A stretch of DNA of 64,000 bases from Branchiostoma floridae. Lineage: Eukaryota > Chordata > Leptocardii > Amphioxiformes > Branchiostomatidae. Shown one piece after another: positions 1 to 64,000 of this stretch. The notes under the pieces were generated by a model. The model was not told the DNA's origin, ran no database searches, and was given only the letters and a program-made list of their open reading frames with translations. The position numbers and the translations under genes were made by a program. The first letter of the stretch is position 1. Every line of letters starts with the position of its first letter. The stretch lies in NCBI RefSeq assembly GCF_000003815.2, contig NW_023365802.1:23333-87332 (forward strand). Reading direction: 5' to 3'.

Positions 1-713
1 AGGGAATCTGTAAGGGAATTTAAGCCCTTGACGCGTCAGGCACACAGAAATGGTTCGTTTCCGCGAGATTTGAGGACATGTAAAGGACTGTACACGTCTC
101 GTTTGCAGGCATGAATCTCCGGATTTTGAAGGACATGTTTAATTGCCAGGACTGTGTAAGTCAGTTTCCATCCTGGAAATGAGGCTTTTCAGACAGTGTT
201 GGTCAATAAAATTTAAGCTTACACTTGAGTACAGTGCTGCTATTTTACTCCTATGATATAACTAAATATAAAGCGCCCCCACGACCACCCCCGGTCAAGG
301 TACAGGTAAGCGGTAAGAACTAATGCTACATCTTTGTCGTTGCATGTGCACTTGATACCTCGTATGCTAAGAAAAGTCCATGGAAATCAGCGCATTCATC
401 AATATATGTAATAAGATACAACTTCCCTCACCACAATCCTTTATGACTTTAAAATCTTCCCGGTTCTCCGTCTATTCAGTAATAAGACTTGTTTCTATGA
501 AAATTCGAAACAATTTTTTTTTTGGTTTCATTTGGTGAAAAAATGACACGCATTTTTAAGCCTGAGTATCTCCATAAATAGGTTACTGGAATATTTTCCT
601 CTCAATACATTTAGGTTTCACTCTGTTCTAATTTTAACTGAATTAATAGAGTATGTGCGACTTATTCCAGAGTAAATTCGTTTTTTGTGTGCGTGTTTGT
701 GTTTGTGTCGGCA

Positions 714-1110
714 CGTATCATTGATGCCCCCTAGCGATTCTTAGCTATCTTTGATTTTCCTGCAATAGTGCCTTGAACTGATGGGAGGCAATTTTGATCC
801 ATACAGGGAATCCTGATGTTCTAGAACAGGGGTTAGCGTGAAAATCCGTATGAACTCATTGTGATAGTGATTCAGGTGTCATATTTTGGATAGCTTCAAT
901 ACAACATTTACTGTCCTCGATGTTAAATGATTTGTATGGAAAACAATAACGTTTCGTTTCTTCAATTTTCTTGTGTGTGGTTTGATATATCATATTCAAG
1001 ATTAAAAAATAACATTGAAGCTTAACAATAGTCATTGGGGCATGTCGAAATGATTTGCAGTTGTGGTAGATGATGCTAGGTGACGCTTTCGATCCGGAAG
1101 AAATATTTTA
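714..1110. repeat. Dispersed repeat / old segmental duplication, copy A
   Basis: This stretch aligns with 15629-16920 over several hundred bases. Shared blocks include the start TCATTGATGCCCC, the middle TTCTTGTGTGTGGTTTGAT and the end GATGCTAGGTGACGCTTTCG. A shorter block near 320-400 also matches 13470-13540. Copy A has no insertion at TTAA 1022-1025, whereas the other copy carries an 870-bp element at that site. Partial copies occur at 33826-33860 and 39806-39950, so this is a repeat family rather than a single duplication. No gene is visible in 1-1640. Confidence 0.7.
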
Positions 1111-1639
1111 CAATCCAGAATAAGAGCAGAAAAATGGACATGCACAATTTATCTGTGCTGAACATATGCAAATGTGCAGGCACACAAACAAATGAACGCA
1201 GTACATTTTGCATAGATTGGGGTGTTCCGGAAGAGTCCATTCATGTCCTGAGGGGTGGGGGGCTTTTTAAAAACAACTTGCAGTGTCATGATGTTCGGTA
1301 TAGGTCAATTTCTGCAAAATGTTAATGTGGAAGAGAGCATTTTTGCATTGGGATCGGATGTATTGAAATTCACCGTGTTTGCTCACGAGCAAATGCCGCG
1401 GCCTTTTTAGTTCATAAAATATACTTGCTAGACTTAGTGCAACTGACATCTGACCTCACGCGCGTTAAATTTCTTTTAAACATTAAAAAAAGGTCTAGAG
1501 TAAAGGTAAGGGCTCAAACAATACTAAAAGAAGATGAAGTTTTCAGCTTGAAGAAAACAAACAATTTACACAGTACCTGCACTTGCTTGTTTAAAATTAT
1601 CGAAACTTGTGCTTTTTTAATGAAATAAGGTTTATCGCA

Positions 1640-1700
1640 ATATTCTACTATATTCTACAAACATTCTACAAATATTCTACAAATATTCTACAAACATTCT
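1640..1700 (+). repeat. Short tandem repeat, about 10-15 bp unit
   Basis: About five imperfect copies of ATATTCTACAA stand directly before the recognisable part of the retroelement fragment at 1700. They may mark the truncation junction of that element. Confidence 0.6.
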
Positions 1701-2890
1701 CTTTTGGGCAAGACACAGTTGACATAGTCCAGTCCTACTGCTACCTGGGCTTGAATATTACTGCATCAGGCAGTTTCTCTCTTGCACAAAAACAGCTCTC
1801 ACTCAGAGCACGAAAGGCCATGTTCAGTCTCAAATCGCTACTCCGTTCGTCTGTCTCTCCGAAGTGCCTACTTAGAATATTCGACACTTGTATTAAACCA
1901 ATACTTCTGTATGGATGTGAAATCTGGGGTAAAGACCCTATAAATGACACCTCACCTATTGAAAATTCCCATAACCGCTTCTGCAAGAATGTACTTGGTG
2001 TGCACAGAAACAGTAGCAATGTAGCAGCCAGAGCAGAACTAGGAAGGTTCCCACTAGATTTAGATATATCCCTGCGCACTGTAAAATTCTGGACACACTT
2101 AACACAACTAGACTCCGATACACACCCGCTACAAGTTGATGCTCTCCGATTACAACATACATCTCTGACAAATAGTCGTCGACGGACATTATTACAGCGA
2201 GATCTTCGATCACGGTGGCTACTCATACTTATTATATGGTGATAGCACTAACTATGATCCTCAACATATATGCAATCTATTAAGGACAAGGTTTTCAGAT
2301 ATGTATATTCAAACTTTCTACCATAATCTGTCTGCCGATACTGGTAAGCTTAGATTTTACAGAAAATTTAAAACCGAATATTGTATAGAGAAATATCTCG
2401 AACTTTGTGACTTTGAGCAGCGTTCAGCTACCAGTAAGATTAGAATTAGTGCCCACCCCCTGGAAATAGAAAAGGGGAGATATATGAAGCTACCTGTGTC
2501 CGAGAGGATTTGTAAATATTGCCCCTCAAATGCTGTGGAAGACGAGAGTCATTTTATCACTAATTGTTCTTTTTATGATGATATAAGAAAACAACTATTT
2601 ATGAGTGTATCCAAAATACACGCTTACTTTCCAACTATTCCTGACAATGAAAAATCAATCCTACTATTAAAATCAAAGAACCCACACATTATAAAAGAAG
2701 TGGGTAAATTCGTCTTCCACTGCCTAAAGAGAAGAAGTCTAACCCAACAAAACCAGTATAATGCACACTAGCATAGCATATAGTCATAGAATGTAGTTCC
2801 TAGCACCTTTGTATTTTTCCTTATTTTACATGTTGTTTGTACCTGCAATTAGCCCTCGAGCAAGAACTTGCAATAAACATATCATTATAT
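1700..2890 (+). mobile_element. 5'-truncated, frameshifted non-LTR retrotransposon
   Basis: Two open stretches in different frames (about 1700-2242 and 2301-2771) together look like the C-terminal third of a non-LTR reverse transcriptase. The first contains YLGLNIT, then the thumb-region pattern CIKPILLYGCEIWG. The second contains KLRFYRKFKTEY, RISAHPLEIEKGRY and a Cys/His cluster (ICKYC...EDESHFITNC), typical of the C-terminal domain of such elements. The catalytic palm (FADD box) and any endonuclease are missing. A frameshift around 2200-2300 separates the two parts, so the element is dead. A tail with AATAAA lies near 2873. The clade cannot be decided from this fragment; CR1/L2-like is plausible. 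Confidence 0.75.
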
Positions 2891-3772
2891 ACTATAATTT
2901 ACTCACATAATAAGGAGATTATAACAGTACTTAGACCTAGCTAGTTATCGTACTGGAAATAGTTAAATGGCTTCACAATATTTATTTTTTTCTCTTTTGG
3001 AAAAATAGGAACTGGCGATTACAATAACCAATAAGTCAAGCATAGGAGCTCCTGTGGAAGAGTACATTCCTCTATAAGTGGCTTCTTCGGTACGCCCTGT
3101 TTTGGACCGTAATTAATTCACATTTGTTTACTTTTGGGGAGAATATACTGTTAAAAGCGCAGGGGTGATTTGGACAAGTCCACTGTCGCATTAAGAGCGG
3201 GATAGGTAAATACTAGTATACCGAATTTCGAGCCTTTCTAGTTCATCTTGTTTTTCCTATTGTCACTAAATATTACTCTAAGGGTAAAATATTTTTTCGT
3301 ATGCTTTTTTTCTAATATAGTCAATTAAAAAGCTTTTTATCTTATTTCTACGAAGGTTACATATCACATGTTTGTTCTTGATCCATCAATAATCTCAATG
3401 ACCTTATCTACATATTAGCAGACATGTAATAGCCATCTTTCCACAAGTCGTTGTGTGTGACCTTGCATTAACCTCTGTTTACCTCTGTTTACCCAATCTC
3501 TGGCTGGGATTTATGATCTGTCAGCGGGCAGCAACTACCGGTCCGCCCGCTAGGAGCGCGAATTAGTTAAGTTATATCTTAAACGTAGCAAACCACGTCA
3601 TTGCGCATATAAGGTCGTAGAACACAGTATTTTTCAGCGACCCCAATTTCTATGACGTAGGGGTAAAAAAGTAGTGCGGTCGAAATCTGGATGCGTCTGT
3701 AAACACTCTCACTTGTGAAAGGCATTAGGGGCATCAACTTATATAAAAGCATAATGTATCGACTTTCAGATA
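2891..3772. other. No gene seen
   Basis: AT-rich noncoding sequence. The only structure noticed is a short inverted pair GCGGGC...GCCCGC at about 3524-3550, which looks like part of an old repeat. Confidence 0.5.
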
Positions 3773-5546
3773 GTATGTATAAGATAATAATGTTTGTCCA
3801 TTCTGTGTGTCAATACACCTTTACAGCTTACTGCGTCTGTCAGTCGGTTGCAATTCCGCAGTGCCCGCATGACCCCACTTAAAATATGGCGTAATCGTTT
3901 TTCAAACCGGTAATTTTTGTCCAGTTTGTCTAATTCAAAAAATGCATTATATTTTTTTTTCGTCGATATCAGTCACCTTGTTGTCGGTAACTATCAAAAT
4001 CTCATAGATCGAAAACTGTGTGCTGCTACCGTAACGTTTACGTCAGTGGTTAACTTTGACACTTGTCAAAAAGTCACGTGAAGGGACGGGTGGACCGGTT
4101 AGACAGCTTTTACAGACAAGGTGGGACTCTAAACAGCACTACAAGCTTGAAGATCTCTAACCTTGTCGACAATTTTGTCTCACAGGTGGGCAAATTTTTA
4201 CTGTATGAATTCTATGTGAAGAAAGGAAGTCTTTTTTCGCTGTGAAAAGGGTTTGAAAAGTTACATTAAAACGTTTTGACACGCATACGGAGAAAGTATT
4301 ACTGCTCTCTCTTAATGATGTGTAAAACGACCAGGGCAGACAGAGTTCTGACAAGAGGCTTTTCTGACAGAATTCTCATCGTTTTCAAAATTACGACTCA
4401 TTCGAAAGTTACTAAAATCTTGTTCTCGGGGCATTGTAATGGGGGGGGGGGGGGGGTTACATGCGAAAACGTTTCAAGGCGAGACATACATTAGTGGGCT
4501 AAGTCATAGCCACCGTATTCTAGCTATGCTGTAGTTTGTGTGAAAGTACGTGACCATACTACAAAGTTGTACGTGGGCGAGTCAAAACATAATGCCAGTA
4601 GTTTTATAGCAAGCTCTTTTCTTTCTGAATTTTAACTTATTTCATAAAAGAAGGACCTTGCTTTATATCCAATTACCTGAGTGTATGTATAAAATCATGA
4701 TGTTTGACCATTCTATGTATCAATACGCATAACCTTAACAGCTGACTGTCTTGGTGAGTCGACTGCAATTCCGCAGGGTTCCGCATGGCCCCACTTTAAA
4801 GAGGTCGTTTTCTTTTTTTTTCCAAAACGATATTGTTTTGTTATTTTTACTTATTTTGTAGGTTTTACTCGATTTCAACATATTAGTTTGTCCAGATTGA
4901 AAACGGTACTCTACTATAGTTTTTTTGCGTCAATATCAGTGACCTTGTGGTCCTTAACTATCGAAATCCCAAAGGCAGAACACTGTTGACGTCAGTGGTT
5001 GTTACCTTTGACACTTATCGCAAAGTAATGACGGGTGGACCGGTTATACAGCTTTTACAGACAGGGTGGGACTCTGATCAGCACTACAGATTTGAAGACC
5101 TCTTACGTTGTCGCGAATTTTGTCTCACAGGTGGGGAAATATTTTCTATATAGATTCTAGGTAAAGGAATGAAGTTGAGAACAGCGATTGAATAGTCACA
5201 TAAAAGGTTTTTTTCACGCATATGTAAAAAGTAATACTACTTCCTCATAGTTATATGTAAAGCCACCAGAAGGGACAGAGTTCTAATAGAAGCCGTCCCT
5301 GAATGAATTCTTCTAGTTTTCAAAAATGCGAAATGTCCCAAAGTACAATGGAGGGGGTGGGATGGCGGCTGTGGTACGAAAACGTCATAGAGATTGTATT
5401 CTAGCTATGCTGTAGTTTGTGTAAAAATACGTGACCATACTACAAAGTAGTACGTGAGCGAGGCAGAACATAATGCCAGTGGTATTATGACAAGCTATTT
5501 TCTCTCCGAATTTTAGCTTATTTTAAAAAGGAATGACCTTCCTATG
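3773..5546 (+). repeat. Imperfect tandem duplication, about 0.9 kb unit
   Basis: Two consecutive diverged copies. 3773-3880 matches 4684-4800 (both with CAATTCCGCAG). 3963-4200 matches 4928-5150 (GGTGGACCGGTTA, TTTTACAGACA, TTTTGTCTCACAGGTGGG). 4516-4665 matches 5396-5546 (GTATTCTAGCTATGCTGTAG). The offset drifts from about 965 to 880 bp through indels. No convincing coding potential is shared between the copies. The first copy carries a G run at 4441-4457. Confidence 0.8.
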
Positions 5547-6368
5547 AGACCAATCGCATTTAGCTTTTACCTCGACCTCGTAATTGAGCCAAGTCATGCT
5601 GTAACTGAAAATAAAACCATACTGCGACACGTAAGCAAGCTTCTCGCCAAACCTATGCCAAAGGTGAAACCTTGACATGCCAGTCGTTTGACTCACAATA
5701 GGCCTGGGGGAACGGACCGATTTGGCCTCATTCATGTAGAAGTGAGTCCACGGTGACTCAGCACCCTACTACCTCTAACATTTCTGTCTGATATTATAAG
5801 GCAGTATCAAACTCACCCCTGGGAATGACGGCTTTAAAAAATATACCCCCACGTGGACAATATTTTCAAGTAAATCTGGTTTTCTACATCATATTTTTTT
5901 TCAAATATAAAACTTGTCCACATTCCAAGGCTAGTAATAAGTATAATTAGTGAATATGCTTAATGGTATTGCCATGACTTTAAAAGAAAAACAATAATTT
6001 CAGAAGTGCATTCAACGAGAAAGAAAAGCCGCATGTCAACTGTAATGATCTATTTTGTTCTGATACTCGACGAACTAATCTCCAACTGACATGTGACACG
6101 TAATGCAATTTGTTAACTCCAAATCTGTCTGAAGTGTAACATATCCACATTGCGACACATTGACCATAAGGCAATAAAATAAAAACGTGAAGTAAATAGT
6201 CACTGACGAAAGACGACAAATTTTGCCTAAATGTATGGCCGTCTACAAAACTTCGTAAATTGCTTAAGGTCTCTTTGATGACTTTCTTCTTCCCATAGAC
6301 TTCTATGTTATAATTCGTGTTTTACATGGTCGCGTTTATAATGAAGCTACATAAAATGTCAGCAGATT
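5547..6368. other. No gene seen
   Basis: Noncoding sequence with no recognised repeat, motif or splice-flanked open frame. Confidence 0.5.
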
Positions 6369-8577
6369 TTTACCTCCATGAAATGTCATGGAATGGAGGT
6401 TATATTTTCTGTTAGGTGTCTCTGTCTGTGTAGATGTTTACTCAAGAACGGCTGGATGGATTGGTGTCATAATTGTTGTGTTGGTGAGGTGTGATGAAAG
6501 CTTGAATCGAGGAGATATTGGGAGCCGTATCTGTCGGTATAATCGATGTAATAATATCAGAAATCACCCCTATATTTGAGATGTATTGGTACAGGCATCG
6601 TGCTTTATGTGTTTGTTAATGGGCTTAGCTGCAAGCAGATAGTGAGGTAATTTCTATGACAGCTGATGGGGAACCCCGATTAGTTTTATTCATGTCTGCT
6701 TAGGATCCTTTCAAATATTTGTAACAGTTGCCCCTGCCTGCCCAGTGCAACATTCTAGAACATCTGTTTTGGGAGGCTGACAATTTTGATTGTGATAATA
6801 AATTGCATGTATCATTGTATGTACTTGTGCGTTTGGGGGCGCACTGTGTTATATTTTGTTTGTGTTGTTTGATGGTTTGTGGTGCGTTTTGCGTAACGCG
6901 GATGTTGCGTGAGTATGTAATTGGATGTATGACATATCTAATATGTGGATGTGTTAGGTAATCCCTTATCTGAACAGGTGTGCGTATAGAAACTGGTTAG
7001 GGTAATGCAACTGTTAAACGATGCTGGGCAACTGTTTGCCTATGCTGGGCAACTGTTTCCCGATGCTGGACAATTTGAATATGATAAATAACTTTGTATG
7101 TAGCCACTTGTGCCTTTGGGGACCTGGTGTGTTAAACTTCGTTTGTGCTGTTCGATTTTGTGCTCCGCGTGGCTTATATTTTTTTAATGCTGATGTTGTG
7201 TTGGTAAGTACTTGCATTATTATATATCGGGCATCAACTTGTCCCCGAATCCTACATGTAGCTATTGGTTGTCGGATATTTCATGTCCTTTTGGTTGTGT
7301 TGATGATGTGTTTGTATCCTGTATTGTATTTCTTGTATTGCCGTAGTGTTTTTGTCATATGTCATATTATGACAAATCATACAGTTGCGATTTATCCCAG
7401 TATGTAGATCTTAATGCCTGTCTTGTAAAATGAGTGGTTACTGTCTGTGGTTTTCGCACCTATATTTTGTTCCCGTTTGCGATATTGATATATGGTTTGG
7501 TGTGCCCAGTGTACACAGTCGTTATGTGTCACTGTCTGTGTAGATATACTCAAGAACGGCTGGGTGGATTGGTTTCATACTGGTTGTGTTGGTGGGGTGT
7601 GATGAAAGGTGGAATCGATGAGATTTTGGGAGTTGTATCTGTTGTTGTAATTGATGTTAAAATATCAGAAATCACCCCTATATTTGAGATATATTGGAAC
7701 CATCATCCTGCTTTATGTGTTTGTTAATGTGCTTAGCTTCAAGCAGATGGTGAGGTGACAGCTGTTTGGGGAACCCCGAGTTTTTTTAATACGATAATTA
7801 GTTTTATTTATGTCTGCTTAGGATATCATGGAGATGTGAAGCGTAAGTATAATTGTAAGAAGTTGAGGTACATTTAACGATAATGCTTAACAGGTATGGA
7901 TGTCTCACATACTGTACTGCTAATTTGAGTGACATGGTGATTAAAATGCCATTAGGTCCTCTCATCTGGGTTGGGTGTCAGAAGTTTTATGGGCGACACA
8001 GTTGTTCTGATTTTGTTACGATAAGGGACAGTTGTTAGTTGTCTCTTTCGTAGCCAATGGTACTTGTTTTTTAGCAGACGGGGTTGGCGCCAAGTATTTA
8101 TCTTACAGTTGGTGTAGGGCTGTCAGAGGAAAGTGTGCATCTCATTTTTGTACCGTGTGAACAGCTGATGTTATGACATATTGGTGGAAAATCAAATCAC
8201 AATCTGACTAAAGTTGGCCACATCCCTTCTTCTTTCTGAGTTTTAAAACTTCCTCCCACCACACAGCTTTGAGGCACATAGTCGAACCTCAATAATGCTG
8301 ACAACCTTAGACATTTTAAATGCCAAACATCAAGCTTAAGGACACCACGCTACCATATGCCGTCGACCTCTTAAACGCACATTACACAATTGTCACATTT
8401 TGATAATTACTAATCAGATGGACATCCTCTGTGTCATTAAATAAATACACCACTACTTTCCCATAACATTTATATTATATAACCATTACTATCAAATACA
8501 ACCGACTATAAACATACATACCATCCACAAAAAAGCAATAAATATTTCATGGAGGTATGAGGTCCCCGAACTCTAGT
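6369..8577 (+). mobile_element. Nonautonomous element, possibly Helitron-type
   Basis: The left end is TACCTCCATGAAATGTCATG and the right end has ATTTCATGGAGGTA, an inverted match of 14 bp. The right end then continues with the TCAT/ATGA mini-hairpin, GGTCCCCGAACT and CTAG followed by T, which fits a Helitron 3' end (hairpin, short spacer, CTRR, host T). A second terminus with the same GGAACTCTAGTT ending is at about 62620-62640. Inside are two direct copies of a 250-bp block (6436-6685 and 7545-7805, both with AGAAATCACCCCTATATTTG) and a second internal duplication (about 6770-6960 versus 7070-7250). No Rep/helicase coding is visible. Exact ends and class are uncertain; no clear 5' TC was identified. 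Confidence 0.4.
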
Positions 8578-9640
8578 TCATTCTATTTTGAGCAAATTTA
8601 CTCTATATCATGAAAAAAAAATTGTCAATGACTAGAATCCATGGGTTTGTTGTTTATAGCAATTACAAGCCACAATTAGTCAATCCCCGCAAAATGCACT
8701 TTTTCCTTGCTAGCGTAAAACCGCACCACTCAGAGCCTAGGACTGTGTACCTCCGACCTAGCGCGCGGCTGTCAAACTTTACCTGCTACTTTCTTCAGTT
8801 ACAAGCAAGCTTTCACCAATCTAACTTTTGATATCAGTTCGGCTGGCCAAAAGGCAATTTATCACCGCTAAAAACATGCGTCCATGCAGCCGTTCAGTTT
8901 TTGGCTCGGATCTAGTTTAGGGTACCCACTCGCGGAGTAATACATCAATGAGACCTTAAGTAACTTTTATGTCGAGTTTATCTGTACCTGGACGCCTAAC
9001 CATCGTTATGGACGTTTGACTTATTTGTTTAATTGAAGAGTGTGGAAGGCCAATGCTAGGTATATATTTTCAACAATCACTTAATGTGTTATTATCTAAT
9101 AGCCAGCCGCCGCGGACAAATCAGAAGGCCATATTCCATGTTGGTTATGAAGCCGTTACACATAGATTCCAGCCAGGCAGTTGTTAAACAAAATCAAAAC
9201 CGGTGTTGATTTTGTTCTCATTTATCGATAAGAAGAAGCGATATACAGTAAAGTAGCCAATCAGAATAGCACATAGCATGGAGTAAAGATCAGACCCCGC
9301 AGGGAGGAATGATCATAAATACAGCAACGTAAGACTAAAAGTTTGAAAAGGCTTGAGATGCCAAGACTGCAATGTTGCCAAAATTTTCTGTGGAATTTTT
9401 TGTTTCAAAATGCAACCTGTAATCTCCTTACAAATGTATGTGCCAAAGGACAAATGTGAATATTCAGAAATTCGACAAAGGAATTCACACGTACCAAGGC
9501 AGGGATATCTTACGTCATACAGCAGTTGGCAAGTTTGGGAAGGCTATATGATAATAAGGCTAATGACCCGTATATGGTGTCATAACGCATGGTCCTTTGC
9601 TAGAACCACCAAATAAAACAACCCGTAATTAACACGCTTT
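8578..9640. other. No gene seen upstream of the small peptide gene
   Basis: Noncoding flank. Open frames here lack recognisable composition or splice context. Confidence 0.45.
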
Positions 9641-9648
9641 TATATAAG
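9641..9648 (+). promoter_or_regulatory. TATA box of the small secreted peptide gene
   Basis: TATATAAG lies 36 bp before the ATG at 9684. A start site about 30 bp downstream (near 9671-9676) would leave a very short 5' leader. The leader also contains CATTAG|GT at 9671-9678, which could instead be a splice acceptor for a further upstream noncoding exon, but the box makes a local start more likely. Confidence 0.6.
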
Positions 9649-9683
9649 TAAACTATAACTTTTTACCTTGCATTAGGTGAAAG

Positions 9684-10144
9684 ATGAGGGGAAACTTGAA
9701 GCTCCTCCTCCTGCTGATTGCCTTGGCGGCCATGATGCCGGATGGTGCTGATGCTGGAGTGATCCTCCCCAAACAGGATGGTGACGACAACAACATCCGG
9801 GCCAATGTAGAGCGCAAGCCTCGTGACCTGGCACCACGTACGAGCATTATAACATACTAAATCTTTATGGCTAAAAACCACACTTACATTTTTATAGTGA
9901 CAATTAGACGAAACAATATCACATACATATATACTTGATGTACAACAACTCAAAAACATAATTTATACTTGTAAGTTTATTATGAGCATTTCTATATTTG
10001 GTGTGAAGTTATCAATGCTAAATGCTAAAAGTTGTTCATTCATAATATTTTGACGACGGCACTTTACTATCTAATATTGAAACAGTACTGTTCACCCCTG
10101 TAGGTTGCCTTTGCGCCCTGGACCCCCAATGTTGTTCTGGCTGA
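9684..10144 (+). CDS. Small secreted cysteine-rich peptide precursor (2 exons)
   Basis: Exon 1 is 9684-9837 and exon 2 is 10104-10144, with a GT-AG phase-1 intron (donor C|GTACGA, acceptor TTCACCCCTGTAG). The joined frame gives 64 residues. Residues 1-24 are a textbook signal peptide: MRGN, a Leu/Ile/Ala core, then GADA as a likely cleavage site. Residues 25-51 form an acidic then basic propeptide with VERKPR, a possible processing site. Exon 2 supplies the whole cysteine part, RCLCALDPQCCSG then TGA, so the framework is C-x-C-x5-C-C. Secretion and a disulphide-linked mature peptide are inferred. I do not recognise the family; a host-defence or signalling peptide are both possible. A TATA box lies just upstream and AATAAA 93 bp after the stop, so the unit looks complete. 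The donor is weaker than consensus, which is the main doubt. Confidence 0.68.
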
Positions 10145-10236
10145 AGAATGGTGACAAATCATCATGAACAGGGCATATGTTTCCTGACTTCCTTTACATT
10201 AAATCACTGTAGTTTTAAGCACATCTTACAAATTAG

Positions 10237-10242
10237 AATAAA
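10237..10242 (+). terminator. Poly(A) signal of the small peptide gene
   Basis: AATAAA, 93 bp after the TGA at 10142-10144, on the same strand and at a normal distance for a short 3' UTR. Confidence 0.5.
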
Positions 10243-10429
10243 GTTTGCCTACATTGTACTAGCTTTTTCAAGGTTGCAGCATTCATTTTTTCTTCTTCTA
10301 GACTATTCTGTACAGTCATTAATAAGGTTGTAGCATCGATGTTTTGTTTTTCTCTCGACAATTAAAATCCCTCTGGGGAATTATTTGATAAATAGCTAGA
10401 TGGCTATAAATTTTGAAACACATGTGCAC

Positions 10430-11120
10430 AATTTGCACTTTCAGTTTTGGGTGTCAAAAGTCAGAAAATGAGTAGACAGTTATTTTGTGCTTTCCCAACT
10501 TTCAGTATATCATGAACTTTCAGAATAAACAAATGACTACTTTATAACACGTAATTATCCCAGTCGGCCTAAGAACAGCATATATACTTCACATAAATGC
10601 GTTTTTATTTAGTTATGGCATGACATATATGCCATTAGAAAACTGTTTTTTTAAGTTTTCCCTAAAATTTAGAATTTTTCTGTTTAAATATACGTTGTAA
10701 AGATAACATCACTTTAATGCGATACGATCATCTAACAGCATTATCTAAAAGAACAACGATTTGAAAGTGAATGTGAATGAATTGATTTGACATGAATTGT
10801 TGCCACCAAAGCGTATGGCCTTTACCTTTCGATACGGTCTATAAGAACGTCATCAGAACAAGCGAAGAAGCTGACTTTTAGAAATGATATTATGAGAAAC
10901 ATGTAAAATTGACATTATCTGGACAGACGCATTTGCAGATTTTCTTAGTTATTCCATTATCTGTACTCCTATCAATTAAGGTGGCAATAAATTACGGTTT
11001 AAGGACCAAATCCTTGTCGTTCTGGTGTCTTACATGGGACGTTTGCATAGTAATTATTGTATGAATTTAATTATCTGGTGCTTTTTATCAAAACAATTTT
11101 AATCAGTATACTTTCATCCA
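10430..11120 (+). repeat. Inverted paralogue of 18230-18690
   Basis: Matching blocks in opposite orientation include GGTGTCAAAAGTCAGAAAA (10449 here, reverse complement near 18670), the AAGAACAG block near 10570 versus 18550, GTAAAGATAACAT (10697 versus 18470) and ACAAGCGAAGAAGCTGA (10858 versus 18320). The pair brackets the 11-18 kb interval in inverted orientation. No coding is apparent. Confidence 0.65.
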
Positions 11121-11439
11121 ATAAAGTCAATTGAAAGTAACTACCGAAAAATAAACTTTTGAGCACATTTGCGAAATTTGACCACAATTCACCGAGATGA
11201 ATTTTTTTCTTTCCGTAGCCCTGGTACCCTCCCAGTACGCCCTATTTACATTCAGTGCATCATCTTCGACTTCGGTGAATGAATGCTTTATGCAAATACA
11301 AACCCGATTTTTTTAGCTTTTTAGGAATATCATTCTTTCAGCCTTAAACTGTGGGATTTCTAAGGACTCTGAGAGGGTATATAAAAACACTATAACAAAA
11401 AGTAGCTGGATGGTTTTAATTATTCGGCTATTCATAATG

Positions 11440-11612
11440 GTGTATTTGTGTGTTTGTGTGTGTTTGTGATTCTGTGTATGTGTGTGTGTGCACGTTTGTG
11501 CGCATGTGCGTGTGTTTGTCTATTTGTTCATGTGTGTGCATGTCTGTGATTTTGTGTAAGTGTGTGACTGTGTGTGTGCATGTATGTGTGTGTGTCTGTG
11601 TGTATGTATACT
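11440..11612 (+). repeat. TG-rich microsatellite
   Basis: Interrupted (TG)n with TGTGTTTGTG and TGCATG variants. Confidence 0.85.
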
Positions 11613-12796
11613 AAGTTCCTAAGGGAATAACATTGAGACAAATCTGCGTTTTGATCCAGTTACCTCTGGGGTCTGGGTCAAACACCTTACCGATAGCGCC
11701 ACCTGATGTCACAATTATCTGCACTCTTGGTACACTATCTTGGCTGTCTGCTAAAGTATAGCGTTCCTCAAGAACTGAGTAAATGATAATGATACGTTCG
11801 AATGAATAACCTAATAAAAAGAACTGTTGCGTATATCTATCTTTCCGAACGTTGCGTAGTAAACGGTAATTGGTACTAGTAATATTAGATATACGCAGTT
11901 ATTGATTTTGTTGTGTGTGTCTTTGGGGTAACGTTTATCTCCCCCTCCGAAATGTCAGATTGGTACAACCCTGCCAATGCCCACGGCAAAAAAGGGACTA
12001 TTTGTCTCCTTCTGCCTGAATAGATGCGGTCACGAGTTGTTTTAGACCGTACCAGTTCCCAAAAGCCTCTACATGTTCACAATGGAGTGTTTATTATATA
12101 CGTTTCACGCTTATTGAATAGCAGATTGCGTTTGAACTTTGAAACTATCGCATGTTCCTAGCTTATTAAAGTTAGTTGAACACAGGCATAGGCATACCCT
12201 GATATTTGAGGTCACTGAATCCTTAAGTGAACAAAGTGAAATTGCATACATGAAGCATATCTAGCGTCTTTTTTATATTGATAAATTCAGATTATGTATA
12301 TTAGTTGGAATAATCAGGGCAATGTATGAGTTTATTGCTTATCTCAAGTGAGTTGATACAAACTACCGCAGTCTCAAATTATGTAGTACAGGTAACAGGG
12401 AACTAAGGTTGAGAAGAAGCTTACATCACCTAACCAGTCACTAAGGCACAATTTTGTTCAGAATTTCAACAACCTGTTCTCATATGACCGGTGCACATGT
12501 CCAGTAAGCATCACATCATCACCACAAATAAGCAAGAAGTTTATGTTTATGACTGACAATGGGATCTATTCAATATTATATACATGTCGCTAAAGATTAC
12601 GATTAAGTCAAACTACTCTAAGATTAGCAAAATATACATTCAACCTGCCTGAACTTCAAAAGAGTGACGTTTTCCTAAACGTGACTCCAGCTGTCTTTTA
12701 CGTACGTGAACACGTCCCTTTTTTACGATCGGTCAATTATCTAGTGGTGTTTAAAATGGAGGCTCGCCTGTCTTGTGTCAAACTGACACAACTCCG
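11613..12796. other. No gene seen
   Basis: Noncoding, AT-rich, without a recognised repeat or splice-flanked open frame. Confidence 0.45.
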
Positions 12797-13128
12797 TCAA
12801 TCTTGGTAGGGATCTTTGGTATTAATCCAATCGTCTGGCTGGTGTGAACAATACAGCCACCTTTCGGTAAGCAACTTCATAATGACGTAGGTTATTTCTA
12901 TTAACTTGTGCTTCTGAAGCACTATACTGTGTTTATAATCCTTTTGTTTGTAGTCATTGTCCCCTATTGTATTCATGTCACGTCTAAAACTATATACTTT
13001 AGTAATGGTAGCAAGCTTTGAGTTATCAAATGCCTTCATAAAATGCCGAACGTCCACTTTTTTGACAAAGTACGTTCTACACTCTAAATCTGTCAACACT
13101 TCGTAGATCTCGGAGGCCTTGACCTTAA
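12797..13128 (-). CDS. Candidate exon of an unrecognised gene
   Basis: On the minus strand an acceptor (GGGTTCTTAG|TT, AG at 13130-13129) opens a frame that stays open to 12797. It begins KVKASEIYEVLTDLECRT, then YFVKKVDVRHFMKAFDNSKL. A weak donor (AAA|GTATAT, GT at 12997-12996) would give a 131-nt exon; otherwise the frame runs on to the stop. The nucleotide block around EVLTDLECRTYFVK is almost repeated at the end of the window (63951-64000, + strand) as EVLKDLECRTCFVK, so a small gene or pseudogene family is likely. The first 40 residues look protein-like; the later residues less so. Function not recognised. It may be a pseudogene fragment. Confidence 0.4.
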
Positions 13129-13469
13129 CTAAGAACCCGTGTTAAACCAGTTGGAAAATGTATGACCTCTCATAACCTTCACCAGAATGGCTTGGTTATG
13201 TTTTAAGTCGAGACATGATGTTGTGTCTCTATATGGGGGTCAACAGCATATAACTAGAGTAGCTGTGAATGGACATTCACGATATTTGGTATTTAAGTAG
13301 CGGTTACAGAGACGAAGATCCTGTTAGAAAGTGATTTGCCTGGCCCTTTCCGTCGGCGCTGCAGCGAAGGAAACGAGTGTGTTTGTGTGTGTGTTTGCGT
13401 ACAAGATAACTCAAGACTTTGTGGATTGTTTTGCGTGTTTCGATAGTAATGAGGGAGTTGGTAAAATGA

Positions 13470-13620
13470 ATAGAACTAATGCTAAATCTTTGTCGTTGCA
13501 TTTAATACCAGACATGCTGAGGAAAGTCCATAAAAGTCTACGTATTTAGCTACCCTTCATGATAAAATCCTTCATGATAAAAATATATTTCTGGCTCCCC
13601 GTCTATTCAGGACTTAGCAT
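13470..13620 (+). repeat. Dispersed repeat block matching 320-480
   Basis: GAACTAATGCTAAATCTTTGTCG and AGGAAAGTCCAT correspond to the block at 320-400, and the CCGTCTATTCAG block follows in both. It marks the start of copy B of the repeat found at 1-1110. Confidence 0.6.
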
Positions 13621-13986
13621 ATACTTCATAATTTCGTACTCTTGGTGTTTGTAAACTTTTTACAAAAGAGCTGCAAAAGGTCAACTGAGTTAAAAACACC
13701 GTCACAAACTAGACCCTCCAGTTTGTTAACAAGGCAGGCAGCGCCCCCCTCCCCGTGGGTCATCGGTTTACCACACTCCAGACAGGCGGAATAGGAGAAC
13801 GATCAAGATCTTCTTTGAAAACACCCGTCGACACATCTTATCGCTTTATAATACATCTAGTATATAATCATGAACCCAGACTATTTTGTAGGGTATCAAC
13901 AAGCTGATGTTACTTTCCCTTCAAAACTGCAATAAATCTTATAAGAATCTGGTTTACAGAAACTACGGTGAAACAACAGACCGGTG

Positions 13987-15313
13987 TACCGAAAGAGCAA
14001 AAAGGAGCGAAAAGGAACGAAAAGGAGCGAAAAGGAACGAAAAGGAACGAAAAGGAGCGAAAAGGAACGAATAGGAACGAAAAGGAACAAAAACGAAAAT
14101 ATCGATAGCGCGAAAAGGAACGAAAAGGAAAGTACCAAAAGTGCGAAAAGGAACGAAAAGGAACGAAAAGGAACGAAGTATGAAGCAAAGTGAAATAAAA
14201 TCGATGGGAATATAAGGTAACGTTACTGCGATCGGCAAGTGCATTTGAACAGGACTTTATTTTTGCATTTTGCGGCTTGTTCCACGAAATTCCTAGAGCT
14301 CCAATGGTTCAACGGCGAATAGGCGGGAAAGTGCACGCGTGGAAATAGCTAAATACAAATCAAAGGCGATGGGCGGAGTCACGAATCAGTGCGTCCCGGG
14401 TTCCCACGCGGGCTGTCACAGATGAAATTCGTGTGTGTGTGTGTGTGTGAGGGGGGGGGGGGGGGTGCTGGTGGGGTATTGGTAAATTCCTCACGTTGGC
14501 ACCTTTCTTCTCGCCAAAATGATAAATGCTTATGGTACAGCAGGATGAAAGCTCATTGGTACACTTTATACATGTCTATCCTTTCACAGCTTTTCTTTAG
14601 TCGTGAACGGGCAAGGAGATATGTCTCCAGTCTCCAGAAAACCATGTTGTTGACCCTGTTGAAGGGAGCTGTCATGCTTGTGGGGCAGCAGTTTATTAGC
14701 AAATCATTCCAGACAGGACTTCTATTAGACGTAAACAATCGCAGGTCATATGCATGCGGCGCTCCCATCTTGGAAGAACAGAAGCCACCCAAATACAACT
14801 ACAACCCTACAATCTTGCCTCATTTTGATAATGTATATTAATCGATATTTATCCATCACCCACCAGTAACTGAATTTTAGACCATACTTTCTTATCTCAG
14901 TTCTGTTTCCTTGTATTTCGCTGATCTTTAGAGAATAATTCAGCCACACAAACACAACAGCCTAAAACAGCGCCGTAAACATTTGATATTGCCAATTTCT
15001 GAATAAGATAGGCTTCTAACGCCCGCAGTACCGCTTCCTTATATTCCCATTGATTTTATTTTAATTTGCTTCATACTTCGTTCCTTTTCGTTCCTTTTCG
15101 CACTTTCGGTAGCGAAAGTGCGAAAAGGAACGAAAAGGAAAGTACTGAAAGTGCGAAAAGGAACGAAAAGGAACGTTTGCTTCTATTCGTTCCTTTTCGC
15201 ACTTTCGTTACTTTCCTTTTCGTTCCTTTTCGTTCCTTTTCGCTCCTTTTCGTTCCTTTTCGTTCCTTTTCGCTCCTTTTCGTTCCTTTTCGTTCCTTTT
15301 CGCACTTTCGGTA
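13987..15313. mobile_element. Foldback-like element with minisatellite-filled inverted ends
   Basis: The element is bounded by TACCGAAAG (13987) and CTTTCGGTA (15313), perfect inverted ends with TA at both tips, consistent with a TA target duplication. Each arm is mainly an 11-bp tandem repeat (AAAAGGAACGA / AAAAGGAGCGA): about 13998-14175 on the left and its reverse complement at about 15075-15305 on the right. Inside the arms is a unique inverted pair (14176-14228 versus 15022-15080, both reading GAAGTATGAAGCAAA, TGGGAATATAAGG and TACTGCG from the outside in). The right arm contains an extra internal palindrome near 15110-15125. The 14230-15020 core has a 150-residue open frame without recognisable domains and a (GT)n/(G)n tract at 14432-14466. 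No transposase is visible. Confidence 0.7.
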
Positions 15314-15624
15314 GACCCCAACAGACCCCGCCGACATTTGCTTGGCGTCAGTCGCACAAGGCAATGGCTAGCTATATGTTGGGGCATCTCTCTGATGGAA
15401 GATTGCAGTTTTTAAACATGTTTGTATGATGCAACAAGTTTGCAACTTCTCAGTCCCTGAATATCGACATGCAATGCTACAGGGTTGTTTTAACTTACTA
15501 TGTAAAACTGGAAGGGAATTTTACTTTCTGCATTATCGCAATTTTACATAGAGGACTTTTAATATGTAGCCTGAAAACTTACATTGCAAGCTTTACCAAA
15601 GCGACTGGGGCAGTTGAACAGTCG

Positions 15625-15939
15625 GAACGTGTCATTGATGCCCCTAGTGATTCTTATCGTTCTTGCAGCTATCATTGATTTTCCTGCAATATTGCCTTGA
15701 ACTGCTAAGAGGCAGTACATACAGGAATCCTGATATTCTAAAACAGGTATTTTCGTCAAATACGTATGAACTCATTGTGATAGTGATTCAGTTGTCATCT
15801 TTTTGGTAGCTTAATTATAATTACTGTCCTCGATGTTATATGATTTGTATGGAAAATAATAACGTTTCGTTTCTTCAATTTTCTTGTGTGTGGTTTGATT
15901 TATCATTTTCAAGATTAAACACTAACATTGAAAGCTTAA
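15625..15939 (+). repeat. Dispersed repeat copy B (left of the insertion)
   Basis: Homologous to 714-1025. Continues at 16814-16920 after the inserted element. Confidence 0.7.
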
Positions 15940-16809
15940 CCCTCAAACACCCGAGTGGGGTCCATTTGGACCCCAGGCGTACATTTTGAAGTACCATTTG
16001 AACATATCTGATCTGAAGAAAAATTCCTTCCGTGACTTTGTCAGTCAATATCTTCTATACCTTCTCCGAAGTTTTTACGAAGTTTGAGACTTACTCCTTA
16101 ACTACTTATTGCATGACCACCAAACTTTCAGAGGATAATAAACATGTAAAACTAAATCCTCATTAAAACTTCTGTGACATTTCCATATAATATGACGACA
16201 TTATGACGTCATTTAGCTAATAATGGCGGCCATCTTGGATTTTGACTAATGACGTCATGAAATTAGCATAAATTATCAATTTTGAATCATTAAAATAACA
16301 TTAAATTTCACAGAAAATTTCATTTGTTAGAAAATAAGGGTAGTTTACCAAAAAAACATTGTTTAAATCAAAATTGACAAATTTTGGCAAAAATATGCCT
16401 TTTAAAATTCCGTTGCCATGGCAACCAAAAAATGATCAACTTACTTTTTTTGCTTAAAAATGTTTGCTAACAATATTTTGTGATATATACCAAGTTTCGT
16501 AGCTTTAGCGCTAGCCGCTCATGAGTTATGCGGCATAAAAGTTGCTGAAGGCCTCAAAATTCCCCTCTCTGGTCAGAATAGGTTTAGTGCAAATGTGATC
16601 CTTCTGATCTTTTGCATAAATTATGATGGTGAGCTGGAATTGGCAACACTTTAAAATCTCAAAATATTCTTCTTACATTGACGAAGCAATGTATGCACAA
16701 TGATCCCCTATAAGAATTGGAACTGAGATTTTATGAACAAAACATTTTGGGGTCCGTTTGGACCCCACTCGGTCATTTTAGTCGCAAAATAAGGTCGGGT
16801 GCTTGAGGG
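15940..16809. mobile_element. piggyBac-type nonautonomous element (870 bp)
   Basis: Flanked by TTAA at 15936-15939 and 16810-16813. The ends are CCCTCAAACACCCGAG and, inverted, CCCTCAAGCACCCGA. A subterminal pair GAGTGGGGTCCATTTGGACC / GAGTGGGGTCCAAACGGACC follows. TTAA duplication with CCC-starting termini is the hallmark of the piggyBac superfamily. The paralogous sequence near 1022 has a single TTAA and no insert, which directly shows insertion at TTAA. The interior is AT-rich, has two TGACGTCA palindromes and no transposase frame. A diverged relative of the interior lies at 22640-23130. Confidence 0.85.
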
Positions 16810-16813
16810 TTAA

Positions 16814-16920
16814 CAATGGTCATTGGGGCATGACGAAATGATTTGCGACATAATACACTGAATTACGACATTTTGCAGTTGTGGTAAACGATGCTAGGTG
16901 ACGCTTTCGGTTCGTAAGAA
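16814..16920 (+). repeat. Dispersed repeat copy B (right of the insertion)
   Basis: CAATGGTCATTGGGGCATGA and GATGCTAGGTGACGCTTTCG match 1026-1095, completing the copy interrupted by the TTAA element. It contains a short extra piece (GCGACATAATACACTGAATT) absent from copy A. Confidence 0.7.
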
Positions 16921-17094
16921 CGTCGCTTCTTACACAAAAGACATGATGAACCATGTCGACTCTTTTAACACTGCTTTATCCAAAATGAGGCAAGGGAAGA
17001 AGGCACTTTCTTTCCGACAAAAAATCCACTAGCTATAATTACTCACGTTAAAATCAAAGTACCTAGAGTACCATCAGAAAGATGGGCACCCAAA

Positions 17095-17420
17095 CAACAC
17101 ACCCATACACGCACGAGCACGCGCGCACACACATATACGGGCACACGTGCACTTACACACACAGGGGTGCACAAAGCAGCTAAAAGTTATCCCCACAGAA
17201 ATGAATTTGTCTTGTAAACACAATCCAATTACAGATACCCGTCTGTTCTTGATTGTGAAGGCTTTAATCCAAACTGTTCATGGAGATGGAGATGACAAAT
17301 CATTTAGTTTTTTTGTAGTACTTGTATTTCAATCTTTCCCAATAAGTTGTTGACCTTCGGTATAACCAGAACAAAAGCTGTGCTAACCTTGACGTCATCA
17401 ATGGTGATATATGGTTATAT
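17095..17420 (+). repeat. (CA)n tract plus segment inverted at 63170-63420
   Basis: 17095-17165 is an interrupted CA repeat. 17225-17420 (CAGATACCCGTCTGTTCTTG, GTTGTTGACCTTCGGTATA, GACGTCATCAATGGTGATAT) matches the reverse complement of 63170-63375. The CA repeat is matched by a GT repeat at 63440-63560, so tract and flank were duplicated together. Confidence 0.75.
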
Positions 17421-17618
17421 GACTATTCCTGCAATACGGAACCTTTATAAATTCACACTACACTAATCGTACATTATGTGCAGTTTCTTTGTTTGTCGGT
17501 ATATTGTATGTGTGTTGCTAAGACGTTGCTTTGGCATAGCAGAAAGATTTTAACACTTCTTACACGACGATTTGCCTAACTTAATCCAATTAACAAGTCT
17601 TCAGGGTGAGAGGACGAC

Positions 17619-17900
17619 GGGCACAACCCGCCGTACGTGCAAATACGTGCTGTCTACATGCCAAAACATGGGTAATATTTTGGGATCCGTAATTGGTAAG
17701 TACCAACTCCGTAGGAACTCGTATGGTATCCGACGGGTTTTGGAGCACGCAGACGCCGTAGAACTTCACGTGTAACTTTGTGTGCCATCGGGCTGCGGAT
17801 TCACCCGCCCTGTACAGCCTGAACATTTTCAGAAATACGTGGCGAACGTGGCCTCCCCAAAAAACCTACGGACAAATTGCGCGTACGGCGGGTTGTGCCC
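17619..17900. mobile_element. Short inverted-repeat element (MITE-like, 282 bp)
   Basis: Begins GGGCACAACCCGCCGTACGT and ends with the inverted counterpart (reverse complement GGGCACAACCCGCCGTACGC), 19 of 20 bases identical. There is no transposase, and a target duplication could not be identified with confidence. An internal palindromic region around GCAGACGCCGTAGAA is present. Confidence 0.65.
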
Positions 17901-18229
17901 TTAGCTTAAGTCCTGAAGTAAGAGAGCTAATATGTGCGGGCCCTGGCAACATAATAGATACAGGTTTGTGTCACTGCGACTTCATTCACATGACGTTAGG
18001 AAAAACGAAGTCTCCTTACTTCTGACTGTTAGTCTGCAAAGGTGATCTAAGGGTTGCCTTTTGTTCTTATTTTGAGTTTATGTGGTCCCGTTATACTGTA
18101 TGATACGGATAAAAAATTATCTTAACATGGAACACCAGATCATCGCTCATTTACGTCATAATATACTAAAAAGCAGACTACCTAGTTACAAGTAAAACCC
18201 CAAAACGACTTGCATGTGGTCCACAAACT

Positions 18230-18690
18230 GTAATTTATTTAACAAGAATACAAGAGTACTTATACGCTAATTAAAAAATTCAGAATATGCTTCAGAATAT
18301 GTCGAGTTTGCATATCAGCTTCTTCGCTTGTTCCAATGATGGTCTTACAGATCGCATCGAAAGTTGTTGGCCATACGCATTGGTGAAAATTCACATTCAT
18401 ATAAATCCAGTCACAATTACCTTCATGTTGTCTACGCTATACTGTTAGATAATGCATGAATGTTATGTTATCTTTACTTACTACATTTCTATAGAAAGAT
18501 CAATTATACTAAAAGACGAGAATAGACTTTTCTAATGTGATATTCGTCTTGCCAAAACTGTTCTAAGGTGGTCTTCGGTTATAACGTGTTATAAACTATG
18601 GCTAGTATATTCTTCTTGACTAATGATAATCTGTAGAATAGGATAAATGTTCTGAAAGATCCAAGTGTATTTGTTTTCTGACTTTTGACA
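18230..18690 (-). repeat. Inverted paralogue of 10430-11120
   Basis: Reverse complement of this stretch follows 10430-11120 in the same block order (see that entry). No copy of the cysteine-rich peptide exons could be found beside it. Confidence 0.65.
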
Positions 18691-18699
18691 CCCTCTAAA

Positions 18700-20170
18700 A
18701 ACGGCCTAACTTTTGCTACCCCTGAGCATATTGTCCTTATTAGAAGTTTGTTCCGATTTTGTACATGTTTTTAAATGTGTAGCACTGGTTATATCTTATG
18801 TGAATTTTATTGTCCAGAATAAGCAAAAAAAATGAATGCCAGAACCTTAATAATAATAATTGTCCAGAATAAATGCTGTAGTTCTTTTCAAGCAAGTACA
18901 ATGTAGGGACTAAAGAGTGGGATCCGTTTTTCCGTATAAAGAATGAAATTGACTTGAATATTTATCTTTGTCTCTTCTAACATTCAAATGAAAATTTTGG
19001 GCTGTATTCTTTTCGTTTATTCCATACAATTTTCCTTCAGCCAAGTATCACGATTTTACTTCCTACAGTGTAGAGCTCTACTACAGTTTGTTTTTGGACC
19101 ATTTTCTCCCTCAACCCACCATATATTTTTTTGGTACCGACAACAGGTCATGGCCTCTTTCTCTTCTTTCATCAGACTTCGATGTTGTGGCGTCTTATGA
19201 GAATCCATCGTGCAATGTTTTCCAAATAATATGATACAAGTAGCTTCAAATAGTTGGTCGTTGAAGGGGAAACGTCACTTCAATGATTTGGGACTGTTGT
19301 AATGTCAACCATTTTTCTCTTTCGACATTTATTTTTTCATACATTAAAAAGATTGAGATACCAGTAAGATAGTTAAAACTACATTACTGATATTTAAAAA
19401 AATTGTATGTGTTTTCTTTATCATTGCACCGCGAAACTCGATGAGGCCTGTACTTAACCCTGAAAACCTACTTCAAAACCTTAAACAGGTATATTTTTTT
19501 AATCTAAACAAACGTTTTCTTTTGTAAGAAAAATCTTTCAAGCTCACTGCTTTCAACAGCACTAGCTAATTTATGAGCTATGCTTGAAAACAATGTCATT
19601 CATCTCATGCAATCTATTATCCAACCATGTTGTTAAGCCACTATAGTGTGCAGACAGATGGTACAAAATGTACCGCATCTATCTTAGGAAATCAGAAAAG
19701 GATGCCATATTCCATAAAGGAGGGACGAAAGTAGACAAATATTTGCTAAGTGTAGATATGATATAGGCCACAGGGACCTTGTTGCGATAGTTTTCATATG
19801 AAAAACATGTACTACAGAGAAGATGGTTACCGGGAAACAGTAAGCTAAACAGGTGAAAAGTAGGCAAGCAAATTAGATTTTAATACAACGGGTTCGTCCG
19901 TTCTTCACATCTCCAACCTGCAACACGGAGAAAAAACAAATATCAAGTCATTACAATCTGCTTATGTATACTACAAATTAGTACAACTAGACATAAGATC
20001 GTAAAAGTACGGAATCGTAAATATGCCTTGTTTTTACGAAATACTGAAAACTTCCACATCTGTAAATCATATTTTGCTAGATACATATCACTGCCAATAG
20101 CTATTTTGTATAGATAAGTCCTAAATTCTTAAAACAGCTACTTGACCATACATTCATAGTGCATTACCAA
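18700..20170. other. No gene seen; 3' flank of the lectin gene
   Basis: AT-rich noncoding sequence. On the minus strand an ATTAAA at about 19877-19882, roughly 290 bp after the lectin stop codon, is a possible poly(A) signal. Confidence 0.4.
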
Positions 20171-20226
20171 TCATTCTCTATAGTCGTCCATCCAGTCTTC
20201 AATGCTTTCGTCAAGAAACCCACGAG
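20171..20226 (-). CDS. Exon 8 (last coding exon) of the fucolectin gene
   Basis: Acceptor TTTTGTTTTCCAG|CT. The exon encodes ARGFLDESIEDWMDDYRE and TGA, a strongly acidic C-terminus. The split codon joins exactly to the phase-1 end of exon 7, which supports the model down to the stop. Confidence 0.8.
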
Positions 20227-23200
20227 CTGGAAAACAAAAGATATGTGTTTGTTAGTTTGCATATCTCACATAAAATCGCCCCATGGCGTAAGACGTTAGG
20301 TATGGACTGAACAGTACAGGTTGCACATTCGGACAGATTCATTATGCAATATTGCTCCGGCCTTCTTCTTAATATATGTAAGCAAGTTTTGAAATAACCA
20401 ATAACTGCAAGAACTCTACATTACTATTATACTTACTTTTTCTGGTAATTTTTCCTACATTATATATGCGATTAACACCAACAGTCATTGTTATTTATGG
20501 AAGTTTATATAGATTTGTAGCTAACGTTTGTTTACCGGATTCATCTTTCTCATCCGGCTCCGGACAGGTCCACAGTTCGTCTTGATCCTTGATGGGTGGC
20601 TGTTCTCCTTTCTCTCCACAGATCACCTTGTAGCACGACGCTTCGTTCTGGTCACAGATGCAGTTTTGTCCTTTCTCATCTGATACCCAGCTGTCTCCCT
20701 CCTGTGTAGACACATCTGTACGTTATATGTACCTATAAGCACCAATCATGGACAGACTAGAAGATAGCAACGATGGGTTACAAAATTTGTATGAAAAGAA
20801 TATTGCACTGACAAAAAACAAAACCGGATAGAAATTGCGCAAGAAAATGATGAAAGAAAACATGACTAACATTTTTGAAACAAGGGATTATGTAAACAGT
20901 ACATTGATTATTCCTGTCTACTCCCTATTGAGTAATTCTAGTGAGTAGTAATTTGCTTCATTTACATGTATAAGGTATTAGGTATATACATTTAATGCCG
21001 TATAATTTTATACACTAACCTTATGGTCTCCACAGCCCTGGACTCCTGTACCTCGCACTTCGGATGTCCTCTTTCTGGTTGCAAAACCTGAAAAATAAAA
21101 TTTCTTGCCTGTTTATCTGTTTTGGTCTCTTTGTCCCTCCCTCCCCCTCTCTGTCTCTCTCTCTCTATTTTTCTGTCTGTCTGTCTATCTCTCTGCATTT
21201 CTGTCTCTGTCTCTCTCTCTCTGTCCGTTTCAACCTTGGAAATATCCATAATGATTGAGAACTTTACGAAAACATACCTGGATAGACTTCGACTTCGCAA
21301 ACAGTCAGCACACGGCCGTGTCCAGGCAGTCGGATTCCCACATATCGTCCTATCAGTCCGTTGCAATCGATGACAGCCCTGTTCGTGCCAGCGGGGATGA
21401 CGTGATGTCCGCCGCAGCGTGGGTTGTGGTCTACGCGTTCGTCGTCTCCAACGTGGACGGTGAAGCCGTTGAGTCGCTCTCCGCAACAGTCGGCGCGGTT
21501 GATGACGACCACCCACTTGGCTTGGCCCCGCACACCATTGATTTCCACCCGCAACCAAGGGTTTGTCTGTGCCGGAGTGTGAGTGCAGCACTGACTACCC
21601 CAGTTCGGGGCCCTGCAACCGTCAGTTGCTCGGGAGGCATACCCGTTATATGCGACCCCTGACTGGACCGTTGGTTTTCCCAGCGCCGCGTTTTCAGCTT
21701 TAAGACAATAAAACAGGACAAAGTGGATCAAACAAAGCGGAAATAAACACGCTTAAACAAAATTATGGTCAGTTTATAGAATCCAGTTAAACTTTTGGAC
21801 AGTCTTGTGTTCTGAGCAATCGGGATTTCTAAAAGCTAGTAATAATCTAAAAGCTAGTGATAATTGTATCTGGTTACTCACTTTTATAAACCTCCACTTC
21901 GCACAGCGTCAGGATTCGATTCTTCCCCGGCAGTCTGATGCCCACGTACCGGCCATACAACAAGGGACAGTCGACAACACGTTCGGTATCAGTCGGGTGG
22001 AAGCGGTAATGCCTATATCCACACCTCGTGTTCCTCTCCATGTCAGTGTATTTCCCAACGTAGACCTCGAAGGGCGTGATCCGTTCAGAGCAGCAGTCAC
22101 GGCGGTTGACGATGGCGACGTGGTGGACATAAACATCCCTTCCCAAATCGACATACCACCACGGGTCGTTTTCTGGCTTTGTAGCTGTGCAGGAACTGTG
22201 TCCCCAGAGGGGGCTTCTGTTTCCGTCGACAGCCCGAGCGGGGTTTCCTCCCCAGCCCACACTAGACTGAAACGCAGGTCTTCCTGATGCAATGTTTGGG
22301 CCAGTAGCGTCAGCTGTAAATAGCGTTTGTGGAAACGGTTTTATTTTGATATTAAGTGTCTGATATTTTGAGATACAGAGAGATCAGAGTTCACGAAAGA
22401 GAACGCAAAATGAAACATCATGACGAGCTTTCTAAACTAACGTAGTATGTCAATATATTGCAATATTTGGATGCTGGGGCCGGCTACTGAAGGACTCCAA
22501 TCGTTTCGTGTGACACGTGGCATAGCCCCCAATTTCTCAGTGCCGGGAACGAGCTGTGCTGTTCAGCCTGTCATGCACCGGTAAGTAACATTGGACAGAA
22601 TGAGTTCGGATACACTCAAATCCAGGCCGTTATTTTGGCGGTATCGGCAACCGCATTGACGTAGCAATGACGTCATATGTCTGCCATCTTGGGTCGGCTA
22701 TATTGAGTTTTCTAAAAAAATACTTTCTTTCTACATTTCAGTACAGAATCCAACTAGAATGTACTAAAGACGTTCATATTAACATTTTCTTAGAATATAA
22801 AAGGCATTGAATGAATTGAGGTGAAAATAAACTTAATATACCGTCGCTTATGATTTGGTTCGCCATCTTTTATGTTGACCAAATGACGTCATAAAATAAG
22901 CATATATTATGAAAATTTAATGATAAATGTAACATGAAATTACATAATATAGTTTATAATATAGGAAGACAAGTGTTGTTAAAAAAAACATTGAAAACAT
23001 CCAAAATTAGTTGATTTGGTGAAATATTTGTCCGAAACCGGTTTCCATGGCAACACAAAAAATTACAGACTTACTTTATCATTCCAGAATAGCTCCCAAC
23101 TACATTTTATAAAGAGTTACAACGTTTGGTAGCCTTTGCACACGGCACTTACGATGCACTACAAAAGCATTCCAGTGGTACAATCTACTTATCAAAATTT

Positions 23201-25176
23201 TAAGATAAACATAGAGTTAACACTCACAGGTCCGTACATCATGTCGTTTTTCGGCTTCTTTGGTCATGTCATCCTCACCGCCATTGTTGTTGTCGTCAGC
23301 CATCACTTCTTTATCCACCAACCCTGTGAAATTATTGCCGAAAAGTGCAAAGTTAAACCATTTGAACAATTTTTGAGCGTAATCAAGCTATAAGCTAGGA
23401 ATGCTTATTACTTGATTACACTTGTTTCTTGGTTATTTCTAACAATGCGCGAACATATTCATTTTACTCTATAACATTAACACGGTCAACTTAAGATGAA
23501 AAGTACATAATATACCATTTCTCGCTTAACTGTGAGAGGGTGCATCACAATAAAAAAAAACATCACAATCGCACGTTTCGTTCTGGAGATATAGTGCCTG
23601 AATTTCCACTTTACACTTTATCCAGCTTATACGTGCACGCAAGGAGGCCCCAAATCAAACATGACCGTCAAGACATATAGCGCCAGAAATGCCCCCCCAC
23701 ACAAAAGGCAACCTGCAGTGTCAAGTTCAAAGACCTGACTGTCAAGTTACCACCAGCAAGGCATGTACCAAATATCATCGCGATCGCATGTTTTGTTCTG
23801 GAGATATAGCGCAAATAAAATACAGTTAAAATATCCATCAGTACAAAAGTGAGCAAATGCAATGACACAAATTAACATATCAACTTACACGCACCTTTCT
23901 CATTACACAACAGTATACCCCTAACAACTTGAACAATAAAAAATAACGCTCCCTTCATTTCTTCTTCTGTTTGGATAGTTCCACTTTCGTTTCCCCATGA
24001 TTATCGTAAGCAGTTAACTTAGAGACCCTCACAAACTACAACACACCTCTGGAAGCACCGAGAAGATAACTGACAAAAACATGCCAGGAACCAGTGCATG
24101 TACAGAGGCGAGGTAACCTGATACATGGTAAATGACATACACTAGTGCACACAACACTGGACCCCTTATATTTGGCTAATTGCAAAAGTAAACAGACACT
24201 AATCTAGCCCAGGGCTAAACCACAAACAGACATGACAATTTCAAGCAGATGTGAAGAGACCCCCCAATTAACACAGAATTTAACATTCTGTACCAGGTTC
24301 AAAGTCAATTAGGCCCAAAATCAAACCTGACCGTCTGGCAAATACACTATACACAAATCTACCAAATACCATCGCAGTAGCACGCTGCGTACTCGAAATA
24401 TAACAGCGGAAACGGACCAAAACACAAACAACACGAACCTAAAAACTATACCTGTATTTCATACAGGTAATAAACGAGTGAAACAAAGACAACTACATAC
24501 ATGTACATAACATGGCATGTTGGAACAGTAGTACATGAAGAAAGTAACCAGTGCCATCCGACCCTATCAAATGAATAAAAGTGGATGCTGCTTGAAAGTC
24601 TTCTAAACAATAAATGTTTAAATAGCCGTATGTATAGTCCTTGCATTCGATGAAAAGATGAACCTGATATAATACTGGTAGTATCACTTGTTGACTCTTT
24701 TTAGTATAGATACCATATTCCTTGGACCAAAGGAAGACTAGTGATATGCTAGTTTTCAATTTTGTCTTTCCTACTTTACCTTTTCTTTCAAGTTTGCAAT
24801 ACGTTCTTTTATGATTTGAGATAATGGGCAGATTCCTTTAATATGGGATACCTGAGTATGCAATTGTGGAGGCCTGATCAACATCAGAAACTAAAGGAGA
24901 AAAACTCAAAACTCTACCTTCAAGCTCTTTGAGCAGACGTTTAGCTTCATCGATGTCAGATGGAGCATCTCCGGATCTATCAATTAGCTGTTGTTCCTTC
25001 CATTCGCTGTTGTCTTTGAATCAAAAATAAGTAAAGATCAGATCAAATGTCAAATCCAGACGGTAAATTCTCCCTTTCATTATTTCATTTGATATAAATA
25101 AATGTACACCTTTACCTGGATACACGGCTCCAACCAGAAGTGCCAGTGCCAAAACAAGCCTGAAGTGACTAGTCAT
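20171..25176 (-). CDS. Secreted two-domain fucolectin-like protein (8 exons)
   Basis: Coding exons, minus strand: 25116-25176, 24918-25013, 23228-23323, 21882-22313, 21278-21697, 21020-21087, 20536-20701, 20171-20226. All junctions are GT-AG and the frame is continuous for 464 residues. Introns 1-5 and 7 are phase 1, intron 6 phase 0; one-exon 1-1 modules are typical of shuffled extracellular proteins. Order: signal peptide (MTSHFRLVLALALLVGAVYP), charged linker to about residue 87, fucolectin domain 1 (about 88-228), domain 2 (about 230-368), a basic RKR segment, a short Cys-rich module (GCGDHKEGDSW, CICD, SCYKVIC; about 386-420, VWC-like spacing), and an acidic C-terminus. Known fucolectins bind fucosylated glycans, often in innate immunity; that role is inferred. 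Domain 1 lacks the sugar-binding His, domain 2 keeps it. A noncoding leader exon upstream is likely. Confidence 0.88.
20536..20701 (-). CDS. Exon 7: Cys-rich module of the fucolectin protein
   Basis: Begins EGDSWVSDEKG after exon 6 (GCGDHK), giving C..G..W...CxC......C....C, a spacing like part of a von Willebrand type C domain. A charged segment with one further Cys (ELWTCPEPDEKDES) follows. It is too short for a full VWC domain (six Cys here rather than ten), so the assignment is tentative. Confidence 0.75.
21125..21235 (+). repeat. CTCT/CTGT microsatellite in lectin intron 5
   Basis: Low-complexity (CT)n and (CTGT)n tract lying between exons 5 and 6 of the minus-strand lectin gene. Confidence 0.8.
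21278..21697 (-). CDS. Exon 5: fucolectin domain 2
   Basis: A single 420-nt 1-1 exon encoding one complete domain. Landmarks: NAALGKPTVQSG near the start, ATDG, CCTHTPAQTNPW, VINRADCCGERLNG, then GRYVGIRLPG and LTVCEVEVYP at the end. The F-type lectin sugar motif (His, about 26 residues, then RxDx4R/K) is present: H of CTHT, 27 residues, RADCCGER. This domain is therefore predicted to be ligand-competent. Confidence 0.88.
21882..22313 (-). CDS. Exon 4: fucolectin domain 1
   Basis: A single 432-nt 1-1 exon encoding one complete domain. Landmarks: NIASGRPAFQSSVGWG, AVDGN, SSCTATKPENDPWWYVDL, IVNRRDCCSERI, GRYVGIRLPG, ILTLCEVEVY. The RxDx4R part of the sugar motif is intact, but the position of the conserved His, exactly 27 residues upstream, is Ala (CTAT where domain 2 has CTHT). 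Altered or lost fucose binding is inferred. Confidence 0.88.
22640..23130. mobile_element. Diverged relative of the 15940-16809 element, in lectin intron 3
   Basis: Shares the internal order of the TTAA element: GACGTCAT, GCCATCTTGG, a second TGACGTCAT, CATAAATTAT/CATATATTAT, then CCATGGCAACnnAAAAAAT and ACTTACTTT. The CCCTCAA termini are not recognisable here, so it is either an older copy or a fragment. Confidence 0.55.
23560..24415. repeat. Three related blocks in lectin intron 2
   Basis: Near 23567-23600, 23769-23815 and 24363-24412 a motif like ATCATCGCGATCGCATGTTTTG then TTCTGGAGATATAGCGC recurs with decreasing similarity. Flanking text CCAAATATCATCGC / CCAAATACCATCGC is shared by the last two. 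Origin unknown. The rest of intron 2 shows nothing. Confidence 0.5.
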
Positions 25177-25729
25177 CTTCAACCTTAGTCCTGTCCAGTA
25201 CCTCTGTATTCAAGACAAAATTCAACGTTACATTCTGAGTTGTGTCTTCGCGACGCATACGTAACGCTACATATTCATGTAAGACGAAAAAAAAGCTCTG
25301 CGTATATTGCTAACTAGACAGATGACTATTGTGTGAAAAATGCAAATAACACAGATACCAGGATGACCGAAATAATCATTGTTTATGGACGAAATTGCAA
25401 CAAGATCCAAAATACGATAAAGTAAGTATGTCGTTTGGTACTTTTTGTATAACCAACGTCGGAATAAAACAAAGCATAGTTTGATGCTATATAAAAGTAC
25501 TAAAGTACATATTTAAATGTTTCAACATATCAAGTTCAACGAAGATTTTGTGAAAAAGACATTGGCCGTCGTTTCTCTCCAATTCAGACTTGAGTAAAAA
25601 CCTAACATCAACCGATGGCTAGAAACAAGTTCAAATATTTGCGAGTGTAACGAACAACACGCCACCGTAGACCAAGGTGAGTACCAAAGTCATTGTGTTT
25701 CAGATATCACCAAAACATATTGAGAAACG

Positions 25730-25890
25730 TATGCCCGGCGTATTGCTCCAGAGGTACTTCTAAGATTGGATGCCCCTGTTTGCAAACCCCTGGGATATAC
25801 TCCTTTACCTGAATGAAAATCGGCTTGCATGCCGATTTAAGCTTTCGTGAATAGACAAAGGTTCAAACAAACAAACAAACAAACAAACAT
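25730..25890 (+). mobile_element. 3' end of a retroposon with (CAAA)n tail
   Basis: Contains the hairpin AATCGGC-TTGCAT-GCCGATT (25829-25848 region) and ends in six CAAA units at 25866-25890. A hairpin followed by a short simple repeat is typical of LINE/SINE 3' ends. The body cannot be classified. Confidence 0.5.
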
Positions 25891-26019
25891 GACATCGAAT
25901 TCAACGATCATCTGGACCGATCGACAATGGTGTTGAGCACTGTATGCCAGGGCCAAGGCCGTGGCCGCCCACTCTTTTAAATCAGAATCGTTCATTTTTG
26001 GTGCACTACTCTCAGGTGG

Positions 26020-26301
26020 TGCCGGTGCAATGGCCTAGTGGTTAGAGTGTTCGCCTTGCATTCGGTAGGTCGTGAGTTCGAACCCCGGCCGGGTCATACC
26101 AAAGACTTTAAAAATGGTACATGCTGCTTTCTCTGCTTAGCACTCAGCACTAAAGAGAAAGAGTATGGAAGTTAAACACACATCACTACCAGCGGACCAG
26201 ACCCCTGCTGTAGTGACTTGCACATGTGTGGCCCAAGGGGTACTCGAAATGGAGATGGGCGCCACCCCAAAAGCATCTGCACAGATGTAAGGGTAACTTT
26301 A
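26020..26301 (+). mobile_element. tRNA-derived SINE with perfect 12-bp target duplications
   Basis: The head resembles a tRNA: A-box TGGCCTAGTGG (26031-26041) and B-box AGTTCGAACCCC (26075-26086), followed by an unrelated body ending GGGTAACTTTA. The direct repeat ACTCTCAGGTGG flanks it at 26008-26019 and 26302-26313, proving insertion by target-primed reverse transcription or similar. Identical duplications imply a fairly recent insertion. It is not a functional tRNA gene. Confidence 0.88.
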
Positions 26302-26670
26302 ACTCTCAGGTGGATGGTGCACCCTGGCTACGCAGTTTTCGTACCAATTGAACTTATTTGATATAAATAAGATGAACCAATCTTCATTTGATTTATGATT
26401 GGGAAAAGAATCGGGTCGAGTGGAATCTAAAACGACACCTGGCGTGTGCAATTAACCCTTGCAGTGCTGCGCCCAACATATCTTTGGAATCATATGTTGG
26501 TCCCCATGCTAAATGTACTGGCAGCTAACTGAAAAACCGATTATAGATCCTGGTACCAATTAGGCGAAAACAGCTCCAACGCAAATCGTAAACCGACCAT
26601 GCAAATAAAATGTTACCCCGTTTAGAAGTAAGTCAAATAAAATCTTTATAGCGAAACAGGGTCTACACAT

Positions 26671-26870
26671 CCTAAAGCCCCCTCTACAAATCAAGAATTT
26701 AGCTCGGCCGAGTTGTCAGCGAGCTCTACATTACAAGGAGGCATGACCCTGATGCTGAAGAAGAAACTCTGCCATTTGTTTGTAGGCAGCATGGTCATAC
26801 CTCCTCGTAATTTAGAGCTCGCTGACAACTCGGCGGAGCTAAATTCTTGATTTGTAAAGCCGGCTTTAGG
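26671..26870. mobile_element. Hairpin-type MITE with about 80-bp arms
   Basis: The left arm (26671-26751) reads CCTAAAGCC...ACAAATCAAGAATTTAGCTC...GTTGTCAGCGAGCTCTA and the right arm (26790-26870) is its near-perfect reverse complement. The loop is only about 40 bp. There is no coding and no certain target duplication. The transcript would form a very long hairpin. Confidence 0.8.
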
Positions 26871-28200
26871 ACAGCAAATGCCTAACTGAACACATTCTGA
26901 CTGGACATCACCGAACAAAGACTGGCTTCGATGTGACCAACCGAACGAAGAATGGCCTGGCGGAGGAACGGCGTAAGGTGGCATATCTTTGGATTAAAAA
27001 GGGAATCCAAAATACATTATACGACAGCGCGTATCGAAATATTTTAGGTCCCTTTAAAGCTATGATTATATGTAGCAACACTCAAAAAAGGGTGAACGAT
27101 TTTACTTTTCACCTACTATAGCAGGAAGTAGCAGTAGCTTCGTCCAAAAGTCATGTAATCATCAAAGTAGAATTTGGCAGTAGAATACGATCTTTTCAAG
27201 AGTTTACGCACCGTAGGCGAACACATGGACGGCCCAATCGTACATGGACCCCGACAGGTCCCCGCATCCCTGGCTGCGCTTGCCGGCGATTTCGTGATGT
27301 CTTGTACGAAACATTTGCCATATTTGTTTCTCTACCATCGAAGTAAACTCAAATAGCTGGGTCAAGACATCTCGCTAGAAGCCTTGAATAAAGAACCCCG
27401 ATATTTTGAGATCAAGGAGCTGACATCGTTCGCCCAAAACATAGATATTCCTTAAACCTTTAAAAAGGGAAAACAGGGTAAATCTTTCTGCAAATAACTA
27501 AATCTAAACGTATAGACCTGTGCACTCAGGATAACCTGTGCATATTAAAGGAAGAATCCTGGGTGAATTAAATGATAGATTCACGCGCCAACAAACTAAC
27601 AGATGTGGCATGGTAGATTACACCATCACAGCAGCTCGTAGTTCCACAATAAAAACTCAGTAGATATACAAATTTCTATCATTGTGAAGCAATGACTAAA
27701 GATAAGCGACCGCCCACTGCAAATTGAATTAAAGCTGGTAGATACATCAAGGCACCTCCCAACGGACAGAATATGTGCATTTTGTAAGGAAAAATATTTA
27801 GAAACTAAATATAATTTTGTTTTACAATTTTAAAAATTTAGAGTTTGGCTTCAAGATTATTGGAATTTCTACTGCTCACAAAAAATTAACATAAATATAC
27901 AAAGGAGCATGAAACAGAATTTTTTTCTCTACAGAAAGTAAAGGGGCGACCGCTTTTCGGAGAGCAGATTCTACTGACAGGCATAAGGTTCTAAATGACC
28001 AGAGAAGCTTCTAGCTTACACGTGGCCTAGTCTAATGTTACCTGTATGACAATAATGTTCCCCTCAAAAAGCCTTAGACTACAAATATTTAAACTTAAAT
28101 TTTAAAATTAAAACTCCAAAAAGCGGGAGAAAGTCCCAGCACCCCCCGCTCTGTCACTCTGCTCTTTAGAAAAAAAACATAACGATTACTAATGATATCT
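26871..28200. other. No gene seen
   Basis: Noncoding. This is the probable large first intron of the lectin gene if the 28.2 kb leader exon is real. Confidence 0.4.
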
Positions 28201-28203
28201 CAC

Positions 28204-28320
28204 CTTTGTAGGTCAAAGAAAGACTTAGTTTTTGTGGCGTATTGACAGTGCAGCGGTGCCTTCATCTGAAGCCTCGAGAAGTAGTCTACCTTCAATGTTG
28301 GAATATCCCCGCTTTTAAAG
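28204..28320 (-). promoter_or_regulatory. Possible promoter and noncoding first exon of the lectin gene
   Basis: On the minus strand CTTTAAAAGC (28311-28320) resembles a TATA box. About 80-110 bp downstream is a strong donor, CTACAAAG|GTGAGAT (GT at 28203-28202). The coding exon 1 is preceded by an acceptor-like TTTTGTCTTGAATACAG (AG at 25205-25204), so a 3-kb first intron joining the two is plausible. This is based only on signal placement. Confidence 0.35.
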
Positions 28321-28329
28321 GTTCAAAGT

Positions 28330-29084
28330 CGGCCCACCATAGATGCATCGCGTGCTACCAGCGTCACGCTTTCTTCAAAGAAGATTAACAAGACACAAAT
28401 AGAATCCTAAGTAGGAGATATGCTCGAATAGAAGAATGCAGGCCAGAATTGCAAAAGCGGTAACTATTGACTCTGAACGCTTAAAATGTGGCTAAGAGCC
28501 AAGTTAATTTATTCCACGCATTGTGTACTATCTCTCATTTATACGAAATTAAGACGACATTACCATTTGTAAACTCCTATTACTATCATAAACGTAGCTA
28601 TGTATGATAATATAGTATTGAAAGTCAATCAGAGGAAAATATTGTGTGAATGTGTCGGCCTCGAGTAGTGAAACTCGATACGCCACGGCCGCTAAGAGAC
28701 TGACATGCTTATTAGATTCTTAACAAACAAGCTATTTGACCACTGCCCTCCTTACATTCCCCAAAGGGCGGTGCGTACGTTCTTACGGATACGGAAACAT
28801 TTACAAGACACAAAAAGAAGCCAGGATAGGCTCTAATGGCGGTATGCAGTCTAAACTTGCACAAGCGTTTGGTTTAAATTAAAACATCGATAAATGCGAA
28901 GTTCATTTTGTTTTACTCATTATATTTACCCTTTATTTCTAAGAAGTAAGAACTAAGAAGTTGATTTAAACACTAGTTTCTTTTTATGTATAAGAGAATC
29001 TTCATAAATGGAGTGCCTATTTCCATAAACACTTTCAATGTATAAGCAAACTCATGAATACCAAACAAAAAGTCACTTCTACAC
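28330..29084. other. No gene seen
   Basis: Noncoding sequence between the putative lectin promoter and the 38-bp minisatellite. Confidence 0.4.
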
Positions 29085-31220
29085 ACTACACTGATGACTA
29101 CCTCACTAGTGTCACTTGTACATCTACAGTCATGGCTACCTCACTAGTGTCACTTCTACAACTACACTCATGGCTACCTGACTAGTGTCTCTTCTACAGC
29201 TACACTCATGGCTACCTCACTAGTGTCACTTGTACAACTACACTCATGGCTACCTGACTAGTGTCACTTCTACAACTACACTCATGGCTACCTCACTAGT
29301 GTCACTTGTACAGCAACACTCATGGCTACCTGACTAGTGTCACTTCTACAACTACACTCATGGCTACCTCACTAGTGTCACTCAATGTACAGCTACACTC
29401 ATGGCTACCTCACTTGTGTCACTTGTACAACTACACTCATGGCTACCTCACTAGTGTCACTTGTCCAGCTATACTCATGGCTACTTCACTTATGCCACTT
29501 GTACAACTACACTCATGGCTACTTCACTAGTGACACTTGTACAGCTACACTCATGGCTACCTCACTAGTGTCACTTGTACAGCTACGCTCATGGCTACCT
29601 CACTAGTGTCACTTGTACAACTACACTCATGGCTACTTCACTTGTGCCATTTCTACAACCACACTCATGGCTACCTGACTAGTGTCACTTCTAAAACTGC
29701 ATTCACGGCTACCTCACTAGTGTCACTTGTACAGCTACACTCATGGCCACCTCGCTAGTATCACTTCTACAACTACACTTATGACTACCTTACTAGTGTC
29801 ACTTCTACAACTATATCATGGCCACCTCGCTAGTATCACTTCTACAACTACACTCATGGCTACCTGACTAGTGTCACTTCTACAACTACACTCATGGCTA
29901 CCTCACTAGTGTCACTCAATGTACAGCTACACTCATGGCTACCTCACTAGTGTCACTCAATGTACAGCTACACTCATGGCTACCTCACTAGTGTCACTTG
30001 TACAACTACACTCATGGCTACATCACTAGTGTCACTTCTACAACTTCGCTCATGGCTACCTCACTAGTGTCACTTCTACTACTACACTCATGGCTACCTC
30101 ACTAGTGTCACTCAATGTACAGCAACACTCATGGCTACCTGACTAGTGTCACTTGTACAACTACACCCATGGCTACCTCACTATTGTCTCTTGTACAGCC
30201 ACACTTATGGCTACCTCACTAGTGTCACTTGTACAACTATACACTCATGGCTACCTCACTAGTGTCGCTTGTACAACTACACTCATGGCTACATCACTTG
30301 TGTCACTTCTACAACCACACTCATGGCTACCTCACTCATGTCACTTCTAAAACTGCATTAATGGCTACATCACTAGTGTCACTTCTACAACTACACTCAT
30401 GGCTACCTCACAAGTGTCACTTGTACAGCTACACTCATGGCCACCTCACTAGTATCACTTCTACAACTACACTTATGACTACCTTACTAGTGTCACTTCT
30501 ACAACTACAGCCAAGGCAACCACACTTATGTTATTTCTTCTGCTACATTCAAGGCTACCTCTCCAGTGTCACATTTACAACTACTCTCATGGCTACCTCA
30601 CTATTGTCACTTCTGCAACTACACTCATGGCTACCTCACTAGTGTCAATTCTACAACTACAATCAAGGCTACCTCACTAGTGTCAATTCTACAACTACAC
30701 TCATGTCTACCTCACTAGTGTCACTTCTACAACCACACTTATGGCTACGTCAATAGTGTCACTTTTACAACTACACTCATGGCTACCTCACTTGGGCCAC
30801 TTCTACAACTACACTCATGGCTACCTGACTAGTGTCACTTCTACAAGCACACTTATGGCTACCTCACTAGTGTCGCTTGTACAACTACACTCATGGCTAC
30901 CTCACTTGTGTCACTTCTACAACCACACTCATGGCTACCTCACTCGTGTCACTTCTAAAACTGCATTCATGGCTACCTCACTAGTGTCACTTGTACAGCT
31001 ACACTCATGGCCACCTCACTAGTATCACTTCTACAACTACACTTATGACTACCTTACTAGTGTCACTTCTACAACTACAGCCAAGGCAACCACACTTATG
31101 TTATTTCTTCTGCTACATTCAAGGCTACCTCTCCAGTGTCACATTCACAACTACACTCATGGCTACCTCACTATTGTCACTTCTGCAACTACACTCATGG
31201 CTACCTCACTAGTGTCAATT
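29085..31220 (+). repeat. 38-bp minisatellite, about 56 copies, with higher-order structure
   Basis: Unit: ACTCATGGCTACCTCACTAG plus TGTCACTTCTACAACTAC (38 bp). Because 38 is not a multiple of three and units lack stops, the array reads as an open frame with a 38-residue period; these are not genes. A block of 15 units (570 bp) is duplicated: 30426-30650 recurs almost exactly at 30996-31220, including the rare variant CAGCCAAGGCAACCACAC. Some junctions carry CAATGTAC insertions (29382, 29917, 29957, 30114). Confidence 0.95.
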
Positions 31221-31875
31221 CCACAACCTTTCCAACACCCTAGGTACCACTTGACGTTTTCTCTTTCTTTTGTATAATCGGACATGCCTGCCATCGCCGG
31301 AGGTTAAAGTCAAAACAATATTGCATTTTTTTTAATCGAGCAAAAATCCTTATTGCGTTTTACTGTTATAGTTGAAATGTAAATTTTGTCTTATTGGAAA
31401 TCCCTGTCTGCGGGTCCGGAGTGACGACTGTTCGTCCTGGCATTTATCGTTTAAGACTCATGTAATCACTGGCCGGCTATGATATCATTAAATTTTACCC
31501 TAAACGATTCAGAAATAAGTTAATGACTACCTTAATTATGTCGTTGTTAATTACAACAAGTGGCTTGTCAAACTTGAAGACTAATATCATGCGCGATAGG
31601 CAAAGGAATTCTAGTGTCGTGGGAACGAATATTTAGCCCATTGGTATGTCCTGAAGATGGATTACTCGGGACTAGCTTCAAAGTACTTGTGAAGTGAAGT
31701 GTGCCCTTCATATTGAACTTCATGTGTCATTTAAGCTACGACGAGATTATGTATGGAATGTCTTTTAAGCCACTAATCGCTATCTAATATGTGCTAACAG
31801 GGGAAATAATCCTTTTGTTGCTTTCTGACTCGCCCGTGACAGGCCTAACATTAGTTGTGAACATGTAATAGGAAC

Positions 31876-32093
31876 AGGTTATGTCATGCTTACAAAAGCG
31901 TGGTGCCGATGCCATAGGTTATGTCATGCTTACAAAAGCGTGGTGCCGATGCCATAGGTTATGTCATGCTTACAAAAGCGTGGTGCCGATGCCATAGGTT
32001 ATGTCAAGCTTACAAAAGCGTGGTGCCGGTGTCATGTTTTCTTTATAGAAGTGTAACGTGGTGCCGGTGTCATGTTTTCTTTATAGAAGTGTA
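31876..32093 (+). repeat. Two adjoining short tandem arrays (40 bp x4, 38 bp x2)
   Basis: Four copies of a 40-bp unit (AGGTTATGTCATGCTTACAA plus AAGCGTGGTGCCGATGCCAT) run into two copies of a 38-bp unit beginning GTGGTGCCGGTGTCATGTTT. The shared GTGGTGCCG(A/G)TG shows the second unit arose from the first by unequal exchange. Confidence 0.9.
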
Positions 32094-32500
32094 ACAGCGG
32101 TATTGTTCTATCTGCTCTCCCTGTCATAACAATTTCTGTTGAGTGTGAAATTGTAAAGATTCACTCTGGCATGACATACAAGTTAAACAAGATTATTGTC
32201 AGCATCACAGCCAGGTGCGCCGGTTTCCCGTGTGAAAGTGCACCATAGGAATGACCCCCCCCCCCCCCCATAATAGACATGGTTGCACCAAACCTGTTTC
32301 GTACAGCATTACAGCTCAATGTGCCCACAGGAAGTGTTTAAAGAAGATTCCATTCTCACACAGGGCTCACATTTTATAATTGTGTTTGGAACAGTCTATT
32401 TTGCATAGGGTAGGTGATGGTTAAATTGTGCTCCATACCCAAAAGTTACCTGTGCGTAGTTATATTTAAATTTTCGGTTGCTTCGTCGATAAGAAATCTT
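32094..32500. other. No gene seen
   Basis: Noncoding; a C run at 32257-32269 is the only feature. Confidence 0.4.
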
Positions 32501-32504
32501 TTTA

Positions 32505-32745
32505 ATTCTTGTGACCAAGAGGTTGCGGGTTCAAATCCAGCTGCTGTGTCACCGATCTTGTGCCCTTTGGAAAGGCACTTTACACGACTTTCCTCACTTA
32601 ACTCAGGTGTAAATGAGTATCTAGCTGCGGCTAGTGACTTTGTGTGGCCTTGGTGGGGCTTTGTGGCCGAGACAGGCTTTAGGGGCATGTTCGGGCATGA
32701 GCGGCTCCCGCCATGGCACACGAGTCAGGGGTAGGAGGAACCCCT
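32505..32745 (+). mobile_element. tRNA-derived SINE fragment
   Basis: Contains a B-box-like GGTTCAAATCC (32528-32538) and the body typical of invertebrate tRNA-SINEs: CTTGTGCCCTTTGGAAAGGC, ACTTTACACGACTTTCCTCA, AGGTGTAAATGAGTATCTAG. The A-box half is degenerate or missing. The open frames on both strands here follow from this repeat. Confidence 0.55.
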
Positions 32746-32749
32746 TACA

Positions 32750-34189
32750 TCTATGGTTGGAAGTCCTCCTAGGAGACGGATACTCCAAACAACAAACCTA
32801 CATCTGCTGGAGCCGCCTCACACGTTGCAGACAGTTCTGCCCCTGTGAGACTTACTGCTCCAGTAGACGAGAGGGTGGAGAAGGAATCGCACACCCCTCC
32901 TTCACCATAAAAAGTCACGTGCAGGTCAGGCAAGCAGGTAAAAAGCTTGTCTGCCTCCTCATCTGTCCAATCGACAGGAGAACAAAAAAAATGATTGATG
33001 TTGACATGGAATATCACGAGCAATAGTAAATAACCTTTGTCATCAGCTGAAACATCTTTTTTATGTGTATACCTTGCTAGTACTGCAATTATCCCTAAAG
33101 TATAAAAGCTTCTGTCTCGTGGATTAAAGAGGTTATCTTGCAGTCATAACTGCACTTATGTACGACAATAAAAACAAACTTTATAAATCAAAAGCATATC
33201 CTGAAAATCCTCACTGGAAGTGCTATCATAGCAAAATGAAATCTTGATCTGGCAATGTGAACTAGAATTGCTGGTCAATAAATGTTTGATGAGGTATGTT
33301 TCTGTTTTTAATTTATGACATTGGAACTTCTTACCTAGTAGATGATTAAAATTCTATCAAATGATTGTTAGGATCTTCTCTCATTTATGACAAAGGTTGG
33401 TCTTAGCTTGTTAGTTTATTACGTTCCCATAAATGATCGTTTATCTAGAAAATGGACTAAAAACTGCATCTTTCAGATACACAAGCACAATACTCAAATT
33501 GGACACTTCGACTCTACCCCTTACGACAGAATCATAATTTACAGTAACTAAGTCAATAGAAAGAACTTTCTGATATTGTTAGCTTATGGTACTATCATGT
33601 CCTCATTTCGTGGTGTGTCAAAATCTACATTCAGTTTAAAAATTCTAGAGGAGTACTGAAATACATTCTATTGCACCCCAAACACCGTCCATCAAAATAA
33701 CCAGTTCAGTCTATCGTCTGAATAGTATGAATTCACTTTAATTGTTGCTTTTGCCAAGTAGTTGTGAAATGTTTTGCAACCATATGCCTGAGGTAACCAT
33801 GCTTTGTTAGGCAAGAGCAGTATTGGTGCACGTTGCTAGGTGACGCTTTTGATACATGAGAATTAAGCTTTGCTGGGCATGTCTTTAACAAAAAAAAATT
33901 GCAGTTCACGTATGGTTTACCAGTCGGCGCTTATGACCATGAATAGATGCATAAAGGTTCTATTTTAGATTCTAGTAACATTGCTTGTCGACTACTTTGA
34001 TCCATAGAGCAAAATGATGTAAATTGACACACAGCAGAAGCCACATGTAGAGATAACCTTTCATATAACATATGGTCTTCTCAAATACACGTTCATTCAA
34101 CTATCTAGGATATATCTTTTTATAAATTTAATATTTCGTCAGATTTACTGATAAGAATTTCTCTTGTAGCCCCGAGTTGAAAGGTAATG
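32750..34189. other. No gene seen
   Basis: Noncoding. A short block GTTGCTAGGTGACGCTTTTGAT (33830-33852) is a relic of the dispersed repeat at 1080-1095. Confidence 0.45.
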
Positions 34190-35758
34190 TATGCAGGCAG
34201 TGTTGTCATTAAAGGAACAGATGGGGTGTTCTTCTGTATCTGTAGCTGTATCTATATAGCCGCTATAACCGCCGTTCGGCGTAACACACCAGCTTCGCAG
34301 GCACGCGGCGCGGCAGCAGCTGGCTATATTACACCGAACGACTCATTACAAATAACTTTTGCACATCTATCTGCAAGCGTTCTTTAAAACTACCCAGAGA
34401 AGATGCTCCTACTGTACTTGGTGATAACAAATTCCACTCTACGATAGTTCTGGGAAAGTACGAATTTTTAAACACATCAATCCTAGGTTGGTAACTCTGG
34501 TATTTGAAGGCATGACTGTTTCTTGTTCTTTTTTGAGCTGGTATTAGATACTTATCAGTCGGTACGTCCACCAGATTATTGGTCATTTTGTACATCATGG
34601 AAAGTCTGGACATTTTCCTTCTATCTTCAAGTGACATCCACTGCAAATCTGTTTTCATTTTGGTAACACTAGAATCCCTGCTATAGTTGTTTGTGCAGAA
34701 TCGGGCAGCTTGGTTCTGTACCGTTTCAAGCTTGTCTTTGTATACGGGTTCCATACTGAAGTGGCATATTCAAGGTTGGGTCTTACTAGTGACGTGTATG
34801 CAAGTGATTTTACCCTGGTTGGGCATGCCCACAAGTTTCGTTTGATTACTCCCAATGTCTGTTTAGCCTTGGTTGTTATTTTGTTAACATGGACACCCCA
34901 CTTCAGCCCAGTTGTTAATGTAACACCCAGGTATGGTTGGGTTTTTGTGGTTTCTAATGTCTGACCACAAAACTGGTAAGGGGACACATTTTGTGTTCGT
35001 TTGTTCGTTATGTGCATGATATAGCACTTATCAGGATTGAACTGCATAAGCCATTTCCTTTGCCATTATTCCAGGGTGTTCAGATCTTACTGAAGAACTT
35101 GTGAATTATTTTGTGTGGATACCTCTATATATAACAGACAATCATCGGCGAATAACCTCACACTTGAAATGAGCTGGTCTGGTAAGTCGATTATGTAGAA
35201 GAGGAAGAGCAATGGTCCCAGCACAGTCCCTTGCGGAACTCCCGACGCTACTTTAACTGGAGCTGAGGCCTTCCCTTCCACCACTACCGTTTGCTCTTTA
35301 TTTGTCAGGAAAGTCTTCAGCCAGTTAAGTGTAGTACCTTGAATTCCATAGAACTCCAGTTTTAATATGAGTCTGCTGTGTGGGACTTTATCGAAGGCTT
35401 TAGTGAAATCGAGTATTGCTAGATCCACCTGTCTTTTATTGTTCAGTGCCCCAGCTATGTCGTGAACTGTTAAAATGAGCTGTGTTTCTGTGGATCGCTT
35501 TGCTCTGAAACCATGCTGGTAGTCCGTTAGTATATTGTGGCCTTCTAAGTGTTTCATGATATGGCTATGTATAATGTGTTCCAGTAGTTTACAGGAAATA
35601 CTGGTGAGTGAAACAGGTCTGTAGTTACTGGGGATCGCTCTATCTACCTCTTTTGAAAATGGCACATATATTTGCATCTCACCAGTCTTTGGGGATTTTT
35701 CCTGTGTCAAGCGATTGTTGGAAAATGTTGGTTAAAACAGGTGCGATTTCACTGGCTG
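34190..35758 (-). mobile_element. CR1/L2-like non-LTR retrotransposon, 5'-truncated and frameshifted
   Basis: Reading on the minus strand from 35758: ASEIAPVLTNIFQQSLDTG, then NYRPVSLTSISCKLLEH, QHGFRAKRSTETQL, DFTKAFDKVPHSRL, SGVPQGTVLGPLLF, RLFADDCLLYIE (RT palm with the catalytic FADD), then FNPDKCYIMHITN, YLGVTLTTGLKWG, RPNLEYATSVWNPY and LETVQNQAARFCTNNYSRDS. These are the ordered motifs of CR1/L2-type reverse transcriptases. At least three frame breaks (about 35700, 35060, 34740) make it inactive. A GC-rich 3' UTR with paired GCCGCTATAACC / GGCTATATTACACC segments extends to about 34190. The 5' end is fused directly to the CTGTCTG minisatellite, so no endonuclease is present. Confidence 0.88.
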
Positions 35759-38594
35759 TCTGCCTGACAGATTTGCAGACAGTCAGTGACGCAGACAGAC
35801 AAAGATGAAGCCAGACAGGGAGGCAGACAGACAGAGAGGAGGACAGACGCTTGCAGACAGACATTGGGGCAGACAGACAATGAGAAAGCCAGACAGGGTT
35901 GCAGACAGACAAAGAAAAAGCCAGGCAGGGTTGCAGACAGACAAAAAAGAAGCCAGACAGGGAGGTAGACAGACAGAGAGAAAGAGAGACGGGCTTAAAA
36001 AACAGACAGAGAGAGAGAGAGAGGCATAGAGGCTTTCAGACAGACAGGGAGGCAGACAGACAAAGAGAACGCCAGACAGGCTTGCAGACAGACAAAGAGA
36101 GGGGCAGACAGGCTTGCAGACAGATATAGAGGGAGAAAGACAGGCTTGCAGACAGACAGAGAGGAAGACAGACAGGCTTGCAGACAGACAGAGAGGCAGA
36201 CAGACAGTCTTGCAGACAGACAGAGAGGCAGACAGACAAAGAGAAAGCCAGACAAGGTTGCAGACAGACAGAGAGAGAGGCAGACAGGCTTGCAGACAGA
36301 CAGAGAGGGAGACAGGCAGGCTTGCAGACAGCCAGGAGGTAGACAGACAAAGATGAAGCCAGACAGATTTGCAGACAGTCAGTGAGGCAGACAGACAAAG
36401 ATGAAGCCAGACAGGGAGGCAGACAGACAGAGAGGAAGACAGACGCTTGCAGACAGACTTTGGGGCAGACAGACAATGAGAAAGCCAGACAGGGTTGCAG
36501 ACAGACAAGAAAAAGCCAGACAGGGTTGCAGACAGACAGAGAGAGAGACAGACAGGGTTGCAGACAGAGAGGGAGACAGACAGGCTTGCAGACAGACATG
36601 AGGCAGACAGACAAAGAGAAAACCAGACAGGGTTGCAGACAGACAAAAAAAGAAGCCAGACAAGGTTGCAGACGGACAGTAAGGCAGGCAGACAAAGAGA
36701 AAGCCAGACAGGCTTGCAGACAGACAGACAAAAAAGAAGCTAGACCGGGTTGCAGACAGACAGAGAGGCAGGCAGACAGGCATGCAGACAGACATAGAGG
36801 GAGACAGATAGGCTTGCAGACAGACAGAGAGGGAGACAGACAGGCTTGCAGACATACAGGAGGCAGACAGACAAAGAAGAAGCCAGACATGGTTGCAGAC
36901 AGACAGACAGTTAGGCAGGCAGACAAAGAGAAAGTCAGACAAGCTTGCAGACAGACAGACAAAAAAGAAGCTAGACCGGGTTGCAGACAGACAGAGAGGC
37001 AGGCAGACAGGCATGCGGACAGACATAGAGGGAGACAAATAGGCTTGCAGACAGAGAGGGAGACAGACAGGCTTGCAGACATACAGGAGGCAGACAGAGA
37101 AAGAAGAAGCCAGACATGTTTGCAGATAGACAGTTAGGCAGGCAGACAAAGAGAAAGTCAGACAGGGTTGCAGACAGATAAAGAGGAAGAGAGACAGGCT
37201 TGCAGACAGACAGGAGGTAGACAGACAAAGACAACGCCAGACAGGGAGGCAGACAGACAGAAAGGAAGACAGACAAAGAAAAAGCCAGACAGGGTTGCAG
37301 ACAGACAGAGAGAGGGGCAGACAGGCTTGCAGACAGATAGAGAGGGAGACAGATAGGCTTCCAGACAGACAGAGAGGAAGACAGACAGGGAGGGAGACAG
37401 ACAGATTTGCAGACAGACATTGGGGCAGACAGACAATGAGAAAGCCAGACAGGGTTGCAGACAGACAGAGAGGAAGACAGACAGGGTTGCAAACAGACAG
37501 AGAGAAAGACAGACAGGCTTGCAGACAGACAGGGAGGCAGGCAGATAAGAAAGAAGCCATAAGGGGTTGCAGGCAACAAAGAGGAAGCCAGGCAGGGTTG
37601 GAGACACACATAGAGGAATCCAGACAGGGAGGCAGACAGACAGAGAGGGAGACAGACAAAGAGAAAGCCAGCCAAGATTGCAGAAAGACAAAAAGGCAGA
37701 TAGAAAGTCTTGAAGACAGACAGGGAGGCAAACAGACAGGGTTGCAGACAGACAGAGAGGGAGACAGACAGACTTGCAGACAAACATTTGGGCAGACAGA
37801 CAATGAGAAAGCAAGACAGGGTTGCAGGCAGACAGAAAGGAAGACAGACAGGCTTTCAGACAGACAGGAAGGCAGGCAAACAAAGAAGAGGCCAGACAGG
37901 GAGGCAGACAGACAGTGAGGCAGAAAGACTAGAGAGGCAGACATTGAAAGAGGAAGCCAGACAGGGTTTCAGTCAGACTGAGAGGCAGGTAGACAAAGAA
38001 AAGGCAATTCAGGGTTGCAAACAGACAAAGAGGAAGGCAGACAGGGCTGCAGACAGACAGAGAGGCAGACAGACAAAGACAAAGCGAGACAGGGTTGCAG
38101 ACAGACAGAGAGGGAGACAGACAGACTTGCGGACAGGCAATAAGGCGGGTAGTTAAAGAAGAAGCCAGAGAGGTTGCAAACGGACAAAAAGGAAGCCAGA
38201 CAGGGTTGCAGACAGACAGAGAGGGAAAAAGGCAGGCTTGTAGACAGACACGGAGGCAGACAGAAAAAGAGGAAGCCAGACAGGGTTGCAGACAGAAAGA
38301 GGCAGATAAACAAAGACGAAGCCAGACAGGGTTGCAAACAGACAGATGCAGACAAACAAAGACGAAGCCAGACAGGGTTGCAATCAGACAGAGAGGGAGA
38401 CAGACAGGCTTGCAGACAGACAGGGACGCAGGCAGACAAAGAAAAAGCCAAACAGAGAGGAATGTAGACAAAGAGAAAGCCAGAGAGGGTTGTAAACTAA
38501 CAGAGAGGCAGACAGACAGGCTTGCAGAAAGACAGAGAGGCAGACAGAGAAAGAGGAAGTCAGATAGGGTTTCAGTCAGACAGAGGGGCTGCCA
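35759..38594 (-). repeat. CTGTCTG minisatellite, array 1 (inverted relative to arrays 2 and 3)
   Basis: 2.8 kb of variants of a roughly 32-bp unit, on this strand TCTGCAAGCCTGTCTGCCTC plus TCTCTCTGTCTG, with 16-bp subunits. Units lack stops in several frames on both strands, so open frames up to 521 codons appear (Ser/Leu/Cys-rich on minus, Arg/Gln/Thr/Asp-rich on plus) without any real gene. The variant order at 37950-38240 is the inverse of 47995-48290, showing common descent of the arrays. Confidence 0.93.
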
Positions 38595-38747
38595 TGACTC
38601 AGGCGAAAACTCCGATAATTGCTCCTCGTAGGCTGAATCTTTTTGGTAGGCGCTATCATTGGGCTGCCAAGTAATATAAACCGGCTGGAGGCCTGGGATA
38701 TCTGTGCTCTCTAAGGAACAGAAGGTAGGCTGGGATGTTTTCAGATC
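38595..38747 (-). CDS. Possible coding exon of unknown gene next to an assembly gap
   Basis: After an acceptor-like TATATGTCAG (AG at 38749-38748) a minus-strand frame reads DLKTSQPTFCSLESTDIPG, then VYITWQPNDSAYQKDS and EEQLSEFSPESWQP, before running into the minisatellite. Composition is protein-like, unlike the surrounding repeat. The sequence upstream is lost in the gap at 38771-38870, so neither the neighbouring exon nor the gene can be identified. It could also be an old repeat-derived fragment. Confidence 0.3.
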
Positions 38748-38770
38748 CTGACATATAAAATACTGTATGG

Positions 38771-38870
38771 NNNNNNNNNNNNNNNNNNNNNNNNNNNNNN
38801 NNNNNNNNNNNNNNNNNNNNNNNNNNNNNNNNNNNNNNNNNNNNNNNNNNNNNNNNNNNNNNNNNNNNNN
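38771..38870. other. Assembly gap (100 N)
   Basis: Run of N of round length, so the true size is unknown. Confidence 0.99.
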
Positions 38871-38999
38871 CATGACTTAAACATTGTTAGCTTAGTTGTT
38901 GACCACGCGATCAACGACTTATAATTTAAGAATGTATTAGTTAGCTTTCTTAACTAACGCATTATAAGCAGGAATGATTGTTCTGTACTCTGTGATATT

Positions 39000-39645
39000 A
39001 TTGAATGAATGAAGAGTGAAGATCTTTATTGCACATTTTTGCAGTTAACAGATACAAAATGAGACTATTGCTGGATAAATTCAACTTCTCGCTTTTCTGT
39101 TATAGAGGAGATAACAGTGCAGATATGTTTTATGATCGATGGTTTGTCTAGTTGCATTAGGAATATGAATTTTTCTACAGAACTTAGGTGAATAAAATAG
39201 GGATATTGGTGCGACAGTAAATGCCACAACTGAAAAATTCCTTTCTCATCCAATCTGCCTTTTATTATCATCATCAATCTGCCTTTCCCTGAAAAAAAAA
39301 CAACCCTTCTCCAAAATGTCATCTCATCACTTAACAGCCCTTCAGTTACTTTCTTCAACACATTCTGATAACTAGAGAAAAAAACTATCTTGTACGCAAA
39401 CCCAAGAAAATTCAAGCTTTTTAAAAGTCACTTGTCTATTGAACTCTTACGATCCATTGGAATAAAAAAAAGAAACATACGAATTTTACATGAGTTTGCG
39501 CTAAATATATATACAATTTTAAGTAAATTGAGAATTTCACGTTCTAAAAGAATATCTTTTTCAGTTCCGTAAAATTCATATTTTGGTACCCCTGTGATTA
39601 TAGATAAGGATTTAGCATATGATGGGCAACCTTCTTGCAACATTT
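39000..39645 (-). mobile_element. Degenerate non-LTR retrotransposon 3' remnant
   Basis: Minus-strand open pieces (39643-39428 and 39415-39065) contain QYPYFIHLSSVEKFIFLMQL and DKPSIIKHICTVISSITEKR, resembling the last part of the C-terminal domain in the element at 2301-2771 (NEKSILLLKSKNPHIIKEVG). Downstream on the same strand is AATAAAGATCTTCACTC and a short (ATTC)n tail at about 39002-39013, as expected for a CR1/L2-type 3' end. No catalytic motifs survive. Confidence 0.5.
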
Positions 39646-39805
39646 AGTCATCTGTGATGTCTATGTTGAAAATGATAACGTGTCATTGTTTTCGGTATTA
39701 CTTTTGTTCCCTTTGCTTTATTCTGTTTCATTTTTAATAGAATACTATTAGACAAGACTGAAAACTCAAGTTGTAAGAATTACAACGGTCATGCAGACAA
39801 TCGAC

Positions 39806-39950
39806 ACGTGTCATTGATGCCCCCTAGTGATTCTTATCGTTTTGCAGCTATAAGTGATTTGTCTGCAATAATGTCTTGAACTGCAAGGAGGCAATTTTGA
39901 TCCATACAGTGAACCCTATGCTCTAAAATAGAGGTGTCTGCTTATTCATG
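39806..39950 (+). repeat. Dispersed repeat copy C
   Basis: CGTGTCATTGATGCCCC, GTGATTCTTATCGTT, TGCAGCTAT and GGAGGCAATTTTGATCCATA match 714-800 and 15629-15720. Confidence 0.65.
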
Positions 39951-40031
39951 AAACTTTTACAGAATTCATAAGGTCTTTTGTAACCGTTACGTCAGCTATA
40001 CTCGTAGCCTTCGTTCAAATTCACACTTTGA

Positions 40032-40145
40032 GAGTACAGTGAAAGCCAGTTAATTGCACATCGGATTAACGAACAATTCTGTTCACTGCACGGGGTACCA
40101 AAATCCAAAACCGGTGCGGTCCAGCTAGATAACTTCGCATTATTG
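40032..40145 (+). mobile_element. Terminal piece of a Tc1/mariner- or pogo-like element
   Basis: Begins TACAGTGAAAGCCAGTTAATTGCAC and contains ACCGGTGCGGTCCAGCTAGATAACT and TATTGCACC. The same motifs occur inverted at 45095-45259. TA at the tip and a CAGT start suggest the TA-duplicating DNA transposon superfamily. Whether the two pieces are ends of one 5.2-kb element or two separate relics is undecided; about 65% similarity by eye favours separate relics. Confidence 0.45.
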
Positions 40146-40829
40146 CACCAGCTAGAATAGTTTTGTCCGTTTCGAATATTCGATAGATACTAATGTCATA
40201 GAATGGCAATAGAACCGGCACAGTTAATGATATTTATTTTGAACTATTTTTATTTTATTTTCCAAAAAATAGGAGCAAATGCGTGAACCAATCAATTAAA
40301 TTGGTATGGCCTGAATGAATTTTTTTTCTTTGCCAAACTTTTCTTTTTCGCACGCCTGCATATGCGTTTTGGGGTTCTCAGAGCATATCATCTTTAATCA
40401 TATCATCTTTCAATCAAATCAACGTGTCCTAAGAAAATATTGATCTAGCGAAAGATAGGATATAAGTTGGGCAGAGACATTTAATGGAAATACATCGAGT
40501 TGAGTTGCGTTCAAAAATATGAAATAAAGCAAGACACCGAGTAAGAACATTTAATGGAGGTTTTTGAACTGTTGCTATTGTTCACAAAATTTCCTTTAGG
40601 TCACAGCAAGTAACGTTTATGGATGAAATCCTTTTATAACAATCACTGTAACAATAGTGAGATAGGGCGAAAATAACAAGATGGCTGCATTTTCAAAATA
40701 GACACCATAAACGTTGTAACAAGAATCTAAGTGACAAAACATGATATCACAGCCAACAAGACAAGTTCATTCCTGTATTAAAGACACGTACTGGTGACAC
40801 TAATGTGGTAGACTGGTATCGCAAAGTTG

Positions 40830-40945
40830 GTAACTACACTCATGGCTTCCATAGTGGTGCATGTCATTTTTACAACTATCCAACTAGTTTCACTTCAAGA
40901 ATGACTGTCATGGCTACCATGCTACAATGCTAGTGTCACTTCTAG
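40830..40945 (+). repeat. Degenerate relic of the 38-bp minisatellite
   Basis: AACTACACTCATGGCTTCC, CAACTAGTTTCACTTC and GTCATGGCTACC, CTAGTGTCACTTCTA echo the unit of 29085-31220 about 10 kb away, as single, broken copies. Confidence 0.6.
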
Positions 40946-43129
40946 TACAATCATTATTCTACAACACATTTGCCCATTTTGGTAACTTTTCGTCATGTTG
41001 ACCATCTCTAAATAAGATAAAATTTCTTGGTTGTTTTTCTGAAAAAAAGAAATTAATGAGCGCGCAAAAGTCATCCAGAAAATTTACTTGCTGTGGCCTT
41101 TCTGAATGTTACAGTATTGGCTCAATGGTGCCTCCTATTTCTCCCTTGTCTTTATCATTGATAACAAAATAATGAAGCACACAAAAAAGAGAATCACAGA
41201 GCCAAGTGACTTTATCACCGTACCAGTGACTTTATTCCCTTGAAATATAATTCAGTATAAATGTTCCTATCATATCATTAGCTGGCATATTTCACTCCAC
41301 ATAGTTGTGTGCAATTCTGTCAATGTGGCCAGGTGTAACACATACCCCACATTATGTGGCAAAGGTAAGATAAATTATCATATCATTGTCATCGTTCTTG
41401 ACTATAGCAACTCTTCCTTATCATACTGATTGTGGGGTCTGGGAAAAATGCACAAAAGCAAAAAATATGCAATATATGCCATCTTTACACCAAGGATATG
41501 ACAACAGAAAGTATAGATATCTACTTTGTGAATGGACTGCAATACTGTCATATAACATCAAAATACAACTAGCAGCTATAATTGTTATATTAACTGAGAC
41601 ATGGTAATTCAGCATTCACTGTATGATCATACAGTTTGTATCACATTTTTTCAACTATATCTCCTTTGCATTAGCTAACATTTCTTTCCACACAGGTGTT
41701 GAACTTATGAACTGGAAACTTAGTAACAGAAATGTACCTGTATATATATATATATTCCTCTATTCAAAGTAGATACAAATGTGATATGATATTATACGAT
41801 GGGCTTTATCAGATATTTACAACAATTATTTTTTTAAAACTCGTACGAGACTAGTGCAAAAACAGCTGTTTACTTGTAATAACTTTTTGGTTCTCATTTT
41901 GTGGTATTGCATACAATTTCTGCAATACTTAGAAGAACTGACAAATATTCATATGTAAAAATATGAATATGTTGTGAAAATAATAAAAACATTGAGCAGT
42001 TTTTTATAATTCCTTTGAGGTGACAAACCCGGAGACAATAGACTGTGCACATGTGCCTCATATGCATGTATGGTACAAAAACATGCATGAAGAAAAAAAA
42101 ATTGTCACAGACAAGATTATAACATATACAGGTGTATCTGGTCCCTATGAAAATAATGAAGATACAAAAAATGAACCATTAGCATAATATGAATCAGTTA
42201 TTAATTTAAAAAAACATCAAATATCAAACTGGAGGCCTTTTTTATAGAAATATTACAAGAATAATATTCCTCTCTTGGGCAAAATAATATCTTCAAATTT
42301 GGACTCTCTCTTCGTTCATCAATGTCACATGTCTTGTTACCTCACGATACGGATAAATATAATTTTTATGGTACTACATTTTGTAGAGTCAGTTTGGTTT
42401 GGATAAAATTGAAGCAAACGGTTTTGACTCTAAAATTTAAACATTTGAAAAAATGCCCCGCCTTTTCCATTAGGCAACTGCTCAAAGTTCAGTTCACGCA
42501 ATCTTTCATTTCTACTCGTAAAAATTAGGTTATGAAAAATAATCTAGTGAGAGTTTTTTTTCTTTTTATAATATTATACTACAGAAACCCACCAAACACA
42601 GATGGTGTACTATTGGGGTCATCAGGTGCATTATTGTTGCAGAGGATTCATAATCCCGGAGGAAGCTACCATTGGTTTATCATATTCCGTTTTGCTAGCA
42701 GTGATGAAACAACAAGAGTCTGTAAATTATCTATAGTTACAACATGTCGCAACTGGAGGCGAATTTTAATCCAATAATGCAAATAATAGATCTGGGGTTG
42801 TGTTTGATACTAATACGGTCTAACTGTGCTACATCCGAACACTCCATCCAACTGAACCTGAGCACAATCAAGTCAGGATTGTAGAAAAGTCTGGAAACAG
42901 TTTAATGAAGGCATTGCCTCTGAAATAGGTTAGACTACCAGGAAATCAATGAGAATAAAGGGTGATGTCGAAACACCACTTTTAACGTTATTCTAAATTG
43001 CCACTGACAAGATTGTAAGATCACTGTCATACAAAATGATTGTCAATTGGGCCAAACCCCTGACACAGAGATAGCTCAGGTAACCAGACGCTTGTAGATG
43101 TGACCCATAATCAAACATTCTGGGGTTGG
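40946..43129. other. No gene seen
   Basis: AT-rich noncoding sequence with a short (TA)n at 41742-41755. No splice-flanked open frame with protein-like composition was found. Confidence 0.45.
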
Positions 43130-43670
43130 GAGATCCTCAGGCATGATTCTCACTTTCACAGACAATATATACTCCCGAAGGAGAGCGGGAGGGGGTGGGG
43201 GTAGGGATCCTCAGGCATGATTTTTTACTTTCACTGACAATATATACTCCTGATGGAGGGAGGGAGGGAGGGAGGGAGGGGGTGGGGGTCGAGATCCTCA
43301 GGCATGACTTCTCACTTTCACAGATAATATATACTCCTGATGGAGGGAGGGAGGGGGTGGGGGTCAAGATTCTCGGGCATGATTTTTTTACTTTCACTGA
43401 CAATATATACTCCTGTTGGAGGGAGGGAGGGGATGGGGGTCCAGATCCTCAGGCATGATTTTTTTACTTTCACTGACAATATATACTCCTGATGGAGGGA
43501 GGGAGGGATGGAGGTGGTGGGGGTAGGGATCCTCAGGCATGATTTTTTACTTTCACTGACAATATATACTCCTGATGGAGGGAGGGAGGGGATGGGGGTT
43601 GGACATCCTGATTTCTCAGTTCCGTGGGCCATATGTACTTCCGATGGATGGACGGATGGGGTGGGAGTTG
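43130..43670 (+). repeat. G-rich tandem repeat, about 75-85 bp unit, 7 copies
   Basis: Each unit has GATCCTCAGGCATGATTTTT, TACTTTCACTGACAATATAT, ACTCCTGATGGAGGGAGG and a variable run such as GGGAGGGAGGGGGTGGGGGT. Length changes lie in the number of GGGA blocks (most at 43256-43290). The G runs fit intramolecular G-quadruplexes on the plus strand. The periodic open frames on the minus strand are by-products. Confidence 0.9.
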
Positions 43671-44189
43671 CAGATCCCGAATTCAAATCATAATTGCAAC
43701 ATGTCACAGTCATGTCAAGTCACTTGTCGTGGGTCAAATCCCTGATGAAGGAAAATCAAAACATTTTTTGCTGATTCTTTGATCATGATGTAATGTGAAT
43801 TATCCGGTCAAAATTCAAGACTTAAGGATAAAAGAATCTATATGTAGACATCCTTGAACAACAGTTAACCAAACTAAAAGTTACAAGATAATTTGAAATA
43901 TATAGATGCTCAAGTGATAATGGTACATCAGTTATGTTGTCGTCTGATGATGAGATGGACTCAGGACAAGGGGACAGAATTGTTCTTATACCATTTTAAG
44001 CACAGCACTTTGGAGATGCCAACTATTTCATCATAAACAGATCACATAAAATCTTCAACAGTACAAATCAAAACACATAAAAAAATTAAGATGAAGTACA
44101 GTATCTCAATTATTATAGCTGCCCATTTAAATGTCTCAGTTGTCATTATTAACATTACATGTTTGCCTAGGAAAATGCTCTTTTATGGC

Positions 44190-44955
44190 ATCTAACAGTT
44201 TTTGTCCTTAACTGTTGACATACAGCTAATTAATTTACAAAGAGGCGACAATGCCTGGGAGCCCTTTCTACTTACAAAAAACTAGCAATACATTATGTAT
44301 ACCCTTAATTCTGTTTTATGGCATCTAACAGTTTTTGTTCAACTGCAGACATATCAAAGCTAATTTATTGACAAAGAGGCGCCAATGCTTGGCAGCCCTT
44401 TCTACTTACAAAAAAAGTAGCAATACATTATGTATACCCTTATTTCTTTTTCATGGCATCTAACAGTTTTTTGTTCAACTGCAGACATATTAAAGCTAAT
44501 TTATTGACAAAGAGGCGCCAATGCTTGGCAGCCCTTTCTATTTACAAAAAAAAGTAGCAATACATTATGCATACCCTTAATTCTGTTTTATGGCATCTAA
44601 CAGTTTTTTGTTCAACTGCAGACATATTAAAGCTAATTTATCGACAAAGAGGCGCCAATGCTTGGCAGCCCTTTCTACAAACAAAAACTTAGAAATACAT
44701 TATGTATCCGGCCTTAATTCTCTTTTATGGGCATCTAACAGTTTTTTGTTCAACTGTTGACACACAGCTAATTTATTTACAAAGAGGCGCCAATGCCTGG
44801 CAGCCCTTTCTACTAACATTAGCAATACATACCCTTAATTCTCTTTTATGGCATCTAACAGTTTTTAATTCAACTGTGGACATACAGCTATATTCATTTA
44901 CAAAGAGGCGCCAACGCCTTGGCAGCCATTTCTACTAACAAAAACTAGCAATGCA
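44190..44955 (+). repeat. Tandem repeat, about 123-139 bp unit, 6 copies
   Basis: Starts near 44190, 44313, 44452, 44589, 44725 and 44848. Core: TTTTATGGCATCTAACAG, TTGTTCAACTGCAGACATAT, ACAAAGAGGCGCCAATGC, TGGCAGCCCTTTCTAC, CAATACATTATGTATACCC. No coding. Confidence 0.9.
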
Positions 44956-45094
44956 TCTTCTTAAAGGCAACCTGCTTAAGTGGTACCAGCATTAAAAAAA
45001 TTAATTGTTACTAACATTAAGAATTGATATTATGTACCTCCTTCATGGCGGCTAGCTTCTATCAGCACAACATTTAAAAAATTGTTAGACTGGG

Positions 45095-45259
45095 ACAATT
45101 AAGCACACCCCATTTGCCAGGCTAATAGTGCAGTGCAATTATCCGGGTGCAACAAAGCAGTTATCCAGCTGGACCGCATTGGTTTGGGATTTGGAGATTC
45201 TGTGCAATTAACAGAGGTGTGCAGTACTCTGTTGTGCAATTAACTGGCCTCTACTGTAT
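45095..45259 (-). mobile_element. Terminal piece of a Tc1/mariner- or pogo-like element (inverted partner)
   Basis: Reverse complement begins TACAGTAGAGGCCAGTTAAT then TGCACAACAG, with AATGCGGTCCAGCTGGATAA further in, matching 40032-40145 in opposite orientation. Confidence 0.45.
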
Positions 45260-45355
45260 TAACAAAAACTAGCAAACATGTACAGTTCTATCTCCTCAAT
45301 GGCAGCCTCATTGGCACCAACATTTCAAAAAATGTCATGTGACTACCTGATGATA

Positions 45356-45562
45356 TACTGTAAATGCAGAAACTTTTGCGGTGGTTTAATGTTTGCAGTT
45401 TTCACAGAGGCCGCTTCACCGCAAATTTAACCGTGAACATTTTTCCTTGGCAGTAAGAGACTATAGTGCATGGTGCTACCGCGAAATTAAAACCACCGCG
45501 AAAAGTCCATTTTTCCGCTACCAAGAAATTAAATCTCCGTTAACTTAAATCCATTTACAGTA
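45356..45562. mobile_element. MITE with TACTGTAAATG termini (207 bp)
   Basis: Starts TACTGTAAATGCAGAAACTT and ends ATCCATTTACAGTA; the ends are inverted over TACTGTAAATG with TA at each tip. Inside, TTTTGCGGTGGTTTAAT is mirrored by ATTAAAACCACCGCGAAAAG, so the whole element can fold back. Fits a TA-duplicating nonautonomous element. Confidence 0.8.
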
Positions 45563-45607
45563 CAGTGGTCCTTTGTTGTAGAATTGTCATTTATTGATTG
45601 GGATTTT

Positions 45608-47560
45608 AGGCCGCACTAGTGACAGGTGCGCCTGCAAAGGTTAGGCTGAACTTGTGAAAAGGTGCGCCTACAAAAATTAAGAAAAAACAAAAGTAAGTTA
45701 AGGCTGCACTAGTGACAGGTGCGCCTACAAAAAAATCACGCAAAAAGGAAAGTAAGTAAAGGTTTGGCCGCACTAGTGACAGGTGCACCTACAAAAAAAT
45801 CAAGTAAAAACTAAAGTAAGTAAAGGTTAGGCTGCACTTGTGACAGGCGCGCCAACAAAAACATTAAGCAAAAACAAAAGTAAGTTAAGGCTGCACTAGT
45901 GACAGGTGCGCCTACAAAAAAATCACGCAAAAAGGAAAGTAAGTAAAGGTTTGGCCGCACTAGTGACAGGTGCACCTACAAAAAAATCAAGTAAAAACTA
46001 AAGTAAGTAAAGGTTAGGCTGCACTTGTGACAGGCGCGCCAACAAAAACATTAAGCAAAAACTAAAGTAAGTTAAGGCTGCACTAGTGACAGGTGCGCCT
46101 ACAAAAAATCAAGCAAAAGGTAAAGGTTAGTCCGCACTAGTGACAGGTGCACCTAAATAAATCAAGCAAAATGTAAAGGCTAGTCCGCACTAGTGACAGG
46201 TGCACCTAAATAAATCAAGCAAAAGGTAAAGGTTAGTCCGCACTAGTGACAGGTGCACCTACAAAAAATCAAGCAAAAGGTAAAGGTTAGTCCGCACTAG
46301 TGACAGGTGCACCTAAATAAATCAAGCAAAATGTAAAGGCTAGTCCGCACTAGTGACAGGTGCACCTAAATAAATCAAGCAAAAGGTAAAGGTTAGTCTG
46401 CACTAGTGACAGGTGCGCCTACAAAAAATCACGCAAAAAGCAAATTTAGTAAAGGTTAGACCGCACTAGTGACAGGTGCACCTACCAAATGATAAGCGAA
46501 AGGTTATTTAAAAGTAACGGTTAGACCGCACTAGTAACAGGTGCACCTACAACAAATCAAACAAAAGATAATTCAAAAGTAAAGGTCAGACCGCACTAGT
46601 AACAGGTGCACCTACAAAAAAATCAAACAAAAGGTAATTTAAAAGTAAAAGTTAGACCGCACTAGCAACAGGTGCTCCTACAAAATATCAAGCGAAAAGT
46701 AAAGTAAGTAAAGGTTAGTCTGCACTAGTGACAGGTGCACCTACAAAAAATCAAGCAAAAGGTAAAGGTTAGTCCGCACTAGTGACAGGTGCACCTAAAA
46801 AATCAAGCAAAATGTAAAGGTTAGTCCGCAATAGTGACAGGTGCACCTAAATAAATCAAGCAAAAGGTAAAGGTTAGTCTGCACTAGTGACAGGTGCACC
46901 TACAAAAAATCAAGCAAAAGGTAAAGGTTAGTCCGCACTAGTGACAGGTGCACCTAAATAAATCAAGCAAAATGTAAAGGCTAGTCCGCACTAGTGACAG
47001 GTGCACCTAAATAAATCAAGCAAAAGGTAAAGGTTAGTCTGCACTAGTGACAGGTGCACCTACAAAAAATCAAGCAAAAGGTAAAGGTTAGTCCGCACTA
47101 GTGACAGCTGCACCTAAATAAATCAAGCAAAATGTAAAGGCTAGTCCGCACTAGTGACAGCTGCACCTAAATAAATCAAGCAAAAGGTAAAGGTTAGTCT
47201 GCACTAGTGACAGGTGCACCTACAAAAAATCAAGCAAAAGGTAAAGGTTAGTCCGCACTAGTGACAGTTGCACCTAAATAAATCAAGCAAAATGTAAAGG
47301 CTAGTCCACACTAGTGACAGGTGCACCTAAAAAAATCAAGCAAAATGTAAAGGTTAGTCCGCACTAGTGACAGGTGCACCTAAATAAATCAAGCAAAATG
47401 TAAAGGTTAGTCCGCACTAGTGACAGGTGCACCTAAAAAAATCAAGCAAAAGGTAAAGGTTAGTCCGCACTAGTGACAGGTGCGCCTACAAAAAATCAAG
47501 CAAAATGTAAAGGTTAGTTCACACTAGTGACAGGTGCACCTACAAAACAATCAAGCAAAC
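45608..47560 (+). repeat. 53-64 bp minisatellite, about 35 copies
   Basis: Unit core CCGCACTAGTGACAGGTGCA plus CCTAAATAAATCAAGCAAAA and GGTAAAGGTTAGT. The first copies are longer (about 62-64 bp with AAGTAAGT) and later ones shorter (about 53 bp). Two- and three-unit higher-order blocks recur (e.g. 46134-46398 and 46776-47200), showing repeated local amplification. Confidence 0.93.
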
Positions 47561-47985
47561 ACTAAAGACCTACACCTATAGATAATGGCAGCAGAATACA
47601 GCCTGAGCCAAAAATGAGCGCTAAAAAAGACAAGCTCCACGCCCTCTGGCTTACTCCAGGGCGAAAACAAGCTGATGATTCAAGGTTGGAAAGCTCATCA
47701 TTACGATAATTTCTTGTTGCCAATAAAAGAACTTAAACTCTATGGAATTACACACCCACCCATCATCTTGCTACTCATCCCTGTCCCATAGTGAGTGAGT
47801 GAGTGTGAGTTGAAACATAACGGTAGAAATTACCCATATCCATAGCACCTGCTGACAATGGTGGAAGAACAAGTTCTGTATCCTGTCACTTGAGGCCATC
47901 TCATCATGACAACAACACTTCTGATGACAACAAATTCCAAACATTCTTTACCTTGAATATATAATTTTATATACATAAATATTAT
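47561..47985. other. No gene seen between two arrays
   Basis: Noncoding, with a short GTGA repeat at 47792-47812. A 72-nt minus-strand AG/GT-flanked open stretch (47849-47920) was seen but not accepted. Confidence 0.4.
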
Positions 47986-47989
47986 GTAC

Positions 47990-49520
47990 AAACCAGCCTT
48001 TTCCCCTCTCTGTCTGTCTGCAACCCTGTCTGGCTTCATTTTTGTCCGTCTGCAACCCTGTCTGGCTTCTTCTTTAACTACCTGCCTCATTGTCTGTCCG
48101 CAAGCCTGTCTGTCTCCCTCTCTGTCTGTCTGCAACCCTGTCTCGCTTTGTCTTTGTCTGTCTGCCTCTCTGTCTGTCTGCCGCCCTGTCTGCCTTCCTC
48201 TTTGTCTGTTTGCAACCCTGAATTGCCTTTTCTTTGTCTACCTGCCTCTCAGTCTGACTGAAACCATGTCTGGCTTCCTCTTTCTCTGTCTGCCTCTCTG
48301 TCTTTCTGCCTCTCTGTCTGACTGAAACCCATTCTGGCTTCCTTTTTCTCTGTCTGCCTTTCTGTCTTTCTGTAAGCCTGTCTGTCTACCTCTCTGTTGG
48401 TCTGTAACCCTCTCTGGCTTTCTCTTTGTTTATCTTCCTCACTGTCTGACTGCAAGCCTGTCTGGCTTTCTCTTTTTTCTGTCTGCGTCCGTGTCTGTCT
48501 GCAAGCATGTCTGTCTCCATCTCTGTCTGTCTGCAACCCTGTATGGCTTCTTCTTTTTCTGTCTGCCTCCGTGTCTGTCTGCAAGCCTGAATTATTTCGT
48601 CTCTGTCTGTCTGGAACCATGTCTGGCGTCCTCTTTGTCTGTCTGCAACCCTGTCTGGCTTCTTCTTTAACTACCAACCTCCCTGTCTGTCTGCAAACCT
48701 GTATCCTTCCTTCTTTCTTCGTCTGCAATCCTGCCTGGCTTTCTCTTTGTCTGTCTACCTCTATGTCTGTCTCCCTGTCTGCCTGCAAGCCTGTCTGTCT
48801 GCCTCACTGACTGTCTGCAAATCTGTCTGGCTTCCTCTTTGTCTGTCTACCTCCTGGCTGTCGGCAAGCATGTCTGCCTCTTTCTCTGTCTGTCTGAAAC
48901 CCTGTCTGGCTTTCTCTATGTCTGTCTGCAACCCTGTCTGGCTTTTTCTTTGTCTGTCTGCAACCCTGTCTGGCTTTCTCTTTGTCTGCCTGCCTAACTG
49001 TCTTTCTGCAACCATGTCTGGCTTCATCTTTGTCTGTCTTCCTCCTGTCTGTCTGCAAGCCTGTCTGTCTCCCTCTCTGTATGTCTGCAAGCCTGTCCGT
49101 CTCCCTCTCTGTCTGTCTGTCTGCATGCCTGTCTAACTGCCTCTCTGTCTGACTGCAACCCGGTCTAGCTTCTTCTTTGTCTGTCTGCAACCCTGTCTGG
49201 CTTTCTCTTTGTCTGTCTGCCTAACTGTCCGTCAGCAACCTTGTCTGTCTCCCTCTCTATCTGTCTGCAAGCCTGTCTGCCCCTCTCTCTGTCTGTCTGC
49301 AACCCTGTCTGGCTTTTTCTTTGTCTGTCTCCCTCTCTGTCTGCAAGCCTGTTTGCCTCTCTCTCTGTTTGTCTGCAACCCTCTGGCTTTCTCATTGTCC
49401 ATCTGCCCCAATGTCAGTCTGCAAGCTTGTATGTCTCCCTCTCTGTCTGTCTACCTCCCTGTCTGGCTACTTTTTTGTCTGTCTGCAACCCTGTCTGGCT
49501 TTCTCATTGTCTTTTCACCC
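47990..49520 (+). repeat. CTGTCTG minisatellite, array 2
   Basis: Same roughly 32-bp unit as array 1 but on the plus strand. It ends abruptly at 49520 where the inverted-end unit starts, and array 3 resumes at 53180 directly after that unit. Open frames within it are artefacts. Confidence 0.93.
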
Positions 49521-49596
49521 ATGTCCAGTATCAGGGTGAAATGCACGAAGTTGTCCTAAGTTAAGTTAGATGTCTGAAGTTGTCCAAAGTTGTACG

Positions 49597-49709
49597 NNNN
49601 NNNNNNNNNNNNNNNNNNNNNNNNNNNNNNNNNNNNNNNNNNNNNNNNNNNNNNNNNNNNNNNNNNNNNNNNNNNNNNNNNNNNNNNNNNNNNNNNNNNN
49701 NNNNNNNNN
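49597..49709. other. Assembly gap (113 N)
   Basis: Run of N inside the left subterminal repeats of the 49521-53179 unit. Confidence 0.99.
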
Positions 49710-49844
49710 AAACTTTGGACAGTCAGCATTGCGTGTTTTAGATCAGGTCGCGTATACCTAGGAAGATGTCGCCTAGCTTGACTTTGGCGATATATATACT
49801 CCGCTACTCCGCGTCTACAAGTATTCTGTGTAACGTTCAAATGT

Positions 49845-50050
49845 CTCAACTGTCATTTCTAGAACCTTTCTTCTAATGTTCTCATCTTCTTAGACGTCAC
49901 AATCTGACGTTTACGTCACTAACTCAGGTGTTTTCGTAATTCGAAACCGGAATGCGTTCTTCGAACGGTGTCGTCGTTTTTCAGTCTAACAGTTTGAAAC
50001 CGTGTGGCGATGAAGTCGCCACGGCTACTTTTTAGTCCGTGTCTTTGACG
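49845..50050 (+). promoter_or_regulatory. Upstream region of the P-loop gene, duplicated in its intron 2
   Basis: TGTCATTTCTAGAACC, GACGTTTACGTCACTAACTC, AGGTGTTTT, ATTCGAAACCGGAATGCGTTC and GTGTCGTCGTTTTTCA recur in the same order at 50605-50745. Both copies contain TTACGTCA, a CRE/ATF-like half-palindrome. A promoter role is inferred from the position just before the ATG at 50101. Confidence 0.5.
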
Positions 50051-50604
50051 AAATAGACTTTTTTTAACGGGGAATTTACGGACAATATTATATCATATCA
50101 TGTCGTGCAGTAAATCTTTGAAGGCTACAGATCTCCATTCGTCCTGGAAAGTCGAGTTTGACTGGAAGGATTTTCCGGAAGAACTTGTTCAGGTGGGTTA
50201 GTCGTATTAATCGCACCTTGACATGTTTTGAGTTCTGACTTTTGATTCATAAATCTTCTATTCTTTAGAAGTTACATCTTACAAAACAACATATTTTTTA
50301 TCAGAATGCAGATTACTTATCTTTATTAAGATTTGTCTTATTCTTCACAGGGATGTTGTGCTGTTGCATCTGTTTTGTGCGTGCCAACGGTGGCTGTTTT
50401 ATATAGCCTTATCACGGTCGCGGCTTTTGCTGTAAGCCATGCACAAGTCTCTCCACCTGACACCAAATGGAGGGAAAATGTTCTTCTGTGGACAGCCATC
50501 TGTCTGCCAACAGGTAGATTTACTTCTAAACACCTTTTTTATTGTTTCAAATCAAACGTTTGATTCAATGTAGATATAACGTTATATGTTCGAAATTTAC
50601 AACC

Positions 50605-50790
50605 GTCATTTCTAGAACCATACCTTGTCGAACATTCTTTTGCTTAACGTCACCAACAGACATTTACGTCATTTGCTCAGGTGTTTTTTTTTTAAATTCG
50701 AACCTGGAATGCGTTCGTAGAATGGTGTCGTTTTTCAATCTCTGTATTGCGCCACGACTGCTTTTATTTCATTTGTTCTATTCCTTTTAA
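50605..50790 (+). repeat. Copy of the upstream region within intron 2 of the P-loop gene
   Basis: Diverged direct copy of 49850-50050 (see that entry), 750 bp downstream. Shared words include CATTTCTAGAACCAT, TTTACGTCA, CTCAGGTGTTTT and TGGAATGCGTTCG. Confidence 0.6.
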
Positions 50791-50945
50791 ACATCTATTA
50801 GCGGGGATCAAAATGACATTTACCTGTTGTCTTGGCAGGCGCTGGGAAATCTACTATCTGTAAATGCGTCGATGTAGGTTAGACATCCAGGTAATAAGAT
50901 ACGCCAAAAATAGTTACTCAAGCAACTGGATATGGTTTTGAAACG

Positions 50946-50987
50946 GTCAGACGTTTCGGAAAGAATCCACTTTCCTTCGTCAGTGAC
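50946..50987 (-). ncRNA. Hammerhead-like ribozyme motif, left arm
   Basis: Exact inverted counterpart of the motif at 51858-51899, read on the minus strand. See that entry for the structure. Confidence 0.5.
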
Positions 50988-51156
50988 ACTGAAGTGATCT
51001 GCAAGAAACAGGTCTTTTATACTCTAACTATGAATGAAGACAATTTCAGATGTCCAATAGGAAAGGTTGTAAGACAATTCAGACTGAAGACAATTTGGAT
51101 TCCAAAGATAACAAAGCTAAGCCAAAGTCAAGCTGAAGACAATTTGGATTTCAAAG

Positions 51157-51618
51157 GATAAACTCAGACGGATCTTCCAAAACTTCAACATCGCCACTAA
51201 CTTCAAACCTCACTCAACCCTCCGACACAAACTGGTACATCCAAAAGACAAACCACAGAAAGGTACTAAGGCCAATGTAATCTACAGACTCAAATGCGAG
51301 GAACCCAACTGTAACAACACATACATTGGTGAGACTAGTCGTCCACTAAAAGCAAGATACCAAGAACATTGCAAACCGAAGGCCAACGGCAACTCTTCTG
51401 CTATTTTCAACCACCTACAACACAACCAAGGACATTCCTTCAACCTCCAATCTACCGACATCCTAGACCGTGAAGCCCGCTGGTTTGAACGGGGAGTTAG
51501 AGAGGCCATATATGAGAGAATATACAATCCCACCCTCAACAGAAAAGGGGGGCTACGTATGGAACTTTCCGGCACTTGGGACATAGCACTACCCCCCCCC
51601 CCCCAACAAAACTTTTAG
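51157..51618 (+). pseudogene. GIY-YIG endonuclease domain of a Penelope-like element (fragment)
   Basis: An open frame without its own start codon reads DKLRRIFQNFNIATNFKP, LVHPKDKP, then VIYRLKCEEPNC, NTYIGETSRPLKARYQEH (the YIG box with the conserved R and H), SAIFNHLQHNQGHSF, ILDREARWFERGVREAIYE and NPTLNRKGGL. This is the order found in Penelope-like proteins: Cys-containing linker then GIY-YIG nuclease with catalytic Arg and Glu. The usual GIY Tyr is represented by VIYRLKC. Frame ends at TAG 51616-51618 after a C run. Confidence 0.88.
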
Positions 51619-51857
51619 CTCCTGTAACTAAAAAAACAACAGGAGCTAATTGACTCATTTGCATTAACTGTGTCTTAGCCTTGATATCCTTTGAAATCCA
51701 AATTGTCTTCAGCTTGACTTTGGCTTAGCTTTGTTATCTTTGGAATCCAAATTGTCTTCAGTCTGAATTGTCTTACAACCTTTCCTATTGGACATCTGAA
51801 ATTGTCTTCATTCATAGTTAGAGTATAAAAGACCTGTTTCTTGCAGATCACTTCAGT

Positions 51858-51899
51858 GTCACTGACGAAGGAAAGTGGATTCTTTCCGAAACGTCTGAC
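51858..51899 (+). ncRNA. Hammerhead-like ribozyme motif, right arm
   Basis: Elements in order: GTCA (stem I 5' side), CTGACGA (core box 1, 51862-51868), stem II GGAAAG/CTTTCC around TGGATT, GAAA (51888-51891), ACGTC with predicted cleavage after C51895, and TGAC (stem I 3' side). Stem III would be the minimal, self-complementary ACGT, as known for Penelope-associated hammerheads that act as dimers. One unpaired A (51869) between core and stem II departs from the canonical form, so activity is uncertain. Confidence 0.5.
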
Positions 51900-52454
51900 C
51901 GTTTCAAAACCATATCCAGTTGCTTGAGTAACTATTTTTGGCGTATCTGTAAATGGATTCAAGAACTTGTGACTGATGTTTACACGAAGTTGCGGAAAGA
52001 CCATACGGACAGTGGTAGTCCGTCTGCTGGGTTTACTTATGTACTAAATGGTGGAAGTACTTCAATTAATTATTAAATTACAAGGAATAACATAACAACT
52101 ACTACTTCTTATGATACAAAGTAGTGAAAGATGACTGCAATACATGTAGTTTATGAATAGATAGGGGAGATGTTTTCAGGTACTTGTATATAGAAGTGAC
52201 GTAAAAAAAAGAATAATATAATATTAAGAGTGAGCTTAAATTATTTTGTGCGCATTGTTAAAACGAACGTTAAGAGGAGAAATAAAAGACAAAAAAGTGA
52301 AATAAATGAAATTTTTTACAATGCATGAACATTGATTTTGTGCTGATTAATGTGCATCTATATTTTATCTGTTTATATGCGTGAGTGGTGTGTATCTTAT
52401 TTACACATATATAAGTTTTTACTATGTATTAATTAACTTTGGACAAATTCGTAC

Positions 52455-53010
52455 ACATGCCGCCCTACCCTGCCCACTGTCCAGAGTTAGATGACGTCAC
52501 GTAACTTTGCACAAGTTAGGACAACTTCGCACACTTGTTGACCTACCCTGCCCACTGTCCAAAGTTAGATGACGTCACGTAACTTTGCACAACTTAGGAC
52601 AACTTCGCACACTTGTTGACCTACCCTGCCCACTGTCCAAAGTTAGATGACGTCACGTAACTTTGCACAACTTAGGACAACTTCGCACACTTGTTGACCT
52701 GCCCTGCCCACTGTCTAAAGTTAGATGACGTCACGTAACTTTGCACAACTTAGGACAACTTCGCACACTTGTTGACCTACCCTGCCCACTGTCCAAAGTT
52801 AGATGACGTCACGTAACTTTGCACAACTTAGGACAACTTCGCACACTTGTTGACCTACCCTGCCCACTGTCCGAAGTTAGATGACGTCACGTAACTCTGC
52901 ACAACTTAGGACAACTTTGCACACTTGTTAACCTACCCTGCCCACTGTCCGAAGTTATATGACGTCACGTAACTTTGCACAACTTCGGACAAGTTCGTAC
53001 ACTTGACACC
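52455..53010 (+). repeat. 78-bp tandem repeat with CRE palindromes, 7 copies
   Basis: Unit: GACAACTTCGCACACTTGTT, GACCTACCCTGCCCACTGTC, CAAAGTTAGATGACGTCACG, TAACTTTGCACAACTTAG. Each of about seven copies has the palindrome TGACGTCA. It lies subterminally in the right end of the 49521-53179 unit; the left end has related GAAGTTGTCC words next to the gap. Confidence 0.92.
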
Positions 53011-53179
53011 CTACCCTGCCTACTGTACGAAGTTAGATTACGTCATCCAATAAATGTTTTGACGTCATCTGTGACTCCCGATATAGCATCAAAGCCAGTG
53101 GGAAACGGTTGTAACTTAGTACAACTTCGTACAACTTCGTACACCCTAACTTCGTGCACTTCACCCTGATACTGGACAT

Positions 53180-56100
53180 AGCTCTGTCTTTTTGCCTCAA
53201 TGTCTGTCTGCAAGCGTCTGTTCACCTCCTTGTCTGTCTGCCTCCCTGTCTGGCTTCATCTTTGTCTGTCTGCCTCACTGACTGTCTTTCTGCAACCATG
53301 TCTGGCTTGCTCTTTGTCTGTCTGCCTCCCTGTCTGTCTGCAAGCCTGTCTGTCTTCCTCTCTGTCTGTCTGCCTCCCTGTCTGTTTTCTTCTTTGTCTG
53401 TCTGCCTCACTGACTGCCTGCAAATCTGTCTGGCTTCCTCTTTGTCTGTCTATCTCCTGGCTGTCTGCATGCCTGCCTGTCTCCCTCTCTGTCTGTCTGC
53501 AAGCCTGCCTGCCTCTCTCTCTGTCTGTCTGCAAGCCTGTCTGCCTCTCTCTCTGTCTGTCTGCAACCCTGTCTGGCTTTCTCATTGTCTGTCTGCCCCA
53601 ATGTCTGTCTGCAAGCGTCTGTCTTCCTCTCTGTCTGTCTGCCTCCCTGTCTGGCTTCACCTTTGTCTGTTTGCCTCACTGACTGTATGCAAATATGTCT
53701 GGCTTCCTCTTTGTCTGTCTACCTCCTGGATGTCTGCAAGCCTACCTGTCTCCCTCTCTGTCTGTCTGCAAGCCTGTCTGCCCCTCTCTCTGTCTGACTG
53801 CAACCCTGTCTGGCTTTCTCATTGTCTATCTTCCCAAATGTCTGTCTGCAAGCTTGTCTGTCTCCCTCTCTGTCTGTCTACCTCCCTGTCTGGCTTCTTA
53901 TTTGTGTGTCTGCAACCCTGTCTGGATTTTTCTTTGTCTGTCTGAAACCCTGTCTGGCTTTCTCATTGGCTGTCTGCCCAAATGTCTGTCTGCAATCGTT
54001 TGTCTTTCTCTCTGTCTGTTTGCCTCCCTGTCAGGCTTCCTCTCTGTCTGTCTGCAACCCTGTCTGGCTTTTTCTTTGTCTGTCTGCCTCACTGACTGTC
54101 TGCAAATTTGTCTAACCTCATTTTGTCTGTCTGCCTACTGTCTGTCTGCAAGCCTGTCTGTCTCCCTCTCTGTCTCTCTGCAACCCTGTCTGGCTTTCTC
54201 TCTGTCTGTCTGCCCCTTGTCTGTCTGCAAGCCTGTCTGTCTTCCTCTCTGTCAGAGTGCAAGCCTGTCTTGCTTTCTCTGTGTCTGTCTGTTTCCCCGT
54301 CTGTCTTCAAGACTGTCTGTCTGTCTTTTTTTCCGTCTGCACCCCTGTCTGGCTTTCTCTTTGTCTGCCTGCCTAACTGTCTGTCTGCAACAAAGTCAGG
54401 CTTCATCTTTGTCTGTCTGCCTCCTGTCTGTCTGCAAGCCTGTCTCTCTCCCTCTCTGTCTGTCTGCATGCCTGTCAGCCTGCCTCTCTGTCTGTTTGCA
54501 ACCCAGTCTGGCTTCTTCTTCGTCTGTCTGCAACCCTGTCTGGCTTTCTCTTTGTCTGCCTGCCTAACTGTCTGTCTGCAACCTTGTCTGGCTTCCTCTC
54601 TGTCTGTCTGCAAGCATGTCTGGCTTTCTCTTTGTCTGTCTGCCTAACTGTCTGTCTGCAACCTTGTCTGGCTTCCTCTCTGTCTGTCTGCAACCTTGTC
54701 TGGCTTTCTCTTTGTCTGTCTGCCTCCTGTCTGTCTGCAAGCCTGTCTGTCTCTCTCTCTATCTCTCTGCATGCCTGTCTGCCTCCCTCTCTGTTTGTCT
54801 GCAACCCTGTGTGGCTTCATCTTTGTCTGCCTGCCTCAATGACTGTTTGCAAATCTGTCTAACTTCCTCTTTGTCTGACTCCTGCCTGTCTGCATGCAAG
54901 TCTGCCTCCCTCTCTGTCTGTCTGCAACCCTGTCTGGCTTTCTCTTTGTCTGTCTACCCCCTGTCTTTCTGCAAGCCTGTCTGTCTTCGTCNNNNNNNNN
55001 NNNNNNNNNNNNNNNNNNNNNNNNNNNNNNNNNNNNNNNNNNNNNNNNNNNNNNNNNNNNNNNNNNNNNNNNNNNNNNNNNNNNNNNNNNNNNNNNNNNN
55101 NNNNNNNNNNNNNNNNNNNNNNNNNNNNNNNNNNNNNNNNNNNNNNNNNNNNNNNNNNNNNNNNNNNNNNNNNNNNNNNNNNNNNNNNNNNNNNNNNNNN
55201 NNNNNNNNNNNNNNNNNNNNNNNNNNNNNNNNNNNNNNNNNNNNNNNNNNNNNNNNNNNNNNNNNNNNNNNNNNNNNNNNNNNNNNNNNNNNNNNNNNNN
55301 NNNNNNNNNNNNNNNNNNNNNNNNNNNNNNNNNNNNNNNNNNNNNNCTGTCTGTAAGCATGTCTGGCTTTCTCTTTGTCTGCCTGCCTAACTGTCAGTCT
55401 GCAACCTTGTCTGGCTTTCTCTTTGTCTGTCTGCCTCCTGTGTCTGCAAGCCTGTCTGTCTCCCTCTCTATCTGCCTGCATGCCTGTCTACCTCCCTCTC
55501 TGTTTGTCTGCAACCCTGTCTGTCTGCAACCCGGTCTAGCTTCATCTTTGTCTGCCTGCCTCAATGACTGTTTGCAAATCTGTCTAACTTCCTCTTTGTC
55601 TGTCTGACTCCTGCCTGTCTGCATGCAAGTCTGCCTCCCTCTCTGTCTGTCTGCAACCCTGTCTGGCTTTCTCTTTGTCTGTCTACCCCCTGTCTGTCTG
55701 CAAGCCTGTCTGTCTTCGTCTCTGTTAGAGTGCAACCATGTCTTGCTTTTTATGTGTCTGTCTGCCTCACTGTCTGTCTGCAAGACTGTCTGTCCTGCCT
55801 CTTTGTCTGTCTGCAACCCTGTGTGGCTTCATCTTTGTCTGTTTTCCTCACTGACTGTCTGCAACCCTGTCTGGCTTCCTCTTTGTCTGCCTCCTGTTTG
55901 TCTGTAAGCCTGTCTGCCTCTATCTCTGTCTGTCTGTCTGCAACCCTATCTGCCAGTCTGGCTTTCTCTTTGTCTGTCTGCCTCCTTGCCTGTCCGCAAG
56001 CCTGTCTGTCTTTCTTTCTGTCTGTCTGCAACCCTGGCTGGCTTCCTCTTTGTCTGTCTCCCTCTCTGTCTGTCTGCAAGTCTGTCTGCCTCGCTTTCTC

Positions 56101-56885
56101 TCTGTCTGTCTGCAACCCTATCTGGCTTCATCATTGTCTGTCTGCCCCAATGTCTATCTGCAAGCTTGTCTTTCTCCCTCTCTGTCTGTCTGCCTTCCTG
56201 TCTGGCTTCTTCTTTGTCTTTCTGCAACCCAGTCTGGCTTTTTCTTTGTCTGTCTGCCTCTCTGTCTGTCTGCCTCCCTCTCTGGTTTTCTTTTTGTCTG
56301 TTTGCAACCCTGTCTGGCGTTCTCTTTGTCTGTCTGTCTCCGTGTCTGTCTGAAAGCCTCTATGTCTCTCTCTCTGTCTGTCTGCAACCCTGTCTGTCTG
56401 CCTCTTTGTCTGTCTGCAACCCTGTCTTGTTTTCTCTTTGTTTGCCTGCCTGTCTGTCTGCAACCCTGTCTGCCTTCCTCTGTGTCTGTCTGCCTCCTGT
56501 CTGTCTGCAACCCTGTCTATCTCCCTCTCTGTCTGCATGCCTGTCTGCCTCCCTCTCTGTCTGTCTGCAACCCTGTATGGCTTTCTCTTTGTTTGTCTGC
56601 AAGCCTTCGTTTCTGTCAGAGTGCAACCCTGTCTTGCTTTCTATGTGTCTGTCTGCCTCCTTGTCTGTCTGCAAGACTGTCTGTCCTGCCTCTTTGTCTG
56701 TCTGCAACCCTGTGTGGCTTCATCTTTGTCTGTCTGCCTCCTGTCTGTCTACAAGCCTGTCTGCCTCTCTCTCTCTCTCTGTCTGTCTGCAACCCTGTCT
56801 GCTTTCTCTTTGTCTGTCTGTCTCCCTGTCCGTCTGCAACCCTGTCTGGCTTCCTCTTTGTCTGTCAGAGTGTCTTTTTCTGTCT
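53180..56885 (+). repeat. CTGTCTG minisatellite, array 3
   Basis: Continuation of the array 2 repeat after the inverted-end unit; contains a gap at 54992-55346. Long Ser/Leu/Cys-rich open frames occur in all forward frames (up to 373 codons) for the same reason as in array 1. The block at 53560-53690 has the same variant order as the inverse of 35770-35900 in array 1. Confidence 0.93.
54992..55346. other. Assembly gap (355 N)
   Basis: Run of N inside array 3, probably repeat-induced. Confidence 0.99.
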
Positions 56886-56891
56886 CTCTCT

Positions 56892-59483
56892 CTCTTACTT
56901 ACTTGGGCCTACTGCCCATCCTTGGGCATAGGCCACGAACTAGCTGCTTCCATCTCCGGCGGTCCTGGGCCATTTCCTCCAGCTGTCCCCATGTGTAGCC
57001 AGACTCCCTCACGTCCGCCTCCAGGCTTCGCCTCCAGGTGTTTCTGGGTCTTCCCCTCTTGCGCTTTCCTGGGGGTTCCATGTGAAAGCTTCTCTAACTG
57101 TGATTGAGGCCGGCTTGCGCAGGGTGTGACCCACCCAGGTCCACCGCTTACGAAGTATTTCTATCCCTACTGGTACCTGTCCGGTGCGTTGCCATAGTTC
57201 TTCATTACGGATGGTGTTTGGCCAGTAGACTCACAATATCTTCCGTAAGCAGGTGTTGATTAATGCTTGTACTTTCTTTGTTATGCCAGCTGTTGTTCTC
57301 CATGTCTCAGCACCATACAGTAGAACAGGTTTTACCATGGTGTTGAACATCCGGATCTTGGTGCTGATGTTCAAATCTGAGCATCTCCAGACTTTATCCT
57401 GTTGTTTGAATGCTGTTCTTGCCTTTCCAATCCGTGCCTTTACGTCTGCCTCTGTCCCACCCTGTTTATCCAGGACACTTCCAAGGTAAGTGAAGTTGTT
57501 CACTTCCTCTAGTGGTTCTCCAGCCAGAGTTATGGGACTATTGCAGTAGGTATTGACCTTGAGGATCTTAGTTTTTCCGCTGTGGATCTTGAGGCCTAGG
57601 GTAGCTGAGCATTTGTCAATGGAGCAGGTCTTCTCTTGCACCTGCTGCTGTGCATGGGAGAGGAGTGCCAAGTCATCTGCGAAATCCAGATCGTCCAACC
57701 ATTTCCCAGCTGTCCATCTTATCCCGTTGTTCCTGCCATCAGTAGATGTCTTCATACACCAATCTATGGCCAAAAGGAACAGGAATGGGGACAGTAGGCA
57801 TCCTTGCCTTACCCCAGTCCGCACTTGGAAAGCATCTGTGAGTTGTTGACCATGGATTACCCTGCACGACATCCCTTCATAGGAGTTCTTGATGATGTTG
57901 GTAATTTTTTCGGGTATGCCATAGTGCCTCAGTAGTTTCCATAGTGACTGTCTGTCCAGGCTGTCAAATGCTTTCTCATAATCAATAAAGTTGATGTAGA
58001 GGGGTGAATTCCATTCGATGGACTGTTCTAAGATGATTCTGAGTGTGGTGATCTGGTCTGTGCAGGATCTGTTCTTCCTAAACCCAGCCTGTTGGTCACG
58101 GAGGTGTGGGTCCACGGCATCTCTCATCCTGTTCAGGAGGACTCTATTGAAGACCTTGCTCGGGACTGAGAGAAGTGTGATTCCCCTGTAGTTGGCGCAG
58201 GAGCTAAGGTCTCCCTTCTTTGGCAGCTTGATGATGTGCCCCACCTTCCTCTCCTGGGGGATCTCTTCTTTCTCCCATATGCATTGAAACAGTGGGTAGA
58301 ACATCCCCACACAAGTCTCCACATCTGCCTTCAAGGCTTCTGCTGGGATGTTGTCTGGGCCTGATGCTCTCCCATTCTTCAGTTGCATGACAGCTCTCTG
58401 GACCTCCTCTTTTGTTGGGGGTCCACAGTCAATTTCCAGGTCACTGACTGCTTGGCTGATGTCTGCAGTTTCCCTTGGAGATGGTCTGTTTAGTAGTTCT
58501 TCGAAATACTGTGCCCATCTGTGTTTTTGTCCTTCCATGTCCTGGATGGTATTTCCATCACTGTCCTTTACAGGTCTGTCTGACTGTGTGCGTTTACCGG
58601 AGAGTTTCTTGATTGTAGTATATAGCTCTCTCATGTTGCCATGGCGGGCTGCTTCCTCCGCTTCTGTCGCCAGTGTCTCNNNNNNNNNNNNNNNNNNNNN
58701 NNNNNNNNNNNNNNNNNNNNNNNNNNNNNNNNNNNNNNNNNNNNNNNNNNNNNNNNNNNNNNNNNNNNNNNNNNNNNNNTGTGTCTCTTAACTGCATTGT
58801 GTGCTTCTACATATTCTTCATGTGCTTGTGATTTTCCAGCTCGTGTGCGGGAGTTGTTCATTACTGCTTTCTTCTTCTTTCTGTCCTCTACTTTTTCCAG
58901 GGTTTCAGTTGAGATCCACTCCTTGTGCTGTTGTCTCTTTTTGCCCAGCACTTTCTGGCATGTAGATGTTATTATCTCCTTTATTCCCTCCCACTTCTCC
59001 TCAATCGGGTCTTCAGTGGGGTCTTCTGCCATGTTCTCTGCATCTTGCAGGACCTGGAACCGGTTAGACAGTGTGATCCGGAATTCTTCTAGCTTGTCTG
59101 CTTCCTTGAGAACTGTGGTGTCGTACTTTATGCTGTCTCTTCTGTTGTGGCCTGTCCAGTTGCTCCTTAGTTTTAGCCTTAAGCTGGTGGTGGTCTGAAG
59201 AGACGTCAGCTCCTCGCTTGACCCGAACATTCTGGAGGGATCTTCTAAACTTCTTCCCTATACAAATATGGTCGATTTGGTTTTCTGTGAACCCATCAGG
59301 TGATGTCCAAGTGGCTTTATGTATCCTTTTGTGTTGAAACATACTTCCACCTATGACTAGGTTGCTTGTAGCACACATGTTGGCAAACCTCTCCCCATTG
59401 TCATTCATTGTGCCTAAGCCTTCTTTTCCCATGATGGACTCGAAGCCTTGGTTGTTATTTCCTGCCTTGGCGTTTAGGTCCTG
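56892..59483 (-). mobile_element. RTE-like non-LTR retrotransposon, inserted in the minisatellite
   Basis: Minus strand, from 59483: an apurinic-type endonuclease truncated to its C-terminal half (DLNAKAGNNNQG, HKATWTSPDGFTENQIDHI, SSDHH), a linker (WTGHNRRDSIKYDTTVLKEA), then after the gap at 58680-58779 an RT (58634-57231) with IPAEALKADVETC, NYRGITLLSVPSKVFNRVL, QAGFRKNRSCTDQI, FIDYEKAFDSLDRQSLWKLL, GVRQGCLLSPFLF and the catalytic DFADDLALLSHAQQQ. The C-terminus (WTWVGHTLRKP; KRKRGRPRNTWRRSLEADV) follows in other frames. Frame breaks near 59180, at the TGA 57231-57229 and near 57075 inactivate it. The 3' tail is (TAAG)2 against the array. Minisatellite on both sides (to 56885, from 59484) shows insertion into the array. 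RTE clade is inferred from motif style. Confidence 0.88.
58680..58779. other. Assembly gap (100 N)
   Basis: Run of N between the endonuclease linker and the RT of the RTE-like element. Confidence 0.99.
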
Positions 59484-59692
59484 CAAGCCTGTCTGTCTTC
59501 TCTCTCTCTGTCTGTTTGTAAATCTGTCTAACTTCCTCTTTGTCTGTGTCCCTCCTGTCTGTCTGCAAGCCTGTCTGCCTCTCTTTCTGTCTGTCTGCAA
59601 CCCTGTCTGGCTTTCTCTTTGTATGTCTTCCTCCCTGTCTGTCTGCAAGCCTGTCTGTCTTCCTCTCTTTCCGAGTGCAACCCTGTCTTCTC
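59484..59692 (+). repeat. CTGTCTG minisatellite remnant beyond the RTE-like element
   Basis: TGCAAGCCTGTCTGTCTTC and later units match array 3, continuing it past the inserted retrotransposon. Confidence 0.9.
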
Positions 59693-62500
59693 TGTTGACT
59701 TAAGATGGCCCAGGGCATATGAGCACGACTTTCAAAGTCCTGTAGGAAAATTGTCATAACTCCGTCATAGAAGATTGAAAATGCCTCAAATCTGGTGAAT
59801 ACGGAAAACACAACTATAGAAATGCAAACATGAGTCATTTATGAAGTTACATACTCTGAATTTTGAGATATCACAATTTATTATGATGTATAATTTTTCA
59901 ACAAAATGTAGTCTAGAAAACCATTCCCAACACGCAAATTACATGAAATTTTTTAGTACATACTGACATATGTTCCCTTTCAGAACTAGTGAGATTTATT
60001 GAGAAACATGCTCCTGCTCTGTTGTAATATAAATAAATATTGATTTTTTTCACATTTATGCATATAGTTTTAGGGTACCCTTTACTATAATCACCTTATA
60101 ACTCAAACCAAAGACCATATACAATATATTCAACTACATCTGAGTGTAGAACAGGACGTTTCCAACGATTTAATTTCCTTTTAAGTCATTGCTACCGTTT
60201 TCTACAAAGGTTTGAAGTTTGTACCATCAATTTTTACCCTGTAAGCCATGTTTTAGTAAATCTGCCCATCACTCAACGTGACAGGTCGTAATTAGCACCT
60301 CCATGGGAAGAAATTAGCTGTAATTCGCACTTGTGCCATAACAAAAGAACCAAGGTTTATTGTTTATTGTTATGCGTAGACTAGTCTGTTGGTATAAACA
60401 GTTGTTTTGTAGCAAGATTGTTATTATGCTCATAGAACGAGAAAAGTTTTAGTCAATGTTAGAGAATAAGTCTCTCTATTTACATTGAAGATGGATTCTA
60501 CAAGATGCACATCCAGAAAGCCGTACAAAATGTAAAAGTAGGGCATTTTGGCCCCGCAGCGCGGCTTCGAATCCCTGGTGTCAAGAGACTGTACTATTGG
60601 GCAAAAACTCAGCAAAATTCGCTCAAAACAAGTCCGACTTGGCCTCTGTTGCAGTCTTCGAACGGGGCTTGTTTTTATTGGGGATGGGGCGTTGGCGTTG
60701 GTTCGCGATTTTCAACGTTTAGCTACGTGCGCCGGGAAAGGGGTTTTGCCCAAGAAGCTTGGTTTGCCGAGAAAGGGAGTTTGCCGTGGCATAAGATAGC
60801 ATCATAAGCTTGGGAAGGAAGGCGGAGGCTAATGAAACTCCTTACTAATACTATCTTATGCTACCGCAAGTTCTACTTGGGGATAAGTTATATAGCTCAG
60901 ATATTAACCCCCTTGCTCAATACATTACAACCTCCTTGACTCAACACTGCCAAACTGGGGTATGAAATAACCCTTCTTGGTCCAACATTTTTTTTCGAAC
61001 GCACCAGAATAGAACAGAGAGAGAAATTGTGTGCTTTGAGAAGTAAAACATAATATGGGTTGCTATAGTTTGCATGAAATTAGTGTATAAAACTGACCAT
61101 GAGAACAACAAATCATTAGAGAATACTATGCAATCTACAGCCATAATGATTCTGGCCTGTCGCCATGTTTGTTATCATTACTGATTAGAATGTTTGTTTA
61201 GGGCTGTCAGAGTAAAATTGCCTATGATGAAAAGAATTTGAAATCCACCGAAATGCATGTACAGTATACTTCGATGTGTAAACTTTTGTACAAAAACGTG
61301 AAAAAAGTGACATTGGTCTCCTCCTTCTTTATTTCCCCCAAGACAATTGGACAAAAGTTGTGTTATTTGGAGGTTGGTCCAGGCAGACAACCATACATAT
61401 GATCTAGGCCAACAAAGGAAAATAACCACACTAATTCAACTCGTATGTTCTTTTCTTTTTATAGCTAGAATCCTGTGCTTCCCTTATCAGAAACGCCCGT
61501 GTTGGTAAAATGCCCTTTCCCCGGCCGTTATATTGGGCAAAAAAGTCTGGTCATTTAGGGCAAGGAGTTTATATAGAAATATATAGGGTGTCTTCTATTT
61601 AATGTGTTTATGTTGTGCCGTGCTCTTTTGCACTTTACCTGAAGCACTTCAAGTATGATGCATAACATTTTTGATAAATGTTTATAGAGCAGCGGGAGTG
61701 GTTAAAACTTTCAGAAGCATGTCAAATACTTCAAACATCTATCTGAGTATGAGACTGTGATTTTTTTCCCATCTTTTGTATAGGTTAGATTGTAGTTCTC
61801 CCTGGTTGTGAAGAAGGTACTTTTTGTTTGTCGTTCACACTCGGACAGAGACAAAAGACCAGACTACACATACTCCGTGGCAAATACAACTTTTACAATG
61901 GCTGTAAAATGTTTGCTCAGCTGTGATTGACAAACTCAAAAGTGTCATATTTAAGTGTCAAATTTATGGTTAAAGAAAATGAATCAATAAGAATAAAGAA
62001 ATGACGATTAGAAAATAGATTAAAAGTTAATCAAAGCGCGTGCATTCCCATATCCCCATTCAGCGTTTCACAGATGTGTATTGTTTCTTGTTTTGCCGAA
62101 ATCATTAGTGGCCATGAACCAGTATTCTGTATGTATAAGCACACGACTGTCTTGTCCTTTCCTTTGCACTTCCTCAGATTTTAGAAATTGAGTGCGAGCA
62201 ATTACCTCACCAGGACAGATTAGCGCCTGATTGGGATGCAAAGTGAAGGCGGGACACTGGGTGGCAATTATCACTCAAACTACTGCATATTTACAAGCTA
62301 TGTGCTCGCACTTGGCTCATTTCAATATCCAAGTACCTAATAATCATATTTAAATGAAATATCTGGCAAGGCAGACCTGGGCAATCTTAAGTGAATGGAG
62401 AAGTTGTAGACGTTAAAAGTTTAGATGCAGGACTTCCAGGTTCAAAAATAGCGTACTACCTTTTATCGTATCTTTGTTGAATGAATCTTAATGTAGTTTT
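59693..62500. other. No gene seen
   Basis: Noncoding. A 15-bp inverted pair GCATAAGATAG...CTATCTTATGC (60789-60800 / 60850-60861) encloses a purine-rich loop. A GC-richer stretch 60540-60800 (CCCCGCAGCGCGGCTTCGAA) looks like an old dispersed repeat. Confidence 0.4.
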
Positions 62501-62640
62501 AACAAATGCTTTATGTATCATACAGCAATTCAGCCTTGTATGGCTGCTATGTTATGTACATGTACTTGCGCACTTGTTTGGCGCTAATAAACCAGTCATT
62601 CATTCATTCAAAATAATTCGGCGAAGGTAAGGGGTCGTGG
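62500..62640 (+). mobile_element. Retroposon 3' tail abutting a Helitron-like terminus
   Basis: GCGCTAATAAACCAGTCATTCATTCATTC (read in two parts: GCGCTAATAAACCAGT and (CATT)3) is a CR1/L2-type 3' end. It is followed by the TTCGGCGAA mini-hairpin and GGAACTCTAGT, the same CTAG|T ending as at 8565-8577. Confidence 0.4.
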
Positions 62641-63169
62641 AACTCTAGTTTAAATATCTTACAGCACCAAGACAATTTCTTTACTTAACTTGTGTAATGA
62701 CAACTGATATTGACTGTATCTCATCGGTTAGAAATTAAGGAAAAATTTCTTTCAGTGCGTTATTATTAAGGCATGCTCAGTACCAAATACAATTCGATTG
62801 TGTATCGACAACAATCGTTACCCCTAACTAACCTGTCCTTTATGTACTGTATATTTATTTCTGCCCTTAAAAGTAAGACACTCGCGATATTTCTACTTTA
62901 AAGTCCGCTGTAACAATTTCATATTCATGGCTTAATTTCGTCGCCCAGTAATCATTGATATAAGTGCAAATATCTATTGTTAACAAAATCATGCTAATGG
63001 ATCAAAAGCACCTCCTAGCAATGTTAATACGAAGCACAACTGTTACAGTTCAAAGACAGGCGTCGCCCTGATAATAGCTTTCTGCTATGCCTGAGCAACG
63101 CTTTGGCAATACGCGTATAATATACCGAGAACGAACTGCTCATCATGTTCGATTGGGGTAGTGTGATCT
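62641..63169. other. No gene seen
   Basis: Noncoding sequence. Confidence 0.4.
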
Positions 63170-63565
63170 TGGAAAGCTTCCCGAGTGCAGGAATCCATAT
63201 ATAACGACATCACAATTGATGACGTCTATGCTAGCACCACTTTTATTTTAGTATACCAAAGGTCAACAGCTGATTACAGAAGATCAAAAATAAAACTAAT
63301 CGATTCTCAACTCCATCAATATGAACCGTTTTGATTGTGGCGTTCAGAACCAATGACAGACGAGTATCTGTGATTAAATCGTAAAGATCGCTTATTTTAT
63401 CTTTGTGTGGATAGCGATCCCCGCACGACAACTGTTTTCGGTACATCTTTGTGTGTGCGTGGCTGTGTGCGTATATGTATGCGTGCGCCCGTGTATGTGT
63501 GTGCGTTTGTGCTTGTACATGTGTGTTTGGTGCACAGAAGCTTGTACGTCTGTGTGTGTGGTGCA
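63170..63565 (-). repeat. Inverted paralogue of 17095-17420, with (GT)n
   Basis: 63170-63375 is the reverse complement of 17225-17420 with moderate divergence. The adjoining GT repeat (63440-63560) corresponds to the CA repeat at 17095-17165. Confidence 0.75.
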
Positions 63566-63934
63566 CCGAGTGGTTCCAAGAGGCATCATGACGACTCTCC
63601 TGTAAACTTGTGTTGAGCGAACTTTAAATTTCAACTAAAGCGAAACCCTATCATTGCCTCTGCTCAAACAGAAGCAGCTCGTGACTGTAGCAAAGATACT
63701 TATCACAGCCAACTGCGTCTATCAATCGAAAGAGTGGCCAAGCACGAGTTATCCTCCTCTGAAGTTATGAACAAAAGTCCCACTGCAGATCGAAACAAGC
63801 CACCAGGGGGCCCAAACTTACACGACTTACTCCCTGCCAAAAGACGCATTCACTACTCAAAATCATGAACCTGGCACTTGAGGAAAATTTTACCACCAAC
63901 TTTGATCCTCCGCAGCTGTACCGTAACTTGCCGC

Positions 63935-64000
63935 TAGAAGGCCCGTCTTCTATGAAGTGTTGAAGGATTTAGAGTGTAGAACGTGCTTTGTCAAAAGAAA
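63935..64000 (+). pseudogene. Partial paralogue of the 13.0-kb candidate exon, cut by the window end
   Basis: GAAGTGTTGAAGGATTTAGA then GTGTAGAACG[T]GCTTTGTC matches 13105-13055 on the opposite strand (EVLKDLECRTCFVK versus EVLTDLECRTYFVK). Just upstream the two sequences differ by an indel not divisible by three, which suggests this copy, or its splice site, is not equivalent. The rest lies beyond the window. Confidence 0.4.

Follow-up and report, generated by a model that had tools for sequence, protein, structure and literature searches.

Within the window – by which we mean the whole 64,000-nucleotide stretch of Branchiostoma floridae DNA analysed here, positions 23333–87332 of contig C244 – a signal-peptide exon, a phase-1 intron and a 41-nt second exon of the pattern C-x-C-x5-C-C followed by a stop codon can all be read directly from the letters, as an earlier sequence-only reading had described (Table 1). 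Exon 1, as read from the sequence, runs from the ATG at 9684 for 51 codons plus one nucleotide to 9837. Scored with a generic splice-site weight matrix that has no lancelet training set, the phase-1 donor CAC|GTACGA at 9838 falls at the 89th percentile among the GTs of the window, and the acceptor TGTTCACCCCTGTAG|GTT at 10104 at the 98.9th percentile among its AGs. The spliced product is MRGNLKLLLLLIALAAMMPDGADAGVILPKQDGDDNNIRANVERKPRDLAPRCLCALDPQCCSG followed by the stop codon (10142–10144), i.e. a 64-residue precursor ending in CLCALDPQCCSG. The GC content is 57.8% in exon 1 and 58.5% in exon 2, as compared to 28.9% in the intron and 33–37% in the 500-nt flanks. The C-x-C-x5-CC pattern occurs once in the whole window, both strands included, and no further copy of either exon was found inside it. 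As judged from the sequence, splicing and translation probably yield the tail in the form given here, and we consider it quite probable that the gene is real and a divergent member of a family of small secreted lancelet precursors. The AATAAA that the earlier reading had named 3′ of the gene is present, but the second copy of the gene, described below, has GATAAA in its place, and it is the ATTAAA that is kept in both copies.

Table 1. Features of the window gene and its surroundings, in window coordinates
Feature	Position	Strand	Remark
Large inverted duplication on C244, window share of one arm	1..12588	.	other arm carries the second gene copy
TATA-like sequence named in the sequence-only reading	9641..9647	+	probably not a promoter; window pair only (2/14)
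Candidate acceptor of a 5′ UTR intron (...TTTACCTTGCATTAG|)	9660..9676	+	95th percentile acceptor
Leader GTGAAAG adjoining the ATG	9677..9683	+	part of the 18-base leader search
Coding exon 1	9684..9837	+	signal peptide, variable segment, RKPR-DL motif
Predicted signal peptide MRGNLKLLLLLIALAAMMPDGADA	9684..9755	+	from sequence and family alignment
Segment GVILPKQDGDDNNIRANVERKPR	9756..9824	+	no cysteine here; the corresponding stretch carries the cysteines in relatives
R-K-P-R, furin-type R-x-x-R motif ahead of D-L	9813..9824	+	putative processing site
Phase-1 intron	9838..10103	+	266 nt
Coding exon 2, CLCALDPQCCSG and stop	10104..10144	+	41 nt, C-x-C-x5-C-C
ATTAAA, candidate poly(A) signal	10198..10203	+	kept in both copies
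AATAAA named in the sequence-only reading	10237..10242	+	GATAAA in the second copy

The RxxR-DL family in the lancelet genome

Searching the same genome (513,431,437 bases in 431 contigs) with six protein queries, we found 14 exon-1 loci on seven contigs, a number that is a lower bound: two on C244 (the window gene and its second copy, hereafter the window pair), seven on C15 (exon-1 starts at 1726413, 1730158, 1739314, 3462074, 3464676, 3468448 and 9076189) and one each on C16, C19, C4, C204 and C230. Duplicate records of loci counted before (L001, L002, L024–L031, L036–L038 and L043) were left out of the locus count, L034 and L035 are the two halves of the L021 exon 1 and were not counted separately, and weak exon-1 matches on C14 (E 0.20) and C12 (E 0.66) fall outside the 14 loci. 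Chance does not account for exon 1, which has 13 relatives in this genome; homology is modest, the window exon retrieving its relatives at E-values of 0.0013 to 1.2. The window pair lies far from the other members and its position in the tree is weakly supported.

All 14 loci have an open frame from the ATG (L019 appears to start at the second ATG because the first one is lost). An alignment of 11 members displays a conserved signal peptide, with the majority sequence MKGTMKxLLLLIVLVAMVPDGVVG, then a segment varying in both length and sequence, and then an invariant P-R-D-L; L032, L033 and L039, which lie outside this alignment, carry REQRDL or RKQRDL. By eye, R-x-x-R stands ahead of D-L in 13 of the 14 members, the motif being lost in L016, which has HNPR, and in all 14 a phase-1 GT follows two or three codons after [PQ]RDL. 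The window gene has the homologous signal peptide, the R-x-x-R-D-L and the phase-1 donor after PRDL. On these sequence features, together with the AG|G described below, we define an unnamed lancelet RxxR-DL peptide family; a cysteine-rich core in exon 1 and a cysteine-free tail exon, both common among its members, do not enter into the definition. At the sequence level, the 14 loci bear out the proposal that the gene encodes a small secreted precursor, has a phase-1 intron and is part of a fast-changing family. Of the two exons expected to be conserved, the first is shared across the family; a DNA query around exon 2 found nothing in its own genome other than the window and the second copy.

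The donor of the window gene, which has lost the G at −1, scores 4.0, below 11 of the 12 other members. An alternative phase-1 donor, ATG|GTGACG at 9781, outscores it (95th versus 89th percentile), and its use would remove RKPR and leave the four-cysteine tail unchanged. However, GC is still high up to 9838 and falls there, and in all 14 family genes the donor occupies the position that corresponds to 9838; we regard splicing from 9781 as most improbable.

Upstream of the ATG, the gene had been read as driven by a TATA promoter and complete in two exons. Comparison with the family speaks against both. The TATA motif begins just 43 nt upstream of the ATG and, within 120 nt of it, is found in the window pair only, two of the 14 family genes; all 14 have an AG|G, possibly a 3′ splice site, at −7 to −10 nt from the ATG. 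The corresponding acceptor of the window gene, at 9677 and seven bases before the ATG, is absent from the earlier model. Position 9684 therefore probably lies outside the first exon, and the gene probably has more than two exons. The upstream acceptor scores 6.7 in the window pair and a modest 1.0 to 5.6 in the 12 other members, and a 5′ UTR intron ahead of the ATG exon is therefore likely, not proven; a non-coding 5′ exon would then precede the ATG exon. Across the 513 Mb genome the 18-base leader TAGGTGAAAGATGARRGG is matched exactly at seven sites, all of them in family genes. At one mismatch it has seven matches, two of which are family; the other five (one each on C12, C11 and C4, two on C5) proved to be non-family upon inspection of their sequences. 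The reversed pattern, used as a control, was matched five times in the same genome with up to one mismatch allowed.

The most pronounced departure of the window pair from its relatives concerns the location of the cysteines. All 12 other members have two to six cysteines in exon 1, between the signal peptide and R-x-x-R, with exactly four in nine of them (for L019 the four were taken from the alignment, its signal being shorter and the scripted count too low). In the window pair this arrangement is inverted, exon 1 being free of cysteines and exon 2 having four. A tail exon was found at ten of the 14 loci (L015–L020, L022, L023, L032 and L033, those of L022, L032 and L033 being first spotted by eye), and not one of the ten contains a cysteine. 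Separation of the leader from the cysteine core by an intron, put forward as the layout of such a gene, is thus not the layout of this family. The nine printed tail junctions are AG|AT in phase 1; most tails read D-x-A-S-I-K-T-x-N-E-A or similar, those of L032 and L033 D-N-A-E, and their net charge, estimated by eye, ranges from 0 (L022) to strongly negative, the tails being mostly acidic. In L032 the frame is open through exon 1 and the tail without splicing, and its tail is therefore no independent proof of the intron. The tail exons of L021 and L039 were not found within ~1.5 kb downstream, and a search downstream of the window gene to position 22000 yielded no convincing family-type tail (best E 0.13, on the opposite strand). 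Tail-like exons for which no exon 1 was found lie at C15:1737900 (E 0.78) and C15:2885857 (E 0.0076); the latter, L045, sits in a minisatellite region, the search for its exon 1 covering ~1.9 kb upstream. A relic of the family core that has no signal peptide, DCPPFCKDHDED, is located inside the L023 intron (L040 1307–1342) and is possibly a stray cassette or an alternative exon.

Sequence change is distributed unevenly along exon 1. In the pairwise comparisons of L015, L017 and L023, the core has 12, 13 and 7 changes in 42 nt, the signal 4, 6 and 4 in 72 nt and the spacer 1, 1 and 0 in 57 nt; the introns are 78–93% identical. Since both synonymous and amino-acid change are raised in the core (pS 0.32–0.63, pN 0.13–0.27), there is no clean sign of positive selection, fast local change or the exchange of core cassettes being just as possible as selection in these three loci. 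In the L032/L033 core pN exceeds pS (0.175 versus 0.091), a comparison of small numbers.

The second copy and the origin of the four-cysteine tail

The inverted duplication on C244 pairs 3485–35920 with 89485–109572 in separate blocks of 79–97% identity, and the second copy of the gene lies inverted ~59 kb from the window gene. Identity is 97% in the outer blocks and goes down to 79% in the innermost. The duplication may represent two haplotypes joined in assembly, in which case copy 2 would be an allele in a misjoined contig. Frames, signal peptide, RKPR-DL and splice sites are intact in both copies, which differ by R2K and four synonymous changes in exon 1 and by L57M in the tail (second-copy tail: CLCAMDPQCCSG). 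In the alignment that surrounds them, the main stretch has 89% identity across 1773 columns and a second one 87% across 633. A 315-nt tract from 9720 to 10034 is free of changes, and none of 100000 random placements reproduced such a tract, which makes recent exchange or allelism likely. Protein-altering changes make up one of the five in exon 1 (P=0.11) and two of the six in the whole CDS (P=0.17), neither of which is significant; given this and the likely exchange or allelism, the window pair says little about selection. About 100 nt upstream of the ATG of the second copy there is an insertion of ~660 bp (L002 about 1761–2420), flanked by the short repeat TAACG, of the kind that transposons leave behind; the window copy does not have it.

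Taken by itself, exon 2 has a weaker case than exon 1, as chance alone can generate four cysteines at a low rate. With repeat regions masked, at least four within 20 codons, in phase 1 and behind a good acceptor, were counted in 7 of 611 cases in the window (~1%); behind any AG in the part of the window left unmasked the count is 29 of 6002, and shuffles of window exon 2 itself give at least four in 0.2–2%. As for the ancestry of this exon, its acceptor context ACTGTTCACCCC has 12 nt identical to the context of the L032 tail exon, the match of intron end plus exon having p=0.002 for L032 and 0.068 for L033. The string GGCTGAA is common to the window tail, L032 and L033 (p=0.004 and 0.014 for L032 and L033 in exon-only shuffles; p>0.1 for the other seven of the nine loci) and stands in the window tail one base off the family frame. 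At the protein level, the window tail in all frames did not resemble any of five family tails (all p>0.1). As the nucleotide matches are short and the protein comparison is negative, an origin by frame change is possible, unproven.

For the window gene itself, two readings are close rivals: recent reshaping into a new peptide, and decay of a family copy. Reshaping would have moved the core to the tail exon: the old core would have lost its cysteines, and a frame shift by one base would have turned the ancestral tail into the four-cysteine peptide. We put this forward tentatively, as a rather unlikely course of events; if true, a disulphide-rich peptide would have been born by frame change and retained on both sides of the large duplication. 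A decaying copy would have lost its core, its tail would have been frame-shifted or replaced, and its cysteines would be a chance reading from which nothing useful is made. The cysteine-free exon 1, set against two to six cysteines in all 12 other members, speaks for decay, and the weakened donor, the missing protein-level match, the GGCTGAA out of the family frame, the ~1% chance of four cysteines and the non-significant purifying selection are all in keeping with it. Yet the frames, signal, RKPR-DL and splice sites are intact in both copies, the exon GC is still high and a chance tail with as many as four cysteines is itself unlikely; on balance we give decay a substantial, if minority, chance. 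Decay is compatible with family membership; it competes with the view that this divergent member makes a working peptide. The window copy in this way bears on the birth of disulphide-rich peptides, by core relocation or frame change as against decay.

Predicted processing, possible function and likeness to known peptides

From the sequence and the family alignment, signal peptidase is predicted to cut the precursor after residue 24, behind ADA, and a furin-type protease would cut RKPR|DL. In most members this would release an N-terminal peptide of ~25–50 residues with the cysteines in its first part and rapid change in the residues between them. In the window copy the released N-terminal peptide would be without cysteines, and the tail exon, spliced in the family phase, would contribute a C-terminal piece with four cysteines, DLAPR-CLCALDPQCCSG, which may be trimmed at its Arg and amidated at its Gly; its predicted forms are DLAPRCLCALDPQCCSG or CLCALDPQCCS-amide.

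Where a family combines a conserved signal peptide with a hypervariable cysteine core, its members usually serve as weapons or as locks and keys, and the 14 loci are therefore concrete small genes to test in a chordate, lancelets being basal chordates. Judging by the sequences, the family best fits an effector against changing targets, and our most plausible guess at its role in the lancelet is mucosal or gut defence. The net charge of the post-signal segment varies from −4 to +3 across the family and therefore does not indicate a classic cationic antimicrobial peptide. This range would also suit signalling peptides or pheromones, with the R-x-x-R cut freeing a disulphide-bonded messenger and the window copy yielding an amidated C-terminal one; a small secreted precursor, a furin-type motif and the C-terminal Gly of the window tail are consistent with such a role. 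Variable residues between the cysteines, however, suit the ligand of a fixed receptor poorly, and we consider a signalling function unlikely.

The family has no match in Pfam, the PDB or open-access full text. Neither the window precursor nor the 11 rows of the alignment (L032, L033 and L039 being outside it) matched Pfam at E≤10, a threshold to be read with the HMMER filters in mind, as these drop most matches above ~0.1. The PDB gave one meaningless match by sequence (E=6.7) and none by profile; 130 stretches of viral contigs fitted the pattern of the exon 1 query and none was confirmed; the peptide strings had no match in the open-access full text of 5.39 million PMC papers. No RNA families (at the gathering threshold) and no tRNAs were found in the window.

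The cysteine framework of the window tail had not been recognised in the sequence-only reading. In order of cysteines it does have a name, as C-C-CC is conotoxin framework XVI of the Q superfamily (PMC4278219); the Pfam search at E≤10 gave no sign of homology. This order fits a TATA-driven two-exon gene of the venom-peptide type with an intron between leader and cysteine core, and the open frame, the splice sites and the TATA of that model all exist. The family tells otherwise: TATA is confined to two of its 14 genes, all of which have AG|G upstream of the ATG, the cysteines of the remaining members sit in the signal exon and Pfam has no match for the lancelet gene. We hold the venom-type model to be very unlikely.

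The closest parallel in layout, as opposed to descent, is found in Mytilus CRP-I, for which PMC10138031 describes a non-coding exon 1, a conserved signal and propeptide and a hypervariable cysteine-rich mature part, with a six-cysteine knottin-like C-C-CC-C-C array in exon 4, dibasic KR/RR cleavage and some members that have lost cysteines. The lancelet non-coding exon is a predicted one; most of its family has four cysteines in the signal exon and R-x-x-R, and the window precursor likewise has four cysteines rather than six, with RKPR and no KR or RR. Two kinds of lancelet peptides were compared by description. BjAMP1 of Branchiostoma japonicum has 97 residues with a 24-residue signal peptide and an anionic region followed by a cationic C-terminal peptide released at RR75-76, according to PMC4683396. 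Small size, secretion and a signal peptide of 24 residues are what it has in common with the window precursor; BjAMP1 was dropped as a candidate, the window precursor having 64 residues and no RR. Big defensins also occur in lancelets, and according to PMC12373286, lancelet defence genes vary in presence among individuals, the B. belcheri big defensin gene being absent in 88% of samples. As described in PMC3182236, their six cysteines lie in a cationic C-terminal region, the N-terminal region being hydrophobic. These too are secreted cysteine-rich lancelet peptides; on this description they differ from the window precursor, which has no Pfam match.

Elsewhere, the window holds long minisatellites of CAGA/CTGT type (35775–38589, 48005–49497 and 53231–56848), and a similar-looking array, seen by eye in translations, precedes the orphan tail L045 on C15. 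A 38-bp unit repeated ~56 times and an array of ~53-bp units occupy 29072–31227 and 45636–47567, respectively. By eye, frames resembling exons of an F5/8-type (fucolectin-like) lectin domain lie on the minus strand at 20992–22383, and frames resembling non-LTR reverse transcriptase at 1595–2771 on the plus strand and at 34329–35731 and 57231–58787 on the minus strand.
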